Part shown: positions 1 through 64,000 of the stretch, piece by piece
Numbering within the stretch: position 1 is the first letter of the stretch
Layout: each line of letters begins with the position of its first letter
DNA from: Antedon mediterranea
Lineage: Eukaryota; Echinodermata; Crinoidea; Comatulida; Antedonidae
DNA: 64,000 nucleotides
NCBI RefSeq assembly: GCF_964355755.1
Contig: NC_092673.1
Location: forward strand, 34,791,648 to 34,855,647
Direction: 5' to 3'
The notes under the pieces: model-generated
Told to the model about the DNA's origin: nothing
Seen by the model: only the letters and a program-made list of their open reading frames with translations
The model's database searches: none
Translations under genes and position numbers: made by a program

Positions 1-975
1 CAATTGCAATAAGAACACAACTGTACTTACACTGTATACATACTTCAATCAGTGCAACAGGTTTAGTGTCAGTTGATAAATGATTTAGGCAATTTGATTG
101 AAGCCAAATAATCATTAATAAATAGGCCTAGTTGTTACAACATCATTTTGGATGAACCAAAAAAGACTGTAAAAAAACAGCTTTTCCTTCAAATTTTTTT
201 CAAACTTATATATTATTTATATACAATTGACAAATTGTTAAAAAATACATCCATAATATAAATGATAAAACAAACATTTTATTATATTATTAATCATGGA
301 GTATTTAATTACTATTACTCCATCCATCATGATTATAAATAATCAAAATCTGTCCTAGACTGATATTAACTTATTACTATTAGAAAAGAATACACAAATT
401 AACATGAAGCTGTTACAACCACTGTAATTCAATTCTAAAAATTAGGTAACCAGCATGGGACGAAACGACCAGGCGACTATCTGACTGAGTGGCGGAGTGG
501 AGGTACTTTCAATGAAGGCTTCATCAAGCAAGTAGGCATAGGCCTAGGCTAGTAGGCCTAGATAATTTTGGTTTATAAAAAAATTGTAAAAGAATAATAA
601 ATTAATACTATTTCATATATTTATTAATACATTCTTAAATACATTCAGAAAATTAATTCGTATGTAAATGCTGTAAAATTACAAATACCAGGAATACAAA
701 TTACCACGTGTTCCTCTGCTGTCATTTTTGAAAATATTGTTTTATAATGATTGACCGGTCAAGTTTCTTAAAATAGAAAAGAATTTAGCAACTAGGCCTT
801 TACATATGGATAATAGTTATACGATAATAACAAATTGTAGTTTAGTACTATCAAGTACTGTACGTTATTTAATATTAGTTAAATATATCAAAGCATTTTT
901 GCTTTAATAAATTAAATATTTTAATTTATTTTGGCAACTTGCGTGGACTTCTTCTTCAAAAAACCGCATTAAAAC
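1..975. other. AT-rich non-coding sequence upstream of ELMOD3
   Basis: No coding signature was seen on either strand. It contains short AGGCCTA repeats (about 537-560). It may include the ELMOD3 promoter, but no specific element could be identified. Confidence 0.5.
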
Positions 976-1007
976 ATGGCGGAAGATCCGTCTAGCCGAC
1001 GAGTCCG
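976..1007 (+). other. Candidate alternative first coding exon of ELMOD3
   Basis: An ATG at 976 in good context (AACATGG) opens MAEDPSSRRV. If spliced at 1007|GTTTGT to the acceptor at 2692, the frame runs through Arg-Ser into the ATG at 2697 and would add 12 residues to ELMOD3. The overlapping donor at 1011|GTAAAC would instead lead to a stop, leaving this as 5' UTR. The sequence cannot decide between them. Confidence 0.35.
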
Positions 1008-1139
1008 GTTTGTAAACATTTTATTTAATTACTATAGTATAATGTACACGGCATGTCTAGGTTACATGTAGTTGAGGTTAAATTAAAGAAAAGACATATT
1101 TATAAATTAATGGCGATCAATATATATTTTGTTCTTTCT

Positions 1140-1320
1140 AGTTAGCTAGGCCTAACTAGAGGCTAGGCTAGGCCTGCCATATAAATAGATAGGAAGGTAG
1201 TCTGATAGCTAGGCCTAGGAGGCCTAGCCTACATAGGCCTAGCTAGTAGTAGCCTGTAGGCCTAGGCTCTGCTAGTTAGGCTATACCTACGTAGGCCTAC
1301 TACCAGGCTAGGCTATATTA
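1140..1320. repeat. AGGCCTA-type degenerate simple repeat
   Basis: Many overlapping copies of TAGGCCTA / GCCTAGGC words occur, with self-complementary cores (GGCC, CCTAGG). The same word is scattered through the window (for example 537-560, 41250-41600, 56460-56520) and behaves as genome background. Confidence 0.7.
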
Positions 1321-1547
1321 ATGATATTAACAATCATTGTATTGGTTTGGACTAAAGTGAGACGTTTCGGCCAAGAAATGGGCCGAATCATCCCGGGGGA
1401 ACCATCTCATCAGGGCCGGATTCACTTACTTACGAATATACAGAAGGAACGCTGTCAACCCATTTCAGATTAGTCGGTTAAAATGCTTACGAATACGTAT
1501 GTTTTATTCCTTCAATTCATGTACAAAATAAAACCGACCGACAAGCT

Positions 1548-1772
1548 GGATGGCTCTGTGGTGTATATAGTAGAGATGAGGCTATGGCTCCAGCTTAGGG
1601 GTTATGGGATCTACTCTCTGCTTGGCAAAATTGTTTTCCTTTTTTTTTAACTTATCGGTTTTTTTTGGGGGTTTTTTTTTTTCTGTTTTTCTTTTTTTTT
1701 TAAATGCGCCTTGAGCACTCTTGAGTGGTATTTGCGCTATAAAAATCCTGTTATTATTATTATTATTATTAT
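1548..1772 (+). mobile_element. SINE-like element with (ATT)n tail
   Basis: A roughly 220-bp unit starts with a tRNA-like head (GGATGGCTCTGTGGTGTA, loosely like a pol III A box, then GGTTATGGGATC, loosely like a B box). It has a T-rich middle and ends with a tail reading TTGAGCACTCTTGAGTGG, GCGCTATAAAAATCC and (TTA)8. A tail with a GCGCTATA-like motif and a trinucleotide run is typical of invertebrate SINEs sharing a LINE 3' end. Family assignment is inference. Confidence 0.5.
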
Positions 1773-1898
1773 CGTCTTCACTAATCATCCTCTTCACTCA
1801 TCATTGTCTTTACTCATCATCATTTTTACTCATTTTCCTAGAGGGATGTTTTCATTTAGGGTAAAAATTAACATGTTTACTATCAGTCTGTTCTCTAA

Positions 1899-2241
1899 TG
1901 CACTTGTCAATTGTATGACCCACTATACGACCCCCGGGAGAGGTGCGTCATTTGTCCGATGTGCGTCATACTTTTGAATACCATGACGCACCCGTGCGTC
2001 AAAAAGGTGACTTACCTTTAGGTGACCATGACGCACCCATTTTGACGCACTGTGACCATGTTGTTTATGATATGGTGGGTGGTAAAGTGACGGACATTGA
2101 CACACCTTGTTCATTGATGTGACGTACAGTATCATCTAGGTTTTTTGACGCACCCCTGCGTCAGTAATTATTTGTAAATGACGCACCCATGACGCACCTC
2201 TCCCGGGGGTCGTATAGTGGGTCATACAATTGACAAGTGCA
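1899..2241. mobile_element. 343-bp MITE with 52-bp perfect TIRs, TAA target duplication and TGACGCAC array
   Basis: The first 52 bases (starting TGCACTTGTCAATTGTATGA) are the exact reverse complement of the last 52. The element is flanked by TAA at 1896-1898 and 2242-2244. A 3-bp TWA target site suits the PIF/Harbinger superfamily, but no transposase is present. About ten copies of TGACGCAC or its complement lie inside. It sits in the intron upstream of the first certain ELMOD3 coding exon. Confidence 0.8.
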
Positions 2242-2256
2242 TAACGGCAAGTGGCT

Positions 2257-2315
2257 AGTAGTAGTAGTAGTAGTACTAGTAGTAGTAGTAGTAGTACTAG
2301 TAGTAGTAGTAGTAG
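2257..2315. repeat. (TAG)n microsatellite
   Basis: About 19 TAG triplets, interrupted by two TAC units, directly follow the MITE ending at 2241. Confidence 0.85.
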
Positions 2316-2696
2316 GTCTAAGACAGGTTATGGGATAGTAGGCCTACTAAGGCATAGTAATATGTAGTGTAGGTTCAGTTTAGATAGGGTAGGGTAAAAG
2401 TCAAGATTTAGTAATTATTATTAAAGACGCTTTACTACGTTTTTTCGATCTCATTTAACGTCACAAACAACATTTCTGTAAATATAAATACTATTTGATG
2501 GATCTATATTGCGATCATTGTGTTTGTCTTAAACGTTAAATATGTGAAAAATTCTGATATTAATAATTTAAGCAGCCCATTATAAATACCAGGATGCACA
2601 GATTGATATTATAACAAAATACTAAAAGAAAAGAAATAAATGGCATAGATAACAAAACTAAAGCCTTTCTTTAAACTTGTTTATTACTTTAGAAGT

Positions 2697-5600
2697 ATGG
2701 ACAGTGAAAGAGAGTTCCAGTTTGAACTTGCTTTCAACTCGGACGATCACGCTGAAGATCTAGATGACTTTGATGACATATTTGATGCAAAATATTCTAC
2801 GGCCTCGCCAAGTCCAAAGCCAATTTCTAACCAGTACAGAATTTCTACTGCAAAGTATCAAAAGGTATGTAAAATATTAAGGTTTTTTACTTAACAAATA
2901 AGGAGCTTTTGATTGTCAAAACTAGTGTGACTAGACAAAAAAGTGTGATTTGCCCAAATATGGTAGTGAAGTGCCCAAAATATGTAGTGATGTGCCCAAA
3001 TATGGTAGTTATATGACATCATCATGTCCATATATGGGCACATCACATTTTTTTGTGCTTTAGGATTTGTAAAGACGTGTTGCATCTCAAAATTCTTACA
3101 AGAAAACATTTACAATACTTATAAAATAAATGTTAAAATGTGATAAAGCGTACACAATATTGCAACATTATAAATACGAAATTAAAAAGTTGTCTTGAAT
3201 TTACAATTGAAGTTCAATGGGACATTCATAAAGTTAAGCATTATGTGGTTTATGAATAATGTCAGAAGCATAATCTAAAATAAAAATCTCAATTTGTTTG
3301 AAGCATAAAAACTAAAACTAAAACTTTGCATTGTAAAAGGTTGAACAGTTTTCTTTCTAGCATTTAGCGATTTTCCGTTTTCATGACGCGCTATGCAGCT
3401 ATCGTGTCAAAAAGTCAATCGGTACATTTGGAAAGATGAACATGTGAGAATTACTTGAGACTCTATGGTGTGGTCATGTGATTCATCATGGAAAACAAAT
3501 AAAGTTGATATTTCGTTTGGCCACAGCGTAAGGCAAATAGTAATTTTATTAATTGATATTAGTTCTAATAATATTTTTTTTATTAGGATGACATCTGGGA
3601 ATTGGCTCCATCACAGTCAAAGAAAGCAACAATTGAAAACCAATTCACATTTCAGAAATCGCAACAATCTTCTTCAACATACGGCATTCAGACACGGCCT
3701 CTATACTCGCGATCTCAGTCAGAAAATTCTGATTGTGGTCACCGTAAACGAAATTCACAAAGTGAAGCTGCTATTATTAGGGATGTAAGTAAATTATTAA
3801 GTAAATTTACTGTTCTCAATCGGGCAATAATGATGACCTCATCTTATTATCCGTTTTTGAAAAACCAACTACTGTGCATAATACATTAACAGTACAAGCC
3901 TGTAACCAAGGATTTCAATGCCCCCCTTTTAATGCCCCCCTTTTCCCGATGCACCCTTATCAAACTAGAGACCTGCAGTGGACATGATAAATATACTGTA
4001 GGTAGGCCGAACTAAATGCCTAACTCCTAACTGTAACTGTATACAAACTGAATACTGTTACAAATATGCGTGACAAGAATTACATTCAACCACTAAGTAA
4101 TACAACAGTGTGATTTTCACATGCTAGGCCGGGAAGCTAGGCCATTAAAAAAGATAGAGTAAAACAGTTATAGACGGCGCACACAAGTTGATTTTCGATT
4201 GCGATCAGTCAACAAGGTCGCGTGACAAAAAGTCTCACAATGTTTACAAAAACTGAATATGCACTAGAGCTCATTAATTATCACATTAGATATCACTTTT
4301 CTGTTAGGTACTGATAAATCCAAATGACGTGATGCGTAATGCAAGAATACAATCAGGTGTGTTATAATATATTATACTTTTTTTCTTCAGGTACCACCTT
4401 TTGAAGCCCATAATAATCATGACATTGGAAGCAACGGACTAAAAGTAAGTGTAACTGTGCTATATACAGTCAACTCTCCCAATACCGGACTCTCCCAAAA
4501 CCGGAATTCACGAAAAACCGGACTTTTTTGGAGGGCCCAATTTGTCCCTATTCTAAATGTACTGTAATTTATTATGAAAACCGGAATACCCAATTCCGGA
4601 ATCCGGACAAATTATGAAATACAAAACACGAAAATTAGCGTCTGAAAACCGGACTGACAGTTAAAAAACTCCAAATATTTACGAAAACAACGCAACATCG
4701 TCGTCGCTGACTCGGATTCAATACATTCACAATGTACAAAAGCTTTTAACCATACCCTGACCATGCATGAAGTGCACGACGTTTCGCGGTACGATCAAAT
4801 AATGTTGCCATGGAGCACTACACTGTGATTGACAGGTCAGTTCATTGTTAACCCACGAGGCGGCAATTGCTTTGTTGCGTATCGAACTGCGGTGGGCTTT
4901 TTCACATCGAAGCGCTATCTATTGTTTTTAGCAGGGAGTTGTTAACAACTCCCTGTTTTTTAGCATATGAATTGTTTTTTAATAAAGTTCAATTTACATT
5001 CCACTTTGTGTCTTTGTTTTGTTTAAATTATTGTTAAATTCACAATTGCAATAGGACTTTAAAAAGGAATGTTTCACTAAAAATGTGCATCATTATAAAT
5101 TTGGAAATCATTATGGCAAAACGTAAACGGAATGAACTTGACTTAACTAGTGTTAATAAACTTTGAAATGTTACCAATTAATTATTGTGTCATTATTGCT
5201 TGGCTCGTTTATTGCTATCAAATTACGTCAAAATAAAGGAGCTTAAAAAACATGTGGTCTAGGTGTGGGCGTTTTTATTTGGTTATGACACCTCTGCACA
5301 TGCGCATCAATCAAAGCCCTTATCACCCCCACCACACTGCACCATGCTGCTGCTGCTGCTAGCTAGCTCACGAAAAACAATAAACAGACCGAAATTATGT
5401 TCACCGTACGTACGTACGTAGGCCTTTTTGCCGTTAAAAACACATTGAGAAACAATAATTTACTATTGTAACATGTTTTATTGGTACAGTAAATAATGTA
5501 ACTTTTAAAAAAGGTAAATTGAATTAGCTTAATATTAATAAAGTAGGCCAGGCCTATCAGTATTTATTTAATTAAAACTAGATTGATACAATCATAGCCT

Positions 5601-8600
5601 AGGCCTTCCCTACGCTAGGAGATCGTACCGGGCAGCATTCGGACCGGTGATTCAAAGCATTTTCAGTGACAACGTGATGACTTTAAAAATGTTTTCAGGA
5701 AACCGGACTTTCGAAAAACCGGAAAATATATGCCCGCCCAAGGGTGTCCGGTATTGGGAGAGTTGACTGTACTTGAAATGGTGACATAAATGATTTAATC
5801 CTATAATGTTTGTTTACCACAACACCTTTGACTGATTGACTTAACTGATACTTAAAGATGTATTGTCCCCCTGAAAAAATAATTCTTATTTTTTTTTAAT
5901 ATACCATTTTAATGTAACTGAATAGTTGACCACTTTCACCAAAAATTGGATCGAAAAAAATGTATTTATCTAAAAAAACTATAATTTAAAGCAAAAAATG
6001 GCCAAATTGGCTGCCAGCCAGTGGGTTTTTTGTGGAATTTAACCATTTATTTTGTCAATTTATAGGTGAATACATTATTTTCTTTTCTATGAAAGTGATT
6101 AACTTTATTAAAACTACAAAATAACATATTCAAAGTCTGATTTAAGTAATTTACATTTTTCATGTTTTTGGGGGACAATACATCTTTAATTATTTAAAGG
6201 ATATCTATTGTGATTGGAGAGTACAGTTTCGACTTATCACATCCTGTTTCTTCCCACAGAATTCGCATCGTCCTGACAATGATGCGTACCAGCCTCCATA
6301 TCACACACCAAAGAGCTCAAAGAAGAATCCTAACCATCAATTACCCAGCCAAAGGACTCCATCCCAAAATATTCCTCCTAATTCAGGAACATACAGCCAA
6401 CATTCAAGATCCTTGCCTTATAGTCGAGTGCCAAAAACATCGGGACATGCAGAGCCCCTACACATCACTGACTTAAACCAAAGTCCAGGTGAAAGGTCAT
6501 ACCTTAGGCAGAAGTCTCCACCATATCAGTCTAAACTGTACTCAGGGCATGATGAATGGGATTTTGTAAGGCGGACAGCAGGGGAAAGAAGACCAGAGAA
6601 TAGTGACTTGAAGGAAAGCCTCTTACAGGCCCAGGCTGACTGGGATGCTGTAGACACAATACAACCTGGTAAGATATACCTACAAAACACCTAATTTACT
6701 GTAAATAAATAACTAAAAAATTTATTTCTATGATTCAATTTCTTCAAGGCTAACTTTTTAAAATGCATTCTTCAAACAACCATTTCAGGGAAACCATTTT
6801 GTGGTAACTTAAGGATGTTCACAATCCTAAATTAGACATAAAAATGGTTGTGTTGCTCAATCAAACATAATTCTATTCATGTTTTTATATTGCTTTTGTG
6901 GTGTAAGGTGCTTTGTTAAAAGCGTCATAGAAATAAAGTCTAAAATGAAAATGGATGGCATAGAAAAAAGTACTTTTTGTTTTATAGTACTAATCTTAAG
7001 CTCTGCCTACTCTATCAAACTTTATGTGCTCATATATGGACATTATGATGTCATACCACTACCATATTTGGGTATATCGCTACCATATTTGGGCACATCA
7101 CAGTCACACTTTTTGATAGTGTAGACAGAACTTTGAATTTTGAAAAAAATTGATTGAAATTAAAATCTGTTGCTTTTTCTTTTCCTTATTGCTTTCAGGA
7201 GAACACATTGAAGGTATGGTTTTCTTTCAGTGGTTGCTGTGTGTTATGTTATTTTAGTACTTTAGTATTTTATAATCAATTTGTTATATTTATTTATTTA
7301 TTTAAAGTAATCTTAATAAACAACCTTATGAAGTAAAGTATTTATTTAAGATATTAAGTAAATACAGTAGAGCTCCAACTGAGAGGACACGTTCAGCAGG
7401 ACTCGAAGCAGGAAGTGTACTGTCCTCTTAATAGAAGTGTTCCCAGCATGGAAGTTGGCCATGGACATAGTGTTGAAGCAAAATTATATTGCCTCTGTGT
7501 TCCCTTAAAGCTTGGTTCCCACTAGAACGCAACCCAAAGACATACAGTAGGCCGCAACGCAAGCGAATTGACCATTTACAAGTGACAGTTTGAATAATGC
7601 ATCTCTTTTGATTAATTAATGTGCTTGCGTTGGGATTTTGTTGCGTCCTAGTTGGAACCAAGTTTTAGTAGGGTGTGCCCCCGACCCCCAAAGTGGGGAT
7701 TCTACTGTAACGTGTTGGTACTTATATAGCATGTTGATAATTGCATTCAATGTTACATCTTGTTGTACACTTATTTATAACTATTTTCATCAATTTTTTG
7801 TTGGGTTTTTAGTTAGTTTAGTTGTGTAAAAATGTACTGTCCTGTTTTTATAACACAACACTTTGAACTTTATGCACACATTGAGTTCTTTCTTTTCCCT
7901 TTTTTTGTCATCTGTAGAATTTGTTTTAATATTTCCTTTTGTCTTTATGGTATTCTCTTTTCTTTTTCACTAAATGTTGACTGTTTCTTCTTTTTTTTAT
8001 TGTTTAACATGTTATATTTCGCACGATAAAATTGTTGTTTGTATGTCTCCATTCCTATATGCGTTAATTGTCAACTAATTTAAACATATCTCCTCCCCAA
8101 CACCTCACCCGTACAATTAACAAAATCTTTATATAATATATATAAGTAATATATAATAATATAAGTAACATGCATATTGTAATAGTTTAACATCTTGGTA
8201 AATTTTCTTTAATACAAACCTATAATCTTCATATTAAATTTTATTGAATGTATTGCTATAAATATTTGTTATTTATTTTTAGCTTGCAATGGGCCTACTG
8301 TATATCAAAAAAGGCAATGCTTATTAACCTTGGTGAAAGTTTATTAATTATTTGTTGTCAACATGCTGTAAGAATAGAGGTCATTTGTATGAATCTTGTA
8401 TGGCAAGATTTTTGTGAATCCATTAAAAGCAATTCCACTCCCAATAGCTATTGCCAGTTACTGTATCTAGCAATATGCCTAAATTGGTATCAAACTTAAT
8501 GTGACAAAAAAATGTGATGTGCCCATAAATGGATATGATGATTTCATATCACTACCATATTTGGCCATATCACTACCATATTTGGCCATATCACTACCAT

Positions 8601-11600
8601 ATTTGAGAACAGCACACTTTTTTTGTAAACCATGAACCTATGATATATGGTATTATTTATTGTTACCCTAGTATTGATGAAATTTGCATTTGTTTTTAAA
8701 ATGATACGATTTTATTTTTCAGGTAAACTATCGAGCGTCAATAAAACTCCACTGATATCATTCAATGAAGCATTAGCATATTTCCAACAGTGCAATATGG
8801 AGATCTACAAGGTAAGGATCTGTCATATCATGTATGTGCATTTCAATTTACTGTATCTTCATACAGGGTTCAACTCCCAGTTTACTCAGCTGTAAATGAG
8901 TGCCTGGTTGAAAAGGGAGGGAGGATTAGGTGGCATAGAAATGCTGAGTTTCAGTACAATGACAGTTCATTTCTGTCTTTACTTTATCCCATTATTTACT
9001 GATCCAGATATATGCAAATATTAATATTTATTCTACAAAAAAGTACAACATTTTGCTCAGAGCAAGTAATACGCATGATTCTGAACTGTATAATTGTGGT
9101 GATTCCATAAAAAAGAAACCCTCCGTTGTATTTAATTTCCCAGCATTTCTCATTAACGAGACAATGCAAAATTGTCCTTCCAATAATTTGCGTTGATACG
9201 TGATTAGGTTGTGTTGCTAGTGACAACCACACTTTATATGCAGCATCCAGTATATATACCAGTGTTAGTTTGATACTTGAGATTTATATTTTAATATTTT
9301 TCTAATTTGTTTGTTGTCGCCAACCTTAGTATAAAATTAAAACAACTGTAGATAGAAGTGGATTTGATGCCGTTAGTCACTTCCTTTTTGGTCCTCCGAA
9401 AATGAACCGAAACTTGCTTGAAGAACGGGATTTAGTTTTTGCCATAGCGCAATGTGAGTACCATACATACTATTAAGTTATATACGTAATTTGCTGTCAT
9501 TAAACAGAGCACCTGAGGTTAATAAGCTAAACGTCATTTTGAACATAATTCAGAATAATTCTCAAAATAAGTCGGACATTGTAAAAATTATTTTTATTTG
9601 GTTAAGACTATTTACTAATTCCTATCCATCCTATATAATGGCTAATTTTGTAATTAATTTATTCTTTAAATTTTAGACCAATTTGATGACAATGTAGAGG
9701 TACATCGAAGGGTGCTTCAAACAATTTATAAGAAACTCACAGGAACAACAATAGACTGTCCTCGATTTGGAAGTCACTGGGAACAAATAGGATTTCAAGG
9801 TATGTGAGGCTATTGATATTTATTAATATGTGTGAGAACTTGCAGAGTCTGACACATTTTTTATTCTATCCAGTCTCCCATACATGCAATAAACCAGATA
9901 CATGATTATCAAGCTATTATATATCTCAAAAATGCTTCCTACCCTGATCGATCACCTTCCAGATCATAATCTAAGGAAAATTCTGGTCCTCCCTCGTGTT
10001 GCGATTCCCCACTTCTGCTACCAAACTGTATTGAATCAGAATGTGATATAGATTTGATGATTTCTTTCAAAAAATAATTTCCAAGTGTCAAAATAATACA
10101 ATGCTAAAGCAACATGATATGATCGAGAAGTCGCACTAAAATAGGATTTTTTTCTCAGTTAGCATACAGGCTTAAGTACACAGTTCACCTCAAGTTTATT
10201 TTAAATATTGACAAACGCATTTGTGGATATACTTACACTTTAATTTTGACATTTGTCATTATCTTTTCTTGTTTACTTCAGGTAATGATCCAACAACAGA
10301 CCTTAGAGCATGTGGATTCCTGGCATTGATGACACTTCTATATTTTGTTATGGACAACAACACATTCCAACTTGCAAAGGACATCTACAAAATTTCACAA
10401 CACGAAACTCAGGTAAAGAATACACTGTATAACAGGACACTTTCCTGTAAAGGAGCAAAATATGTTTCAACACTTTGTCCAATCCCTAGTACACACCACT
10501 ATCCAATCCCTATTACACACCACTATTAAAAGAAAACTTTTGTCGTGTTTATACAACACCCTAAATTTGAACACGGCTTTAATTTTTAGCGTGTTGTTCG
10601 GACCGAGGTCAACCCACCTTAACGTTTGCTGTTATACTAGAAATCACGATACCGTGTTATACCGGAAGTTTCATCAACACGCAGTGCATGCTAGGATAAA
10701 AGGTCAAATCGTTGATCGCGCTTGAATTGGCTGAGTTGTCAACAATCATCGTCGCCTCCTCGCTGTCGATTCGCGCGGTTTTTACCATTTTCATTATATT
10801 GTGTTCGTTCACGTTTGCATTGTTGTTTATTTTGTTCTCGGTTCATTTAAATTAATAAAAGTTATTTTAAGGGTTTCATTGTTTCATCTATACACTATGG
10901 AAGAAGATGCCATTTTTGCGATGTTATTTTTTTTATTCTGTTTGGAGTGGGAAACGATAGATGCCTACTACCACTACGAGTTGGCCCCACCACTAGGCTA
11001 GGCGTAAGACGTGGTAGGAGGATGATTGCTGGCAGCGAAGCAGCAATAAATGGGCCCAATCTTGTTAGCAATGTCGCATGACATGATTGATATTACGACC
11101 TGTTTTAACGAGAGGTCAAAATATACCCTGAGGACACTTCCAACACGGTAACGGCGACCGGAAATCCACCAAATTTTAGGATTCAGCCAAGTAGCCTTTT
11201 TTGCAATTAAAATCTCATTACACGGAATCTCTTTGTTGTTATACAACACACTTTTCGTAGGCGTGTAGAATATGCGTGTGTTGTATAAACGCGCCCTTTG
11301 TTGCATCCCAAAAGTGTCCCCAAGTGTTCTATTTCCTTTTAAACTTTAACCTTCTTATTTATCGGTATGTTAAAAATTCATTTATTTCTGAACACAGAAG
11401 AATTAGCTGTTAGGAGCTTATTTTACTAAGCCTCTGCATTATGTTTTATGGTAGCTACCACCACCTTTCCTCCAAGTATTTCCAACCAAGTACTCATTTA
11501 CAGCTGAGTAGACTGGGAGTTGTCATGAATTGAACACAGGGTCTCTATTTTTGACAGTCAAATGTCTACTATTTATTGATAGCCCTTTATTATTGTTAAT

Positions 11601-12958
11601 ACGAATAATTTCAAAATATTGCCACTGGAATGATCATCATCTTTTTTAGACAAGCACTATTATTATTTCAACATACACATTTCTTTCAGAACTTTCCATT
11701 TTGTGTCATGTCAGTCAACATGACCAGGATTGCATTGCAAACTCTACGACATGAGAGGTTATCAAGGTATAGTAGACTTAACTTTTGACTCTAGGGTTAA
11801 AGGTGAAGCATGCTTAGCAAAAGTGACAGTAGATTGCAATACTCCCATGAACAATTTTGAATGGAAGCTTTTTTTTAACTTTCTAGATACATATCCTTGG
11901 AAATTCTTAGTGATCTTTGTTGTAAGATAGAAATGTCTTTATTTAAAGATATATTAATTTATTACTTCAGTACTGATTTTTTGTTCTTAAGTTATGTATT
12001 TGTTTTACTTGGTACACTATTTGAAAAGAGTAGTGGATCGTCTCCCGGTGTGCTGATTGGGTAGGCACTGCACTGCTGGCTGCCGGGGGTCTGTACAGGG
12101 CCTAATCCAAATATCCTCAGTTTTAAGCTTAGGTCATAAATACCTTATACCTTATACATATTTGTTTATATTTTAAGAGAATGCAATAAAAGACAGCAAG
12201 TAATAGCTGTAGTGAATGAATTCTACGGCAGTATATTTTTAAATTTGTACACCACATGGAAACATGGACACAAGACAATCAAAGACTCTGGATTTGTGTT
12301 AAAAGGTAAAATGAATTCAAATCATATGAACATTGATTGAGTAGCAAATGATGTGATAGGGTAGCTTTGAAAAACTGGCTGACTGCACTTGTTTTCCATA
12401 CCACATTATTATATGTGGTATTATTTATTATTTTCACGATTTACCACTCAACGTTTTCACAGACGTCATTTTAGTTAAAAGAACTTTAAATTATGAATTA
12501 CAGTAGTAGGCCTACTGTACTAACTGTAACTAACTGTACTAACTAGTAAATAATTGTTTTTATATCTTTTTTTTGTATCGCAAACCTTCCACTGCGACAC
12601 TGACACGACGAAGCATCATTGTTTGTTGTACTGACTGATAAGACTGTGTAAATTTGATTTCGTTTTTCCCCTTTTTTCGTGGTAGGGTTTCCAATTGCAA
12701 AATTTGCAAAAATTAAAGTTTGGTGAGCTTACTTCTATCCATTATTCATTACATTTTTTTTCCCTGGCAGAATTGGAAACTTGCGCCAGTAAAAATCCAA
12801 AAATTCTTATGAAGAAATTTGAAGAGTATATCAGCGGTCATAAAAAAGGGGCAAAAGGGCAAACGTCAAGAAACGGAAGTTTGACAAGAGATGTTTCTGC
12901 CGAAAGAACATTCAAAGGAATTGACGAACTTGACTGTAACAACGTGCATTATGTTTGA
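2697..12958 (+). CDS. ELMOD3: ELMO domain-containing protein 3 (ELMOD3), 12 coding exons
   Basis: Exons (inferred from GT-AG sites and frame): 2697-2864, 3587-3784, 4391-4444, 6260-6668, 7199-7213, 8723-8811, 9330-9453, 9677-9799, 10282-10412, 11690-11766, 12178-12305, 12771-12958. They join to 1704 nt, 567 aa, with no internal stop. Residues about 300-512 match the ELMOD3 core: [12 protein letters not shown], then [57 protein letters not shown] (Arg about 402, in the family's GAP motif) and DSGFVLKELE. ELMOD proteins are GTPase-activating proteins for Arf/Arl GTPases; ELMOD3 is linked to actin-rich structures and hearing in vertebrates. The roughly 300-residue N-terminal part is acidic ([15 protein letters not shown]), then Ser/Gln/Pro-rich, and longer than in the human protein (381 aa), so probably disordered. 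The coding start follows an acceptor at 2692, so a 5' exon exists upstream. Introns hold several MITEs. Confidence 0.93.
2911..3060 (-). mobile_element. MITE family A copy 1 (inverted orientation)
   Basis: It contains the family core in reverse: AATATGGTAGTGA, GTGCCCAAATATGG, ATGACATCATCATG and CCATATATGGGCACATCACA. The ends are degraded. It lies in an ELMOD3 intron. Related copies are near 7000, 8490, 13006, 18135, 31226 and 33200. Confidence 0.75.
4467..5769. mobile_element. Tigger/pogo-like DNA transposon, non-autonomous, 1303 bp
   Basis: The 24-bp termini are exact inverted repeats beginning CAGTCAACTCTCCCAATACC, flanked by TA at 4465-4466 and 5770-5771. A CAGT start and TA duplication are hallmarks of the pogo/Tigger branch of Tc1/mariner. 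Further ACCGGA-rich repeats lie inside both ends. No transposase reading frame is present. The element sits in the ELMOD3 intron after the exon at 4391-4444. An internal perfect 24-bp palindrome lies at about 4933-4956. Confidence 0.88.
5852..6190. mobile_element. MITE family B copy 1, about 335 bp
   Basis: The termini are inverted repeats: TTAAAGATGTATTGTCCCCC at the left and its complement at the right, ending ATACATCTTTAA. The interior is AT-rich with no coding capacity. Other copies start near 30751 and 56617, and a degraded one lies near 16530. Confidence 0.82.
6999..7132 (+). mobile_element. MITE family A copy 2
   Basis: It starts CTACTCTATCAAACTTTATG and ends TTTTTGATAGTGTAGACAG, an inverted pair. 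It contains CATATATGGACATTATGATG and tandem CTACCATATTTGG words. It lies in the ELMOD3 intron before the microexon. Confidence 0.8.
7199..7213 (+). other. 15-nt in-frame microexon of ELMOD3
   Basis: The sequence GAGAACACATTGAAG is flanked by a strong acceptor (TTGCTTTCAG) and a donor GTATGG. It enters and leaves in phase 1, so including it inserts five residues (GEHIE in place of the plain Gly junction) and skipping it keeps the frame between the exons at 6260-6668 and 8723-8811. It lies just before the conserved ELMOD3 core. Confidence 0.6.
7365..7707. mobile_element. 343-bp Tigger-like MITE with a nested element
   Basis: The ends are inverted repeats, CAGTAGAGCTCCAACT at the left and the complement of CAGTAGAATCCCCACT at the right, flanked by TA dinucleotides. 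The interior is interrupted at about 7508-7666 by another inverted-repeat element. Confidence 0.72.
7508..7666. mobile_element. MITE family C copy 1, nested in the element at 7365-7707
   Basis: The arms are AGCTTGGTTCCCACTAGAAC and, reversed, AACTTGGTTCCAACTAGGAC, each followed by GCAAC. A related element with GTGGTAACCACTAGAGG-type ends lies at 42098-42351. Confidence 0.68.
8490..8628 (+). mobile_element. MITE family A copy 3
   Basis: It starts ATCAAACTTAATGTGAC and carries TGATGTGCCCATAAATGG. The unit CACTACCATATTTGGCCATAT is tandemly triplicated, making it longer in the middle than sister copies. It is intronic in ELMOD3, about 95 bp upstream of the exon at 8723. Confidence 0.78.
10537..11300. 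mobile_element. Inverted-repeat DNA element, about 760 bp, superfamily uncertain
   Basis: The left end reads CGTGTTTATACAACAC and the right end, reversed, reads CGCGTTTATACAACAC. Internal ATG at 10898 opens a short MEEDAIFAM-like frame followed by Arg-rich broken sequence, loosely like the start of Harbinger nucleases. That resemblance is weak and no target duplication was resolved. It lies between the ELMOD3 exons at 10282-10412 and 11690-11766. Confidence 0.55.
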
Positions 12959-13005
12959 CCTAACGGATGTCAAAGTGAGACAAATCTAACAAATGCTACT
13001 TTGAT

Positions 13006-13108
13006 GTCTACATTATCAAACTTTATGTGACAAAAAAATGTGATGTGCTCATATATGGACATGATGATGTCATATCACTACCACATTTGAGCACATAACA
13101 TAACTTCG
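13006..13108 (+). mobile_element. MITE family A copy 4 (truncated)
   Basis: It starts CTACATTATCAAACTTTATG with the family core CATATATGGACATGATGATG and a CACTACCACATTTG word, but lacks the right inverted repeat. It begins 48 bp after the ELMOD3 stop codon, so it probably lies in the 3' UTR. Confidence 0.72.
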
Positions 13109-14438
13109 GTATTTTTAAAAAAATATCTAAAAAAAAACAAACATAAACATATGTGTCTACTAAGAAGTCAGACCAGCATGACAGTAGGTCTAATTTTGAA
13201 GTTAGAGAGAGTATAACTAACAGCGGAACATCACATGTCCCCTTTGAGAGGCCGATTGATTACATGTTTGTTACTTGGTTATACTGCACCAGAGCATGTG
13301 ACCCAGAAAGCAAGCAAATATGGGAAGAAATGTGTAAACCAAAAGGAAAATTAACAACTATGTACACAGACTGAGTATAGACATAATGAAAGTCACAAAA
13401 AAGTAAAGCGCGGAAAGATTTCCTCCGAAAAACAAAAGGAAGAAAGTACAATCAAGTCAATTTTTTGTTGAGCTCTGTGGCTTGAAATTGATTTACCAGT
13501 TGAAGTGAACAAGAGGGTGGACTATAGGTTAGTCCATCACAGGTCTATTCATATGTGTACACATGGGAGGGTATACTATAGGTTAGTCCATCACAGGTCT
13601 ATTCATATGTGTACACATGGTGGACCACGCCAATAGAAATGAATGAATTATACACAGTCAACTGTGTCGATAGCCTCATCTGTGTATACACAGTCGACTC
13701 TGTCGATAGCCTCATCTGTGTATTCATATTGATTACTGGACTCTCATTAGAGAAATAGTAAGTCTGCAGGCATTGTTACCAATCATGTAAAAAAGTATTT
13801 AAAAAAATGTTTATATATTTACAAAAAGAAAGTGTTTTTACATATTGTACAATCTATTTCTAATGAATGAATGGGACACAATGCTTCTGCTGTGTTGTCT
13901 ATTTTATTGTAATTAAACATCTTGTACTAATTATCAAAGATCAATGTGAACTTTTAAAGAAAAACCAAAGAAAAGTATATTATGTCTATTGCAATTATGC
14001 CAAAAGATAATTGTTGCTTATTTTAATATTTTACATCAAATATTTATTTTAACTATATTCTACTATAAAGGATTCATTCATGTATAAAATGGTTATTCAG
14101 ACTTATTTACAACTTTTTTAAGGATTGAAAATCCAGATACTGCATCTGCAATTGTTATAAATTCTGAGGTTTTGAGTACAATTTTATATGGTTTAAAACT
14201 AGTATTTCAGTCAATTATAATTTTTTTTTTAATTGTTTATATGAATTCAATGTCCAGCTATGTAAGTGTACATCTTGTTTTAGCATGTGCGGTTGCGTAA
14301 AATAAGTGTTTAGTAAGTGTTTGACTGAGTTGCTAATATGTTTATATATAATACTTCCAGCCACTGATACCCACAGCATTGTAATTTTTCAGTAATTTGC
14401 CTTTGGATTTATATTATCCTTTTAATGGGTTAATTATG
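13109..14438. other. Probable ELMOD3 3' UTR/intergenic sequence
   Basis: An AT-rich region with two small tandem duplications: about 56 bp at 13512-13622 and about 34 bp at 13649-13720 (TATACACAGTC...CTCATCTGTG). A 73-codon open frame at 13153-13374 has no recognisable domain or splice context and is not called a gene. Confidence 0.5.
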
Positions 14439-14938
14439 TCTGAACACAAGTTAATATCATATCTCACTTTACAATAATGTTGATATATTCTGTACACTCT
14501 ATGATCTGGATATGGCAACACTAGTGTAAATCAGTCTGAACACAAGTTAATATCATATCTCACTTTACAATAATGTTGATATATTCTGTACACTCCATGA
14601 TCTGGATATGGCAACACTAGTGTAAACCAGTCTGGACACAAGTTTTATCATATCTCACTTTACAATAATGTTGATATATTCTGTACACTCCATGATCTGG
14701 ATATGGCAACACTAGTGTAAACCAGTCTGGACACAAGTTAATATCATATCTCACTTTACAATAATGTTGATATATTCTGTACACTCCATGATCTGGATAT
14801 GGCAACACTAGTGTAAACCAGTCTGGACACAAGTTAATATCATATCTCACTTTACAATAATGTTGATATATTCTGTACACTCCATGATCTGGATATGGCA
14901 ACACTAGTGTAAACCAGTCTGGACACAAGTTAATATCA
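14439..14938. repeat. 96-bp minisatellite, about 5.2 copies
   Basis: The word TCTGRACACAAGTTAATATC recurs at 14439, 14535, 14631, 14726, 14822 and 14918, a period of 96 with one 95-bp unit. Copies are nearly identical, so the expansion is recent. The open frame on the minus strand here is only a shadow of the repeat. Confidence 0.95.
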
Positions 14939-15880
14939 TTATACTTTTTTTAGTAGAAAGAGCTTAAGGCTCAGATTTGATGTATTGTAATTGTTATATT
15001 ACCTTTACTTACAACTTTAGATTAAGACAAATACACCTTGAAAAGAACGTATTCTTGTTTTATACTGTACTGCATTCCCTCCATAATATTCCTGATTTCC
15101 TTAAAAGGTACCTCCGATTTAAAAATGTTATTGTATGTAAACATTTGCAATTGTAATAACATTATTCATGTTCAACGGCAGTGATCCAGAACAAGTATTT
15201 AGAAATAAGACACTATGTTTAAAATAAATGAAAAGTAATAAATACATTTTTCATTTTAACCCTGCTGTCAGAAAAATAAGTATTATTATTAAGTGATGGC
15301 AAATATTTGTATGAAACAGAAAATTTAAACTTGTAAATTTCCTTGTAATCATACTTATTTGTCAAAAGTAATAGTATTTAATAGTATTAACTATTTATTT
15401 GTAATGTTTTGTATGCATTTTGTACCTTGCCAACATTACTTGTATTTGTATATATTTCTTTTCATTGTAGTTATCATTTACATCTCCTAATGTATGTTGT
15501 TAACTTTGTATTCCGTTGTCGTATAGTATGTTTTAACAAGGCAATCTAACAACAGGACACTGAGCTCGCCTTGCCAAGATAGGAACTCGTAACAGTCCTT
15601 TGATCTTATGTCTGGCTGCAACAAATACCAACAGTACTGTACTATGTACATATTCCCATGTGCGGTGTCTGTTGAGTGGCTGATATCGCTGTTTGTGTCA
15701 CAGCCACAGATAAACCCTTTGATCTCCAGAGCTCAGAATCCTGTTGTTAAATTGTCTTGGTTATAACTTCTATGTTTTACCTTGTATGTACAGATTTTAT
15801 ATACTTCATATACTTGATATCCGTCCATCATTTTGTGTTGTTTTTAGTATATATGCAATAAAACTAATGTACTTGCTTTT
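14939..15880. other. Intergenic AT-rich sequence, no feature recognised
   Basis: I saw no coding or RNA gene signal. A slightly more GC-rich stretch at about 15540-15740 has no match I recognise. Confidence 0.4.
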
Positions 15881-15885
15881 TATCT

Positions 15886-16110
15886 ACAAATTACAGATCT
15901 GTAAGTATACCTATCAAATCATAAATAAGTTAAGATTAAGACAAATTACAGATCTGTAAGTATACCTATCAAATCATAAATAAGTTATGTGCCATCTCTC
16001 CTAGTTAGTATAGATTCTAGATTTGTAATCGACAAATTACAGATCTGTAAGTATACCTATCAAATCATAAATAAGTTATGTGCCATCTCTCCTAGTTGGT
16101 ATAGATTCTA
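15886..16110. repeat. Three-copy direct repeat with ACAGATCTGT palindrome
   Basis: The block AAATTACAGATCTGTAAGTA continuing with ATACCTATCAAATCATAA occurs three times. The last two copies share a further stretch TATGTGCCATCTCTCCTAGT, so duplication happened in steps. Confidence 0.85.
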
Positions 16111-16339
16111 GATTTGATTTAATATTCAAATTCATAAAAAATTGACCTGGAATCTTGTTTTGAAATATTTTATTAAATGGCAAATTACGGCACTACATAA
16201 AAAAAAAACATTAAACAGATACTTATATGACAAGTTTACAGTCCTTAAATATGAAAAATATCGGTAAATTATAATTTATTGCAAATACAAGTATAATAAT
16301 AAAGAATTACCTAAAATAACACTTTGTTGATGATATTGC

Positions 16340-16510
16340 AGTAGAGCCTCTACCTTCAGGACCCAACAGAGTTTCCCCTGAATAGAGAGGTTAACTGTAG
16401 TGTTAAAACACTTGTTTGTTTAGAGCCTCTACCTTCAGGACCCAACAAAGTTTACCCTGAATAGAGAGGTTAACTGTAGTGTTAAAACACTTGTTTGTTT
16501 AGAGCCTCTA
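16340..16510. repeat. Tandem duplication of an about 79-bp unit
   Basis: TAGAGCCTCTACCTTCAGGA and the following sequence through ACACTTGTTTGTT is present twice, with a third partial start at about 16500. The segment resembles the end of a CAGTAGAGCC-type Tigger-like element (compare 7365). Confidence 0.75.
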
Positions 16511-16529
16511 CCTCTACCTTGTTTGTTTC

Positions 16530-16850
16530 AAGGGAAAGTTTCCTCAAATATTGTTAAAATATTATTTACTTGAAAAAACTGTGATTTAACTAGTCAAATT
16601 GTCTGTCAGACAATGGGTTTTTGGTTAAATTTGACTGTTTATTTTGTCAGAAAAGTGAAATCTTTATTTATTTTTCCGCCTATAGCATTAATAATAATAA
16701 TAATATCAACATTTATTAGTTTCTATCAATGGTAAAACAATACAATAAAAAAAGAATGATAATTTATAAATAACTTCATTAAAACTGCAAAATGACCTAA
16801 TAAAAGTTTGAGTTTAAAAATATTCAGAAAAATAATGAATTATAAAGTTA
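16530..16850. mobile_element. Degraded MITE family B copy
   Basis: It shares the B-family interior: TTACTTGAAAAAACTGTGATTT, an AATGGGTTTTTGGTTAAATT-like block and TTTATTTTGTCAG, and later AAAACTGCAAAATGACCTA. The terminal TTAAAGATGTATTG repeats are lost, and an ATA-rich tract is inserted near 16690. Confidence 0.5.
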
Positions 16851-17568
16851 TTTATTTACTTTAAGTACATACCGTACTTTACAATTCAAATATGCATTTT
16901 AGATAAACACCACATTTTTGTTTAACAATGTTTATTTCGCACATCTCAGGAGAGACATTGACAGTGACCCTTTGAATGTATTCAACATAATTTGTGTAAC
17001 TTTGTGTTTTACAGTTATTTGTCAAATGGTAATATTGATAGCATATGATTCAATGGTTAACTCACTCTACATATTATAACTATAGCATGGTATAGTCTAT
17101 AGCTAAATCCAAATCAACTTGTTGAAAATAACTAATAAATATGTATATCTGGCTAATAATCATTATTTTGTTATTTTATTATTGTCTTGCAATTATATTG
17201 GATTTATTTAATTCCTGACATAACTTTTATCTACATATTAAATATGAAGTTTATTTTAAACAATTCATCCCACATCACTAGACAAATTAAAAAGAAAAAA
17301 GATGAAATAAGAAGTAGGTTACATCAATAACTGTTTATTACTTCTGTTTCCAGTCGTCTCTTTACAATCCGTAGTTTTCAAAGTACGCAGGAGAATTTTA
17401 TTAATTAATGAAATAATTGAAGTTTATAAGAGCTGAACCAACAATTTTAATGGAATTCATTCAGTACCCAAAAATATCTTTAAAAAATTGCGGGCGCTAT
17501 TCAAAAATGTTGCAAAACATGTGTATTTGCACCTGCAGTAAAAGTGACGACTGTTTACGATACGAGGG
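16851..17568. other. AT-rich intergenic sequence before MRPS18C
   Basis: Nothing coding was seen. The last 100-200 bp should contain the MRPS18C promoter, but no TATA box or other specific site could be supported. Confidence 0.4.
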
Positions 17569-20500
17569 ATGAATATGTTCAAACAATTGCTTCAAACAGT
17601 CTGTTTCAGAATTACAAGAACAAGTAAATTTAAATATATTGATAATATACATTTCGTAGACATTGACCATTGATTTTCTAGTTGTTTATTGCAAGCTATA
17701 ATCTAGAAACTGTTGTTAGGCTAGGCCCAGCCAGACCTGGTCTATCACTATTTGTGAATTATTGGGGTTGGCACTATAGGCTAGATTAAGCGGGAGGAAA
17801 ACAGACGGTGAAGGTATAGGTGCCAGGCCTAGCTTGTCCACTACAACTGGAGTAGAATTGATTTCTTTTATTTTTAAACCCTTTATTCTAATTTAGGCCT
17901 ATTTTAAAATGTATTTTCTTTAACAGGTAATGGCATTATTAATACATCACATCGGTTAAGCCAGACGTTGTCTGCTTCAAACCAAAGTAAACATTTTTGC
18001 ACGCAACCCCAACCTGATGATGTAAGCATAGGCTATATTTTTGTATTTATTTCACTCGACCTGCAGTCTCAGGTTACATTTCATAAAATGCTACATAAAA
18101 AAAATCCCAACCTGTCGTACAGTATAGGTTATAAAGCTCTGTCCACACTATCAAACTTTATGTGACAAAAATGTCACATATGGACATATCACTACCATAT
18201 TTGGGCACAGCACACTTTTTTTGTCTAACTAATTCAATAGTGTAGACAAACGAGGACCGACGACACATCAAATGGCATCGCCGCAAATTGAAAGCTCCCT
18301 ATTGGTTCAATTCAACTGGAACACATGGCGTTTGCGTTTCATACATATAATACTTCTGAGCTTTACAGACACAAATCACCTTATAAACTTGAGACGCTTG
18401 TAAAGTAATATTAAACAAACATAAAAAAGGAAATAACTAGAGACTTGGAAAAAGTCTACAGCCAGCAGTTCAAGTAACGATAAAAAAAATTGTTGTGGTC
18501 ATTAACATAAGTCAATGACTTAATATAGCCACTCAGCACAGTCATAATCCTAAAATCTTCTGCCTGAATTGTACCAGAACCAATATAATCCAAGAAAATA
18601 AGACATTCATGATGAACATCATGTGCAGTCTGTAGTACCGTACTAGAGAAATTAATGTTTAATGTATGATTCATAACCAAGCAATTAACTATATTTCTAG
18701 AGAGCCAAGTATTTGAAATGTTCTAGGCAGAGTTGTTGTATGAAAATGACAAAGTTGAAAATTAAGGATGTTTTACTCATGCTTTCTTTTCTTGGAATAG
18801 TCAAACAATTAATTCATTCATTGATAAGAGATTCCGTTACATGTAAAAAAAATGTTCACTAGATAAAAATCCATGCTGCGCAATTATTATATACCGTTAT
18901 ATAAAAATCTTTTGGTTTTTGCAAAGAAAAATATAATTTTTTTAAGGAGTTGGCTAGATTAGATTGGGTTGATGATTATCCATATTTTACAACTTGGCAT
19001 GGGACATAAAAAGGTGTTTTTTTTTCAATTAGCCAATCAAAATTCAGGTTAACATTAAAATAAATTAAAATATAACATACTTAACAATTGATTCTGCCAA
19101 TACAGCGCTGTCTGAAAACCAGACTTTTATTGAAAAGGTCCCAAGTTTCTTTCTGCCATTAAAAACACATTTTAAAAAATAGCATAAAACCAGGAAAACC
19201 AGCCGTAGGCAACCAAAATGTGTTTGTGTATTATGATTTTTATTTATTTGTTTGTTTGTTTATTTGTTTGTTTGTTTATTTATTCTTTCTTTATTCTGCA
19301 GGCACTTTCAGTACTAGTGCACTGATTTTCAAAGTGGTACAGTAATTGGAAATATCATAACTAACATGATAACATGATAACATGACAAGCTCTGCTACGA
19401 AAAATGACATAAACGCTACCATAGGAGGTGTCGGCTTACTCCTAAGCCCCAGAGCAATTAAATCCCTTAACAAAATCGAGAAAATCAACTCCAGAATTAT
19501 TATTGCAAACTTCAACGGTAACCCAGAAACCACAAGTATCTCTTGCTACAGTCCTACAAACGTAGCAGATGAAGATTTGGTCACTCAATTCTACATCGAA
19601 CTATCCTCGTTAGTTAGAGATGTTCCAAAACATAATCTTTTATTGATTGGAGGAGATTTCAACGCTCAAATTGGTATGGAAAATAACAAAACTTTTTCCT
19701 TTCATGATCAGACAAACCGAAACGGTGAACTTTTTCGGGAGTTTTCTGTTGAAAACCGGCTGCTGGTTCTGAATACCAAGTTTCAAAAGAGAATGGGTAA
19801 ACTTTGGACCTTCCAATATGCAAACGGTAGAAAAGCTCAACTTGACTACCTTCTTATAAACCACAAATGGAAAAACAGCTGCTTAAACTGCGAAGCATAT
19901 AACAGTTTTGCCAGTGTGATATCAGATCATCGCATCGTTTCCAGCCGTATAAGACTGAGTCTTCGAGCAAACAACAAAAAACTTGATAATCCTCCGCCAT
20001 ATTATTGGAAGTCCTTAATACACGATGGTAATACCCTCGTGCGGTTCACCATTGAACTTAGAAATCGATTTGATGCTCTCCAAGATGAAAGTGTGATCGA
20101 CAATCCAGATACCACCTATGAAAACTTTGTGAAAGCACACTGGGAAGCCGCTTCCAACTGTATTCCCTTGAAACCTAAAAAACGCAAAAGAGTACCCTGG
20201 GAAACGCAGGCTATTCAAGACCAACGAGAGAGGATCAAATGATACAACTCGTAAAAATGCTAACCCTAACCCTACACCCCAAAACATCTCAAAATTCAAC
20301 AGAGAGAAGTTAAAGTTGACGAACTGGAAACCTATCTGCAAACTAAGATTGACTCGATTAAGCAATATTCGGTGAATAAGCAATCATCGATGGCCTGGGA
20401 TACGATTAATGAAATCTCAGGTAGAAAGCGCATCAGTCAAGCAAAGCTGAAAGCCACCAGTCAAAATGATCGTCTAAATCAATGGAAAAACCACTTCAAG

Positions 20501-23500
20501 AACCTTCTTGGCAACATTCCCAATATAACCAATGTGGAAACCATTGAGCTATTTCCAGCACAGACTGAATCTAATATCAAAATCGGTCCTTTTAACGACG
20601 AAGAGTTAAACAAAGCACTCACAAAAATGAAAAATGGAAAATCCCCAGGACTTGATGGGATTCCTCCAGAAGTGTGGAAAACGAAACATTTTAACAACGT
20701 ACTCTTGAAGTGTTGCAATGAGGTCTATGAACAAAGACCTATTCACTACTGGACAAGAGGCTGCATACTACCGTTTCCAAAAAAAGGAGATCTTGGAAAG
20801 GCCGAAAACTACAGAGGAATAACTCTCACCCCCATTGCTACCAAGATCTACAATCTTATGCTCTTGAATAGAATACAACCATGGATCGAGACAATACTTC
20901 GTAAAAACCAAAATGGTTTTAGACAGGGACGCTCAGCAAGCAGCCAGATTGTCACAATTAGGAGAATACTTGAGGGAGTGCGTGACAAAAATCTTCCTGC
21001 AGTCCTCCTCTTTGTAGATTTCGCAAAAGCCTTCGATTCTGTCCATTGTGAAAAGATGCGTGAAATTCTTCTCGTCTACAAAATTCCACTTGAGATTGTC
21101 AATGCCATAATGATGCTGTACAAAAACTCAAGTGCCCTGGTTCGTTCTCCAGATGGTGATACTGATCCGTTTCAGGTAAAAGCAGGCGTCCTTCAAGGAG
21201 ATACTCTCGCTCCCTACATCTTCATCATATGTCTTGATTATGTTCTCCGCTCGGCTATTGATCCACTCAACAAACACGGCTTAACATTGAAGCCAAGAAT
21301 CAGTAAGAGGTTCCCTGCGACATTGGTAACTGACGCTGATTATGCTGACGATATAGCCCTGTTGTCGAACACGATTGCTGGAGCAAAAACCCTCCTACAC
21401 GCCCTTGAAAATGCTGCATCCTCAATCGGCCTCCACATAAATGCCAAAAAGACAGAAAGTATGAACGTAAACTGTCAAGGTCAAATTCAAACTAGCTCCG
21501 GATACGCTCTCAATCAAGTCGACCAGTTAACCTATCTTGGCAGCAACATTGCCTCAACAGCAAAAGACGTTGATATACGTATCAGCAAAGCCTGGTCAGC
21601 TCTCAAACGCCTGACTGTCATATGGAAGTCCAACATCTCAAACAACATGAAGAAAAATTTCTTTAAGACCACAGTCGAGTCTGTCCTTCTCTACGGGTCA
21701 TCGACATGGACCCTAACTAAGAAACTTGAAAACACTCTAAACGGAACATATACTAGGATGCTACGAGCCGTTCTTAATGTTTCGTGGCAAGAGCACCTCT
21801 CCAACGCTCAGCTATATGGGAATCTTCGCAAGATCACCGATGTTATCAAAGAAAGAAGAGTCCGCTTTGTTGGACACTCTTTCCGCAACAAAAGTGAACT
21901 GATAAGCGAACTTATGCTCTGGATGCCATCACATGGGACAAGAAGACCAGGAAGGCCCCCAAAATCATTCATTGACCAACTAGTTGCGGACTCCGGCCAT
22001 ACAATTGAAGAGCTACCAAGAGCAATGATGAACAGAGACGGCTGGAAAGAAGTAGTCAAAAGGATCCGAGCAAGCTCGACGCAGTAGTAGTCGTAACATG
22101 ATAAAGTAAACAAAGAGTAATCAAAATAATAAATATAGAAAATTTACATTAAAATAGAAATCAATTTTAGAAAAGAAAACTTAGTATAAATATTGTATAT
22201 TTTGGAATGAAGTTATTGACATATTTTTAAAGTTAATTTTTAATTCATTTATTGGACATGGTCTACAAATGTCATAAAACTTCCACCACAACTCATGCTA
22301 GACACGTTTGATTTAAAACTTAATCCTATATGATTGAAAACATAATGTAATATTAACTAAAAATATATTTTTTAGCTTTGGAAATCACTCAACCATAACT
22401 TGCAGTATTAAAATGTTAATAGAGTTTAATATTAATAGAATATCTACAGATAGCCGTCCCTCGACTAGAATTGAGATTTTAATTATTAATTTGTATTTAA
22501 TTGAACTTTTAAATATTGTTAATTACAATTATATAATATTATTTATATTATTCATATTCATTTATTTCAAGAAAAAATAACACATAAAAAACAAGTATAG
22601 ACGATGGTCAACAAAACAAAAAAAAACCCATGACACCATTCTGGCGGATTGTCAAAAAGCAATAAGAATATCGCTGTAAACAGACTCTCTTGATAATTTT
22701 GGTTGACATAATTAAGCATTTACAATCTGGTTAAATAAAAATTATATAAATCAAATAAAAATTTATTTTTATTGTAAAGAAACATTTCCGTAATGTTGTT
22801 ATACCTTTTAATAGTTATGAGGATTGTTCGTGATATAATGTATGCCTACTGGTCTAAACTGGAAGGGTTGCTCTCTTTAAAGATGGTTAAAATAAGACCA
22901 AACAAAGAGTTATAAAAATGTAAATTTATGATTGTGCTATTCAAATTTATTTTCATATGATAAACACCCTATATGTAAATCAACAGGTAGCAATCGGCTT
23001 TAATTTTTTTTTTTTTTTAAATTTATTTTATTGGTACACCAATTTAAAATGTTTATGCGGTCTGCTATGCTTCACTGGCTCTGTGCCCGCTAGGTGCCAT
23101 TTAATGTAATTTTAATACAATTCAGTTAACATGATTTTTGAAAAATTATTTTTTTAGCCTAAATCTGACATGAGTGACCCGTTTGTGAGGGAGAAAACAA
23201 AGTGCTTATTGTGCCAGAACAATGTTCCACTTACTTATAAGGTTTGTCACTCCTTCCAATATTATAATAGCCAAGTTTAATGGCAGTTACCTGTAATATT
23301 ATGATAGCCAAGTTTATTGTCGGTTAGCTGTAATATTATGATAGCCAAGTTTATTGTCGGTTAACTGTAATATTATGATAGCCAAGTTTATTGTCGGTTA
23401 ACTGTAATATTATGATAGCCAAGTTTATTGTCGGTTAACTGTAATATTATGATAGCCAAGTTTATTGTTGGTTAACTGTAATATTATGATAGGCAAGTTT

Positions 23501-25289
23501 ATTGTCGGTTAACTGTAATATTATGATAGCCAAGTTTATTGTCGGTTAACTGTAATATTATGATAGCCAAGTTTATTGTCGGTTAACTGTAATATTATGA
23601 TAGCCAAGTTTATTGTCAGTTAACTGTAATATTATGATAGCCAAGTTTATTGTCGGTTAACTGTAATATTATGATAGCCAAGTTTAATGGCGGTTAGCTG
23701 TAATATTATGATAGCCAAGTTTAATGGCGGTTAACTGTAATATTATGATAGCCAAGTTTATTGTCGGTTAACTGTAATATTATGATAGCCAAGTTTATTG
23801 CCGGTTAACTGTAATATTATGATAGCCAAGTTTATTGTTGGTTAACTGTAATATTATGATAGCCAACTTTATTGCCGGTTAACTGTAATATTATGATAGC
23901 CAAGTTTAATAGCAGTTAACTGTAATATTATGATAGCCAAGTTTAACGGCGGTTAACTGTAATATTATGATAGCCAAGTTTATTGTCGGTTAACTGTAAT
24001 ATTATGATAGCCAAGTTTATTGTCGGTTAACTGTAATATTATGATAGCCAAGTTTATTGTTGGTTAACTGTAATATTATGATAGGCAAGTTTATTGTCGG
24101 TTAACTGTAATATTATGATAGCCAAGTTTATTGTCGGTTAACTGTAATATTATGATAGCCAAGTTTATTGTCAGTTAACTGTAATATTATTATAGCCAAG
24201 TTTATTGTCGGTTAACTGTAATATTATGATAGCCAAGTTTATTGTCGGTTAACTGTAATATTATGTAATACTTGCAATGCACAATATTCTGATGTTTTAA
24301 AAATCTCTCTCCTTTTAAATTATTTCATGTTGCTTTAAAAAGAACGATACCACTCTCTCCTTCATATGAATTGTTTAAAATAATCTTTTTTAGGCTTATC
24401 TTTCGTATTGATATTATTAAAGTGGTCAAGGCAAGGGTGCCACAAACCATAGCCATAAAACAGCATAGGTTCAAGTCTCTTTGACCATAGGACAAGTGTT
24501 TTGGAAGGATATACAAATGTGGCAATTTTCAGAAGAGTAGAGGGAACTTTCCCGGTGTCCTGTTTCAGTTCGGCCCTGTCATTATGGACAGAAGAATTTA
24601 TGATGTGTTTACATAAATATTGTATGTGTCGTCCACACCTGTGCACAATTCAGCCAAGTTAGGTTGCAAGACACAGCTCAGTCCCCAACATGTATTTAAT
24701 ATTGGATCAGATATATGTAAAATTATTCAATTATTTGTTTTATCATTTCAGAATGTCCAGTTATTATCACAATTTATTTCACCAAACACTGGACATATCT
24801 ATGGTCAGCGTATAACAAAGTTATGTAGACGGCAACAGAAGAGAATTTCTTATGAAATAAAAAGATCTAGACGAATGGGTAGGTATAGAATAATAATGAA
24901 TATCTTGGACTGCTGCCTTATTGAATGGAATAATTGAATAAATAAAACAGTAGGTGTGTTATAAAACAAATAATGAAGGTTTATATTGTCGAATTGTGAG
25001 CATATTTCATTCGTTAAGATTGGCTGCTCTATTTAGACTCCGCTCTTCTCATATTCATTCATTATTTGTATTTTATTTTCTTTCAGGATACATGCCAGTA
25101 ATGTACCGCGATACAATCTTTTTGAAGGATCCAGATCTCTTTGGTTCCCATTACGCTGGAGAGGTGAACATTGGTGACGCTGTTCGCTTAGAGCCTAGGC
25201 CACTGATAGACTCACCTGTACAGAAAAAAACAGAAAAGAAAGAAAGATTTAAAAGATCTACCGAAAGCAAGAAAACTAAAAAGAAATGA
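17569..25289 (+). CDS. MRPS18C: Small ribosomal subunit protein bS18m (mitochondrial S18C), 5 exons
   Basis: Exons: 17569-17623, 17927-18021, 23158-23241, 24752-24878, 25087-25289; they join in frame to 564 nt, 187 aa. The product is the bacterial-S18-type subunit of the mitochondrial ribosome small subunit. Residues 1-25 (MNMFKQLLQTVCFRITRT) are basic, with Leu/Phe and no acid, as expected for a matrix-targeting presequence. The S18 core spans about residues 58-150: KCLLCQNN, then VQLLSQFISPNTGHIYGQRI, TKLCRRQQKRISYEIKRSRR and MGYMPVMYRD, the order seen in MRPS18C. After FLKDPDLFGSHY the protein continues about 45 residues into a Lys-rich tail, longer than in human (142 aa). Introns contain a LINE, a MITE and a large 37-bp satellite. 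The exon-1 Met is the first in frame; a second Met two codons on is equally possible. Confidence 0.94.
18135..18250 (+). mobile_element. MITE family A copy 5
   Basis: It opens CCACACTATCAAACTTTATG and ends AATAGTGTAGACAA, with ACTACCATATTTGGGCACAG between. It has a shortened middle and lies in MRPS18C intron 2. Confidence 0.78.
19382..20242 (+). pseudogene. LINE endonuclease region (truncated)
   Basis: The frame gives GGVGLLLSPRA, ISCYSPTNVADE, LLLIGGDFNAQIG (catalytic Asp/Asn region), QLDYLLINHKWKNS and VISDHRIVSSRI (SDH motif), the C-terminal three quarters of an AP-type LINE endonuclease. It ends at TGA 20240-20242. In the same frame stops also occur at 20252, 20261 and 20267, in a short CCCTAA-rich patch, before the frame reopens. 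The N-terminal catalytic Asn/Glu motifs are absent, so the product is inactive. Confidence 0.85.
20270..22087 (+). pseudogene. LINE reverse transcriptase region
   Basis: Open from about 20270 in the same frame as the endonuclease. RT motifs follow in order: KNGKSPGLDGIPPEVWK, GCILPFPKKGDLGKAENYRG, NGFRQGRSASSQI, LLFVDFAKAFDSV (motif A Asp), GVLQGDTLAPYIFI (motif B) and TDADYADDIALLS (motif C catalytic Asp pair, 21341-21352). The C-terminal part has YLGSNIA, RRVRFVGHSFR and RRPGRPPKSFIDQL, typical of LINE ORF2 ends. The RT domain itself is intact; only the upstream stop cluster and truncation disable it. Confidence 0.88.
22105..23157. other. MRPS18C intron 2 remainder, AT-rich
   Basis: About 1 kb of AT-rich intron with no open frame or recognisable repeat. 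A T/A tract at about 23010-23035 precedes the acceptor TTTTTTAG at 23157. Confidence 0.45.
23254..24266. repeat. 37-bp minisatellite, about 27 copies
   Basis: The unit is TGTAATATTATGATAGCCAA followed by GTTTATTGTCGGTTAAC. The array begins about 12 bp after the donor of MRPS18C exon 3 and fills the first kilobase of intron 3. A rare variant unit (GATAGGCAAG after GTTGGTTAAC) occurs at 23491 and 24083, 592 bp apart (16 units), indicating duplication of a 16-unit block. Confidence 0.96.
24267..24751. other. Remainder of MRPS18C intron 3
   Basis: Single-copy-looking sequence. A 95-codon minus-strand open frame (24362-24646) has no recognised domain and no clear splice context, so no gene is called. 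Confidence 0.4.
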
Positions 25290-25497
25290 AAAATAGAAAA
25301 TTGTAATGGAAGGTAAAATTAAGTTAATAAAAAAAAATATTAGAACATATACCTGGTTAAATTCTTCTTTGAGTTTACTCAGTTGGTTAGTCCATTTATG
25401 TAATAAATTGTATATGTTTTTATATCTGTTAGTTTGTCCAAATAATTCACGCAACGGTAAAGGTTTTTATATGCCATTGCATTGTCTAAATGGTATA

Positions 25498-26440
25498 TGC
25501 AATAGTAGATTGCATGACCCAATCATGATTCATGCAATAGTAGATTGTTTAATCTACCATTGCATGACCCAATCATGATTCATGCAATAGTAGATTGTTT
25601 AATCTACCATTGCATGACCCAATCATGATTCATGCACTAGTAGATTGTTTAATCTACCATTGCATGACCCAATCATGATTCATGCAATAGTAGATTGTTT
25701 AATCTACCATTGCATGACCCAATCATGATTCATGCAATAGTAGATTGTTTAATCTACCATTGCATGACCCAATCATGATTCATGCACTAGTAGATTGTTT
25801 AATCTACCATTGCATGACCCAATCATGATTCATGCAATAGTAGATTGTTTAATCTACCATTGCATGACCCAATCATGATTCATGCAATAGTAGATTGTTT
25901 AATCTACTATTGCATGACCCAATCATGATTCATGCAATAGTAGATTGTTTAATCTACCATTGCATGACCCAATCATGATTCATGCAATAGTAGATTGTTT
26001 AATCTACCATTGCATGACCCAATCATGATTCATGCAATAGTAGATTGTTTAATCTACCATTGCATGACCCAATCATGATTCATGCACTAGTAGATTGTTT
26101 AATCTACCATTGCATGACCCAATCATGATTCATGCAATAGTAGATTGTTTAATCTACCATTGCATGACCCAATCATGATTCATGCAATAGTAGATTGTTT
26201 AATCTACTATTGCATGACCCAATCATGATTCATGCAATAGTAGATTGTTTAATCTACCATTGCATGACCCAATCATGATTCATGCAATAGTAGATTGTTT
26301 AATCTACCATTGCATGACCCAATCATGATTCATGCAATAGTAGATTGTTTAATCTACTATTGCATGACCCAATCATGATTCATGCAATAGTAGATTGTTT
26401 AATCTACCATTGCATGACCCAATAATGATTCATGCAATGG
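25498..26440. repeat. 50-bp hairpin-forming satellite, 19 copies in exact register
   Basis: TGCATGACCC recurs every 50 bp from 25511 to 26411 without any length change. Each unit holds an inverted repeat, GCAATAGTAGATT and AATCTACCATTGC, separated by GTTT or less, plus the palindrome AATCATGATT. Variants (CATGCACTAG at 25631, 25781, 26081; AATCTACTAT at 25901, 26201, 26351) are spaced 150 and 300 bp, showing a 6-unit higher-order duplication. It starts about 210 bp after the MRPS18C stop. Confidence 0.96.
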
Positions 26441-28362
26441 TAAAGGTGTTTATCTGCTATTGCAGTCTAGATTATTTATATAATGGTGCGGTGGTAGATT
26501 TGTTTTGCCTTTGCACAAACCAACCATTACATAAACCAATCAGTCCAGCGTATTAATATACAATGATACATTTTGTTGGATCTACTGTTGCAGACCAAGA
26601 CCAAACATGCAGTGGTTGATGTTTTTGCTGTATTTGTTTGGTTTATAACTCAAAACAGTTCTTTTTATTAAGATTTTTTATTAAAATGAGATTTGATAGA
26701 TGAATATTTATGAATGTTTGTGGTGGTATAGATACCGCATCCCATAAAAGAAAAGATCTGAAAGACGAATTTGTCTCAAACAATCCGCAATCTAGCCTTG
26801 TATATTGATTATGATGCAGTCAATAGGAGAGAGAAGAGTTACTATTTAAACGGATTTGAACATATTATTAAAGCCCCATTTGTGTACTTGTGGGGATTTT
26901 AGTATTGGCGCAGATCCGTTGGGTGGGAGAAGCAGTCGGACATCCAGCATTCACGCAGTTTCAATTTTTTTTCAAAATTGTGTGTACAGTGCAAGAATCG
27001 ATGAAGAAAGCAATATTTTTCGTCCTCAAAAATCAGCGAGGAAAATTGTCATGCGTACCAAGGCTCTCTTCCCCATTTGCAGTATCTGCACCATGGATTA
27101 CATAGATATCATCTGACCATGGCTTTTCCAGAAGGGATCATCATTTAAAAAATATATTTTTAATATATTATTTATATATTAGCTGGCAAAACATACATAA
27201 TACAATTTAAATAAATAAAGAGGATTTTTCTGCTTGTTTGTATCAATAAAGTAATAAGTTATTTCTCAATGTTTGCATAAACAGTGAAAGATTTATTAGT
27301 AAAAATAAGAAATAATGATTGATATTACATAATAAATAAATGACATAATATTGAATACTACTACTACATAAGATTGATCACTAGGCTATTTTGACACCTG
27401 CATCGCATTAACAAATTAAAAATAAATGATGATAATATTAAGATAATGAAAACCAAATAAACTAGAGGCACGAATTAACTATGTTGATAAATACTGTAAT
27501 CGGCATATTTACGCCAATTAACTGCAATCAAGCACAGAGTTCGTTAAAATATGTAATGATTCAGTCTGACCAGGACGATAGCTAGATACACTATTTAAGG
27601 AGATCAATGCAAACATATTAAGTCGATTATTTACCTTGAAGATCTCGATTTATTTTGGAGTGAACTATTACCAGTTATCATCTTGTTCAAACATTGTTAG
27701 CATTCTCCGCGATTGTTACCGTCAATACGCTCATTCACGGTTTAGACCAGTAATTTCCCTATTTTATTTGTTGACCAATATTATTAACACGATAGCCACT
27801 TCTGTACAAACATGTGGCCAAAGCTAATGTCATTACCGCGCTGTTTCGTTGCTATGTCTTTCATATCATCCTTTACGTTGGATAAAAATTACCGCTTATT
27901 ACGTATAGGAGACTACTTAAGACATATGTACATTACATAAATCGCCGTTAGCCAGTCATCCGCAGTTTGTTCGTGTACTGACATACTACGAAATCGAGTG
28001 TATCTCGTTTACAAATTAAGGGTAATGAGTGAGACATCTTCAAAACTAATTGGTTTGTCATTTTAGTCCGGTGATACCAATCAAGCACTAGTTACAAGCG
28101 ATGTAATAAGTGCACCTAATGTATGTCTTTAATCGTGGAATATTGATTTTCACTCTGTTTAACTAAATATCTTTACATTGTAAGTGTAGCGGATACCGAT
28201 TTTTATGTGTCGCTTTTTATATCAGTCGGTGTAACTACGAATGATTTTCTAATTTATATAACACTTGAGAGTGATGCTATGATTCTTAACGGTGCAAGGT
28301 GGTCGTAAACTTGCCTTTTTAAATTTATCGTGACAGAGAAGATATGATGGACTTGGCATAAG
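26441..28362. other. Intergenic region between MRPS18C and the receptor guanylate cyclase
   Basis: AT-rich sequence with no supported gene. Overlapping short frames at about 26856-27116 lack domain or splice support. The stretch from about 27500 to 28362 is less repetitive and should contain the promoter and 5' UTR of the cyclase gene; no specific motif is called. Confidence 0.4.
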
Positions 28363-29041
28363 ATGATGGTTCATAAATGTTCGATATGGCCAATCATAAT
28401 AGTCTTGTTAAACGATATATTATTCTGTGGATCGGATGAGCTGTTAGTAGTAAATATTTTTCTACCGTGGAAGTCTACCGAAAAAGAAGCATACCCGTTT
28501 TTAATTGATCGAGTTAAGCATGTTATACCGCTTGTGGAAAGTCGAGCAGCAACCAGCCTAGGATCAGGACATCTGCAAATTAATTTACACGATTCTGCTT
28601 GCGATACGAGACAAGCCCTTGGTAAAACTGTGGAATGCTATGCAAATTCAACCGATATCATCATAGGTCCACCGTGTACCAAGCCCTGTATGAGCGTTAC
28701 CGACTTAACTAGTTATTGGAATTTACCTTCGATTTCTTGGTTTTGCGGAGACAAAATTTTATTTTCAAATAAAACTATTTACCCAACGTTCGTTCGAATC
28801 GTACCACCATTTTATAAAATCGCCATATTGACTCAAAATGTTATGACATTCTTCGAATGGAAAAGGGCATGTATTATCACTAAAATTGGTTCATTGTACG
28901 AGTCTTTAGCAAATGCGATCCAGGTACAAGGCTCGCAAGAAAATTCAACCTTCGAGATCATTAGCATTGAAACGTACGCACGCGGTATTAGCCGAGCTTT
29001 AGCAAGTAAAATATTAAAGAATATCAAGACCGTTTGTACAG
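28363..29041 (+). CDS. Receptor cyclase exon 1: signal peptide and ectodomain lobe
   Basis: This encodes residues 1-226. The start [20 protein letters not shown] is a signal peptide. [12 protein letters not shown] opens the first periplasmic-binding-like lobe, and [17 protein letters not shown] with [13 protein letters not shown] matches the conserved ANF-receptor hinge region, including paired Cys residues. NST, NKT and NST are potential N-glycosylation sites. The exon ends G|GTAAGT. Confidence 0.9.
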
Positions 29042-32000
29042 GTAAGTGGATTCGATTATTTGGTAGTATATCATAGAAAATAATAAATATGTGTTATAGT
29101 TTTGAAAATGGTGAAAAGGATGGGTTGTACAACAAAGAGTACGTTTGACAAACTTTTATGACATAGTCGACAAGTACCTGATATAGTCGACAAGTGTATG
29201 ATGTCCAATTTGTGACTCCGTGATGTCACAAAATCATGAGTATCTTAAAATAATAATAAAATATGGGCCTAATTAAAAATTAGACAAGTTAATTTCGCAT
29301 CGATTGCGGTAAGTTTAATAAAATGCTTGTATTGGTATTCTTTACTGTGATTATTATTCTTGACTATAGTATTATACATTTGAAAAAGATGATGAATCGT
29401 AAGCACGCAAGGTCAACATCGAGACAGAGTGCGCCGATCATGCCTCAGGAGATTCTACATCATCCAGATGCTCCCATCGGGTTGCAAAAGGTTTTCGCAA
29501 AATGAATGAATGTATTGCTGTCTTCTTTAAATTGTATGTACCGGATAATAACGATAAATGAACGCCCACAATATCGTGACAGAGTGTCCGGCATGTAGCC
29601 TCTGTCTCAAAAGAATAGGCCTATGCAACAACATCCATATAATGTTGTTCTGTATGACTATACAGGTCATTTAGATAAACCCGCCGTATGTATAAATCAG
29701 AAATGAACTTTGAAAATCGCGACAGGAGAGTTCCCGTGTTATGTGCTCATCGGTGACTGAGATTGTTGATCATCCAAAATTGATGATGCAAGTTACCTAT
29801 AACTATAATGCGTTCATATGATTTGAATTATTTTTATTCTTTCTAATTTGCATAACTCTAAATTTAATGACACCTGTATAATACTATCTAAGAATAAAGA
29901 TTATTATAATGTGTACAGAACACTTTAATGTACGTTTCTGGTAATGTTCAACATTTATCCAATTACACCTATTGCAATGGAAGTTAATTTAACAATCTTT
30001 ACCGTTGCCTCGCGTGACATACATTTCGAAACTCGAAGAAAAGTCTTATTTTGTTGACGCACTATAAAATCAAATTCGAGTACTATAGGCCTACAGTATG
30101 CGGTTCGTAGTAACACATTTTAAAGTATTAATACTCCTATACATTAATTATGAAAAGGAATATGCATTGCTTCGAATTTAATTAGAGATTAACATGGAGT
30201 CATTTGAAGATTACATTTAAATTACGTGTAATCTGAACAGTTCATGAATTCTTATTTCAGAATATTCATGGAAAAATAATTACCAAACGCTTTAGCACAT
30301 TAAACATGTGGCAGCTGCTTGTCACGTATGTGACGCATTCGACACAAATAAATCTAGTTTAGAAATTACACTATGAGCAAACGATTAAGTATGCTTTTCA
30401 CTGTACTTAACTTGTTGGTCATTTTATTACACTTGTAAACTGGATCATTAGCATTTTCCATCCACGTGATACATCGCGTCGAGCGTAGTGCGCGTTTAAA
30501 AAAAGTTAATGAATATTCTAAAGTATCAATATCTATTTCTTGATATCTTACTTAAATCGGCTTATCTTATCTTATCTTATCTTATCTTCCACCGAAATAA
30601 CAAGATTAGTCTTAGCATGAAACAACAAATATTGATAATTTAAAGCAAGGTTCCAGGGTGGAAAACCCAAAAAATCACGGAATAGAAAATAAAATATGAA
30701 AGAAAGGAAGAAAACTTTTATTGGACATGATATTTTATGACTTATTTCCCTTTAAAGATATATTGTTCCCCCTGAAAAAATAAATGTTTTTGTTGAATAT
30801 GCCATTTTAATGTCACATGCATAGTAGTTATTCACTTTGACCAAAAATGAATTGTTTACCTGAAAAAAAAAACCCGCAAACAATTTGACTGGAAGTCAAT
30901 GGGCTTTTGTTCAATCTGTTTTTTATTTTGTCTTTTTATAAGTAAAAAAATTTTTTTTTTCTACGGAAGTGATTAACTTGATAAAACCACGGAATGACCT
31001 ATTCAAAGTTTTTTTTTAAATATTAATCTTAATTTTTCATGTTTTTTGAAGAAAATAAATCTTTAACCTCTCATTCAAAAGTTGTTCAAAAGTCATGGAA
31101 TTTTTGGCTAGAAATTACTGTTAAGAAATTACGCTGGATTACATGACCACAAAAAGACGGCAACGTAGATCATACAATGGTATAATGCTTGAACTTATAA
31201 TTCAATAAGTGACAATTATCTTAAAAGCTTTGTCTACACTATCAAACTTTATGTGACAAAAACATGTGACCATATATGGACAAGATGATGTCATATCCCT
31301 ATCATATTTAAGCATATATCACTACCATATTTGGGCACATCACACTTTTTTGTTGTCAAACTAGTTTGATAGTGTAGACAAAGCTTAAGTTTCACAAGTT
31401 TGACGGTCGCAAAAACAACTTACTAAATATATATATATATATATATATTCGTCAACATGATTTACAAAAAAAGTAGCCTAAAGTTTTTTTTATCTTTGCC
31501 CAATTTTTCAGTTTAGGAATGATTAGTCATAGGCCTACCATTTAAAACAGTTTTTTAACATTTTAGTCTATATGTTGTATCAAACAGTAATGTTTTATAT
31601 TCCGTGCAGTTATCTGGTTGATAGTTGGTGGAGTAACTATTATATTAAACAGTAATGTTTTATTCCGTGCAGTTATCTGGTTGATAGTTGGTGGAGTAAC
31701 TATTATATTAAACAGTAATGTTTTATTCCGTGCAGTTATCTGGTTGATAGTTGGTGGAGTAACTATTGTATTAAACAGTAATGTTTTATTCCGTGCAGTT
31801 ATCTGGTTGATAGTTGGTGGAGTAACTACAAATGAGGAAGATGTCCAGATGTTTATGTTGGCGTCCAGTGATCTCGGAATGACGTCAGGAGAATTTGTAT
31901 TTATTCATTTTGATCTGGTTCCCGAGTTGACAAACATGACGAAACGATGGCAGACTATCGGTCCGATATTGAATCAGAACAACGAAAGAAAAATAAGGGA

Positions 32001-35000
32001 CGCATTCGACACATTGTTAACCATTACTTTCAAGTAAAATAATTTTTCATATTTATTTGTTATACTGTAGTTTAAAAGTAAAGACACAACCTACCCCACT
32101 CAGTACGAATGAAAATGCTTCTTTGATGAGATTTGAACTCATGTTTACAGATCACTTACCTGGAATCATTACGTCCTATCCCCCTTCCTCCACCTATAAT
32201 TTCTAAACCGTTGTCTGATAGCTTTTTGGAAGTCATTCTTTATTAATAGGCCTCTGTAACTTACAAATCTATCCTACAACACAAATCATGCACGCACCTT
32301 TTTTCCTAGTTTAAACTAAATAGCAAATATAGCCTACAATCATGAAGAAATAATATATATAATAACTTATTTCCAATGAGTTGATTGATTGATTATGTTG
32401 TACTAGGCATTATCCTATTTGTATCTGCACGTTACTTACAGGTTACCAACAGACGGTCGAATTGAGAAAATGAACGACGTACAACCTAAGGCACAGGTAG
32501 TAGAAGGTCATTTGTGACGGTTATTAGTTATTAAAATAATATTTTAGTACCTTATATGTGTGTAGATGATGGATGGTGATTATGACGACGTAATTACAAT
32601 GATGATGATTAAGCTGACGATTTATTATTTTCGATACAAACGCTAATGATGAAACTAAAAATGTGTAAATAATAAACACATAAGGAATAATGATAATTTA
32701 ATAGATTTATAGTTCAGTGTTTTATTCAAACCACCACAGTATGAAACTGCAGATGCATTTAAATAAAATGACAAATATAGACTTCGATATAAACAATTAA
32801 ATTTAAATCTTAAATTCAAAATATTTTATTCTGAAGACTTTGAAATATTAGTTTCCCATTGTTTCTAAGCCGGATCTAACTTATAATCAGTAACAATTGT
32901 AACAACAACGTTATATAGATTCTTTCATTTAGGCCTAAATTGCTATTTGACAACGTTTAAACATTTTAAACAGTTATTGTACTTGCGTCACTGTTTAATA
33001 ACCACTGATTGTTATAAAATATGATTAATATACAATGTTTACCACTACATGATAATGGCACTTTCATTGAAAGTTTAAAGAAATAACATACATACATACA
33101 GAAAATATATATGAAGGCGGTTGGCTGAAAATCAGTAAATCTTTACTTCATTTTTGAAAGCGCAGTTTTGAATAGTAAAGGAGTAGTTCATTCTATAACG
33201 CTCTATCAAACTTTACGTGACAAGAAATGTGATGTGCCCATATATGGACATGATGACATTATATCACTACCATATGTGGGCATATCACTACCACATTTGG
33301 GAACATCACACTTTTTTTGTCAAACTAGTTTGATAGTGTAGACAGACCTTTTAGTAGCATTATAAAAATGTTCGCAACAGATGTTTTATAACAATATGTA
33401 ACCCGAAGTTTGCCTTTAATTGTCTTTTCAGAATCCCAGTATTATGGCTGCTTATCTATACGATGCTGTTATACTGTATGTAAACACAGTTGTTTCAAGT
33501 AGCTTATCATCACACGATGGATACGCGGTCGGCAGGTCACTCAAGACCACAGCATTTGAAGGTGTGTACTGTACAAATAGAGTGTTGACAAAGTGCGAGG
33601 CAGCGAGGCACGCGAGGCAAGCGGGGCATGCCAAATATTTGTGCGAGGCATCATTTTATCATTTCCAAAAGTGCGAGGCATGCGAGGCATATAGTTTACA
33701 ATTTCAAAAAGGTGCGAGGCATATCTTAACGTGCTATTATGCTATATTATAGGCCTAATAATCAATCGATACAAGCGTATCTAAATAGATTCGTGTATAC
33801 ACTCATCATGTTGTTTATTTTTATGTAACGATTGTTTTTTCATTCAAGTCATATCGTGTCAAATTTTACTTTTACAAAAGTGCCCAAGCTACGGTTCAAA
33901 AATCTGAACGACAGTCTTCAACTTTCGATAAACAATAATTGTTATAGCAACACACTCATCAAATGACTGCAATGTTTGTTGGCATTTCGAGCGTGTTCAC
34001 TCACATGTCTCTCGAACATAGCAGAGTGAAAATAATATTTTGTCACACCCCTGCGCCTAGATCCGGTAGACCCGAGAGATGGAAAATCCCTCTTTACTAT
34101 TTAGCAGGTAGCGGAATGATTCAGCCCTCAGCTCAGAGGATTGTGGTGCATTCCCCTCCTATAGCACGTGGTTTCAGCAGCAACGCACACTACAGACTTC
34201 TCTCTGAGCGGCGTGCCAAAGACATTTTTGACATTCCATTCTTTAGGAACAACACGTGTACCTCTCTCGCAAATAAGGTGAACAGCAATTGCCAGGACAA
34301 GTTCAATAACACACACGTACCAGCACCCCATTGGCTGGTCATGACGTAATGCAATTTTACCGTACCTTTAGTAAACAGAAGTTAGAATACGGTACCGTAT
34401 CTTTAGCCACGGCGTTTTACTTATTGTTGTCCATGTACGTACTAATAAACCTGGCGCTAGTTTCCTTCGCTTGTATTTTTACTCCAAATTTGATAACTAA
34501 CTTTATCGTCTGAATACCACACCTTAGAAGTATACCTCATGAGTACTTTAATGAAAGAATCACATAAAAAGTAACAAATAAATCCTTAAATTAATGATTT
34601 TACAGGCGTGTTTCTCGCACACTGTTCGCGAATTTCACTTATTCAATGTTCAATATTTTTGTTTCTATGGAGCGCCAAAAGAGCAACGATAATAGAGGAC
34701 TAAAACTCAGTGGAATGCGTCAATTTCTCATGCATTTATTGGTGAAAAACACGTTTTATTTCAATATATTTAAAGTTAATTTGTCAATAAAAATGTTGTA
34801 ATATGTTACTGCTGATACTGTTCTGTTTTCAAAGAATAATAATCGATCCTAAATCAACATCACTACCTAGTCTAGACCTAGGACATCCTACTAAGGATAT
34901 TATGATGAATTTTTCTATTTTATTCTTTAAAAGGTTAACGAAACCGTGTACATTATCAACAGTAACATTTTTCCTTACTGACAGTGACAAAATCTATTGA

Positions 35001-38000
35001 AATTGTACTTGATTTTCACCAAATAATGCGTTAAATATAAATGGATTCCACAGAGTTTTTAGCCCTCTAATTAATTTTGCTCTTTTGGCGTTCCATAGAA
35101 ACCAAAATATTGAACATTGAGTGTGCGAAATGCGAGAAAAACAACGTCTGTAAAATCACCAATTTAATGGATTTATTGTTACTTTTATGTGATTTTTCTT
35201 CATTAAAGTAGGCCTACTAATTCTAAGCTGTGGTATTCAGGATAAAGTTGGTTAAAATACAAGGCAGGTGCAAAAGGAAACTAGCCTAGCGGGCCTATAG
35301 GCCTAGGCTACTTCAATTTCGGTGATTTCCTGCCTTGCAATTTTGAGAAATGATATAAAATGATGCCTCGCATTTTTTGATGATGGTAAAACGATGCCTC
35401 GCATAAATTTCTGACTTGCCTCGCATGCCTTCCCTGCCTCGCGTGCCTCGCTGCCTCGCACTTTGTTACTACCCGTACAAATACTGTTTAGTTCAAAAAG
35501 GCCCAATTGTTAAGTTATAGATAACCCAACAAGACAATACTTTATTGTATTCACAGAATTTTATTTTTAATACAATCCGTAACAAGATTTTAACTGTGCA
35601 TCGCACAATGTTTATTTCTATAGCTGAATCCAGAGAAAAATTAGAATAACAATAAACCATTGTTATTATTCGGTTAAACCACAACATTTGAAAGTTTATA
35701 CATATACTGTTCTTTATTTAGATCAATAACAGGCCGAATTGTGTATGCCCTACTGTACAAAATCGAAACTTATTTTTTAATACAATCCGTAAACAACAAC
35801 ATTTAACTGTGCATGCCAAATACGTTTATCTCTATAGCAGGATTCAAATCAACTTAAACAAATAACAATAAAATACTTTTATTATTCGGTTAAAACCTCA
35901 ACATTTGAAGGTTTATACCAATCTGTTGTCTAATTATCTAAACAAGACAGCTATTGTATGCCCTACTGTAATTTACAAAATTAAACTTATTTTTTAATAC
36001 AACTATTATTAATTAACTGTGCATCCCAAATTTTATAGAATCCAAAAAAAAGTAACAATAATATTATTCGGTTCAAATACTTTGATAGTGTCTGTATTAT
36101 TGAAAAAGTTTAGCAGGACCTCAAGCAATATGACTTCTGTTAATTAAGGCACTTTAGGCCTATTTATATTTGGAACCAAACCTGGATCCGCCACTGCTTC
36201 CTGTACAGCCTCGTCGTCGACGAAAGGTCCTCACAACATTTCTCCATTCGTTTCTGTTCTGTGAAATTGCTTTTTATTTTTGCAAGATCCGCCACTGCTT
36301 TATAGACTTATGCGATTAAATGCTTTTTAACTGTGTATTACTGACTGTCTACTCAATGTCTTCAATTATTAACCACAAATCAACAATTTGTACTCAACAA
36401 TATGTAGAATTAAACTGTATACTCGATGATAAAAGGTCTGGTTGGCTATCTTCTCATTGTGCTTATTTATCAGGAACATCAGATGCAATATCAATTTGTG
36501 TTTATTGTGATTGTAATTAGAATTTTATGCGACGAACACGAAACAAATCGTTCCCTCAAGACAGTGTTCAGTTATAAGAATAACATATTAGTATCAAAAC
36601 TACTTATATATGTTGTAATGCTGTAAAAATTAATACTTTTGGCTGTAAAATCATAATTGTTAACTTCGTCTATTCGTCCGAAATTGTTCTATATTTTTAT
36701 TATCAAAAACGTTTTCTTCATATACTTTAGTCTGTTTAGCATTTTTATCAAAATTATCATAATTTTTTTGGTTTATTCATCAACATCACAACCATCATAA
36801 TTATTGTCAACATTATTATCATAAGATCGGGGTGGGGAAGGTCCGGCTGCCCTCAACATTTTCGAAGGAAAATAATGTACAGAATATACCATTAGATGAA
36901 GGTCAGGTCATTATTTTCAATATCATCCCTCTATTCCGCCATTGATTATCGTTATCATCTTCATTGTATTTCATTGTTGCAAAATAAGGATGACCTTAAA
37001 TTGCAGGGAACAGAGCGGTGATGGCCGGTTCCTCAGCACAGGTTGCATCTTTTGGTATTTCATTGGATTAATTTGTTTAACGGCCTAAATCTTTCTTTCA
37101 ACGATGCTTTTCAATATACAGTACTGTATTTAGAGTCTATTTATCTTTATGCCAAATATGTAACTATATCGTTTTAAGAATGAAATTTTATTGAATATTA
37201 TGCATCGGTTTGTAATTCATGAATACGTTCATAACTGAAAATGAGAAGAAATTACAATAAAGGTGGGTGATTCCTACGAAAGAAAAAAAAAGTATTTAGA
37301 ATAGGCTATACGAACATTTATTATTTATTATTACAGGAATGACCGGGCATGTTGCGTTTGATGATGACGGTGATCGGATCTCCGACTACGTATTGATGGA
37401 TTTTCAGGTAAGCTACAGCAATTATCAGTCTTTTAGTTGTAACCATCCAACACGTTACCTCAGTCGGAACATTTAAGTAGGCCTAGTAAGCAAGATAACA
37501 AAATCTAATATGCAGACATATAAATATAATGTAGACATATACAAATCTGTGTGTTAACAACGCGAGACACTATACTAGTATTTTTCCACAATTTTAATCA
37601 TTTTGTGTAAGTATTATGAAGGTCTATTTTTGTTTGCAAGACCTTTTTTTTGTGTGAATTAGAAAGGATGATTTTCTTTTACCTATACCGTAATTTTATT
37701 TTTTCCACATAAGGATTGCTAACAGCCGGCTACATTTTGAGGTGGTTCAGGGTTTTTTTTGGGTGTGAATTATTTTCATATTGAAAGAGAACATTTATCA
37801 ATATATTTGAATAAATTTACTATTCAAATTGCAGTAGGGAATAAGAATGATTTTACAGGGGAAAAAAGAGTTGTGGACTCTACGTATAATGTACCGGTAC
37901 TGTATAATGTACCGGTACTGTATAATGTACCGGTACTGTATAATGTACCGGTACTGTATAATGTACCGGTACTGTATAATGTACCGGTACTGTATAATGT

Positions 38001-41000
38001 ACCGGTACTGTATAATGTACCGGTACTGTATAATGTACCGGTACTGTATAATGTACCGGTACTGTATAATGTACCGGTACTGTATAATGTACCGGTACTG
38101 TATAATGTACCGGTACTGTATAATGAGAATAATACTGTATATGACAAATCCCAACCTTACCTGATACAGTCAACATGCACGTGAAATGTATTATGATACT
38201 AAACAACAGTATTGCCATATGCGAAACTTAATGAATAGGTAATCTGTTTATATGGTTTACACAAATATGTATTTTTAAGGGTGTTACACACTATAACGAT
38301 AACGATCGACGATAAATATATACATAGGTATCCTATAATAGTTTGTTCGATTTATTTTATTTGTGTGTAAAAACACATATTTATCAACTTCTCGTCGATC
38401 GTTATCGTCCATAATATAATTGAGTCTTTTATTCTATTTCAATCACTTTCCATACAGGATGCTTATCGATTTGGACCGGTAGCGACGTTTTTTTATTTGA
38501 ATAAAAGCGTCACAAGTTTCGGCACAATATTATGGCCGGGAAACATAAAACCAGGCGACACAGTTATAACAAAATCGGGTAAGTATTATTATAGCGCTAT
38601 GGTTTATGTGTAATGATCATTAAACTTTATAATCATAGTGTGCCACATACTAATATCTCATAGAAGACTCCCCCAAAGATACACAGATGTTGATAAAAAA
38701 CATTTGTCCGCCTAGCTACTACTATCAACATTAATATTTTGTATGCACATGTACATAAATGCATACATTTGTTTTAGTTTGTACGAGTACTATACGTACC
38801 AAAATACATTGTTATAACATTATTCTATACATGCTGTATTATCAGCATTTTACGCATGCATCAAGTGTTTTTGGCTGATACTAATAATTTAAAGCGGTAG
38901 ACCTACACGTGAACATTTTTTTTTAGCACTTTAAATACTGTAGGCCTATTATTAGTTTTAAAAAATGGTTATAATATGGTTTTCTTTAACAGATTGGTGG
39001 ATAATCTTGGTAGTAGCTGTTATAGGTGTAGCTGGAATAGTTATCATAATGGCAGTCCTATGGTTAAGGTAGTGACATCATCTTTCACTTCTAATTTTTA
39101 ATGTGTGTTTCTTTTTTTCTTCTGTTTGTCGGTTTCTTGAAATTAGGAGTCAAAATCGGATCAAACGAAACGTGACCGAAATCATTTGAATTTAAATTAT
39201 AAACCTATTATTTAGAGAAAACTATTTGTATTGAAAATATATATTGTAAATCAAAAAGTTTTGGCATAGACAGACGCTATATAAATATAAATATATATAT
39301 ATAAATACGATATACCTCTATTATATATTAGCAGAGAAGATTTGTCAATTTTAATCGTTACTTTAAATTTCCGCTAAAGGAATAGTGACTTAGTTATTTT
39401 AATCAGAAAATAAATAATTATTTATTCGTATAAACTACCTCTTGAAACAATGAAGACAATACTGCCACCTTAAATTAAATAACGTAATCTTTCAATTTGT
39501 TCACAGCGCGAAATATCGTAAGTATATCAACAGGAAAGATTGGCTGATAAAGTTTGACGATTTGATACCATTATATCATCACAATTTACTAGCGGTAAGA
39601 TTCAACGCATTAAGGCCAATTTACACTGACGAGCCGCCCAGGACAGATACATATTCTACGTGGGACAAGCTACGCGTTTTTCTGCTTACCGTTACCACTC
39701 GTCTGTGTAAATTGGCATCCGATAGCATGACCAACATAAGTGTGTCCTTATGTTGTTTTGTTCTCGCGTTGTGTGTAAATGGTCATAAAAATAGGCGCGT
39801 CCGTATACTGTAATTTAATTGGTTGAAAGTTGTTTGCGCTGAGCCAATTGATCAAATTAAAATATGTATATATTTTTATTCAATGTGTTTTTAAAAAATA
39901 ACTTATATGTTCAATACGATCATTTTTTGTTTAATTTATTTTTTGTCGAGTATTTTTGCGGTCATGAAGTAAACCTTATACATTTACAGACAACCTGTTT
40001 GCCGTCAACCGTGCAGCTTCATCAGACGTCATCCGCTGGCCAGGCCGAGGCATCGTTGTCATTGGATGTTGGCGATTTAGCGGCTGAGTTACGTCATGGT
40101 ACTCAAACGGTAGCTATTTATAAAGCGCAATACGTAGCGGTTTTGACAGGCCAGCTGAAAAACTTTCATCTGAATAAGGTCACAAAGAAAGAACTGCAAG
40201 CGGTAATAATATGTTAATCATAATTAGATTGTTCTGAATAATATGACGACTAACATTATGATGATGATAATGATGATGATATTAATAAAGATCAGTAGAG
40301 TATCCAGAATGATGATGATGATGATATTAATGAAGATCAGTAGAGTATCTAGGATGATGATGAAGATATTAATACAGATCAGTAGAGTATCTAGGATGAT
40401 GATGAAGATATTAATATAGATCAGTAGAGTATCTAGGATGATGATGATGATGATATTAATACAGATCAGTAGAGTATCTAGGATGATGATGAAGATATTA
40501 ATACAGATCAGTAGAGTATCTAGGATGATGATGATGATGATATTAATACAGATCAGTAGAGTATCTAGGATGATGATGATGATGATATTAATACAGATCA
40601 GTAGAGTATCCAGAATGATTCGGGAGCTTTCTATTTCCGATGACCAAACTATGTCACGTTAATTCATTGTGCGCATGCGGAGATATTAGGACGTTTTTCC
40701 TCACTTCCTCACCTCGACAAAGGTTTGACGGTTTCTACTGAAGGTCTAGGCGACGACGACGATACATCGATTGACCTGATCGCAAATCAAAAGATCCGCA
40801 ATGTCTGCGTACTGCGTCCAGAATTCTACATTGAGATCATGGCGGCGATTGCACGATCATTCAGTGTACACCGCCTAACAAATGCATATCTTAACGTTTT
40901 TTTGCAGTTACGCTGGCTGGTTCACGACAACATAAACCGCTTCTTAGGAATATGCTTCCCTCCTAAAGACGATGAAATGCTTTTATACTTAACCGAACAT

Positions 41001-44000
41001 TGCTCAAAAGGAACGCTTCGTGTTGTGTTAGATAATGACGATATCAAGCTTGATTCTACGTTCAAAATGTCTTTTATAAACGACTTAACTAGAGTAAGAA
41101 ATGTATGGTAAAACGCTAAGACTTATCTACAGATAGTAATGTATGTTGAAATGCTAAGATACATTAGCAAGCTATAATTGTTTGTCTTCCGTTTTCATTA
41201 TCAATAATTCATACAATTGCATAGAATTTCTACAAATGTATTTTTGCAATTAGGTCTCAATATGAATTTTACACTTAAGCCTAAACTCTGTATCTTGCAG
41301 TTAGGCCTCGCCTCACTCTGGATATTGGATTTAAGCCTCCTTTGATTTTGCAATTAGGCCTATACATTCATAGGCCACAGAATACATCTAGTAATGCCAT
41401 GTAGATAAAGAAATATGTTTAGTGTATTTAAATTTGACGTTTTCTTTTTATTTAATCGTCTGTTTTTGTTATAGTTTGTTATCCCTGAGTAGGCCTACAG
41501 GGTACAGACAGTTATACAAAAAATTTGGGCATCGCCTACTAGATTTTAGATTTAAGCCTCGCTCTGATATTGCAATAGGCCTACACTCTGTCTCCTGCAT
41601 TTAACTACTTTGTGTATTTTGTCCATGCTTTATAGGGTCTTCAATACATTCATAACTCAGAGATTAAGTCACATGGTTTATTAACGTCAAGTCTGTGTGT
41701 AATTGATAGTCGATGGGTGTTGAAGATTACGGGAATTGGAACGATTGCACATCAAACATACAAAGACAATTTATATAAATCCGAACCATCGTACAGATTT
41801 TCCAGTAAATATATTTTTTAAGTTGTTATTGCATTTTTGGAATTCACGTTTTATTTATTTTGTATTTCTAATATATTTTCTTTATCTAGAGAAAACTTAC
41901 AAACTCAACAAAAAGGCCTACTTTAAACAAATTAAAAATACTAAATATTTTTTAAATAAGTTTAACAATAATAGCGCATTTTTTTTTAATGTAAAGATTG
42001 GTTTGCAATGCAACGACCGCCGAAGCGCAACGTACGTGAGTTGACCAATCACAAAAGACCAATCGCGTCGTGATAGGTCAAATTATGTCCAGCTTTAAGC
42101 GTGGTAACCACTAGAGGTGCAACCAATGACGTAGACGCATGTTTTTGTTTTGTTGCATATTATCATTGCAGCCAAAACTGAATTACAGAATATTTACATC
42201 AACATTTATAAAACAAACTAAATATACACAATACATGCATATAACAAGTTTAGCTATGACAAGCGACAGTTAGAATCATCCATCGCGTGTGATTGGTCAG
42301 ATGGCTTTCGTTGCGCTTACGTCATTGCGTCCTAGTGGAAACCACGCATTACTCCCACAATTACCAGTTAACTATTTGAAAAAATATCTTTTGGAATAAT
42401 ACATTTAATTTAACAGTGTCAATTTATCAAGAAGTCATGACTGCTCAGGATGATGCTAGAATCAATCATCACCAAAAACACCTAACCTAGCTAACCCCTG
42501 ATGCTTTATTTGTAATAATTCGTTATTTTATTTCCCGTAGGAATGGTGTGGACAGCACCCGAGCTGCTGCGACAAGAAATCCCCATCAAAGGCAGTCAGA
42601 AAGGAGACATCTACTCATTAGCAATAATATTATATGAAATAGTTTCACAAAACAATCCTTATGCAATATATGAAAAATCACCAAAAGGTACAGTTCACAT
42701 TGCACGCTATTTGCTATTGAAGGTTGAACCAGTCAGTTCAGTCAGTAACAATTACCGTATATCACTAGTCATCATGTTATGGTGGCGATGTTAAATGTCG
42801 GCAAATAATTACAAAAATAGACATATGACGTCAGAGAGCTGATCATCATTTTTTCATACGGTATCATACATATAATATCACTCATAAACAAGTAGAAATT
42901 GTTTTTATCTAAATTTAAACGAAATTTATTTATTTAAAACGTGTGTTCATTTGTCACGTAGGCTAATCGCTGAAATAAAACGGTCTTTATTTCAGAGGTG
43001 ATACGTCTGGTGATGAAGCGAGAGGAGCCTCCATTTCGTCCAATGAAACAAAGTCATTTTTCTGAAATAGCCAGTGATGGAACTCTAAACGGCTTACCCA
43101 CTGAACTACTAGATTTCGTCAAACAAGGATGGGAAGAGCTTCCCGAAGACAGACCAGATATACACTCATTTCGTCAGAAACTCAGGATCGTCAGGAAAGG
43201 CCGGTAAATCATGTGCTTGTGAAATTATGGTATAAAGGAAGGAAGGTAGTTTTCTGAAGGATAGTTATGCGTCCCTGGGGTAGTTGCACAAGGAGTAGTT
43301 GCACAGGGGGTAGTTGCACAGGGAGTAGTTGCACATGGTGTAGTTGCACAGGATGTAGTTGCACAGGGTGTAGTTGCACAGGGGTAGTTATCTATGAATT
43401 TTAAAATATATTTACACATTTTAGCAATGTATACCTATTTTATTTGCTTTTTTAAATATTGTTTAGAAAAGAAAGTATAATGGACACAATGCTGGCGAAA
43501 ATGGAAAAGTACACGGAAAACCTGGAGAAGGTTGTATTGGATAGAACAGGACAACTACTGGAAGAAAAGAAGAAAACAGATGAATTACTTTACAGAATGC
43601 TGCCACCGTACGTACTTTACTTCAGTCTGTCCTTTTCACGGGGCGCCGTTTGGAACATTGTTTAAAGGGCTTCTTTTGTTAACGAAATGGGAATATTTCA
43701 AACGGCACCCGGTACATAAATCAGACCCTTTCTTTTTGTGCCGGCAAATCTGAACAGCAAATCAAGCGTGCGGTACGGTGCAGAAATTGATTTTTTAATT
43801 TTTATTGTTCGCACTAAAATAAAAAGAAGTTATTTTATCAACAGAACTATAAATAGTTTATCAAATATGAATGATTTGGTATTGTATAAACTGAATATCC
43901 TTTATGTTGTAGTTCTGTTGCAGACTCACTGAAGCGTGGCAATGTTGTAGAAGGCGAGTTTTATCAAAATGTGACCATTTACTTTAGTGATATTGTCGGA

Positions 44001-45932
44001 TTTACACAAATATCCGCCGAAAGTAATCCTCTTGAAGTCATCGATTTCTTGAACGATCTTTACACTTGTTTTGATGCAATAATTGGGAAGTGTGATGTAT
44101 ACAAGGTTGGTAGGATTTGATACAACATAACACGAAAACACAAGAATAAAACATACTAGGTGTTCGTTTTCGCGCGCACGAGAACGGGAAAACGGGAGGC
44201 TGCAAATTACGTATTCGATCGTCAGCATGTGATTGCACTTGAATCTACACTATTTTACGGTTTTAAGTAACTGTGATAATTAAATGATTTAATATTTATA
44301 GCAAAATATCAATCAATTTGTATGAATCTAAAGGCCTTTAGTCAACTTTATTTTTGTTGCATTATACTAATACAGTAGTAATATAAAAGTAAATAGAAAT
44401 AGAGGATTTGTTATTGTACTTAATGAATGTATTGTAAAATAGGTTGAAACAATAGGGGATGCGTACATGGTAGCAAGCGGTCTTCCTAAGAGAAATGGCG
44501 ACAGACACGCGAGTGAAATAGCTAATATGGCACTTAATATTCTGGACAGGGTGAAGACATTTATAATTCGACATATGCCAGAAAGACAATTGGAAACACG
44601 AATAGGGATCAACTCTGGTAAGTGTAAAGAAAGCCGATTTTCGGTAGGCCTACTGTATCATAGGTTATTTGGTAATACAGAATCACATGTGTTTCGCATG
44701 TACCATAGTACATAGTATCGTGACCATAACCTAACCCGTAACCTACTGTATTCTTACATGATACAGGCGCCACATGTGATACAAATGAGATGCTGTATTA
44801 CCGAAATTCCTATGATACTGGGTAAACATTGTTGTATTATAGAGATACAACACTGGTAATCGGGTAAAAAAAAGTATCAAGAAACCTATTTAAACAGTTG
44901 TAAAATCAAGTATTAGAAAATGAGATACAGATTCTTGATATAAGTTTATTATTGATTAAAATGTTTCTAGGCCCTATAGTGGCGGGTGTTGTCGGATTAA
45001 CGATGCCTCGATATTGTCTCTTTGGTGACACTGTTAACACAGCTTCAAGAATGGAATCAAACGGCCTACCTCAACGTATACACATAAGTGAAAGCACTTA
45101 CAATATTCTGAATACTATCGGAGGTTATAGAATGGATAAACGAGGTGATATCAAGATAAAGGTATGAGTTTTTCTGTATATATAGTTATCACAACATGGC
45201 AGGGCAATTACTGTACTTAGTATTGGCCGTTTGTTACGGGGCGCCATACTTAAATAAATGATAACGTATTACACTGCACCCCATATATATAACACTTTCT
45301 ATGGTCAAATAATGTAATACATAGATATCTTAACTTCTGCAATTCTAGAGTGTTTTCCACCCGCTGCCAATATGCGTCTATTTGTGAACACGGTGGTTAT
45401 CTTATTTCGCAGTGAGTTATATATTTGTATTTATTTTAGGGGAAAGGAAGCATGACAACGTATTGGTTGTTCCGATCTGATGAAGAAATACTTAATTCTC
45501 AAGAAAATATATACGACGCACAGGATGAATTCAATAAAAAAATGTGAGAAAGTAGATTGGTTTTAAAAAAGTTTCGTATTTTTGTGAGAGCCAGTTGTCA
45601 CAAATGATATTCTTTAATTCACTCGGTTAAGTTAAGCACGCATTTCCGTGTAGCCCTACTTTTGAACAATCATAATAATATACTAATGTAATAGGCCTAT
45701 TGTTTTATGTTTCATTTGTTATTGTATAATATCCTTTAGCTCTACAGTGTCAGAAGTAAGCAATGACAGTCTTCTCAGCCCACCATCCAGAACAAACCCA
45801 GCGGCGAGCTTCTTTGAATCGCATTCCATACCAGAGTATCCAGAATCGATCAAATCAACACGCTCTATCCCGGGTTATATTGTCGAAAATGACAGACAAT
45901 CTCAGCTCTTAAACACACAACGTAACAACTAA
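28363..45932 (+). CDS. Membrane receptor guanylate cyclase, 19 exons, 1124 aa
   Basis: Exons: 28363-29041, 31799-32033, 32442-32496, 33432-33561, 37337-37407, 38458-38578, 38993-39068, 39507-39594, 39990-40202, 40908-41093, 41636-41804, 42541-42687, 42996-43203, 43467-43607, 43913-44105, 44443-44617, 44971-45161, 45440-45543, 45740-45932. All junctions are GT-AG and in frame (3375 nt). The protein converts GTP to cGMP in response to an extracellular ligand. Order: signal peptide (about 1-24), ANF-receptor ectodomain (to about 431), membrane helix (about 434-455), kinase-homology domain (about 500-790), coiled coil (793-840), cyclase domain (about 842-1030), Ser-rich tail. This is the architecture of natriuretic-peptide, speract/resact-type and sensory receptor cyclases; the ligand cannot be inferred. 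Length and exon layout look complete. Introns are crowded with MITEs and tandem repeats. Confidence 0.93.
29042..31225. other. Receptor cyclase intron 1, non-repetitive part
   Basis: AT-rich sequence. It contains a (CTTAT)n tract at 30557-30588. A 60-codon frame at 29323-29505 begins with a hydrophobic stretch but has no splice signals that fit the cyclase frame, so it is not called. Confidence 0.4.
30751..31066. mobile_element. MITE family B copy 2
   Basis: It starts TTTAAAGATATATTGTTCCC and ends AAAATAAATCTTTAAC. It shares the AATGGGCTTTTGTTCAAT-like and ATTTTGTCTTTTTATA interior with the copy at 5852-6190. It is more diverged than that copy and lies in cyclase intron 1. Confidence 0.78.
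31226..31389 (+). mobile_element. MITE family A copy 6 (best preserved)
   Basis: Perfect terminal inverted repeats: AAGCTTTGTCTACACTATCA followed by AACT at the left, and the exact complement AGTTTGATAGTGTAGACAAA ending GCTT at the right. The interior carries CATATATGGACAAGATGATG and the CACTACCATATTTGGGCACA core. It defines the family ends. It lies in cyclase intron 1. Confidence 0.9.
31431..31449. repeat. (AT)n microsatellite
   Basis: About nine AT dinucleotides lie between the family A MITE and the 63-bp array. Confidence 0.85.
31583..31826 (+). repeat. 63-bp tandem repeat, 4 copies, duplicating the exon 2 splice acceptor
   Basis: The acceptor TTATTCCGTGCAG followed by TTATCTGGTTGATAGTTGGT and GGAGTAACTA recurs with acceptor ends at 31609, 31672, 31735 and 31798. 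The 63-bp period is a multiple of three and every unit is open in the cyclase frame, so any of the four AGs could be used without disrupting the protein. Each upstream choice would add 21 hydrophobic residues ([19 protein letters not shown] then RA). The 1124-aa model uses the most downstream AG, which gives the expected ectodomain length. Confidence 0.92.
31799..38578 (+). CDS. Receptor cyclase exons 2-6: rest of the ectodomain
   Basis: These encode residues 227-430: [54 protein letters not shown] and [17 protein letters not shown]. This is the usual series of ANF_receptor landmarks ending in the juxtamembrane W-P-G motif. Exon 2 is preceded by three extra copies of its own acceptor and first codons (see the 63-bp repeat). 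Confidence 0.88.
32034..32441. other. Receptor cyclase intron 2, no feature recognised
   Basis: A short AT-rich intron with no repeat or coding signal. Confidence 0.5.
33200..33349 (+). mobile_element. MITE family A copy 7
   Basis: It opens CTCTATCAAACTTTACGTGA and ends AGTTTGATAGTGTAGACAGA, with CATATATGGACATGATGACA and two CACTACCA words between. It lies in cyclase intron 3, about 80 bp before exon 4. Confidence 0.82.
33587..35471. mobile_element. Foldback-type element with GCGAGGCA-array ends, about 1.9 kb
   Basis: The left end (33587-33722) reads ACAAAGTGCGAGGCAGCGAG followed by GCACGCGAGGCA and four or more spaced GCGAGGCA copies. The right end (35336-35471) is its inverted equivalent (TGCCTCGC repeated, ending CTCGCACTTTGT). 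Within it a longer inverted pair lies at about 34441-34688 and 35078-35292 (for example GTTTCTATGGAGCGCCAAAA versus its complement). No transposase frame is present. Flanking target duplications were not resolved. It sits in cyclase intron 4. Confidence 0.7.
35472..36130. repeat. Degenerate about 240-bp direct repeats in cyclase intron 4
   Basis: Blocks starting TTTTTAATACAATCCGTAA and continuing through AACTGTGCAT, then AACAATAAA and TTATTCGGTTAAA recur at about 35560, 35770 and 35990, increasingly diverged. No coding content. Confidence 0.6.
36131..37336. other. Rest of cyclase intron 4
   Basis: AT-rich, with short ATT and ATC tracts. The phrase GGATCCGCCACTGCTT / AGATCCGCCACTGCTTT occurs twice (about 36184 and 36286). 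No gene is supported. Confidence 0.4.
37885..38124. repeat. 18-bp palindromic minisatellite, 13 copies
   Basis: The unit TATAATGTACCGGTACTG repeats 13 times without a single change and contains the palindrome GTACCGGTAC. Because 18 is a multiple of three, open frames appear in several frames; they are artefacts. It lies in cyclase intron 5. Confidence 0.97.
38579..38992. other. Receptor cyclase intron 6, no feature recognised
   Basis: AT-rich intron without a repeat or coding signal beyond one AGGCCTA word. Confidence 0.45.
38993..39068 (+). CDS. Receptor cyclase exon 7: transmembrane helix
   Basis: A single exon encodes about residues 431-455, [20 protein letters not shown] followed by VLWLR. 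It is an uninterrupted hydrophobic stretch ending in Arg, as expected for a type I membrane protein. Confidence 0.9.
39507..43203 (+). CDS. Receptor cyclase exons 8-13: kinase-homology domain
   Basis: These encode residues 456-792. Landmarks are [14 protein letters not shown] (beta-3 region), [43 protein letters not shown] (where active kinases have HRD), WVLKITGIG (where kinases have DFG), [25 protein letters not shown] and [19 protein letters not shown]. Loss of the HRD and DFG aspartates marks a pseudokinase. In the family this domain relays ligand binding and ATP modulation to the cyclase. Many family members keep the DFG/DYG Asp; here it is Gly. Confidence 0.9.
39617..39722. mobile_element. 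Short inverted-repeat element in cyclase intron 8
   Basis: GCCAATTTACACTGACGAG at the left pairs with CTCGTCTGTGTAAATTGGC at the right (17 of 19 paired) around an about 65-bp loop. A further TGTGTGTAAATGG word at about 39770 suggests a longer parent element. No target duplication is resolved. Confidence 0.55.
40255..40620. repeat. About 54-57-bp tandem repeat rich in GATGAT, 7 copies
   Basis: The unit is GATATTAATACAGATCAGTA followed by GAGTATCTAGGATGATGATG, with variable GATGAT/GATGAAG length. It lies in cyclase intron 9. Confidence 0.92.
41240..41610. repeat. Degenerate repeats built on TTAGGCCT / TTTAAGCCTC words
   Basis: Phrases of the type TTGCAATTAGGCCT and ATTTAAGCCTCGCTCTGATA recur irregularly in cyclase intron 10. 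No coding content. Confidence 0.55.
42098..42351. mobile_element. MITE family C copy 2, about 255 bp
   Basis: The left end reads GCGTGGTAACCACTAGAGGT and the right end, reversed, reads GCGTGGTTTCCACTAGGACG. It also holds AATGACGTAGACGCA near the left and TTACGTCATTGCGTC near the right, forming the extended inverted arm. It lies in cyclase intron 11 and is related to the nested element at 7508-7666. Confidence 0.7.
43270..43388. repeat. 15-bp minisatellite (GTAGTTGCACAGGG), 8 copies
   Basis: TAGTTGCACA recurs about every 14-15 bp with variable GGGG/GGTG/GGAT linkers, in cyclase intron 13. The minus-strand open frame across it is a repeat artefact. Confidence 0.93.
43467..43607 (+). CDS. Receptor cyclase exon 14: dimerisation coiled coil
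   Basis: This encodes residues 793-840, [16 protein letters not shown] then [20 protein letters not shown] ending LPP. It is the conserved signalling-helix coiled coil that couples the kinase-homology domain to the paired cyclase domains. Confidence 0.9.
43913..45161 (+). CDS. Receptor cyclase exons 15-17: catalytic domain
   Basis: These encode residues 840-1026. FSDIVGFT (Asp about 866) and [14 protein letters not shown] (Asp about 910) supply the two metal-binding aspartates. Glu about 906 and Cys about 978 ([12 protein letters not shown]) are the guanine-selecting pair, so the enzyme should be a guanylate and not an adenylate cyclase. Asn about 985 and Arg about 989 (TVNTASRM) are the transition-state residues. 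All catalytic positions are intact. Confidence 0.92.
44618..44970. repeat. Receptor cyclase intron 16 with an imperfect inverted repeat
   Basis: GGTAATACAGAATCACATGTG at about 44671 is followed by the complementary CACATGTGATACAAATG... ATGCTGTATTACC at about 44770. The two arms form a small inverted-repeat element remnant of roughly 200 bp. Otherwise nothing is seen. Confidence 0.45.
45440..45932 (+). CDS. Receptor cyclase exons 18-19: C-terminal tail
   Basis: [16 protein letters not shown] closes the cyclase domain. The last exon encodes a Ser/Pro-rich tail without a recognised domain, ending LLNTQRNN. The final codons and stop lie inside the first unit of the tandem array at 45911-46563. 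Confidence 0.88.
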
Positions 45933-46563
45933 ATCGATCAGCACACTTTATTCTTGATTCTGTCGTTGGAAATGATAGGAAGGTTCAGCTTCCACACAAC
46001 GTAACAACTAAATTGATCAGCAAACTTTATCTCTGGTTCTGTCGTTGGAAATGATAGGAATGTTCAGCTTTTACACAACGTAACAACTAAATCAATCAGC
46101 ACACTTTATTCCCGGTTCTGTCGTTGGAAATGATAGGAAGGTTCAGCTTTTACACACAACGTAACAGCCAAATCGATCAGCACACTTTATTCCTGGTTCT
46201 GTCGTTGGAAATGATAGGAAAGTTCAGCTTTTATACACAACGTAACAACTAAATCGATCAGCACACTTTATTCCTGGTTCTGTCGTTGGAAATGATAGGA
46301 AGGTTCAGCTTTACACAACCTAACAACTAAATCGATCAGCACATTTTATCCCTGGTTCAGTCGTTGGAAATGATAGGAAGGTTCAGCTTTACACAACCTA
46401 ACAACTAAATCGATCAGCACACTTTATCCCTGGTTCTGTCGTTGGAAATGATAGGAAGGTTCAGCTTTTATACACAACGTAACAACCAAATCGATCAGCA
46501 CACTTTATTCCTGATTCTGTCGTTGGAAATGATAGGAAGGTTCAGCTTTTATACACAACGTAA
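45911..46563. repeat. About 79-bp minisatellite, 8 copies, starting inside the cyclase stop region
   Basis: The unit holds ACACAACGTAACAACTAAAT, CGATCAGCACACTTTATTCC and GTCGTTGGAAATGATAGGAA, ending GTTCAGCTTTTA. The TCGTTGG word recurs at about 77-82-bp spacing. The first unit supplies the last codons and the TAA of the receptor cyclase, so the array occupies the 3' UTR. Confidence 0.93.
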
Positions 46564-48240
46564 TAGGCCATAAGCAGTAGCTCAAAAGATGCCTAGAACA
46601 TGGATTTCGTTACCACCTCTTGGACCTACATTTTGAAAGTTGATATTGTGAAATGAATATGTTACACATACTATATCAAAAGTTCTCCATGAAATACTTG
46701 TACACTTTAGAGCAATGGCCTCTCAAAGGTACCCCACTACTTTAAAAAAAGGCACTTTTTGAGGTCTGGAGGTACTTTTATGGGCCAATATCTTTAAAAG
46801 TCTTTGTCCAAATGCAATTGTATTTTCTCTGTGAGTAGTCCAGTATATTGTGAACACTTATCCAAAATTTAAAATTAAAAAAATAAGTATATTGTATGTG
46901 AGGAAAACTGAAAAATTACAATTATTTAGTTGTAATTGCACTTTTCAAGATTTTTAAGACACAATATCTTCGTAACTAATTGACATACCATATTTATATT
47001 TTTTCCCAACTATTGTTAAACAAGATTCAAAGTTTCAGCTTGTCAGCTTCAGGGAGGTTTTATTTATGAAGATGCAAAAACTGAGATTTGGCCAATTTTA
47101 TAGATAATTTTAATATCTTTTAGTCGTTTTTTGAGCAGTTATATTTTAATAATCAACTCTCACTATGTATTTATATTCATGCAATGGGTATCCCAGTGAG
47201 TTAGTGACACACAAGTGAAGTTTCAAGGCAAAAGAAATTATTATGCAATAATTATGATTGTAACTTGCATTGCATTTTTTTTTGTTTTTAGTGCCAATTT
47301 TGTATTAACTCGACTCAAAACCGTAAAAGGCACCTGAATAAATACTATACCTTTTCTGTACAACTACCCGAGAGGGTTGATAAACAACCTTTTCAAACCA
47401 GCTTGATGATTTTTTTTTATATAGGAAGATGTCTTTTTAAAAAATAATTCTTTAGATATTTGTAACTGTAATTTTTCTCAATTTAAATGTATTATTAATG
47501 GCATTATTTAAATAATCTTTTTTCATTTTGTATATATTATATTGGCTCATATTTTATAGTTTAGTTATTTATTTTCAACCTGTTATTGGTGTTTTACACT
47601 GTTGGTTTGAAATAAAGAATAAAGAATGCACTGCACCAGCTGAGAATTTGCTAATTTTATAGATAATTTTGATGTTTTATTTGTTTTTGAGGAGTACGTA
47701 AGCCTACATGATTTCTTAGAAAGTGACTTGCCATAATAATATTTATATTCATGCAATGGGTATGCTAGTAGGTTAGTGACACCTGAGTAAATTTTCAACA
47801 CAAACAATAAATTATTATGCAATAACTTATTTATTGTAACTTAAATACTGTATTGCATTTTTTAGGAGTTTTTAGTGCCAATTTAGGCCAGGAGCTTCCA
47901 CAAAAACAACCCCCTTTTTTCTGTGAAACACCAGATAAGTAGGCATGCCAGCCCATTTACTGTTGTTATATTGATAACATGAATGCAACTCTTGTGGAGA
48001 GAACTATTATTGTTGATAATGATATGAAATGGACATATTATTATCAACAATTAGAAAACAGCCTTTGGAGTTCAGTGGACCATTACCTTGGTTCTATTCA
48101 ATATCCACAACACTTCTCCTTGGATACCATTAGTTATTATTAATGGATCTACATGAAATTGTACACACTTAAACAATGAATACGAATAAAGATTACACTT
48201 TAATTTCTTTCAATTTTATTATCATCTTCATATATAAAAT
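46564..48240. other. Cyclase 3' flank with an internal segmental duplication
   Basis: AT-rich sequence. About 47077-47300 and 47637-47885 are diverged copies sharing AATTTTATAGATAATTTT, TATTTATATTCATGCAATGG and TTATTATGCAATAA. An AATAAAGAATAAAG cluster at about 47611 could be a polyadenylation region. No gene is seen. Confidence 0.5.
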
Positions 48241-48296
48241 CAACATTATTAAAAATGCATAATTATGTTGATTAATGGATTATTTTGAGCTACTCT

Positions 48297-49966
48297 AGCA
48301 GCCGCGTAACAAGGGGGTCTTGTCAGGGGGGGCAAAGAGGGGAAAATCCTTCCAGACACCAAGTACTTGAGCCACAGCCCCCCCCCCCCCCCCCCATGGT
48401 GGGGGCTGTGGCGAAGCGAATTTTGGTAAATGACACCCCTAGATCGTCGGAAATGGTACTCTCGCACATAAAATTCATGATAAATGGCGCCTCCAACTAG
48501 TAGTAGTTGGCCTGGAAATAACACTCCCATTTATTGCACAGCAATCAGCAAAATGATCGTACATTTTCCACCGTTAAAAACTCAGGTGACAAACATTTGA
48601 ACATGTGAAAACCCAATCTAACATTGGATCCGCACCTGGCAAAGGTAGTAATTTTTCTGGTTAGAAGACTGAAACAGGGCCGTAACCAGGTTTGACGGCG
48701 GGGTGGATCGTTAAGTTGTTTAGTGGAACCATACCCTCGAATTTTTTTTTCTCTATAGGCCTATGTATGGCCGCAAATCGCATTTCCGGCTAATCTCTTT
48801 TGTTTATGAACTATATAATTTGGTGTAATTTCCAGCCCACGAATTTCAATTGCCGACCTTATTGCCGACCTTAAATTGTCAGAGGACGGCATTCTCTTGC
48901 CGACCGAAACTAGGCTAGATCCCTCCTCCTAGCAACAACATGGTACATTAAGGGATCGTATCATTGAGACTTTAACAGGCATATTCACCATCATGTGGTG
49001 TTTAGGTAACAAACCATGGAATTAAGATGATCCCTGAATTCACTCAACCATTGCATCTTGCACTTGCGTGAGCTGCATGCTTTCTCTCTATACTATCAAG
49101 CAGCTGGCTGCGCACGTCACACGCACGCAGAGACCTGTGTAGGGGAATACCCTTTTATGTCAAGCAAACAACTATGCTCTGTGTACGGCTAGCTCCAGAA
49201 CCACGATGTTCAGCAGTTATCAAATAGAATTTATCTTGTAAATTTAGTGTTAGGTTTTTATATTTTAGTTAAAATATACTTTATATTCTTATGGCGATTT
49301 AAAGTAATTAAATTTATTAAGGCTTGACTAGACCTGTAGTAAACAATCGTAGTGTTGTGTTAGTATGCCCAGCAAAAAAAAAGTGGGAGGCCAAGCGGAA
49401 CTCGCTGTTCAGCGGGGGGTACGATCCCCCGATCCCCCCTGGTTACGGGCCTGTGAAAGATTGAGTATTGGAGTGACAGCCAGCCACGAAAGTACGTTCG
49501 TTTTGCTGATCGCTAGCGCGTTACATACGATTAGTAGGAGTGTATTTTTTTAAGGTGGTCTCACACGCACACCCATGGAGTAAGCGCACACCACAGCGCC
49601 ACAATTGTGTATGAGATGCCCGCGATGGCGGCTTAGATAAAAGACGCCAAAAACCACAGTCAACTGACCGCATGTTAATGTACTGATAAGCAGTGCGTCT
49701 TCCCACGAGTTGTCAGTCAGGATTTTGTGTATTTCATATCATCTTACTTGAATATCATACTGTACTGTGACTCATTTGAAGCCATATCATATATCGTATA
49801 TTTTATTCTTATCTTATATTTTCTTTCTTTTTCTTTCTTCTATCCCTTCTTTGTATTTTATTTTATTTTTTTGACTTGTTACCCAGCCCGATCGAACGCT
49901 TCTCAACCCGGTAAAATCCGCCAAGGGGGTATTCCGCCCCCCCCCCCCCCTGTTACGCCACTGTAC
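48297..49966. mobile_element. Candidate DNA element with GCGTAACA-GGGGG ends, nested insertion inside
   Basis: The left end AGCCGCGTAACAAGGGGG and the right end, reversed, CAGTGGCGTAACAGGGGGG resemble CAGTGGCGTA-type termini common in invertebrate DNA transposons. A C-tract hairpin (CCACAGCCCCC with GGGGGCTGTGG) lies at 48371-48412. A second pair, ACAGGGCCGTAACCAGG at 48676 and its counterpart CCTGGTTACGGGCCTGTG at 49437, delimits a probable nested element of about 780 bp. No transposase frame remains. Boundaries are tentative. Confidence 0.42.
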
Positions 49967-50146
49967 TCTAGGCCAGATCATGATTAGATTAGGCCTATAC
50001 AAATTCTTACACATTCTTCTTCGTTTTCAATAACTATCCTCGCCGTCAGAATCTTCGTCTATCCCCATCCAGTCTTTAGTATCCTCATTTACCCCATTTT
50101 CTTCAGCCCCTCACCGAGTAAAAAAAATTATGAATGTATGTAGGCC

Positions 50147-50206
50147 TAGCTAGTCGCTGAACCAAAGATTGTATCGTAGCGGCGCTATACAATCTTTGGC
50201 TGAACA
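50147..50206. repeat. Inverted repeat (hairpin) around ACCAAAGATTGTAT
   Basis: GCTGAACCAAAGATTGTAT is followed, after GTAGCGGCGCT, by ATACAATCTTTGGCTGAAC. The arms pair over about 13 bp (AAAGATTGTAT with ATACAATCTTT). It is probably part of an old MITE. Confidence 0.6.
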
Positions 50207-50929
50207 GGCAAGAAGGCCAGCATTTAAAGCGTCAGCTATGACTTTTTCCGATCGTTCATTATCAGAATCAGACATTTCTATTAATTATATCAAACTATTA
50301 ATTTGAATGATGCAAACGAATTATAGTATAGTTTATTAAAATATAGTAAATTATAACACTAAAGTAGGACAATAATGTAGCACACTGTAAACCTCATGCG
50401 AACAGCTTACCAAGGAAGTAAATACGTCTACGCATGCTCACATGTGATTGACCAATCACAGGACGCGATTAGTCCCTTTTGTTTGGCTGTATCTAAGGCC
50501 GAAGCCTTTATAAAAGTGATTGTGATTGGACTATGATTGCAAATATAAGTTTATTCATGATATTCTGAAAGATGACGTTACAAGCTTTAAAGGTCAGGTA
50601 CAGGCAAAACATTTCTATTGATCATACATTCCAATAATTATCGATCTATAGTTTCCCCTATGTTTCATAATTTTTGGGAATTTATTTGTGTTACACGAGC
50701 TTGTTGAAAATAAGCACTTTCTTATCAGTGGGATAGTTACACAGTAAAATCTCTATTCTTTTGTACACAAATTTTGTAAATAGAGAGGCATTTTAAAAAG
50801 CTATGAAAAATAAACAGTGTGGTAAAAAATGTTATCAGATGACTAAATATAGGTAATATAACTTGAATATTACATTTCTGGTATTTTTATTCAACTTCAG
50901 ATTTTTATTTTCATGCTATAGCAACAATT
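50207..50929. other. Intergenic sequence left of the copia element
   Basis: No gene is seen. The block GCTTTAAAGGTCAGGTACAG at 50587 is loosely mirrored by CTGTACCACCTGAGCTTTAA at about 55828 beyond the copia element, hinting that copia inserted into an older inverted-repeat element. Confidence 0.4.
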
Positions 50930-51112
50930 TGTTAAGTTATCCCCTCATATATAATGCACCTTTGACGTGCCATACTATCATTATTCGCGGGTCCCTTTTT
51001 GTGGTGAAACCTCGTGAGATGATAAATAAAACACACTTTGCTCTTTAATTTCCGTAGTTTCTGTATTATTATTTCTATATATTCCCGATTCCAGGTTACA
51101 ATGGATTCAACA
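50930..51112 (+). repeat. 5' LTR of the copia element
   Basis: It carries a TATA-like TCATATATAATG near its start and AATAAA at about 51024, so it could serve as promoter and polyadenylation region. The gag ATG (51101) lies inside its last 12 bases. Confidence 0.93.
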
Positions 51113-52183
51113 GGTTATGGGCCCAGCCGTTTTCAAAGATTGCTTTTTAACGGAGATGAAGAAAAATATGAACTTTGGGAAGTAAAATTTCTAGGGTACC
51201 TAAACACACTAAAACCAGCGTTAAAAAGCACGATTACGTCTACACAGCCGGAGCCAGCCACCGACGATGACAACCATAAAAATGAAAAGGCGTATTCGGA
51301 GCTGATACAATTCCTGGACGACAAGTCATTATCGTTGATCATTAACGATGCAACTGATGACGGGAGAAAAGCTCTGTCTATTTTAAGAACCGAATATTCT
51401 AGCAAATCTAAACCAAAAGTGGTGCAACTTTACACCAAACTAACAACACTCGAAATGGGTGAGGAGGACTGCACGTCGTTCATTTTCAGAGTGGAAAAGA
51501 TTATCACATCATTACAAAGAGCAAAAGAAACACCTAGTGACGCACTTCTAACAGCAATGGTATTAAAAGGTTTGCCTGGAGCATACGCTCCATTTAAAAT
51601 ATACATAAATACACAAGAAAAAGACATATCTTTTGTAGAATTTAAAACATCCTTAAGAAAGTTCGCAGAATCAGAGAAACTAAATACACCAGAATCTAAT
51701 AACGACAGAGTGATGAAAGTTGGAAACCCACAAAACTCCAGAAAATGCTACGAGTGCGGATCACCTAACCACTTGATAAAAGATTGCCCTACAAAAACCT
51801 GTAAATACCACAAGAATGCCAATCACCTTGACAAGGACTGTTTCAGAAATAAACCAAAGGACCAAATAAAGAAAGCGGAGGATGGATTTGAACATTCCTT
51901 TTTCTTTCAAGTGTCAGAAAACATAACATGTCAAGATGGTATTTTAGTAGACACTGGCTGCACCTCACATGTAGTAAATGACCGAGAGAAATTCTCCAGT
52001 TTCGATCCAACCTTTAAAAGCCTTAATCATACTATTGAACTTGCGGATGGTAGCGTAGCAAAAGGTGTTGCAGTAAAGAGAGGACATGCACACATAAACC
52101 TGATAGATGAAAACAACGAGAAAGTAGAAACTGTCTTAAAAAATTCCCTGTACATACCAACGTATCATATCCACACAACATAA
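51101..52183 (+). pseudogene. Copia gag and protease region
   Basis: The frame starts at the ATG inside the LTR end. Gag shows the copia UBN2-like pattern (NGDEEKYELWEVKFLGYL, then FRVEKIITSLQRAKE) and a CCHC zinc knuckle CYECGSPNHLIKDC at about residues 216-229. The aspartic protease motif DTGCTSHVV (Asp about 284) follows. The frame stops at 52183 within the protease-integrase linker, where the reading continues in another frame. Confidence 0.88.
51113..51127 (+). promoter_or_regulatory. Primer-binding site complementary to the anticodon arm of initiator tRNA-Met
   Basis: GGTTATGGGCCCAGC directly follows the LTR. Its complement GCTGGGCCCATAACC is the anticodon stem-loop of metazoan initiator tRNA-Met (recalled sequence). 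Drosophila copia primes in this way from a cleaved half-tRNA, not from the tRNA 3' end. The site is also translated as part of the gag N-terminus. Confidence 0.85.
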
Positions 52184-53818
52184 TGAGCGTAAGAGCTGCA
52201 ACGACAACAGGAGCAAGAGTAACCCTTAGTAAAGAAGAAAACACAATCACTAATGCTGGAAGAACATTCAAAATGAGTATTATTGACAACCTATACTACT
52301 TACCAACCACAAGTGCACCTAGAGAAGTAGATAAATTAAGCCTTGTTAAAGATTTACAATATTGGCATAGAGTCCTCCTAGGACATTGTAACTTTGACGA
52401 TGTACTAAAATTAGAAAAGGTAGTGGACGGCATGGAAATCAAAGGTAGTAAAGTTAAGGAAACATGTAACATATGCACTGAAGGTAAATTTGTTAATGTA
52501 AGAAATAGAGAACCAGACAAAAGGGCAAATTGTCCATTAGCCTTAGTACATTCTGATCTGGCAGGGCCAATATCACCATTGGCTAAAGACGAATTCAAAT
52601 ACGCCATATCATTTACTGATGACCATTCTGGTTTTGTTTTTGTTTACTTCCTCAGAATGAAAAGTGATGCTGCAGCAGCTACCAAACAATTTCTTTCTGA
52701 CTGTGCCCCAATAGGCAAAGTTAAGTGCTTGCGAACTGATAACGGTGGTGAATATGTCAGTTCTGACTTCAAAAGCCTAATGACAGATAGAGGTATTAAA
52801 CATGAGTTTTCATCTCCAAATTCACCCCATCAAAATGGAACCGCGGAACGTAATTGGCGCACTCTTTTTGAAATGGGTAGATGTCTTTTGCTGGAATCTT
52901 CACTGCCAAAGTCCTTATGGACTTATGCAGTAAGAGCAGCGACCTATATAAGAAACCGTTGTTTCAACCAACGCCTAAATAAGACTCCTTTTGAGACCAT
53001 GACTGGCTATAAACCAAATTTGGGAAAAATGCACATTTTTGGAAAACCTTGCTACGCATACATACATAACTCAAAGAAACTAGAACCTAAGAGTAAGCGT
53101 GGTATGGGATATGATTCATCTAGTCCAGCATATTTAATCTATGACCCAAACACTGGCAAAGTTCAGAAATTCAGATTGATAAAAATTATATCTCACCAAA
53201 CATCTAACACCAACCAACAAACACAGACAGATGAAAGTGACGAAACAAATGTAAACTTGGAGGATAATGAGAACACAAATGAATCCCAAATTATTGAACT
53301 TGAAAATACCCCAAATGTTAATAATTATGATAACTTAGAGAAAAATGACAACAATGGGGTAGATATTGATGATGCCCACAGAAGGTACCCTCAAAGGGAG
53401 AGAAATTATCCCAATTACCTACAGGAGTATGAGACTGAATTTGACAGTGATGATTCGATCTATCATATGTCATGTCAAAATGTTCCCTTAACATATACAG
53501 AAGCTACAAATTCCCAATATTCAGAAAGTTGGAAAAGGGCAATGGATGAAGAATTACAATCATTGAAAGATAATAACACCTTTAAGATAGTCACATTACC
53601 CAATGACAAACACCTCATTGGCGGAAAATGGGTATTTCCTATAAAGGAATCGGCCGAGGGTAATCACACGTACAAGGAAAGATACGTTGCCAAGGGTTTT
53701 AACCAAATAAAAGGCATAGACTATATCATGAGACATTCTCGCCCACAGCCAATTTGACCTCAATTAGAACATTAATGCAAATATCTGTACAACATTATAC
53801 AGATATTGACTGCTTAGA
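52183..53818 (+). pseudogene. Copia integrase and start of reverse transcriptase
   Basis: GAG-pre-integrase zinc-binding His/Cys residues (WHRVLLGHCNFDD, CNICTEGK) precede the integrase core, with VHSDLAGP, RTDNGGEYVS and PHQNGTAERNWR giving the D,D,E triad. RT opens with WKRAMDEELQSLKDNNTF and IGGKWVFPIK. The frame is lost at 53755-53757, and copia-type RT similarity continues in another frame up to the insertion at 53819. Confidence 0.87.
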
Positions 53819-54742
53819 GGTTAAATATAAGATTTGACATCCCCGAGGGAATGATATTAAGTTCGAGGGAATATATATTTCCCGAAGCGCCAGCTGAGGG
53901 AAATATATATTCCCCGAGAACTTAATATCATTCCCGAGGGGATGTCAAATCTTATATTTAACCGATATAAAAGGCAATATCTGTTATATTATATAGCCAA
54001 GAACAAGTCTGCTGGGTTGGGTGAAGCTAGGCTAGGCCTCCTATAGTAGTTGTATTGTATTTAAAACAAGCCTGCCTAGACACCTTACCTTGCGAAGAAT
54101 AATATACAGATAATTACTAATTAATGATTCCTTGGCAATAAAATATTCACTTAGGCCTAGGTCGTTTAAATTAACAGAAGAATTTCCATCAATAAGCCTA
54201 TTAATAATAATATTATAATCAGGTAGGCCGAATAAACAATTCGTCTTCTCTCGATCTTCGAGGAGCCGAATCACCGGATGTTCAGCGCGTACTAGTTACT
54301 AGGTTACTACCGTGAGTATTGACCAATCACAAACGGTGTTTCATCACATTTAGGGTGGACTTATAACAAATGAGGGCGCTATGTATGCATAGCTTAAATA
54401 GTTTAGAAGATTAATTTCTTCAAGCAAATTCCGTGGCCAAGCGGATGAGACGTTGTCTTGCGATGAAGTGACAATTCCACCCGAGTTCAAGATCGAGTAG
54501 ATGACTTTTGTTTATTTATCGGCAAACTCGAGTGTTGCACACGAAAATTACACAGTCAATATCATCGTACTCGAGAATCTATATGTTTAATGACAGGGGA
54601 CACGATAATTACGCGAAAATTACACAGTCAATATCATCGTTCTCGAGGATATATACGATTTACAATCCTCGCAGCGGTAGTCATGTGATACAGTTTCAAC
54701 CAATCACGTTCGCGTATTTACATAGGCTATGTAATATAACCT
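53819..54742. mobile_element. 0.92-kb insertion inside the copia RT, with a 145-bp hairpin and tRNA-like segment
   Basis: It separates RT blocks that are adjacent in other copia elements. It begins AGGTTAAATATAAG and ends near ATATAACCTTATAG, a weak inverted pair. At 53819-53963 lies an almost perfect palindrome with arms of about 68 nt (GGTTAAATATAAGATTTGAC paired with its complement). A tRNA-like stretch lies at about 54431-54505, and a direct repeat (GAAAATTACACAGTCAATAT) occurs at 54542 and 54618. There is no coding capacity. Its target duplication is unclear, so exact ends are approximate. Confidence 0.75.
54431..54505 (+). other. tRNA-Ser/Leu-like pol III segment within the insertion
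   Basis: CCGTGGCCAAGCGGATGAGAC fits a pol III A box (TGGCCAAGCGG), and GAGTTCAAGATC is a plausible but degraded B box. The stem complementarity for a working tRNA is poor, so this is more likely a tRNA-derived SINE head or relic. Confidence 0.4.
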
Positions 54743-54743
54743 T

Positions 54744-55334
54744 ATAGTCCACCAGATGGATGTGAAATCTGCATACTTAAATGCAGATATTGATACCGAA
54801 ATATACTTAAGCCAACCTGAAGGTTACGAAATTAAGTCTGAAAATGGGGAAAAATTAGTATTAAAATTGAACAAGTCATTATACGGGCTTAAACAGTCAG
54901 GTCGAAATTGGAATCAGCTGCTGCACAACCACTTGAAGAGTAATGATTTTAAAAGAAACCCAGCAGACTACTGTGTATATACAAAACGCAACAAAGATGA
55001 CTTAGTAATTGTTGTAATATGGGTTGACGATATATTAATTGCAGCCACAAATGAGAATGTACTTAGTGATTTTAAGACAAATATGAAAAATGAGTTTAAA
55101 TGTGCTCATATTTCATGTGATAACCAAGGTGCTATAGCATTAAGCAGAAACCCAGTGCAAAGACAAAGGTCTAAGCATACAGATATACGGTATCATTTCA
55201 TAAGGGATGTCTTAAAAGATGGACAAATAGATGTCCAGTATTGTCCAACAGAAGACATGGTGGCAGATATTTTAACCACACCAGCCACCAAGGTTAAACT
55301 AGAAAAATTCAAAATATTTCTATTTGGAGAATAG
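54744..55334 (+). pseudogene. Copia reverse transcriptase core and RNase H
   Basis: After the insertion RT resumes with HQMDVKSAYLNADIDTEIYL, KSLYGLKQSGRNWNQLL and VIWVDDILIAA (catalytic Asp pair). It then jumps from MKNEFK directly to the RNase H segment SCDNQGAIALSRNP and RSKHTDIRYHFIRD, so the RT thumb/connection and early RNase H (roughly 150-200 residues in relatives) are deleted. It ends at a stop 84 bp before the right LTR. Confidence 0.88.
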
Positions 55335-55417
55335 TTGATGTTAAAAATGTTACATTGTTGTATTGAATTTTGTGTGTTATTTTTGTAGTGGTTTAAGATT
55401 ATGAGGTGATGTGGGGG

Positions 55418-55600
55418 TGTTAAGTTATCCCCTCATATATAATGCACCTTTGACGTGCCATACTGTCATTATTCGCGGGTCTCTTTTTGTGGTGAAACCT
55501 CGTGAGATGATAAATAAAACACACTTTGCTCTTTAATTTCCGTAGTTTCTGTATTATTATTTCTATATATTCCCGATTCCAGGTTACAATGGATTCAACA
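55418..55600 (+). repeat. 3' LTR of the copia element
   Basis: 183 bp, 181 identical to the left LTR (differences in ACTGTC and GGGTCTC). It is preceded by the purine run GGTGATGTGGGGG and followed by CAATT. Confidence 0.94.
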
Positions 55601-55605
55601 CAATT

Positions 55606-56616
55606 ATCCACTGTATATCCACCATCTTTTTTCACCTTCTAGGGAGTCACCAGACATGTTATTACATTAGGTTAACTACCTAACTACTGAAAAAAAGTCT
55701 TTCTGGTTTTTATGGAAGAATTTTGCCAACTTTTGTATTTGACCATATTCATGTTTTTTCGTCTTGATTTCTGTTACAAATATTTGATTTTATGTACATT
55801 TAACCAAATATATTTAAAATTCATGCCTGTACCACCTGAGCTTTAAAACCATACCAGTTGTGACGGGTTTCCCATTTGGGAAAGGCGAGAACATTCGATT
55901 GAAAAATAGGGTAGATTTTTGGCCGTTTACGACTGAAACCGTCAGAATTTCACACAAAACCTTACAACATTGTCTATAAAAACGTCAAAATTTATGTATT
56001 TTGGAACAAAATTAAGTTTTAATAATTAAGGACAAGTAAACTATAATAGTTGAATATGTCGAATATGTAAAAAAAAAAAAATTATTTTAAGTCAAAATTG
56101 ACTATTCCAACTTTCAAAGCTAATTATAGCAATTTAGCTTTTGCGACACAAGGCTCCTTTCGTGTGGTGACGCGACCCATATGAGTTTAATCTGCGCCTC
56201 CTTCATGAACCACGATTGATAAGCAGACTAACGACAGATTTTGATTCTAGATTTGCATGTGTTTGTAAAAAAACCGCTGTAGAGGCCTACGTGAGTAAAC
56301 TTAGTATCTTGAAATAAATCACTTTTGATAAAGTGATATTTTGTTTGTGTTTTACTAATAACTAAACTATAACCAGGGAGTTGTTAGTTATAACCAATCA
56401 ATACCAGTAAAGTAATGCTGTAGACTACTATATAGTGTAGCAATCGAAAGGTTGAGACATATTCTATAGGCTATAGGCGGGAAGGCTAGGCCTACTATAT
56501 TTTATAGGCCTAGGCCTAATTATGAAATCGTTAAAAAGTACAAAATAGTATTCTTTTCCGTTACTACTGATAATTATATAAATGTTATATACTGTAGTTG
56601 CAAGTGATTGTATATA
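55606..56616. other. Intergenic AT-rich sequence
   Basis: No gene is seen. AGGCCTA words cluster near 56490-56520. An AACCAGGGAGTTGTTA word near 56374 resembles the palindrome at 4933-4956. Confidence 0.4.
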
Positions 56617-56815
56617 TTAAAGATGTATTGTCCCCCTGAACAAATAATTGTTAAAAATATTTTTGTTAAATAGGCCATTTAATGATACATAAAAGTTATT
56701 CACTTTGAAATAAAATTTGATGGAAAAAAATGTTTATTTACCTGAGAAAGTCGTAATTTAAAGTAAAAAATAGTCAACCGGAAGTCGGTTGGCTGGCAGC
56801 CAGCTGGCTTTTTAG
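56617..56815. mobile_element. MITE family B copy 3 (3'-truncated)
   Basis: It opens TTAAAGATGTATTGTCCCCC and shares the family interior (TTTATTTACCTGAGAAAGTC, then a GGAAGTCGG... GGCAGCCAG block), but the right terminal repeat is missing. Confidence 0.75.
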
Positions 56816-57215
56816 GTGCATGATGAAGAGGTAGTATAATAATAGTCTCAATATGTCTAAATGGGATTCCGAAGTATTTTATTCTATTTAAAATCAAGTA
56901 GGCCCTAGTTGAGAGTTGAAACACTGAGTATCACTACAAGTTAATTACAAAGGTCCTATGGGAAAATGCTTTACCGGTCGATTATTAGTCGATTGGAAAT
57001 TGATCGTTCTGTTTATTCAACTTAATAATAACAATAATAATTTTCGGGAGTAAGCAAAGGCCACGCGCCCTAATGTTTATTCCAACATTACCAATAAGAT
57101 AATAAAAAAAATTGAAAAAAAAAACAAATAAAAACCTAAATGTAAATAAGCATGAATATACTTGTTTAATCAATTAGCATCTCAGTAAATCCTTCGACAA
57201 TAATGATTATTAGTA

Positions 57216-57545
57216 TTAGTTTCGTACTAATTTCACTTGTGTTCGCCACTCTGTACGTCTTTGAGCAAGCATGTGGATAGGTCTGCATGTGAAAAGTTCT
57301 GTTTCCTTTTTTATGTTTGCCATCCATGTTTTTGGTCTTCCTTTTGGTCTTTCTCTGAGCCTCTCCGAGTGCAATCTTAGCTGATGAGTGTTTTCATTTA
57401 AACGAACCATGTCAGTCTTCTTTTCCTTATATTCTTACTCCACTCAATCTCTCCTGTTTTGTTTGTACAATTCTTCATTTTTTATTTTCACCGGCCACCT
57501 TATACCTATTATTCCCTAATTTTATTGGGAAGACATCGATTTCAC
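57216..57545 (-). pseudogene. LINE reverse transcriptase C-terminal fragment
   Basis: On the minus strand, frame-broken similarity to LINE ORF2 ends is visible: IDVFPIK, then IKNEELYKQN, and the open part ending RERPKGRPKTWMANIKKETE and AQRRTEWRTQV. This matches the usual IxNEELY...GRPKTxWxD pattern. It probably belongs with the RT fragment at 59467-59660, separated by the LTR element between them. Confidence 0.72.
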
Positions 57546-57601
57546 GCTGTATGTAGTGATACTGTCATTGTGCACAGTTCACAATTATACAAAAAGATAT
57601 T

Positions 57602-58549
57602 TTACTTGTGATGTACTGTACTGTATACTCTACGTTGAAAACTCTCAATTTCAGGTTTATTGTTATTTTTTTTTTTTCGATTAGCTATATAATCATAGGC
57701 TATCATAGCCATATCATAGCTCTTATTTACTTGTTTATCTCTAAGATAAAGCCTCAGATCTTCAGGCATTTTATCAAGTGCCTGTTCCATTATAATCATT
57801 TCAATAATGCCTGCAGCATCATCTTCTTTTACTTTAGCACATTTCATCCAACATTTTAAATAATGGGAGAGCTCATTCAGCCATTGCCTGATGGACATAT
57901 CTTTAACTCTGTTCGAATTTCTAAATTTAAATCTGTAGGTCTCTGCGGACACATCATACTTTTCTAAGATTGCCTTCTTTAAGGTATCATAATCTACACA
58001 TTCTTTTACGGTTAAGGATGCATATGCTGTCCTAGCTTTACCAGACAGTTCAGGTGCTAACCTAGCGGCCCACGTATTCTTATCCCAACCTGTGGCTTCT
58101 GCCAAGTGTTCAAATGTTCTAAAATATATATCAATATCATCTGATTCCTTCAAAGTAGGAACCTTTACCTTCATTTCATCTACTATATTCCTAGCATTAC
58201 TGTAGCTAGACCTATTTTCTAATTCCATCATTTTCACTCTTTCTTGTGATTCAATTTTTCTTTGCTCTATATCTATTTTCTTTTGCTCTATATCTGCTTC
58301 TAATCTTAATTGGTCTTGTTGGTATTGTAATTCTAACTTTTTGTTTTCGGCCTCGAACTTCATTCGAAAATATTCGAGCATCATATCTTTAGGCATACCG
58401 CCGGGTATTTCGGGCAAATCAATATCCATAGCCATTTTATCATATATTTCATTGACTTGGTCAACCTCTTCTTGGTCAACCATATCTTCCCTAGTATCTT
58501 TTTCTGACATAGTCAAATCTATATTTTTACCCGATCTTAAAGTTTTCAT
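57602..58549 (-). CDS. Gag-like protein of an LTR retrotransposon, 315 aa
   Basis: The N-terminus MKTLRSGKNIDL is typical of metaviral gag starts. Residues about 30-110 are acidic, then a Gln/Glu/Lys-rich coiled coil (KLELQYQQDQLRLEADIEQK). From about 128 a retrotransposon capsid-like region follows: DDIDIYFRTFEHLAEATGW, WAARLAPELSGKARTAYASL and YRFKFRNSNRVKDMSIRQWL, the all-helical gag/SCAN-like fold. No CCHC zinc knuckle is present because the frame ends soon after. The frame is fully open despite loss of the rest of the element, so either truncation is recent or the ORF is maintained. Confidence 0.75.
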   Translation of the reverse strand: MKTLRSGKNIDLTMSEKDTREDMVDQEEVDQVNEIYDKMAMDIDLPEIPGGMPKDMMLEYFRMKFEAENKKLELQYQQDQLRLEADIEQKKIDIEQRKIESQERVKMMELENRSSYSNARNIVDEMKVKVPTLKESDDIDIYFRTFEHLAEATGWDKNTWAARLAPELSGKARTAYASLTVKECVDYDTLKKAILEKYDVSAETYRFKFRNSNRVKDMSIRQWLNELSHYLKCWMKCAKVKEDDAAGIIEMIIMEQALDKMPEDLRLYLRDKQVNKSYDMAMIAYDYIANRKKKNNNKPEIESFQRRVYSTVHHK

Positions 58550-59061
58550 GCTAATAACAATTTTACTAATGAAATATGTAAACTTATGTATACAAAATAT
58601 GTTATAAAAGTATTTGTATTACCTTGATTCCATTCAGATATGTAAAAAATATGAAATCCACATAAATTTTTTAATGCAATACAATATACTGTAAGACATT
58701 AATTTACTTCAAAGTGACAAACAACGTTCCAAGTTCGCTCCGTACAAAAATTTACTTTCGAAATAAAAATAGTTTACAAAGTCAGTTTTGCAAATCTTCT
58801 CAAAATTTACTGGGCTTCCTTCTGTTACTTCAGTCTTCTTCTTTCAGATCTCGGTGAATATATCTCCGATGAATATCCAGCAGTCTTGAGCTCAACAGTA
58901 CTTCTTCTTCGTTGTAATATCCAAACAACGGTATAAAAACTGTCAGGAATCCAGATCTTCGCAACCATTTAACTTTTTGGTTACTGATTTAACAGGCCCG
59001 TAGAGTAGGTACTGTCACTTCTTCTTCTTCTTGATACTTAAATCCTGTAAACAAAAATTTT

Positions 59062-59075
59062 CACCGCTGCCACCA
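59062..59075 (-). promoter_or_regulatory. Primer-binding site complementary to tRNA-Leu 3' end
   Basis: On the minus strand TGGTGGCAGCGGTG immediately follows the putative LTR end (CACTACA). It is complementary to CACCGCTGCCACCA, the 3' end of a tRNA-Leu including CCA (recalled sequence). This fixes the element's orientation and LTR edge. Confidence 0.72.
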
Positions 59076-59466
59076 TGTAGTGAATTTATTTTAGTTGGTT
59101 CCGAGCTTTCTCAGGCGTATATATATTTCCACGCGACGTACACCGCTGTCACTGAATGATAACTCATACAAAAAGTATATTTAACTCAACTAGAACTTTT
59201 ATTCCTTGTAACTCGATTAATACATCTTTCTACCACTACCAGTCAAGCCTTATTTTCTTTATCATCTTTCCATTTATCTACTCTGATCTTATTCTCTCTT
59301 TCTTTTTTAATATCTATTACATTCCACTTTTATACTGGACATGCAAATTTTAGGCTTCAGAGGAGGATAACATTTTCCCTCCAAAAATTATACGATTTTG
59401 ATTGGCTAATAATATAAGGCGGACCTGGTCTAAAGCATCCTTATCTAAACACAGAGAATTACAACA
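59076..59466 (-). repeat. Probable 5' LTR (solo copy in window), about 391 bp
   Basis: On the minus strand it begins TGTTGTAATTCTCTGTGTTT and ends AATTCACTACA, i.e. TG...CA termini, directly abutting the primer-binding site. The far end is inferred from TG/CA symmetry and from the point where LINE similarity resumes (about 59467). No second copy is available for confirmation. Confidence 0.55.
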
Positions 59467-59660
59467 TACATAATATGACAATAGGGTTCTGAGATCTACT
59501 TGTTCTATTAAGATTTTTATGATTCTTCTGGTTCAAGGATGTGATATATTATATCAATTAATTTGTCCTGTCTACAGTATCAAAAGCACTGGTCATGTCT
59601 AACATGAGTACATTTATTCCGTAGTAGATGATTTTATTGCTTTTTCTGATGTAATTGCTT
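59467..59660 (-). pseudogene. LINE reverse transcriptase motif A fragment
   Basis: On the minus strand the sequence reads GINVLMLDMTSAFDTVDR, the classic LINE RT motif A. It is followed in a shifted frame by ILEPEES and LIEQVDLRTL, as expected downstream. It breaks at the LTR boundary. The motif B-E region is missing between this piece and 57545. Confidence 0.7.
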
Positions 59661-59761
59661 TTTTTCGTACTAATAATTATAGTAATCTCTTCTTGTTCCA
59701 TAGTGTTACCATGGTAATTCTAATGAGAATGTTTATCTATATACTGTGTTTTTTTCTTAGA

Positions 59762-61412
59762 ATGACTGAAACTCAAGTAGAATGCCCTTCTTCAAGTTCT
59801 GATGATGTAATAGAAAGTAAGTTATTCTACATGTACCGTGAAATGTAAATTTGATAACATTAGTTTTCACTATTACGATATTGTTCCATATTTCTATCTT
59901 AGGAAGATATTATAAAGAGTTTTTAAAGAAAATTTCTGATTTAATCGGTAGAAACTCAATTTCAATTGTACGCGGGTCGAAGTAATTTCCGGGTTCACAA
60001 TGAATTCACATTGCAACCAGGGAGGTGAAAATATAATGTATACCTCCCTGTTGCGCGTATGTGAAGGTACAGTATAGTTAAAAAAAAAAATTATACTGAA
60101 AATTAAAAATGATCAAATCTTAATGTGTGTTCTCTTCTTTATTCTAATAATACACATCATTCATTCGTGTGCTTGATTGAAGTGTGATTGTGTTGTTATA
60201 TTTTATAGAAGATGAAGCAAAAAGAAGAAAAGACAAAAAGGAAGTCAGTAAGTAAAAACCTACAATAACACTGAAAATAAATTAAACGGCAAGTTTTCGT
60301 TTTTAGACTATTATTTTATTACCAACAAAATAATAACGCCAACTGAGATAGTTGTTTGAATATAGTTATTGAGTCTTCTTTAGATTTTGAAAGTTTAAAA
60401 ATAATATTTATTTTATTATTATAGGCTTGTATTGTTTACTTTGAATAAATACCAATAATAATAATAAGTAAGTTTACTTTTAGTTCAGGAATACTAGACA
60501 AAAAAGGGCCAAAGGTAGAAATAAATATACTAAAGCTGAATTTTTCAGGATAGGTCCCTAATTTTGTATAGAACAACATACTATTAACTAAGTTAAGTCC
60601 CTTGACTTTTTGTGGTATGCTAATATTTTATCGTGTATATTCACAGTATAGAATTGTTATTTATTTAATCTATACAGTAGTACTGCACAATGAATTTGCT
60701 ATACATGCTATGTATATTGTTTACTAGCGAATATGATCCATTAAGAAAGGGCTGGCATTAAATAGCATTTTATCCACGATATTGTCCAATAAATTAAATT
60801 ATAAAGATTAGCTAAATAAAATGAAATTGGAAAAATGTGATTTCAGTCATGTGTGATACTTATAATCATCATTTTTATATCTCTAAAGAACATTCTACAA
60901 AACATTTCGATGATCTGATGGTTGATGTTAATTCATTCTGGAAAAAGTATGGAAATGTTAGTTTACTAAAGTTGTTACTCTTGGAGTTTCAAGGACAAAC
61001 ATCAGTAATTGCGATAAAGAAGGGATCGAAGGCACATGATCTGTTCAAACTACTAGTTGATCCAGGAATTCTCAACGATTCCGATGTAACAGTTCTTATT
61101 GAGGCTGTCTATCTGAGTTGTTTAGGGGGTTTAGAATCAAAGATCAAGAATAGAGTACCGTCATTTAAAGGATTCGAGAGTTTTGTTGTTTGTAAATTCT
61201 CCAAGCATCGACAAAATTTAGTTGAATTGGGATTCACAATAAGCTCTGCAAAAATGGAACGCATCAACGAATTTTACGATGTTGAGCCAAAAGACCAATG
61301 GGATTTGATCTTCAAAATTGAAATATTAGGTAAATTGCCATCTTTAGTTGAAAAACTTAAACAAGAAAACATGATGGAGGAGTATGAAATCATAACATCA
61401 TCGGATAACTAA
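59762..61412 (+). CDS. Candidate DED/death-fold protein, 219 aa, 3 exons
   Basis: Exons: 59762-59816, 60209-60247, 60847-61412; they join in frame (660 nt). The first ATG lies one base after an acceptor (TTTTTTTCTTAG), so a non-coding 5' exon exists. Residues 1-31 are acidic/Ser then Lys/Arg-rich (KDEAKRRKDKKEV). Residues about 50-135 contain a helical region with KAHDLFKLLVDPGILNDSDVTVLIEAVYLSCLGGLESKI (quoted here in two parts: KAHDLFKLLVDPGILND and SDVTVLIEAVYLSCLGGLES), the spacing of a death-effector domain's central helices. A second helical stretch (GFESFVVCKFSKHRQNLVEL, then DQWDLIFKIEILGKLPSLVE) may be another death fold. No transmembrane segment or catalytic domain. If correct it would be an adaptor in apoptosis or innate signalling. 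The fold call is inference; the gene structure is firm. Confidence 0.7.
60014..60056. repeat. Inverted repeat CAACCAGGGAGGT / ACCTCCCTGTTG
   Basis: Arms of about 12-13 bp around an AT-rich loop, in intron 1 of the death-fold gene. It is probably the core of a small MITE. Confidence 0.6.
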
Positions 61413-62230
61413 ATTGTGTTTAGTGCCAGTCTAACAACTTTGGTTATATGCCTATACATTAATGTCATTAATATGTTTTAGTATAGAAAGCTTGGGGTTC
61501 AGTAGGCCCTATTATTACTGTATAACTTTTTTTTTTTTTTATTGTATTACATATCTTGTATATTGCTCGTTTGTAACTGTCATAAATGTCCTCATTTTAT
61601 AAAACATTATGCAGAGACGAGAGTTTACAATTTTTTTTAACAAAAATTTGAAAATGTAAAAAAAAAATGTACTAAAGCTCTGCAAGTTTAAAATACAAAA
61701 TAAACTGAATCTAATCGTGATAAATGAATTCATACAGCAGGTAAACAATTCAAAACAATTCAACTAATTGTAACAAGAACAAATCTATTCAATGTGTATA
61801 TTTAATTTAAATTTAATGGCTCTATTACAATTTTTGGTTAGGTAATTTATTTTTACTACAAATACTTTTACAATAAAGGTATTCGTTTTCCATGATGTGT
61901 ATGAAAGTTTCTTAACTATTAAATTAAATGGCAAATAGTATTATATTTTACAATTTGCAATGTAATCTAATATTCAAGACACTTTCTAACAACTTTTGCT
62001 TGGCTTAATATTCTTCGTCATTCCATGGGATAAGGAAATTTTTCTAGTTTAATTATTTAGTAAGTATACATATTTAAAATAAATTTAACTCTATTTTTGT
62101 AAATATAAATATTTTTGTAATTTTCTGTGTTACTAACCAGCAATTCTATATCAACATGAATTTATTTGGGACAGACAAAATAAAGTATAAATAATTTTAA
62201 ATTTGTTAAGTTAATAATAGATTCATTTTA
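61413..62230. other. 3' flank of the death-fold gene
   Basis: AT-rich sequence with poly-T/A tracts. An AATAAA at about 61699 could be the gene's polyadenylation signal. Nothing else is seen. Confidence 0.45.
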
Positions 62231-63110
62231 TTGTTTTTAACATATTTACAGTATTTCAATTATGTCATAATAACAAAGCCAACAGCCATTAAGTCGCGTG
62301 CTACAATGCATAGTGATACCGGACCGACAGACAGACCGACAGACAGACCGACATAGTGAACTACACTGACCGAAATTACTGAACATGTTTAAAAATGTTG
62401 AAATGTTTAAAAACATTTATATTTTTTTAATTTACACGTGCGTAGCCTGTCACTTTTGACGTGCTCGTATAACGTAATTTCGAGTTGAAAAGTAAGTCAA
62501 GAAAACAGAAATCGGGCAAAAAGAGTGCGCAATAACATTTAACGCGCAGTGCGCACGCAAAAATATGCGCACTCATGGCAATTTTGTAAACGCTTAAAAT
62601 TGTCTGAAACGTACTCTTATTTCATCGAAAATAAATTTTGAAAATTTTAAGCGCGCGTACGCATGCGTTACATGCGCTACGCACGTAATTGTATTGCCAT
62701 ATGATGATTTATGCCCTGAAATTTATGAGTACCAAATTTTATTTAATTGTGATTCAAGGTTGTGAAGATATGATTACAAACGTGATTTCGTTAAATCGTG
62801 CGTAGACCGCGTAATTTTTTGTGAACTATAGAGTCGCTTCCACTTTAAATAGCTACTTATTGCATTGATTGTCTCATCAATCGAATGTGGATTTACAAAA
62901 ATGTCCCAATTTGTACAGGGAAAATTTTCATTTAAAAATTTTGTTTAGCAATATTGCTAATCAAACTGATTTTTAAGTCGAGAAACATAGTTTTGTATTG
63001 TATTTTTTGCTACACAATTTTCAAAATGTGTAGCAATAAGGTTGTTTTGTATAGCTTTTTGCTACGCTACACTGGCGAAAATGTTCCCTGTTTGTAGACT
63101 CAATACAGCA
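62231..63110. repeat. Probable dispersed repeat with GACAGACCGACA block and hairpin
   Basis: It contains a run of ACCGACAGAC units (62325-62352), GCGC/TACGC-rich stretches (62440-62700) and a stem TTGCTACACA...TGTGTAGCAA at about 63008-63037. The texture is that of a dispersed invertebrate repeat; no coding frame. Class is unknown. Confidence 0.4.
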
Positions 63111-63229
63111 CTTAAGTTTATCAACCGACTCGTATTATGAATTTTAATTTCATCGGGAGAACATTATATCATTTGATGCCACCAATAACACATGAGAAAA
63201 GAATATTACTCACATTTGAATGATGTACT

Positions 63230-63315
63230 GTACTATATTGCGTGTACTATATTGCGTGTACTATATTGCGTGTACTATATTGCATGTACTATATTGCGTG
63301 TACTATATTGCATCA
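63230..63315. repeat. 14-bp minisatellite GTACTATATTGCGT, 6 copies
   Basis: Units start at 63230, 63244, 63258, 63272, 63286 and 63300; two carry GCAT in place of GCGT. Confidence 0.93.
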
Positions 63316-63354
63316 TGGAGGTATAAAATAGACCTCCACAAGCCCGTATGCAGC

Positions 63355-63730
63355 ATTTATAATGGGGGGTGCGAGCAACAATGGCTGGGGGCCAGGGGGC
63401 CGCCAAGGGCCCTCGGTCAGGGGCCGAAGGCCATGGCAAAATTTGCGTTATTTGACGTTCTAAAGACTGATGTAAGACTCTCTGTTGTGGCTTGGGCTAG
63501 TTGAACGATGGACACCAGAACTTAACGCTTTCATGATGAGGCCAACTCAGGGGTGGCGCCAGGATCTTCCCGACGCGGGGGCTACATTCCCCGACGAGGG
63601 GGCTATGCGAGCGAAGCGAGCATCACTAGGCTGAGGGCCAGGGGCCGCCAAGGGCCCCGGTGGGGGTCCAGGGGGCGAAGCCCCCGGAAGCAACGCGTTC
63701 TAGCGTCATTTGAGGTCTTTTTAATCAGAT
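63355..63730. mobile_element. GC-rich transposon remnant (GGGGGCCAGGGGGCCGCC type)
   Basis: Two diverged copies of a GC-rich block (GGGGCCGCCAAGGGCCC and GGGGCCGCCAAGGGCCCCGG, each followed by GGCGAAG/GCCGAAG and TTTGACGTTC or TCATTTGAGGT) form an imperfect tandem or inverted pair. This composition is far from the AT-rich surroundings and typical of transposon ends. No gene is called; open frames here come from GC richness. Confidence 0.5.
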
Positions 63731-64000
63731 TTAGGGTAGCCATTTTTTCCATTTTTTATAATGCATAAATAAAAAACGATGCGCGATGACTGTTTCAATC
63801 CATATTTTTCAATTTAAAAAATAAAAGTTCAAAGAAATTATATTATACTTCAAAACATGAAAAAAAATAAAGAAGAAACAGATTGAATTGGAGAATCATT
63901 AAGAGTAAGGGTGATAGAGTTAGATTTAAGTTTTTGAGAAGAGCCAATGAGCATAGATTTAGTTTTTGAGATAGTTGGATTTAATGTAATGCCACATGTC
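63731..64000. other. AT-rich end of window
   Basis: On the minus strand the last 110 bp could encode a short hydrophobic/Lys-rich segment, but nothing is recognisable before the window ends. Confidence 0.3.

Follow-up and report, generated by a model that had tools for sequence, protein, structure and literature searches.

Minisatellites that duplicate intron-exon boundaries are described in lancelets as "mirages" (PMC3087553, PMC3902484), and in the excerpts of these papers on which the comparisons below draw, the genes concerned are Adh3, the globins BflGb6 and BflGb9, TnC, and PGBD5. In the BflGb6 mirage, the 3' end of an intron is repeated together with the 5' part of exon 2, and many units carry splice signals; Adh3 mirage units are 10 to 72 bp, and the PGBD5 repeats, of 60 and 108 bp, lie over splice sites (PMC3902484). 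Unit number varies, with 6 and 3 units between haplotypes of BflGb6, and 2 or 7, and 3 or 6, between assemblies for PGBD5. RT-PCR on lancelet mirages suggested that regular splicing is undisturbed (PMC3087553), and the Adh and TnC mirages are cited as producing no aberrant mRNAs (PMC3902484). According to the excerpted text of PMC3087553, cryptic use of repeat copies could yield alternative transcripts, and boundary repeat units are proposed as seeds of new introns. In potato, a tandem genomic duplication in an RdRp gene is linked to intron gain (PMC4974935, abstract-level account).

The locus described here has the anatomy of the BflGb6 mirage. It differs from the lancelet mirages, as these are excerpted, in that the repeat sits in a receptor guanylate cyclase gene, that the unit measures 63 bp and is in frame, that the number of units is 4 versus 20 between duplicate genes, and that one of the two arrays has a five-unit higher-order pattern. 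It is like potato RdRp in having a tandem duplication inside a gene, with the difference that a new intron is reported there and none is shown here. The titles and abstract openings of the literature searched hold no description of this array or of acceptor repeats in guanylate cyclases.

The window is a stretch of 64,000 nucleotides, and the gene and its boundary repeats lie on its forward (+) strand. Exon 1 (28363 to 29041) contains the start codon and the N-terminal part of the ligand-binding domain (ANF_receptor match of its open reading frame [ORF], 3.4e-22), and ends at a phase-1 donor GTAAGT at 29042 (ACA G/GTAAGT). The body of exon 2 (31799 to 32033, with a GTAAAA donor at 32034) and exon 3 (32442 to 32496) are placed by reading the sequence and by comparison with the exons of a sister gene, and profile matches to Guanylate_cyc (PF00211) fall in three pieces of the same gene at 43956 to 45161 (C4:34835603-34836808), the middle piece with one TAG inside. 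A putative kinase-homology domain, the part expected between the membrane and the cyclase, is read by eye at about 39990 to 43204, and the two ORFs scanned from it match no Pfam family at an E value of 0.001. Receptor guanylate cyclases with an ANF_receptor ectodomain have the same ANF_receptor and Guanylate_cyc pair that occurs here within one gene. The gene is identified by these matches as a receptor-type guanylate cyclase, in agreement with the sequence-only reading; its ectodomain is divergent from those of solved receptors.

At the junction of intron 1 and exon 2 is a 63-bp minisatellite (31578 to 31828; TRF period 63, 4.0 copies, 97% matches, score 470), each full unit of which matches the end of the intron over 33 bp and repeats the first 30 bp of exon 2 exactly. 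The repeat unit therefore spans the intron-exon boundary, as placed by phase and homology. The acceptor TTCCGTGCAG occurs four times, at 31600 to 31609, 31663 to 31672, 31726 to 31735, and 31789 to 31798, in exact steps of 63, 63, and 63 bp, the fourth copy adjoining the exon 2 body. Unit 1 has an additional AT directly 5' of its acceptor (TTTTATATTCC), which leaves the downstream frame unaffected. When joined to the phase-1 donor of exon 1, all four acceptors are open through exon 2 to its donor, with acceptors 1, 2, 3, and 4 adding 189, 126, 63, and 0 bases relative to the last, so that two claims of the sequence-only reading hold: the acceptor and the first codons of exon 2 are present in four in-frame copies, and no unit contains a stop.

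An open, in-frame array is nevertheless weak evidence of function by itself. A period divisible by three is expected by chance about one-third of the time, 48% of random tails drawn from the same intron with the 63-bp geometry are stop-free, and 8.4% of random unit lengths (0.084) combine divisibility by three with openness, which makes the array unremarkable on this count. The opposite strand of the array is likewise open, over 113 amino acids (aa). Selection for an open 63-bp frame is not needed to account for the array, as openness is frequent by chance and is broken in the sister copy.

The sister copy is on the same contig, some 228 kb further downstream, its exon 1 match separated from that of the window gene by 227,853 bases. 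A genome search with the 63-mer returned at least 24 matches, of which 4 fall within the window and 20 within an array at C4:35051680-35052959, and a dispersed mobile unit finds no support, the 63-mer being at two places only among the matches listed. By the acceptor pattern TTCCGTGCAG itself, with which the copies were counted, there are 4 in the window array and 20 in the sister array, and unit number is not stable between the duplicate genes. Successive acceptors in the sister array are separated by 65 bp (10 of 19 steps), 63 bp (8 of 19), or 66 bp (1 of 19), and translation from acceptors 1 to 16 stops after 13 or 34 residues, with only 17 to 20 remaining open. In the sister array, therefore, divisibility by three is not maintained. 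At one sister unit (L005:6696), GTAAGT replaces GTAACT, which creates a donor-like site close to the consensus within the portion of the unit derived from the exon.

These data bear on the proposal of the sequence-only reading that several acceptors are used, adding 0, 21, 42, or 63 residues to the ligand-binding domain in a length-variable receptor series. Repeat number does vary between the duplicate genes, and all four window junctions are in phase and open, with local splice signals that are nearly equal: the acceptors have near-identical local sequence, and no local feature marks the last as stronger. As regards the scanning argument of the sequence-only reading, by which the first AG after the branch point is often favored, every window unit contains further AGs, the nearest 18 to 20 bases 5' of the acceptor, and the AG-free zones of the four array acceptors are 20, 18, 18, and 18 bases, those of six other exons being 33, 18, 41, 55, 32, and 36 (10 of 20 acceptor rows, those with a position ending in AG, were used; the positions of the other 10 were off the AG and these were dropped). 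A series kept translatable finds no support, because most sister acceptors meet early stops and the ANF_receptor score drops when units are added. Exons 1 to 3 joined through the last acceptor, with no extra residues, score 108.5 bits (cut-off, 25.4), and this falls to 99.6 with 21 extra residues and 99.1 with 63. The alignment continues through the 21 extra residues, but with 63 the best stretch ends at residue 231, five residues beyond the junction. The lancelet precedents are also reported, in the excerpts of PMC3087553 and PMC3902484, as splicing normally, and we regard a receptor-length series as very improbable.

Comparison with solved structures was done for the form with no extra residues, for which the best match is the natriuretic peptide clearance receptor (E value, 5.6e-09), a receptor that itself lacks the cyclase. 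The alignment crosses the exon 1/exon 2 junction, and shortly after it there is a five-residue gap in the solved receptor, so that the predicted protein is already slightly longer there than the clearance receptor without any added units. Since this form scores best against ANF_receptor and its junction lies within the aligned stretch, use of the last acceptor is favored. Exon definition, as generally understood, fits the same choice, because the exon is 235 bases from the last acceptor versus 424 from acceptor 1. An isoform test on three distant paralogues (L008 to L010) was set aside, as the best-ORF local alignments miss the exon 1/exon 2 junction and all isoforms scored alike; the tandem repeat searches of these loci, 9 kb each, gave 3, 3, and 1 rows.

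The array is very probably a minisatellite of the mirage type. Replication slippage or unequal exchange would have amplified a 63-bp segment that by chance straddled the intron 1/exon 2 junction, the last acceptor, adjoining the exon body, would make the receptor, and the upstream copies would behave as intron and serve at most as minor cryptic sites. A different effect on expression is conceivable, in which the upstream acceptors are decoys, used often enough to lower productive splicing; in the window gene this would do no harm, and in the sister it would produce early stops. The decoys do have nearly the same local signals, and 16 of the 20 sister acceptors do lead to early stops; lancelet mirages are, however, reported in the excerpted accounts as leaving splicing undisturbed (PMC3087553, PMC3902484), and we give such a dosage effect only a slight chance.

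The history of the two genes is consistent with an unstable minisatellite. All 18 exons compared are present in the sister, with no gaps and no stop among the changed codons, and there are 6 synonymous and 10 nonsynonymous changes (pS, 0.0086; pN, 0.0040; pN/pS, ∼0.46); exon ends in this comparison were set by eye, and at least one exon between exons 3 and 5 (ORF 33420 to 33752) was left out. With only 16 changes in all and exon ends set by eye, the argument from intactness is limited, and the sister gene might lack a function and simply be too recent to have decayed. Identity between the copies is 97.1% over the stretch that takes in exon 1 and the greater part of intron 1. A third, partial gene copy at C4:34862001-34882000 (L013 to L014) matches only from window position 42501 onward.

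The units themselves are spelled cdced cdced cdced fgaa in the sister and aab in the window, the sister array thus having a five-unit pattern (cdced) repeated three times. Unit type a is common to both arrays, so that an array of some kind was probably present already when the gene was duplicated, its length and frame altering afterwards. A shared unit type followed by such changes points to an unstable minisatellite and is unexpected of a frame kept for length variants. A possible hint of selection is that, in the window gene and its sister alike, the frame is kept at the four acceptors closest to the exon body; the chance of three in-frame steps in a row at the end of the sister array is about 0.09 (9/19 × 8/18 × 7/17), and we place no weight on it.

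Assemblies tend to collapse or expand tandem arrays, and repeat number could in principle be an assembly artefact. The draft version of BflGb6 in lancelet appeared aberrantly assembled, according to the excerpted PMC3087553. The two arrays here have distinct unit types and a higher-order pattern, and the left flanks of the two gene copies differ: the left edge of the duplication is near window position 24319, and the sister sequence to the left of this edge, over 8.2 kb, has no window match of 250 bp or more, which counts against a simple assembly double. To the right of the gene, the sister matches in pieces at least to window position 56604, the end of the stretch compared. That both arrays are wrong is unlikely, even if the exact counts may be off, and we consider an artefact in repeat number very improbable.

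The gene is rich in repeats, with tandem arrays making up 13.9% of its region, and its splice sites seem to have been hit by chance. Two of 34 splice boundaries fall inside arrays; random shifts place 4.4 there on average, and two or fewer in 12% of cases, so that targeting of repeats to splice sites is unsupported and no such targeting is needed for the mirage-type explanation. The second boundary repeat, found by TRF and the boundary test, is a 38-bp repeat in two diverged copies (80% matches) at 41082 to 41159, over the donor of exon 10 (exon end, 41094), and its second copy lacks the GTAAGA donor.

Several other repeats are present in the window. An 81-bp array of about eight units (45915 to 46563) begins just 5' of the last exon's stop codon and occupies the sequence that follows, and two upstream arrays, at 23258 to 24265 (37 bp, 27 copies) and 25509 to 26464 (50 bp, 19 copies), are near the left edge of the duplication. 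Two elements, read by eye at approximately 31227 to 31386 and 33200 to 33349, have inverted ends (∼ctatcaaac ... gtttgatag) flanking short ATATCACTACCATAT-like repeats; they resemble small non-autonomous DNA transposons, and one of them is in intron 1 upstream of the acceptor array. The ORFs at 19373 to 22087, 51026 to 55334, and 57602 to 58618 are labeled, from reading, as resembling a LINE with reverse transcriptase, a Copia-like element, and a gag-like gene. A globin search gave five exon matches. A search for the GFP family returned no match, as was also the case in the control genomes, and ferritin exons compared with solved structures pointed to no clear phylum.

Taken with the domain scores and the sister comparison, the array looks like another case of the known mirage kind and not a designed receptor-length series. 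We give a small chance to the idea that repeat number is a dial on receptor output, with the window gene tolerating misuse in frame, through extended ectodomains, and the 20-acceptor sister losing most misplaced transcripts to early stops; if so, a single minisatellite would set the duplicates apart in both dose and length. Should the species fall outside the lancelets, mirages would extend beyond the cephalochordate descriptions, as excerpted from PMC3087553 and PMC3902484. The duplicate pair, with 4 and 20 acceptors, is a natural test of acceptor choice by the spliceosome where near-identical sites follow one another, and of the tolerance of minisatellites that span boundaries.
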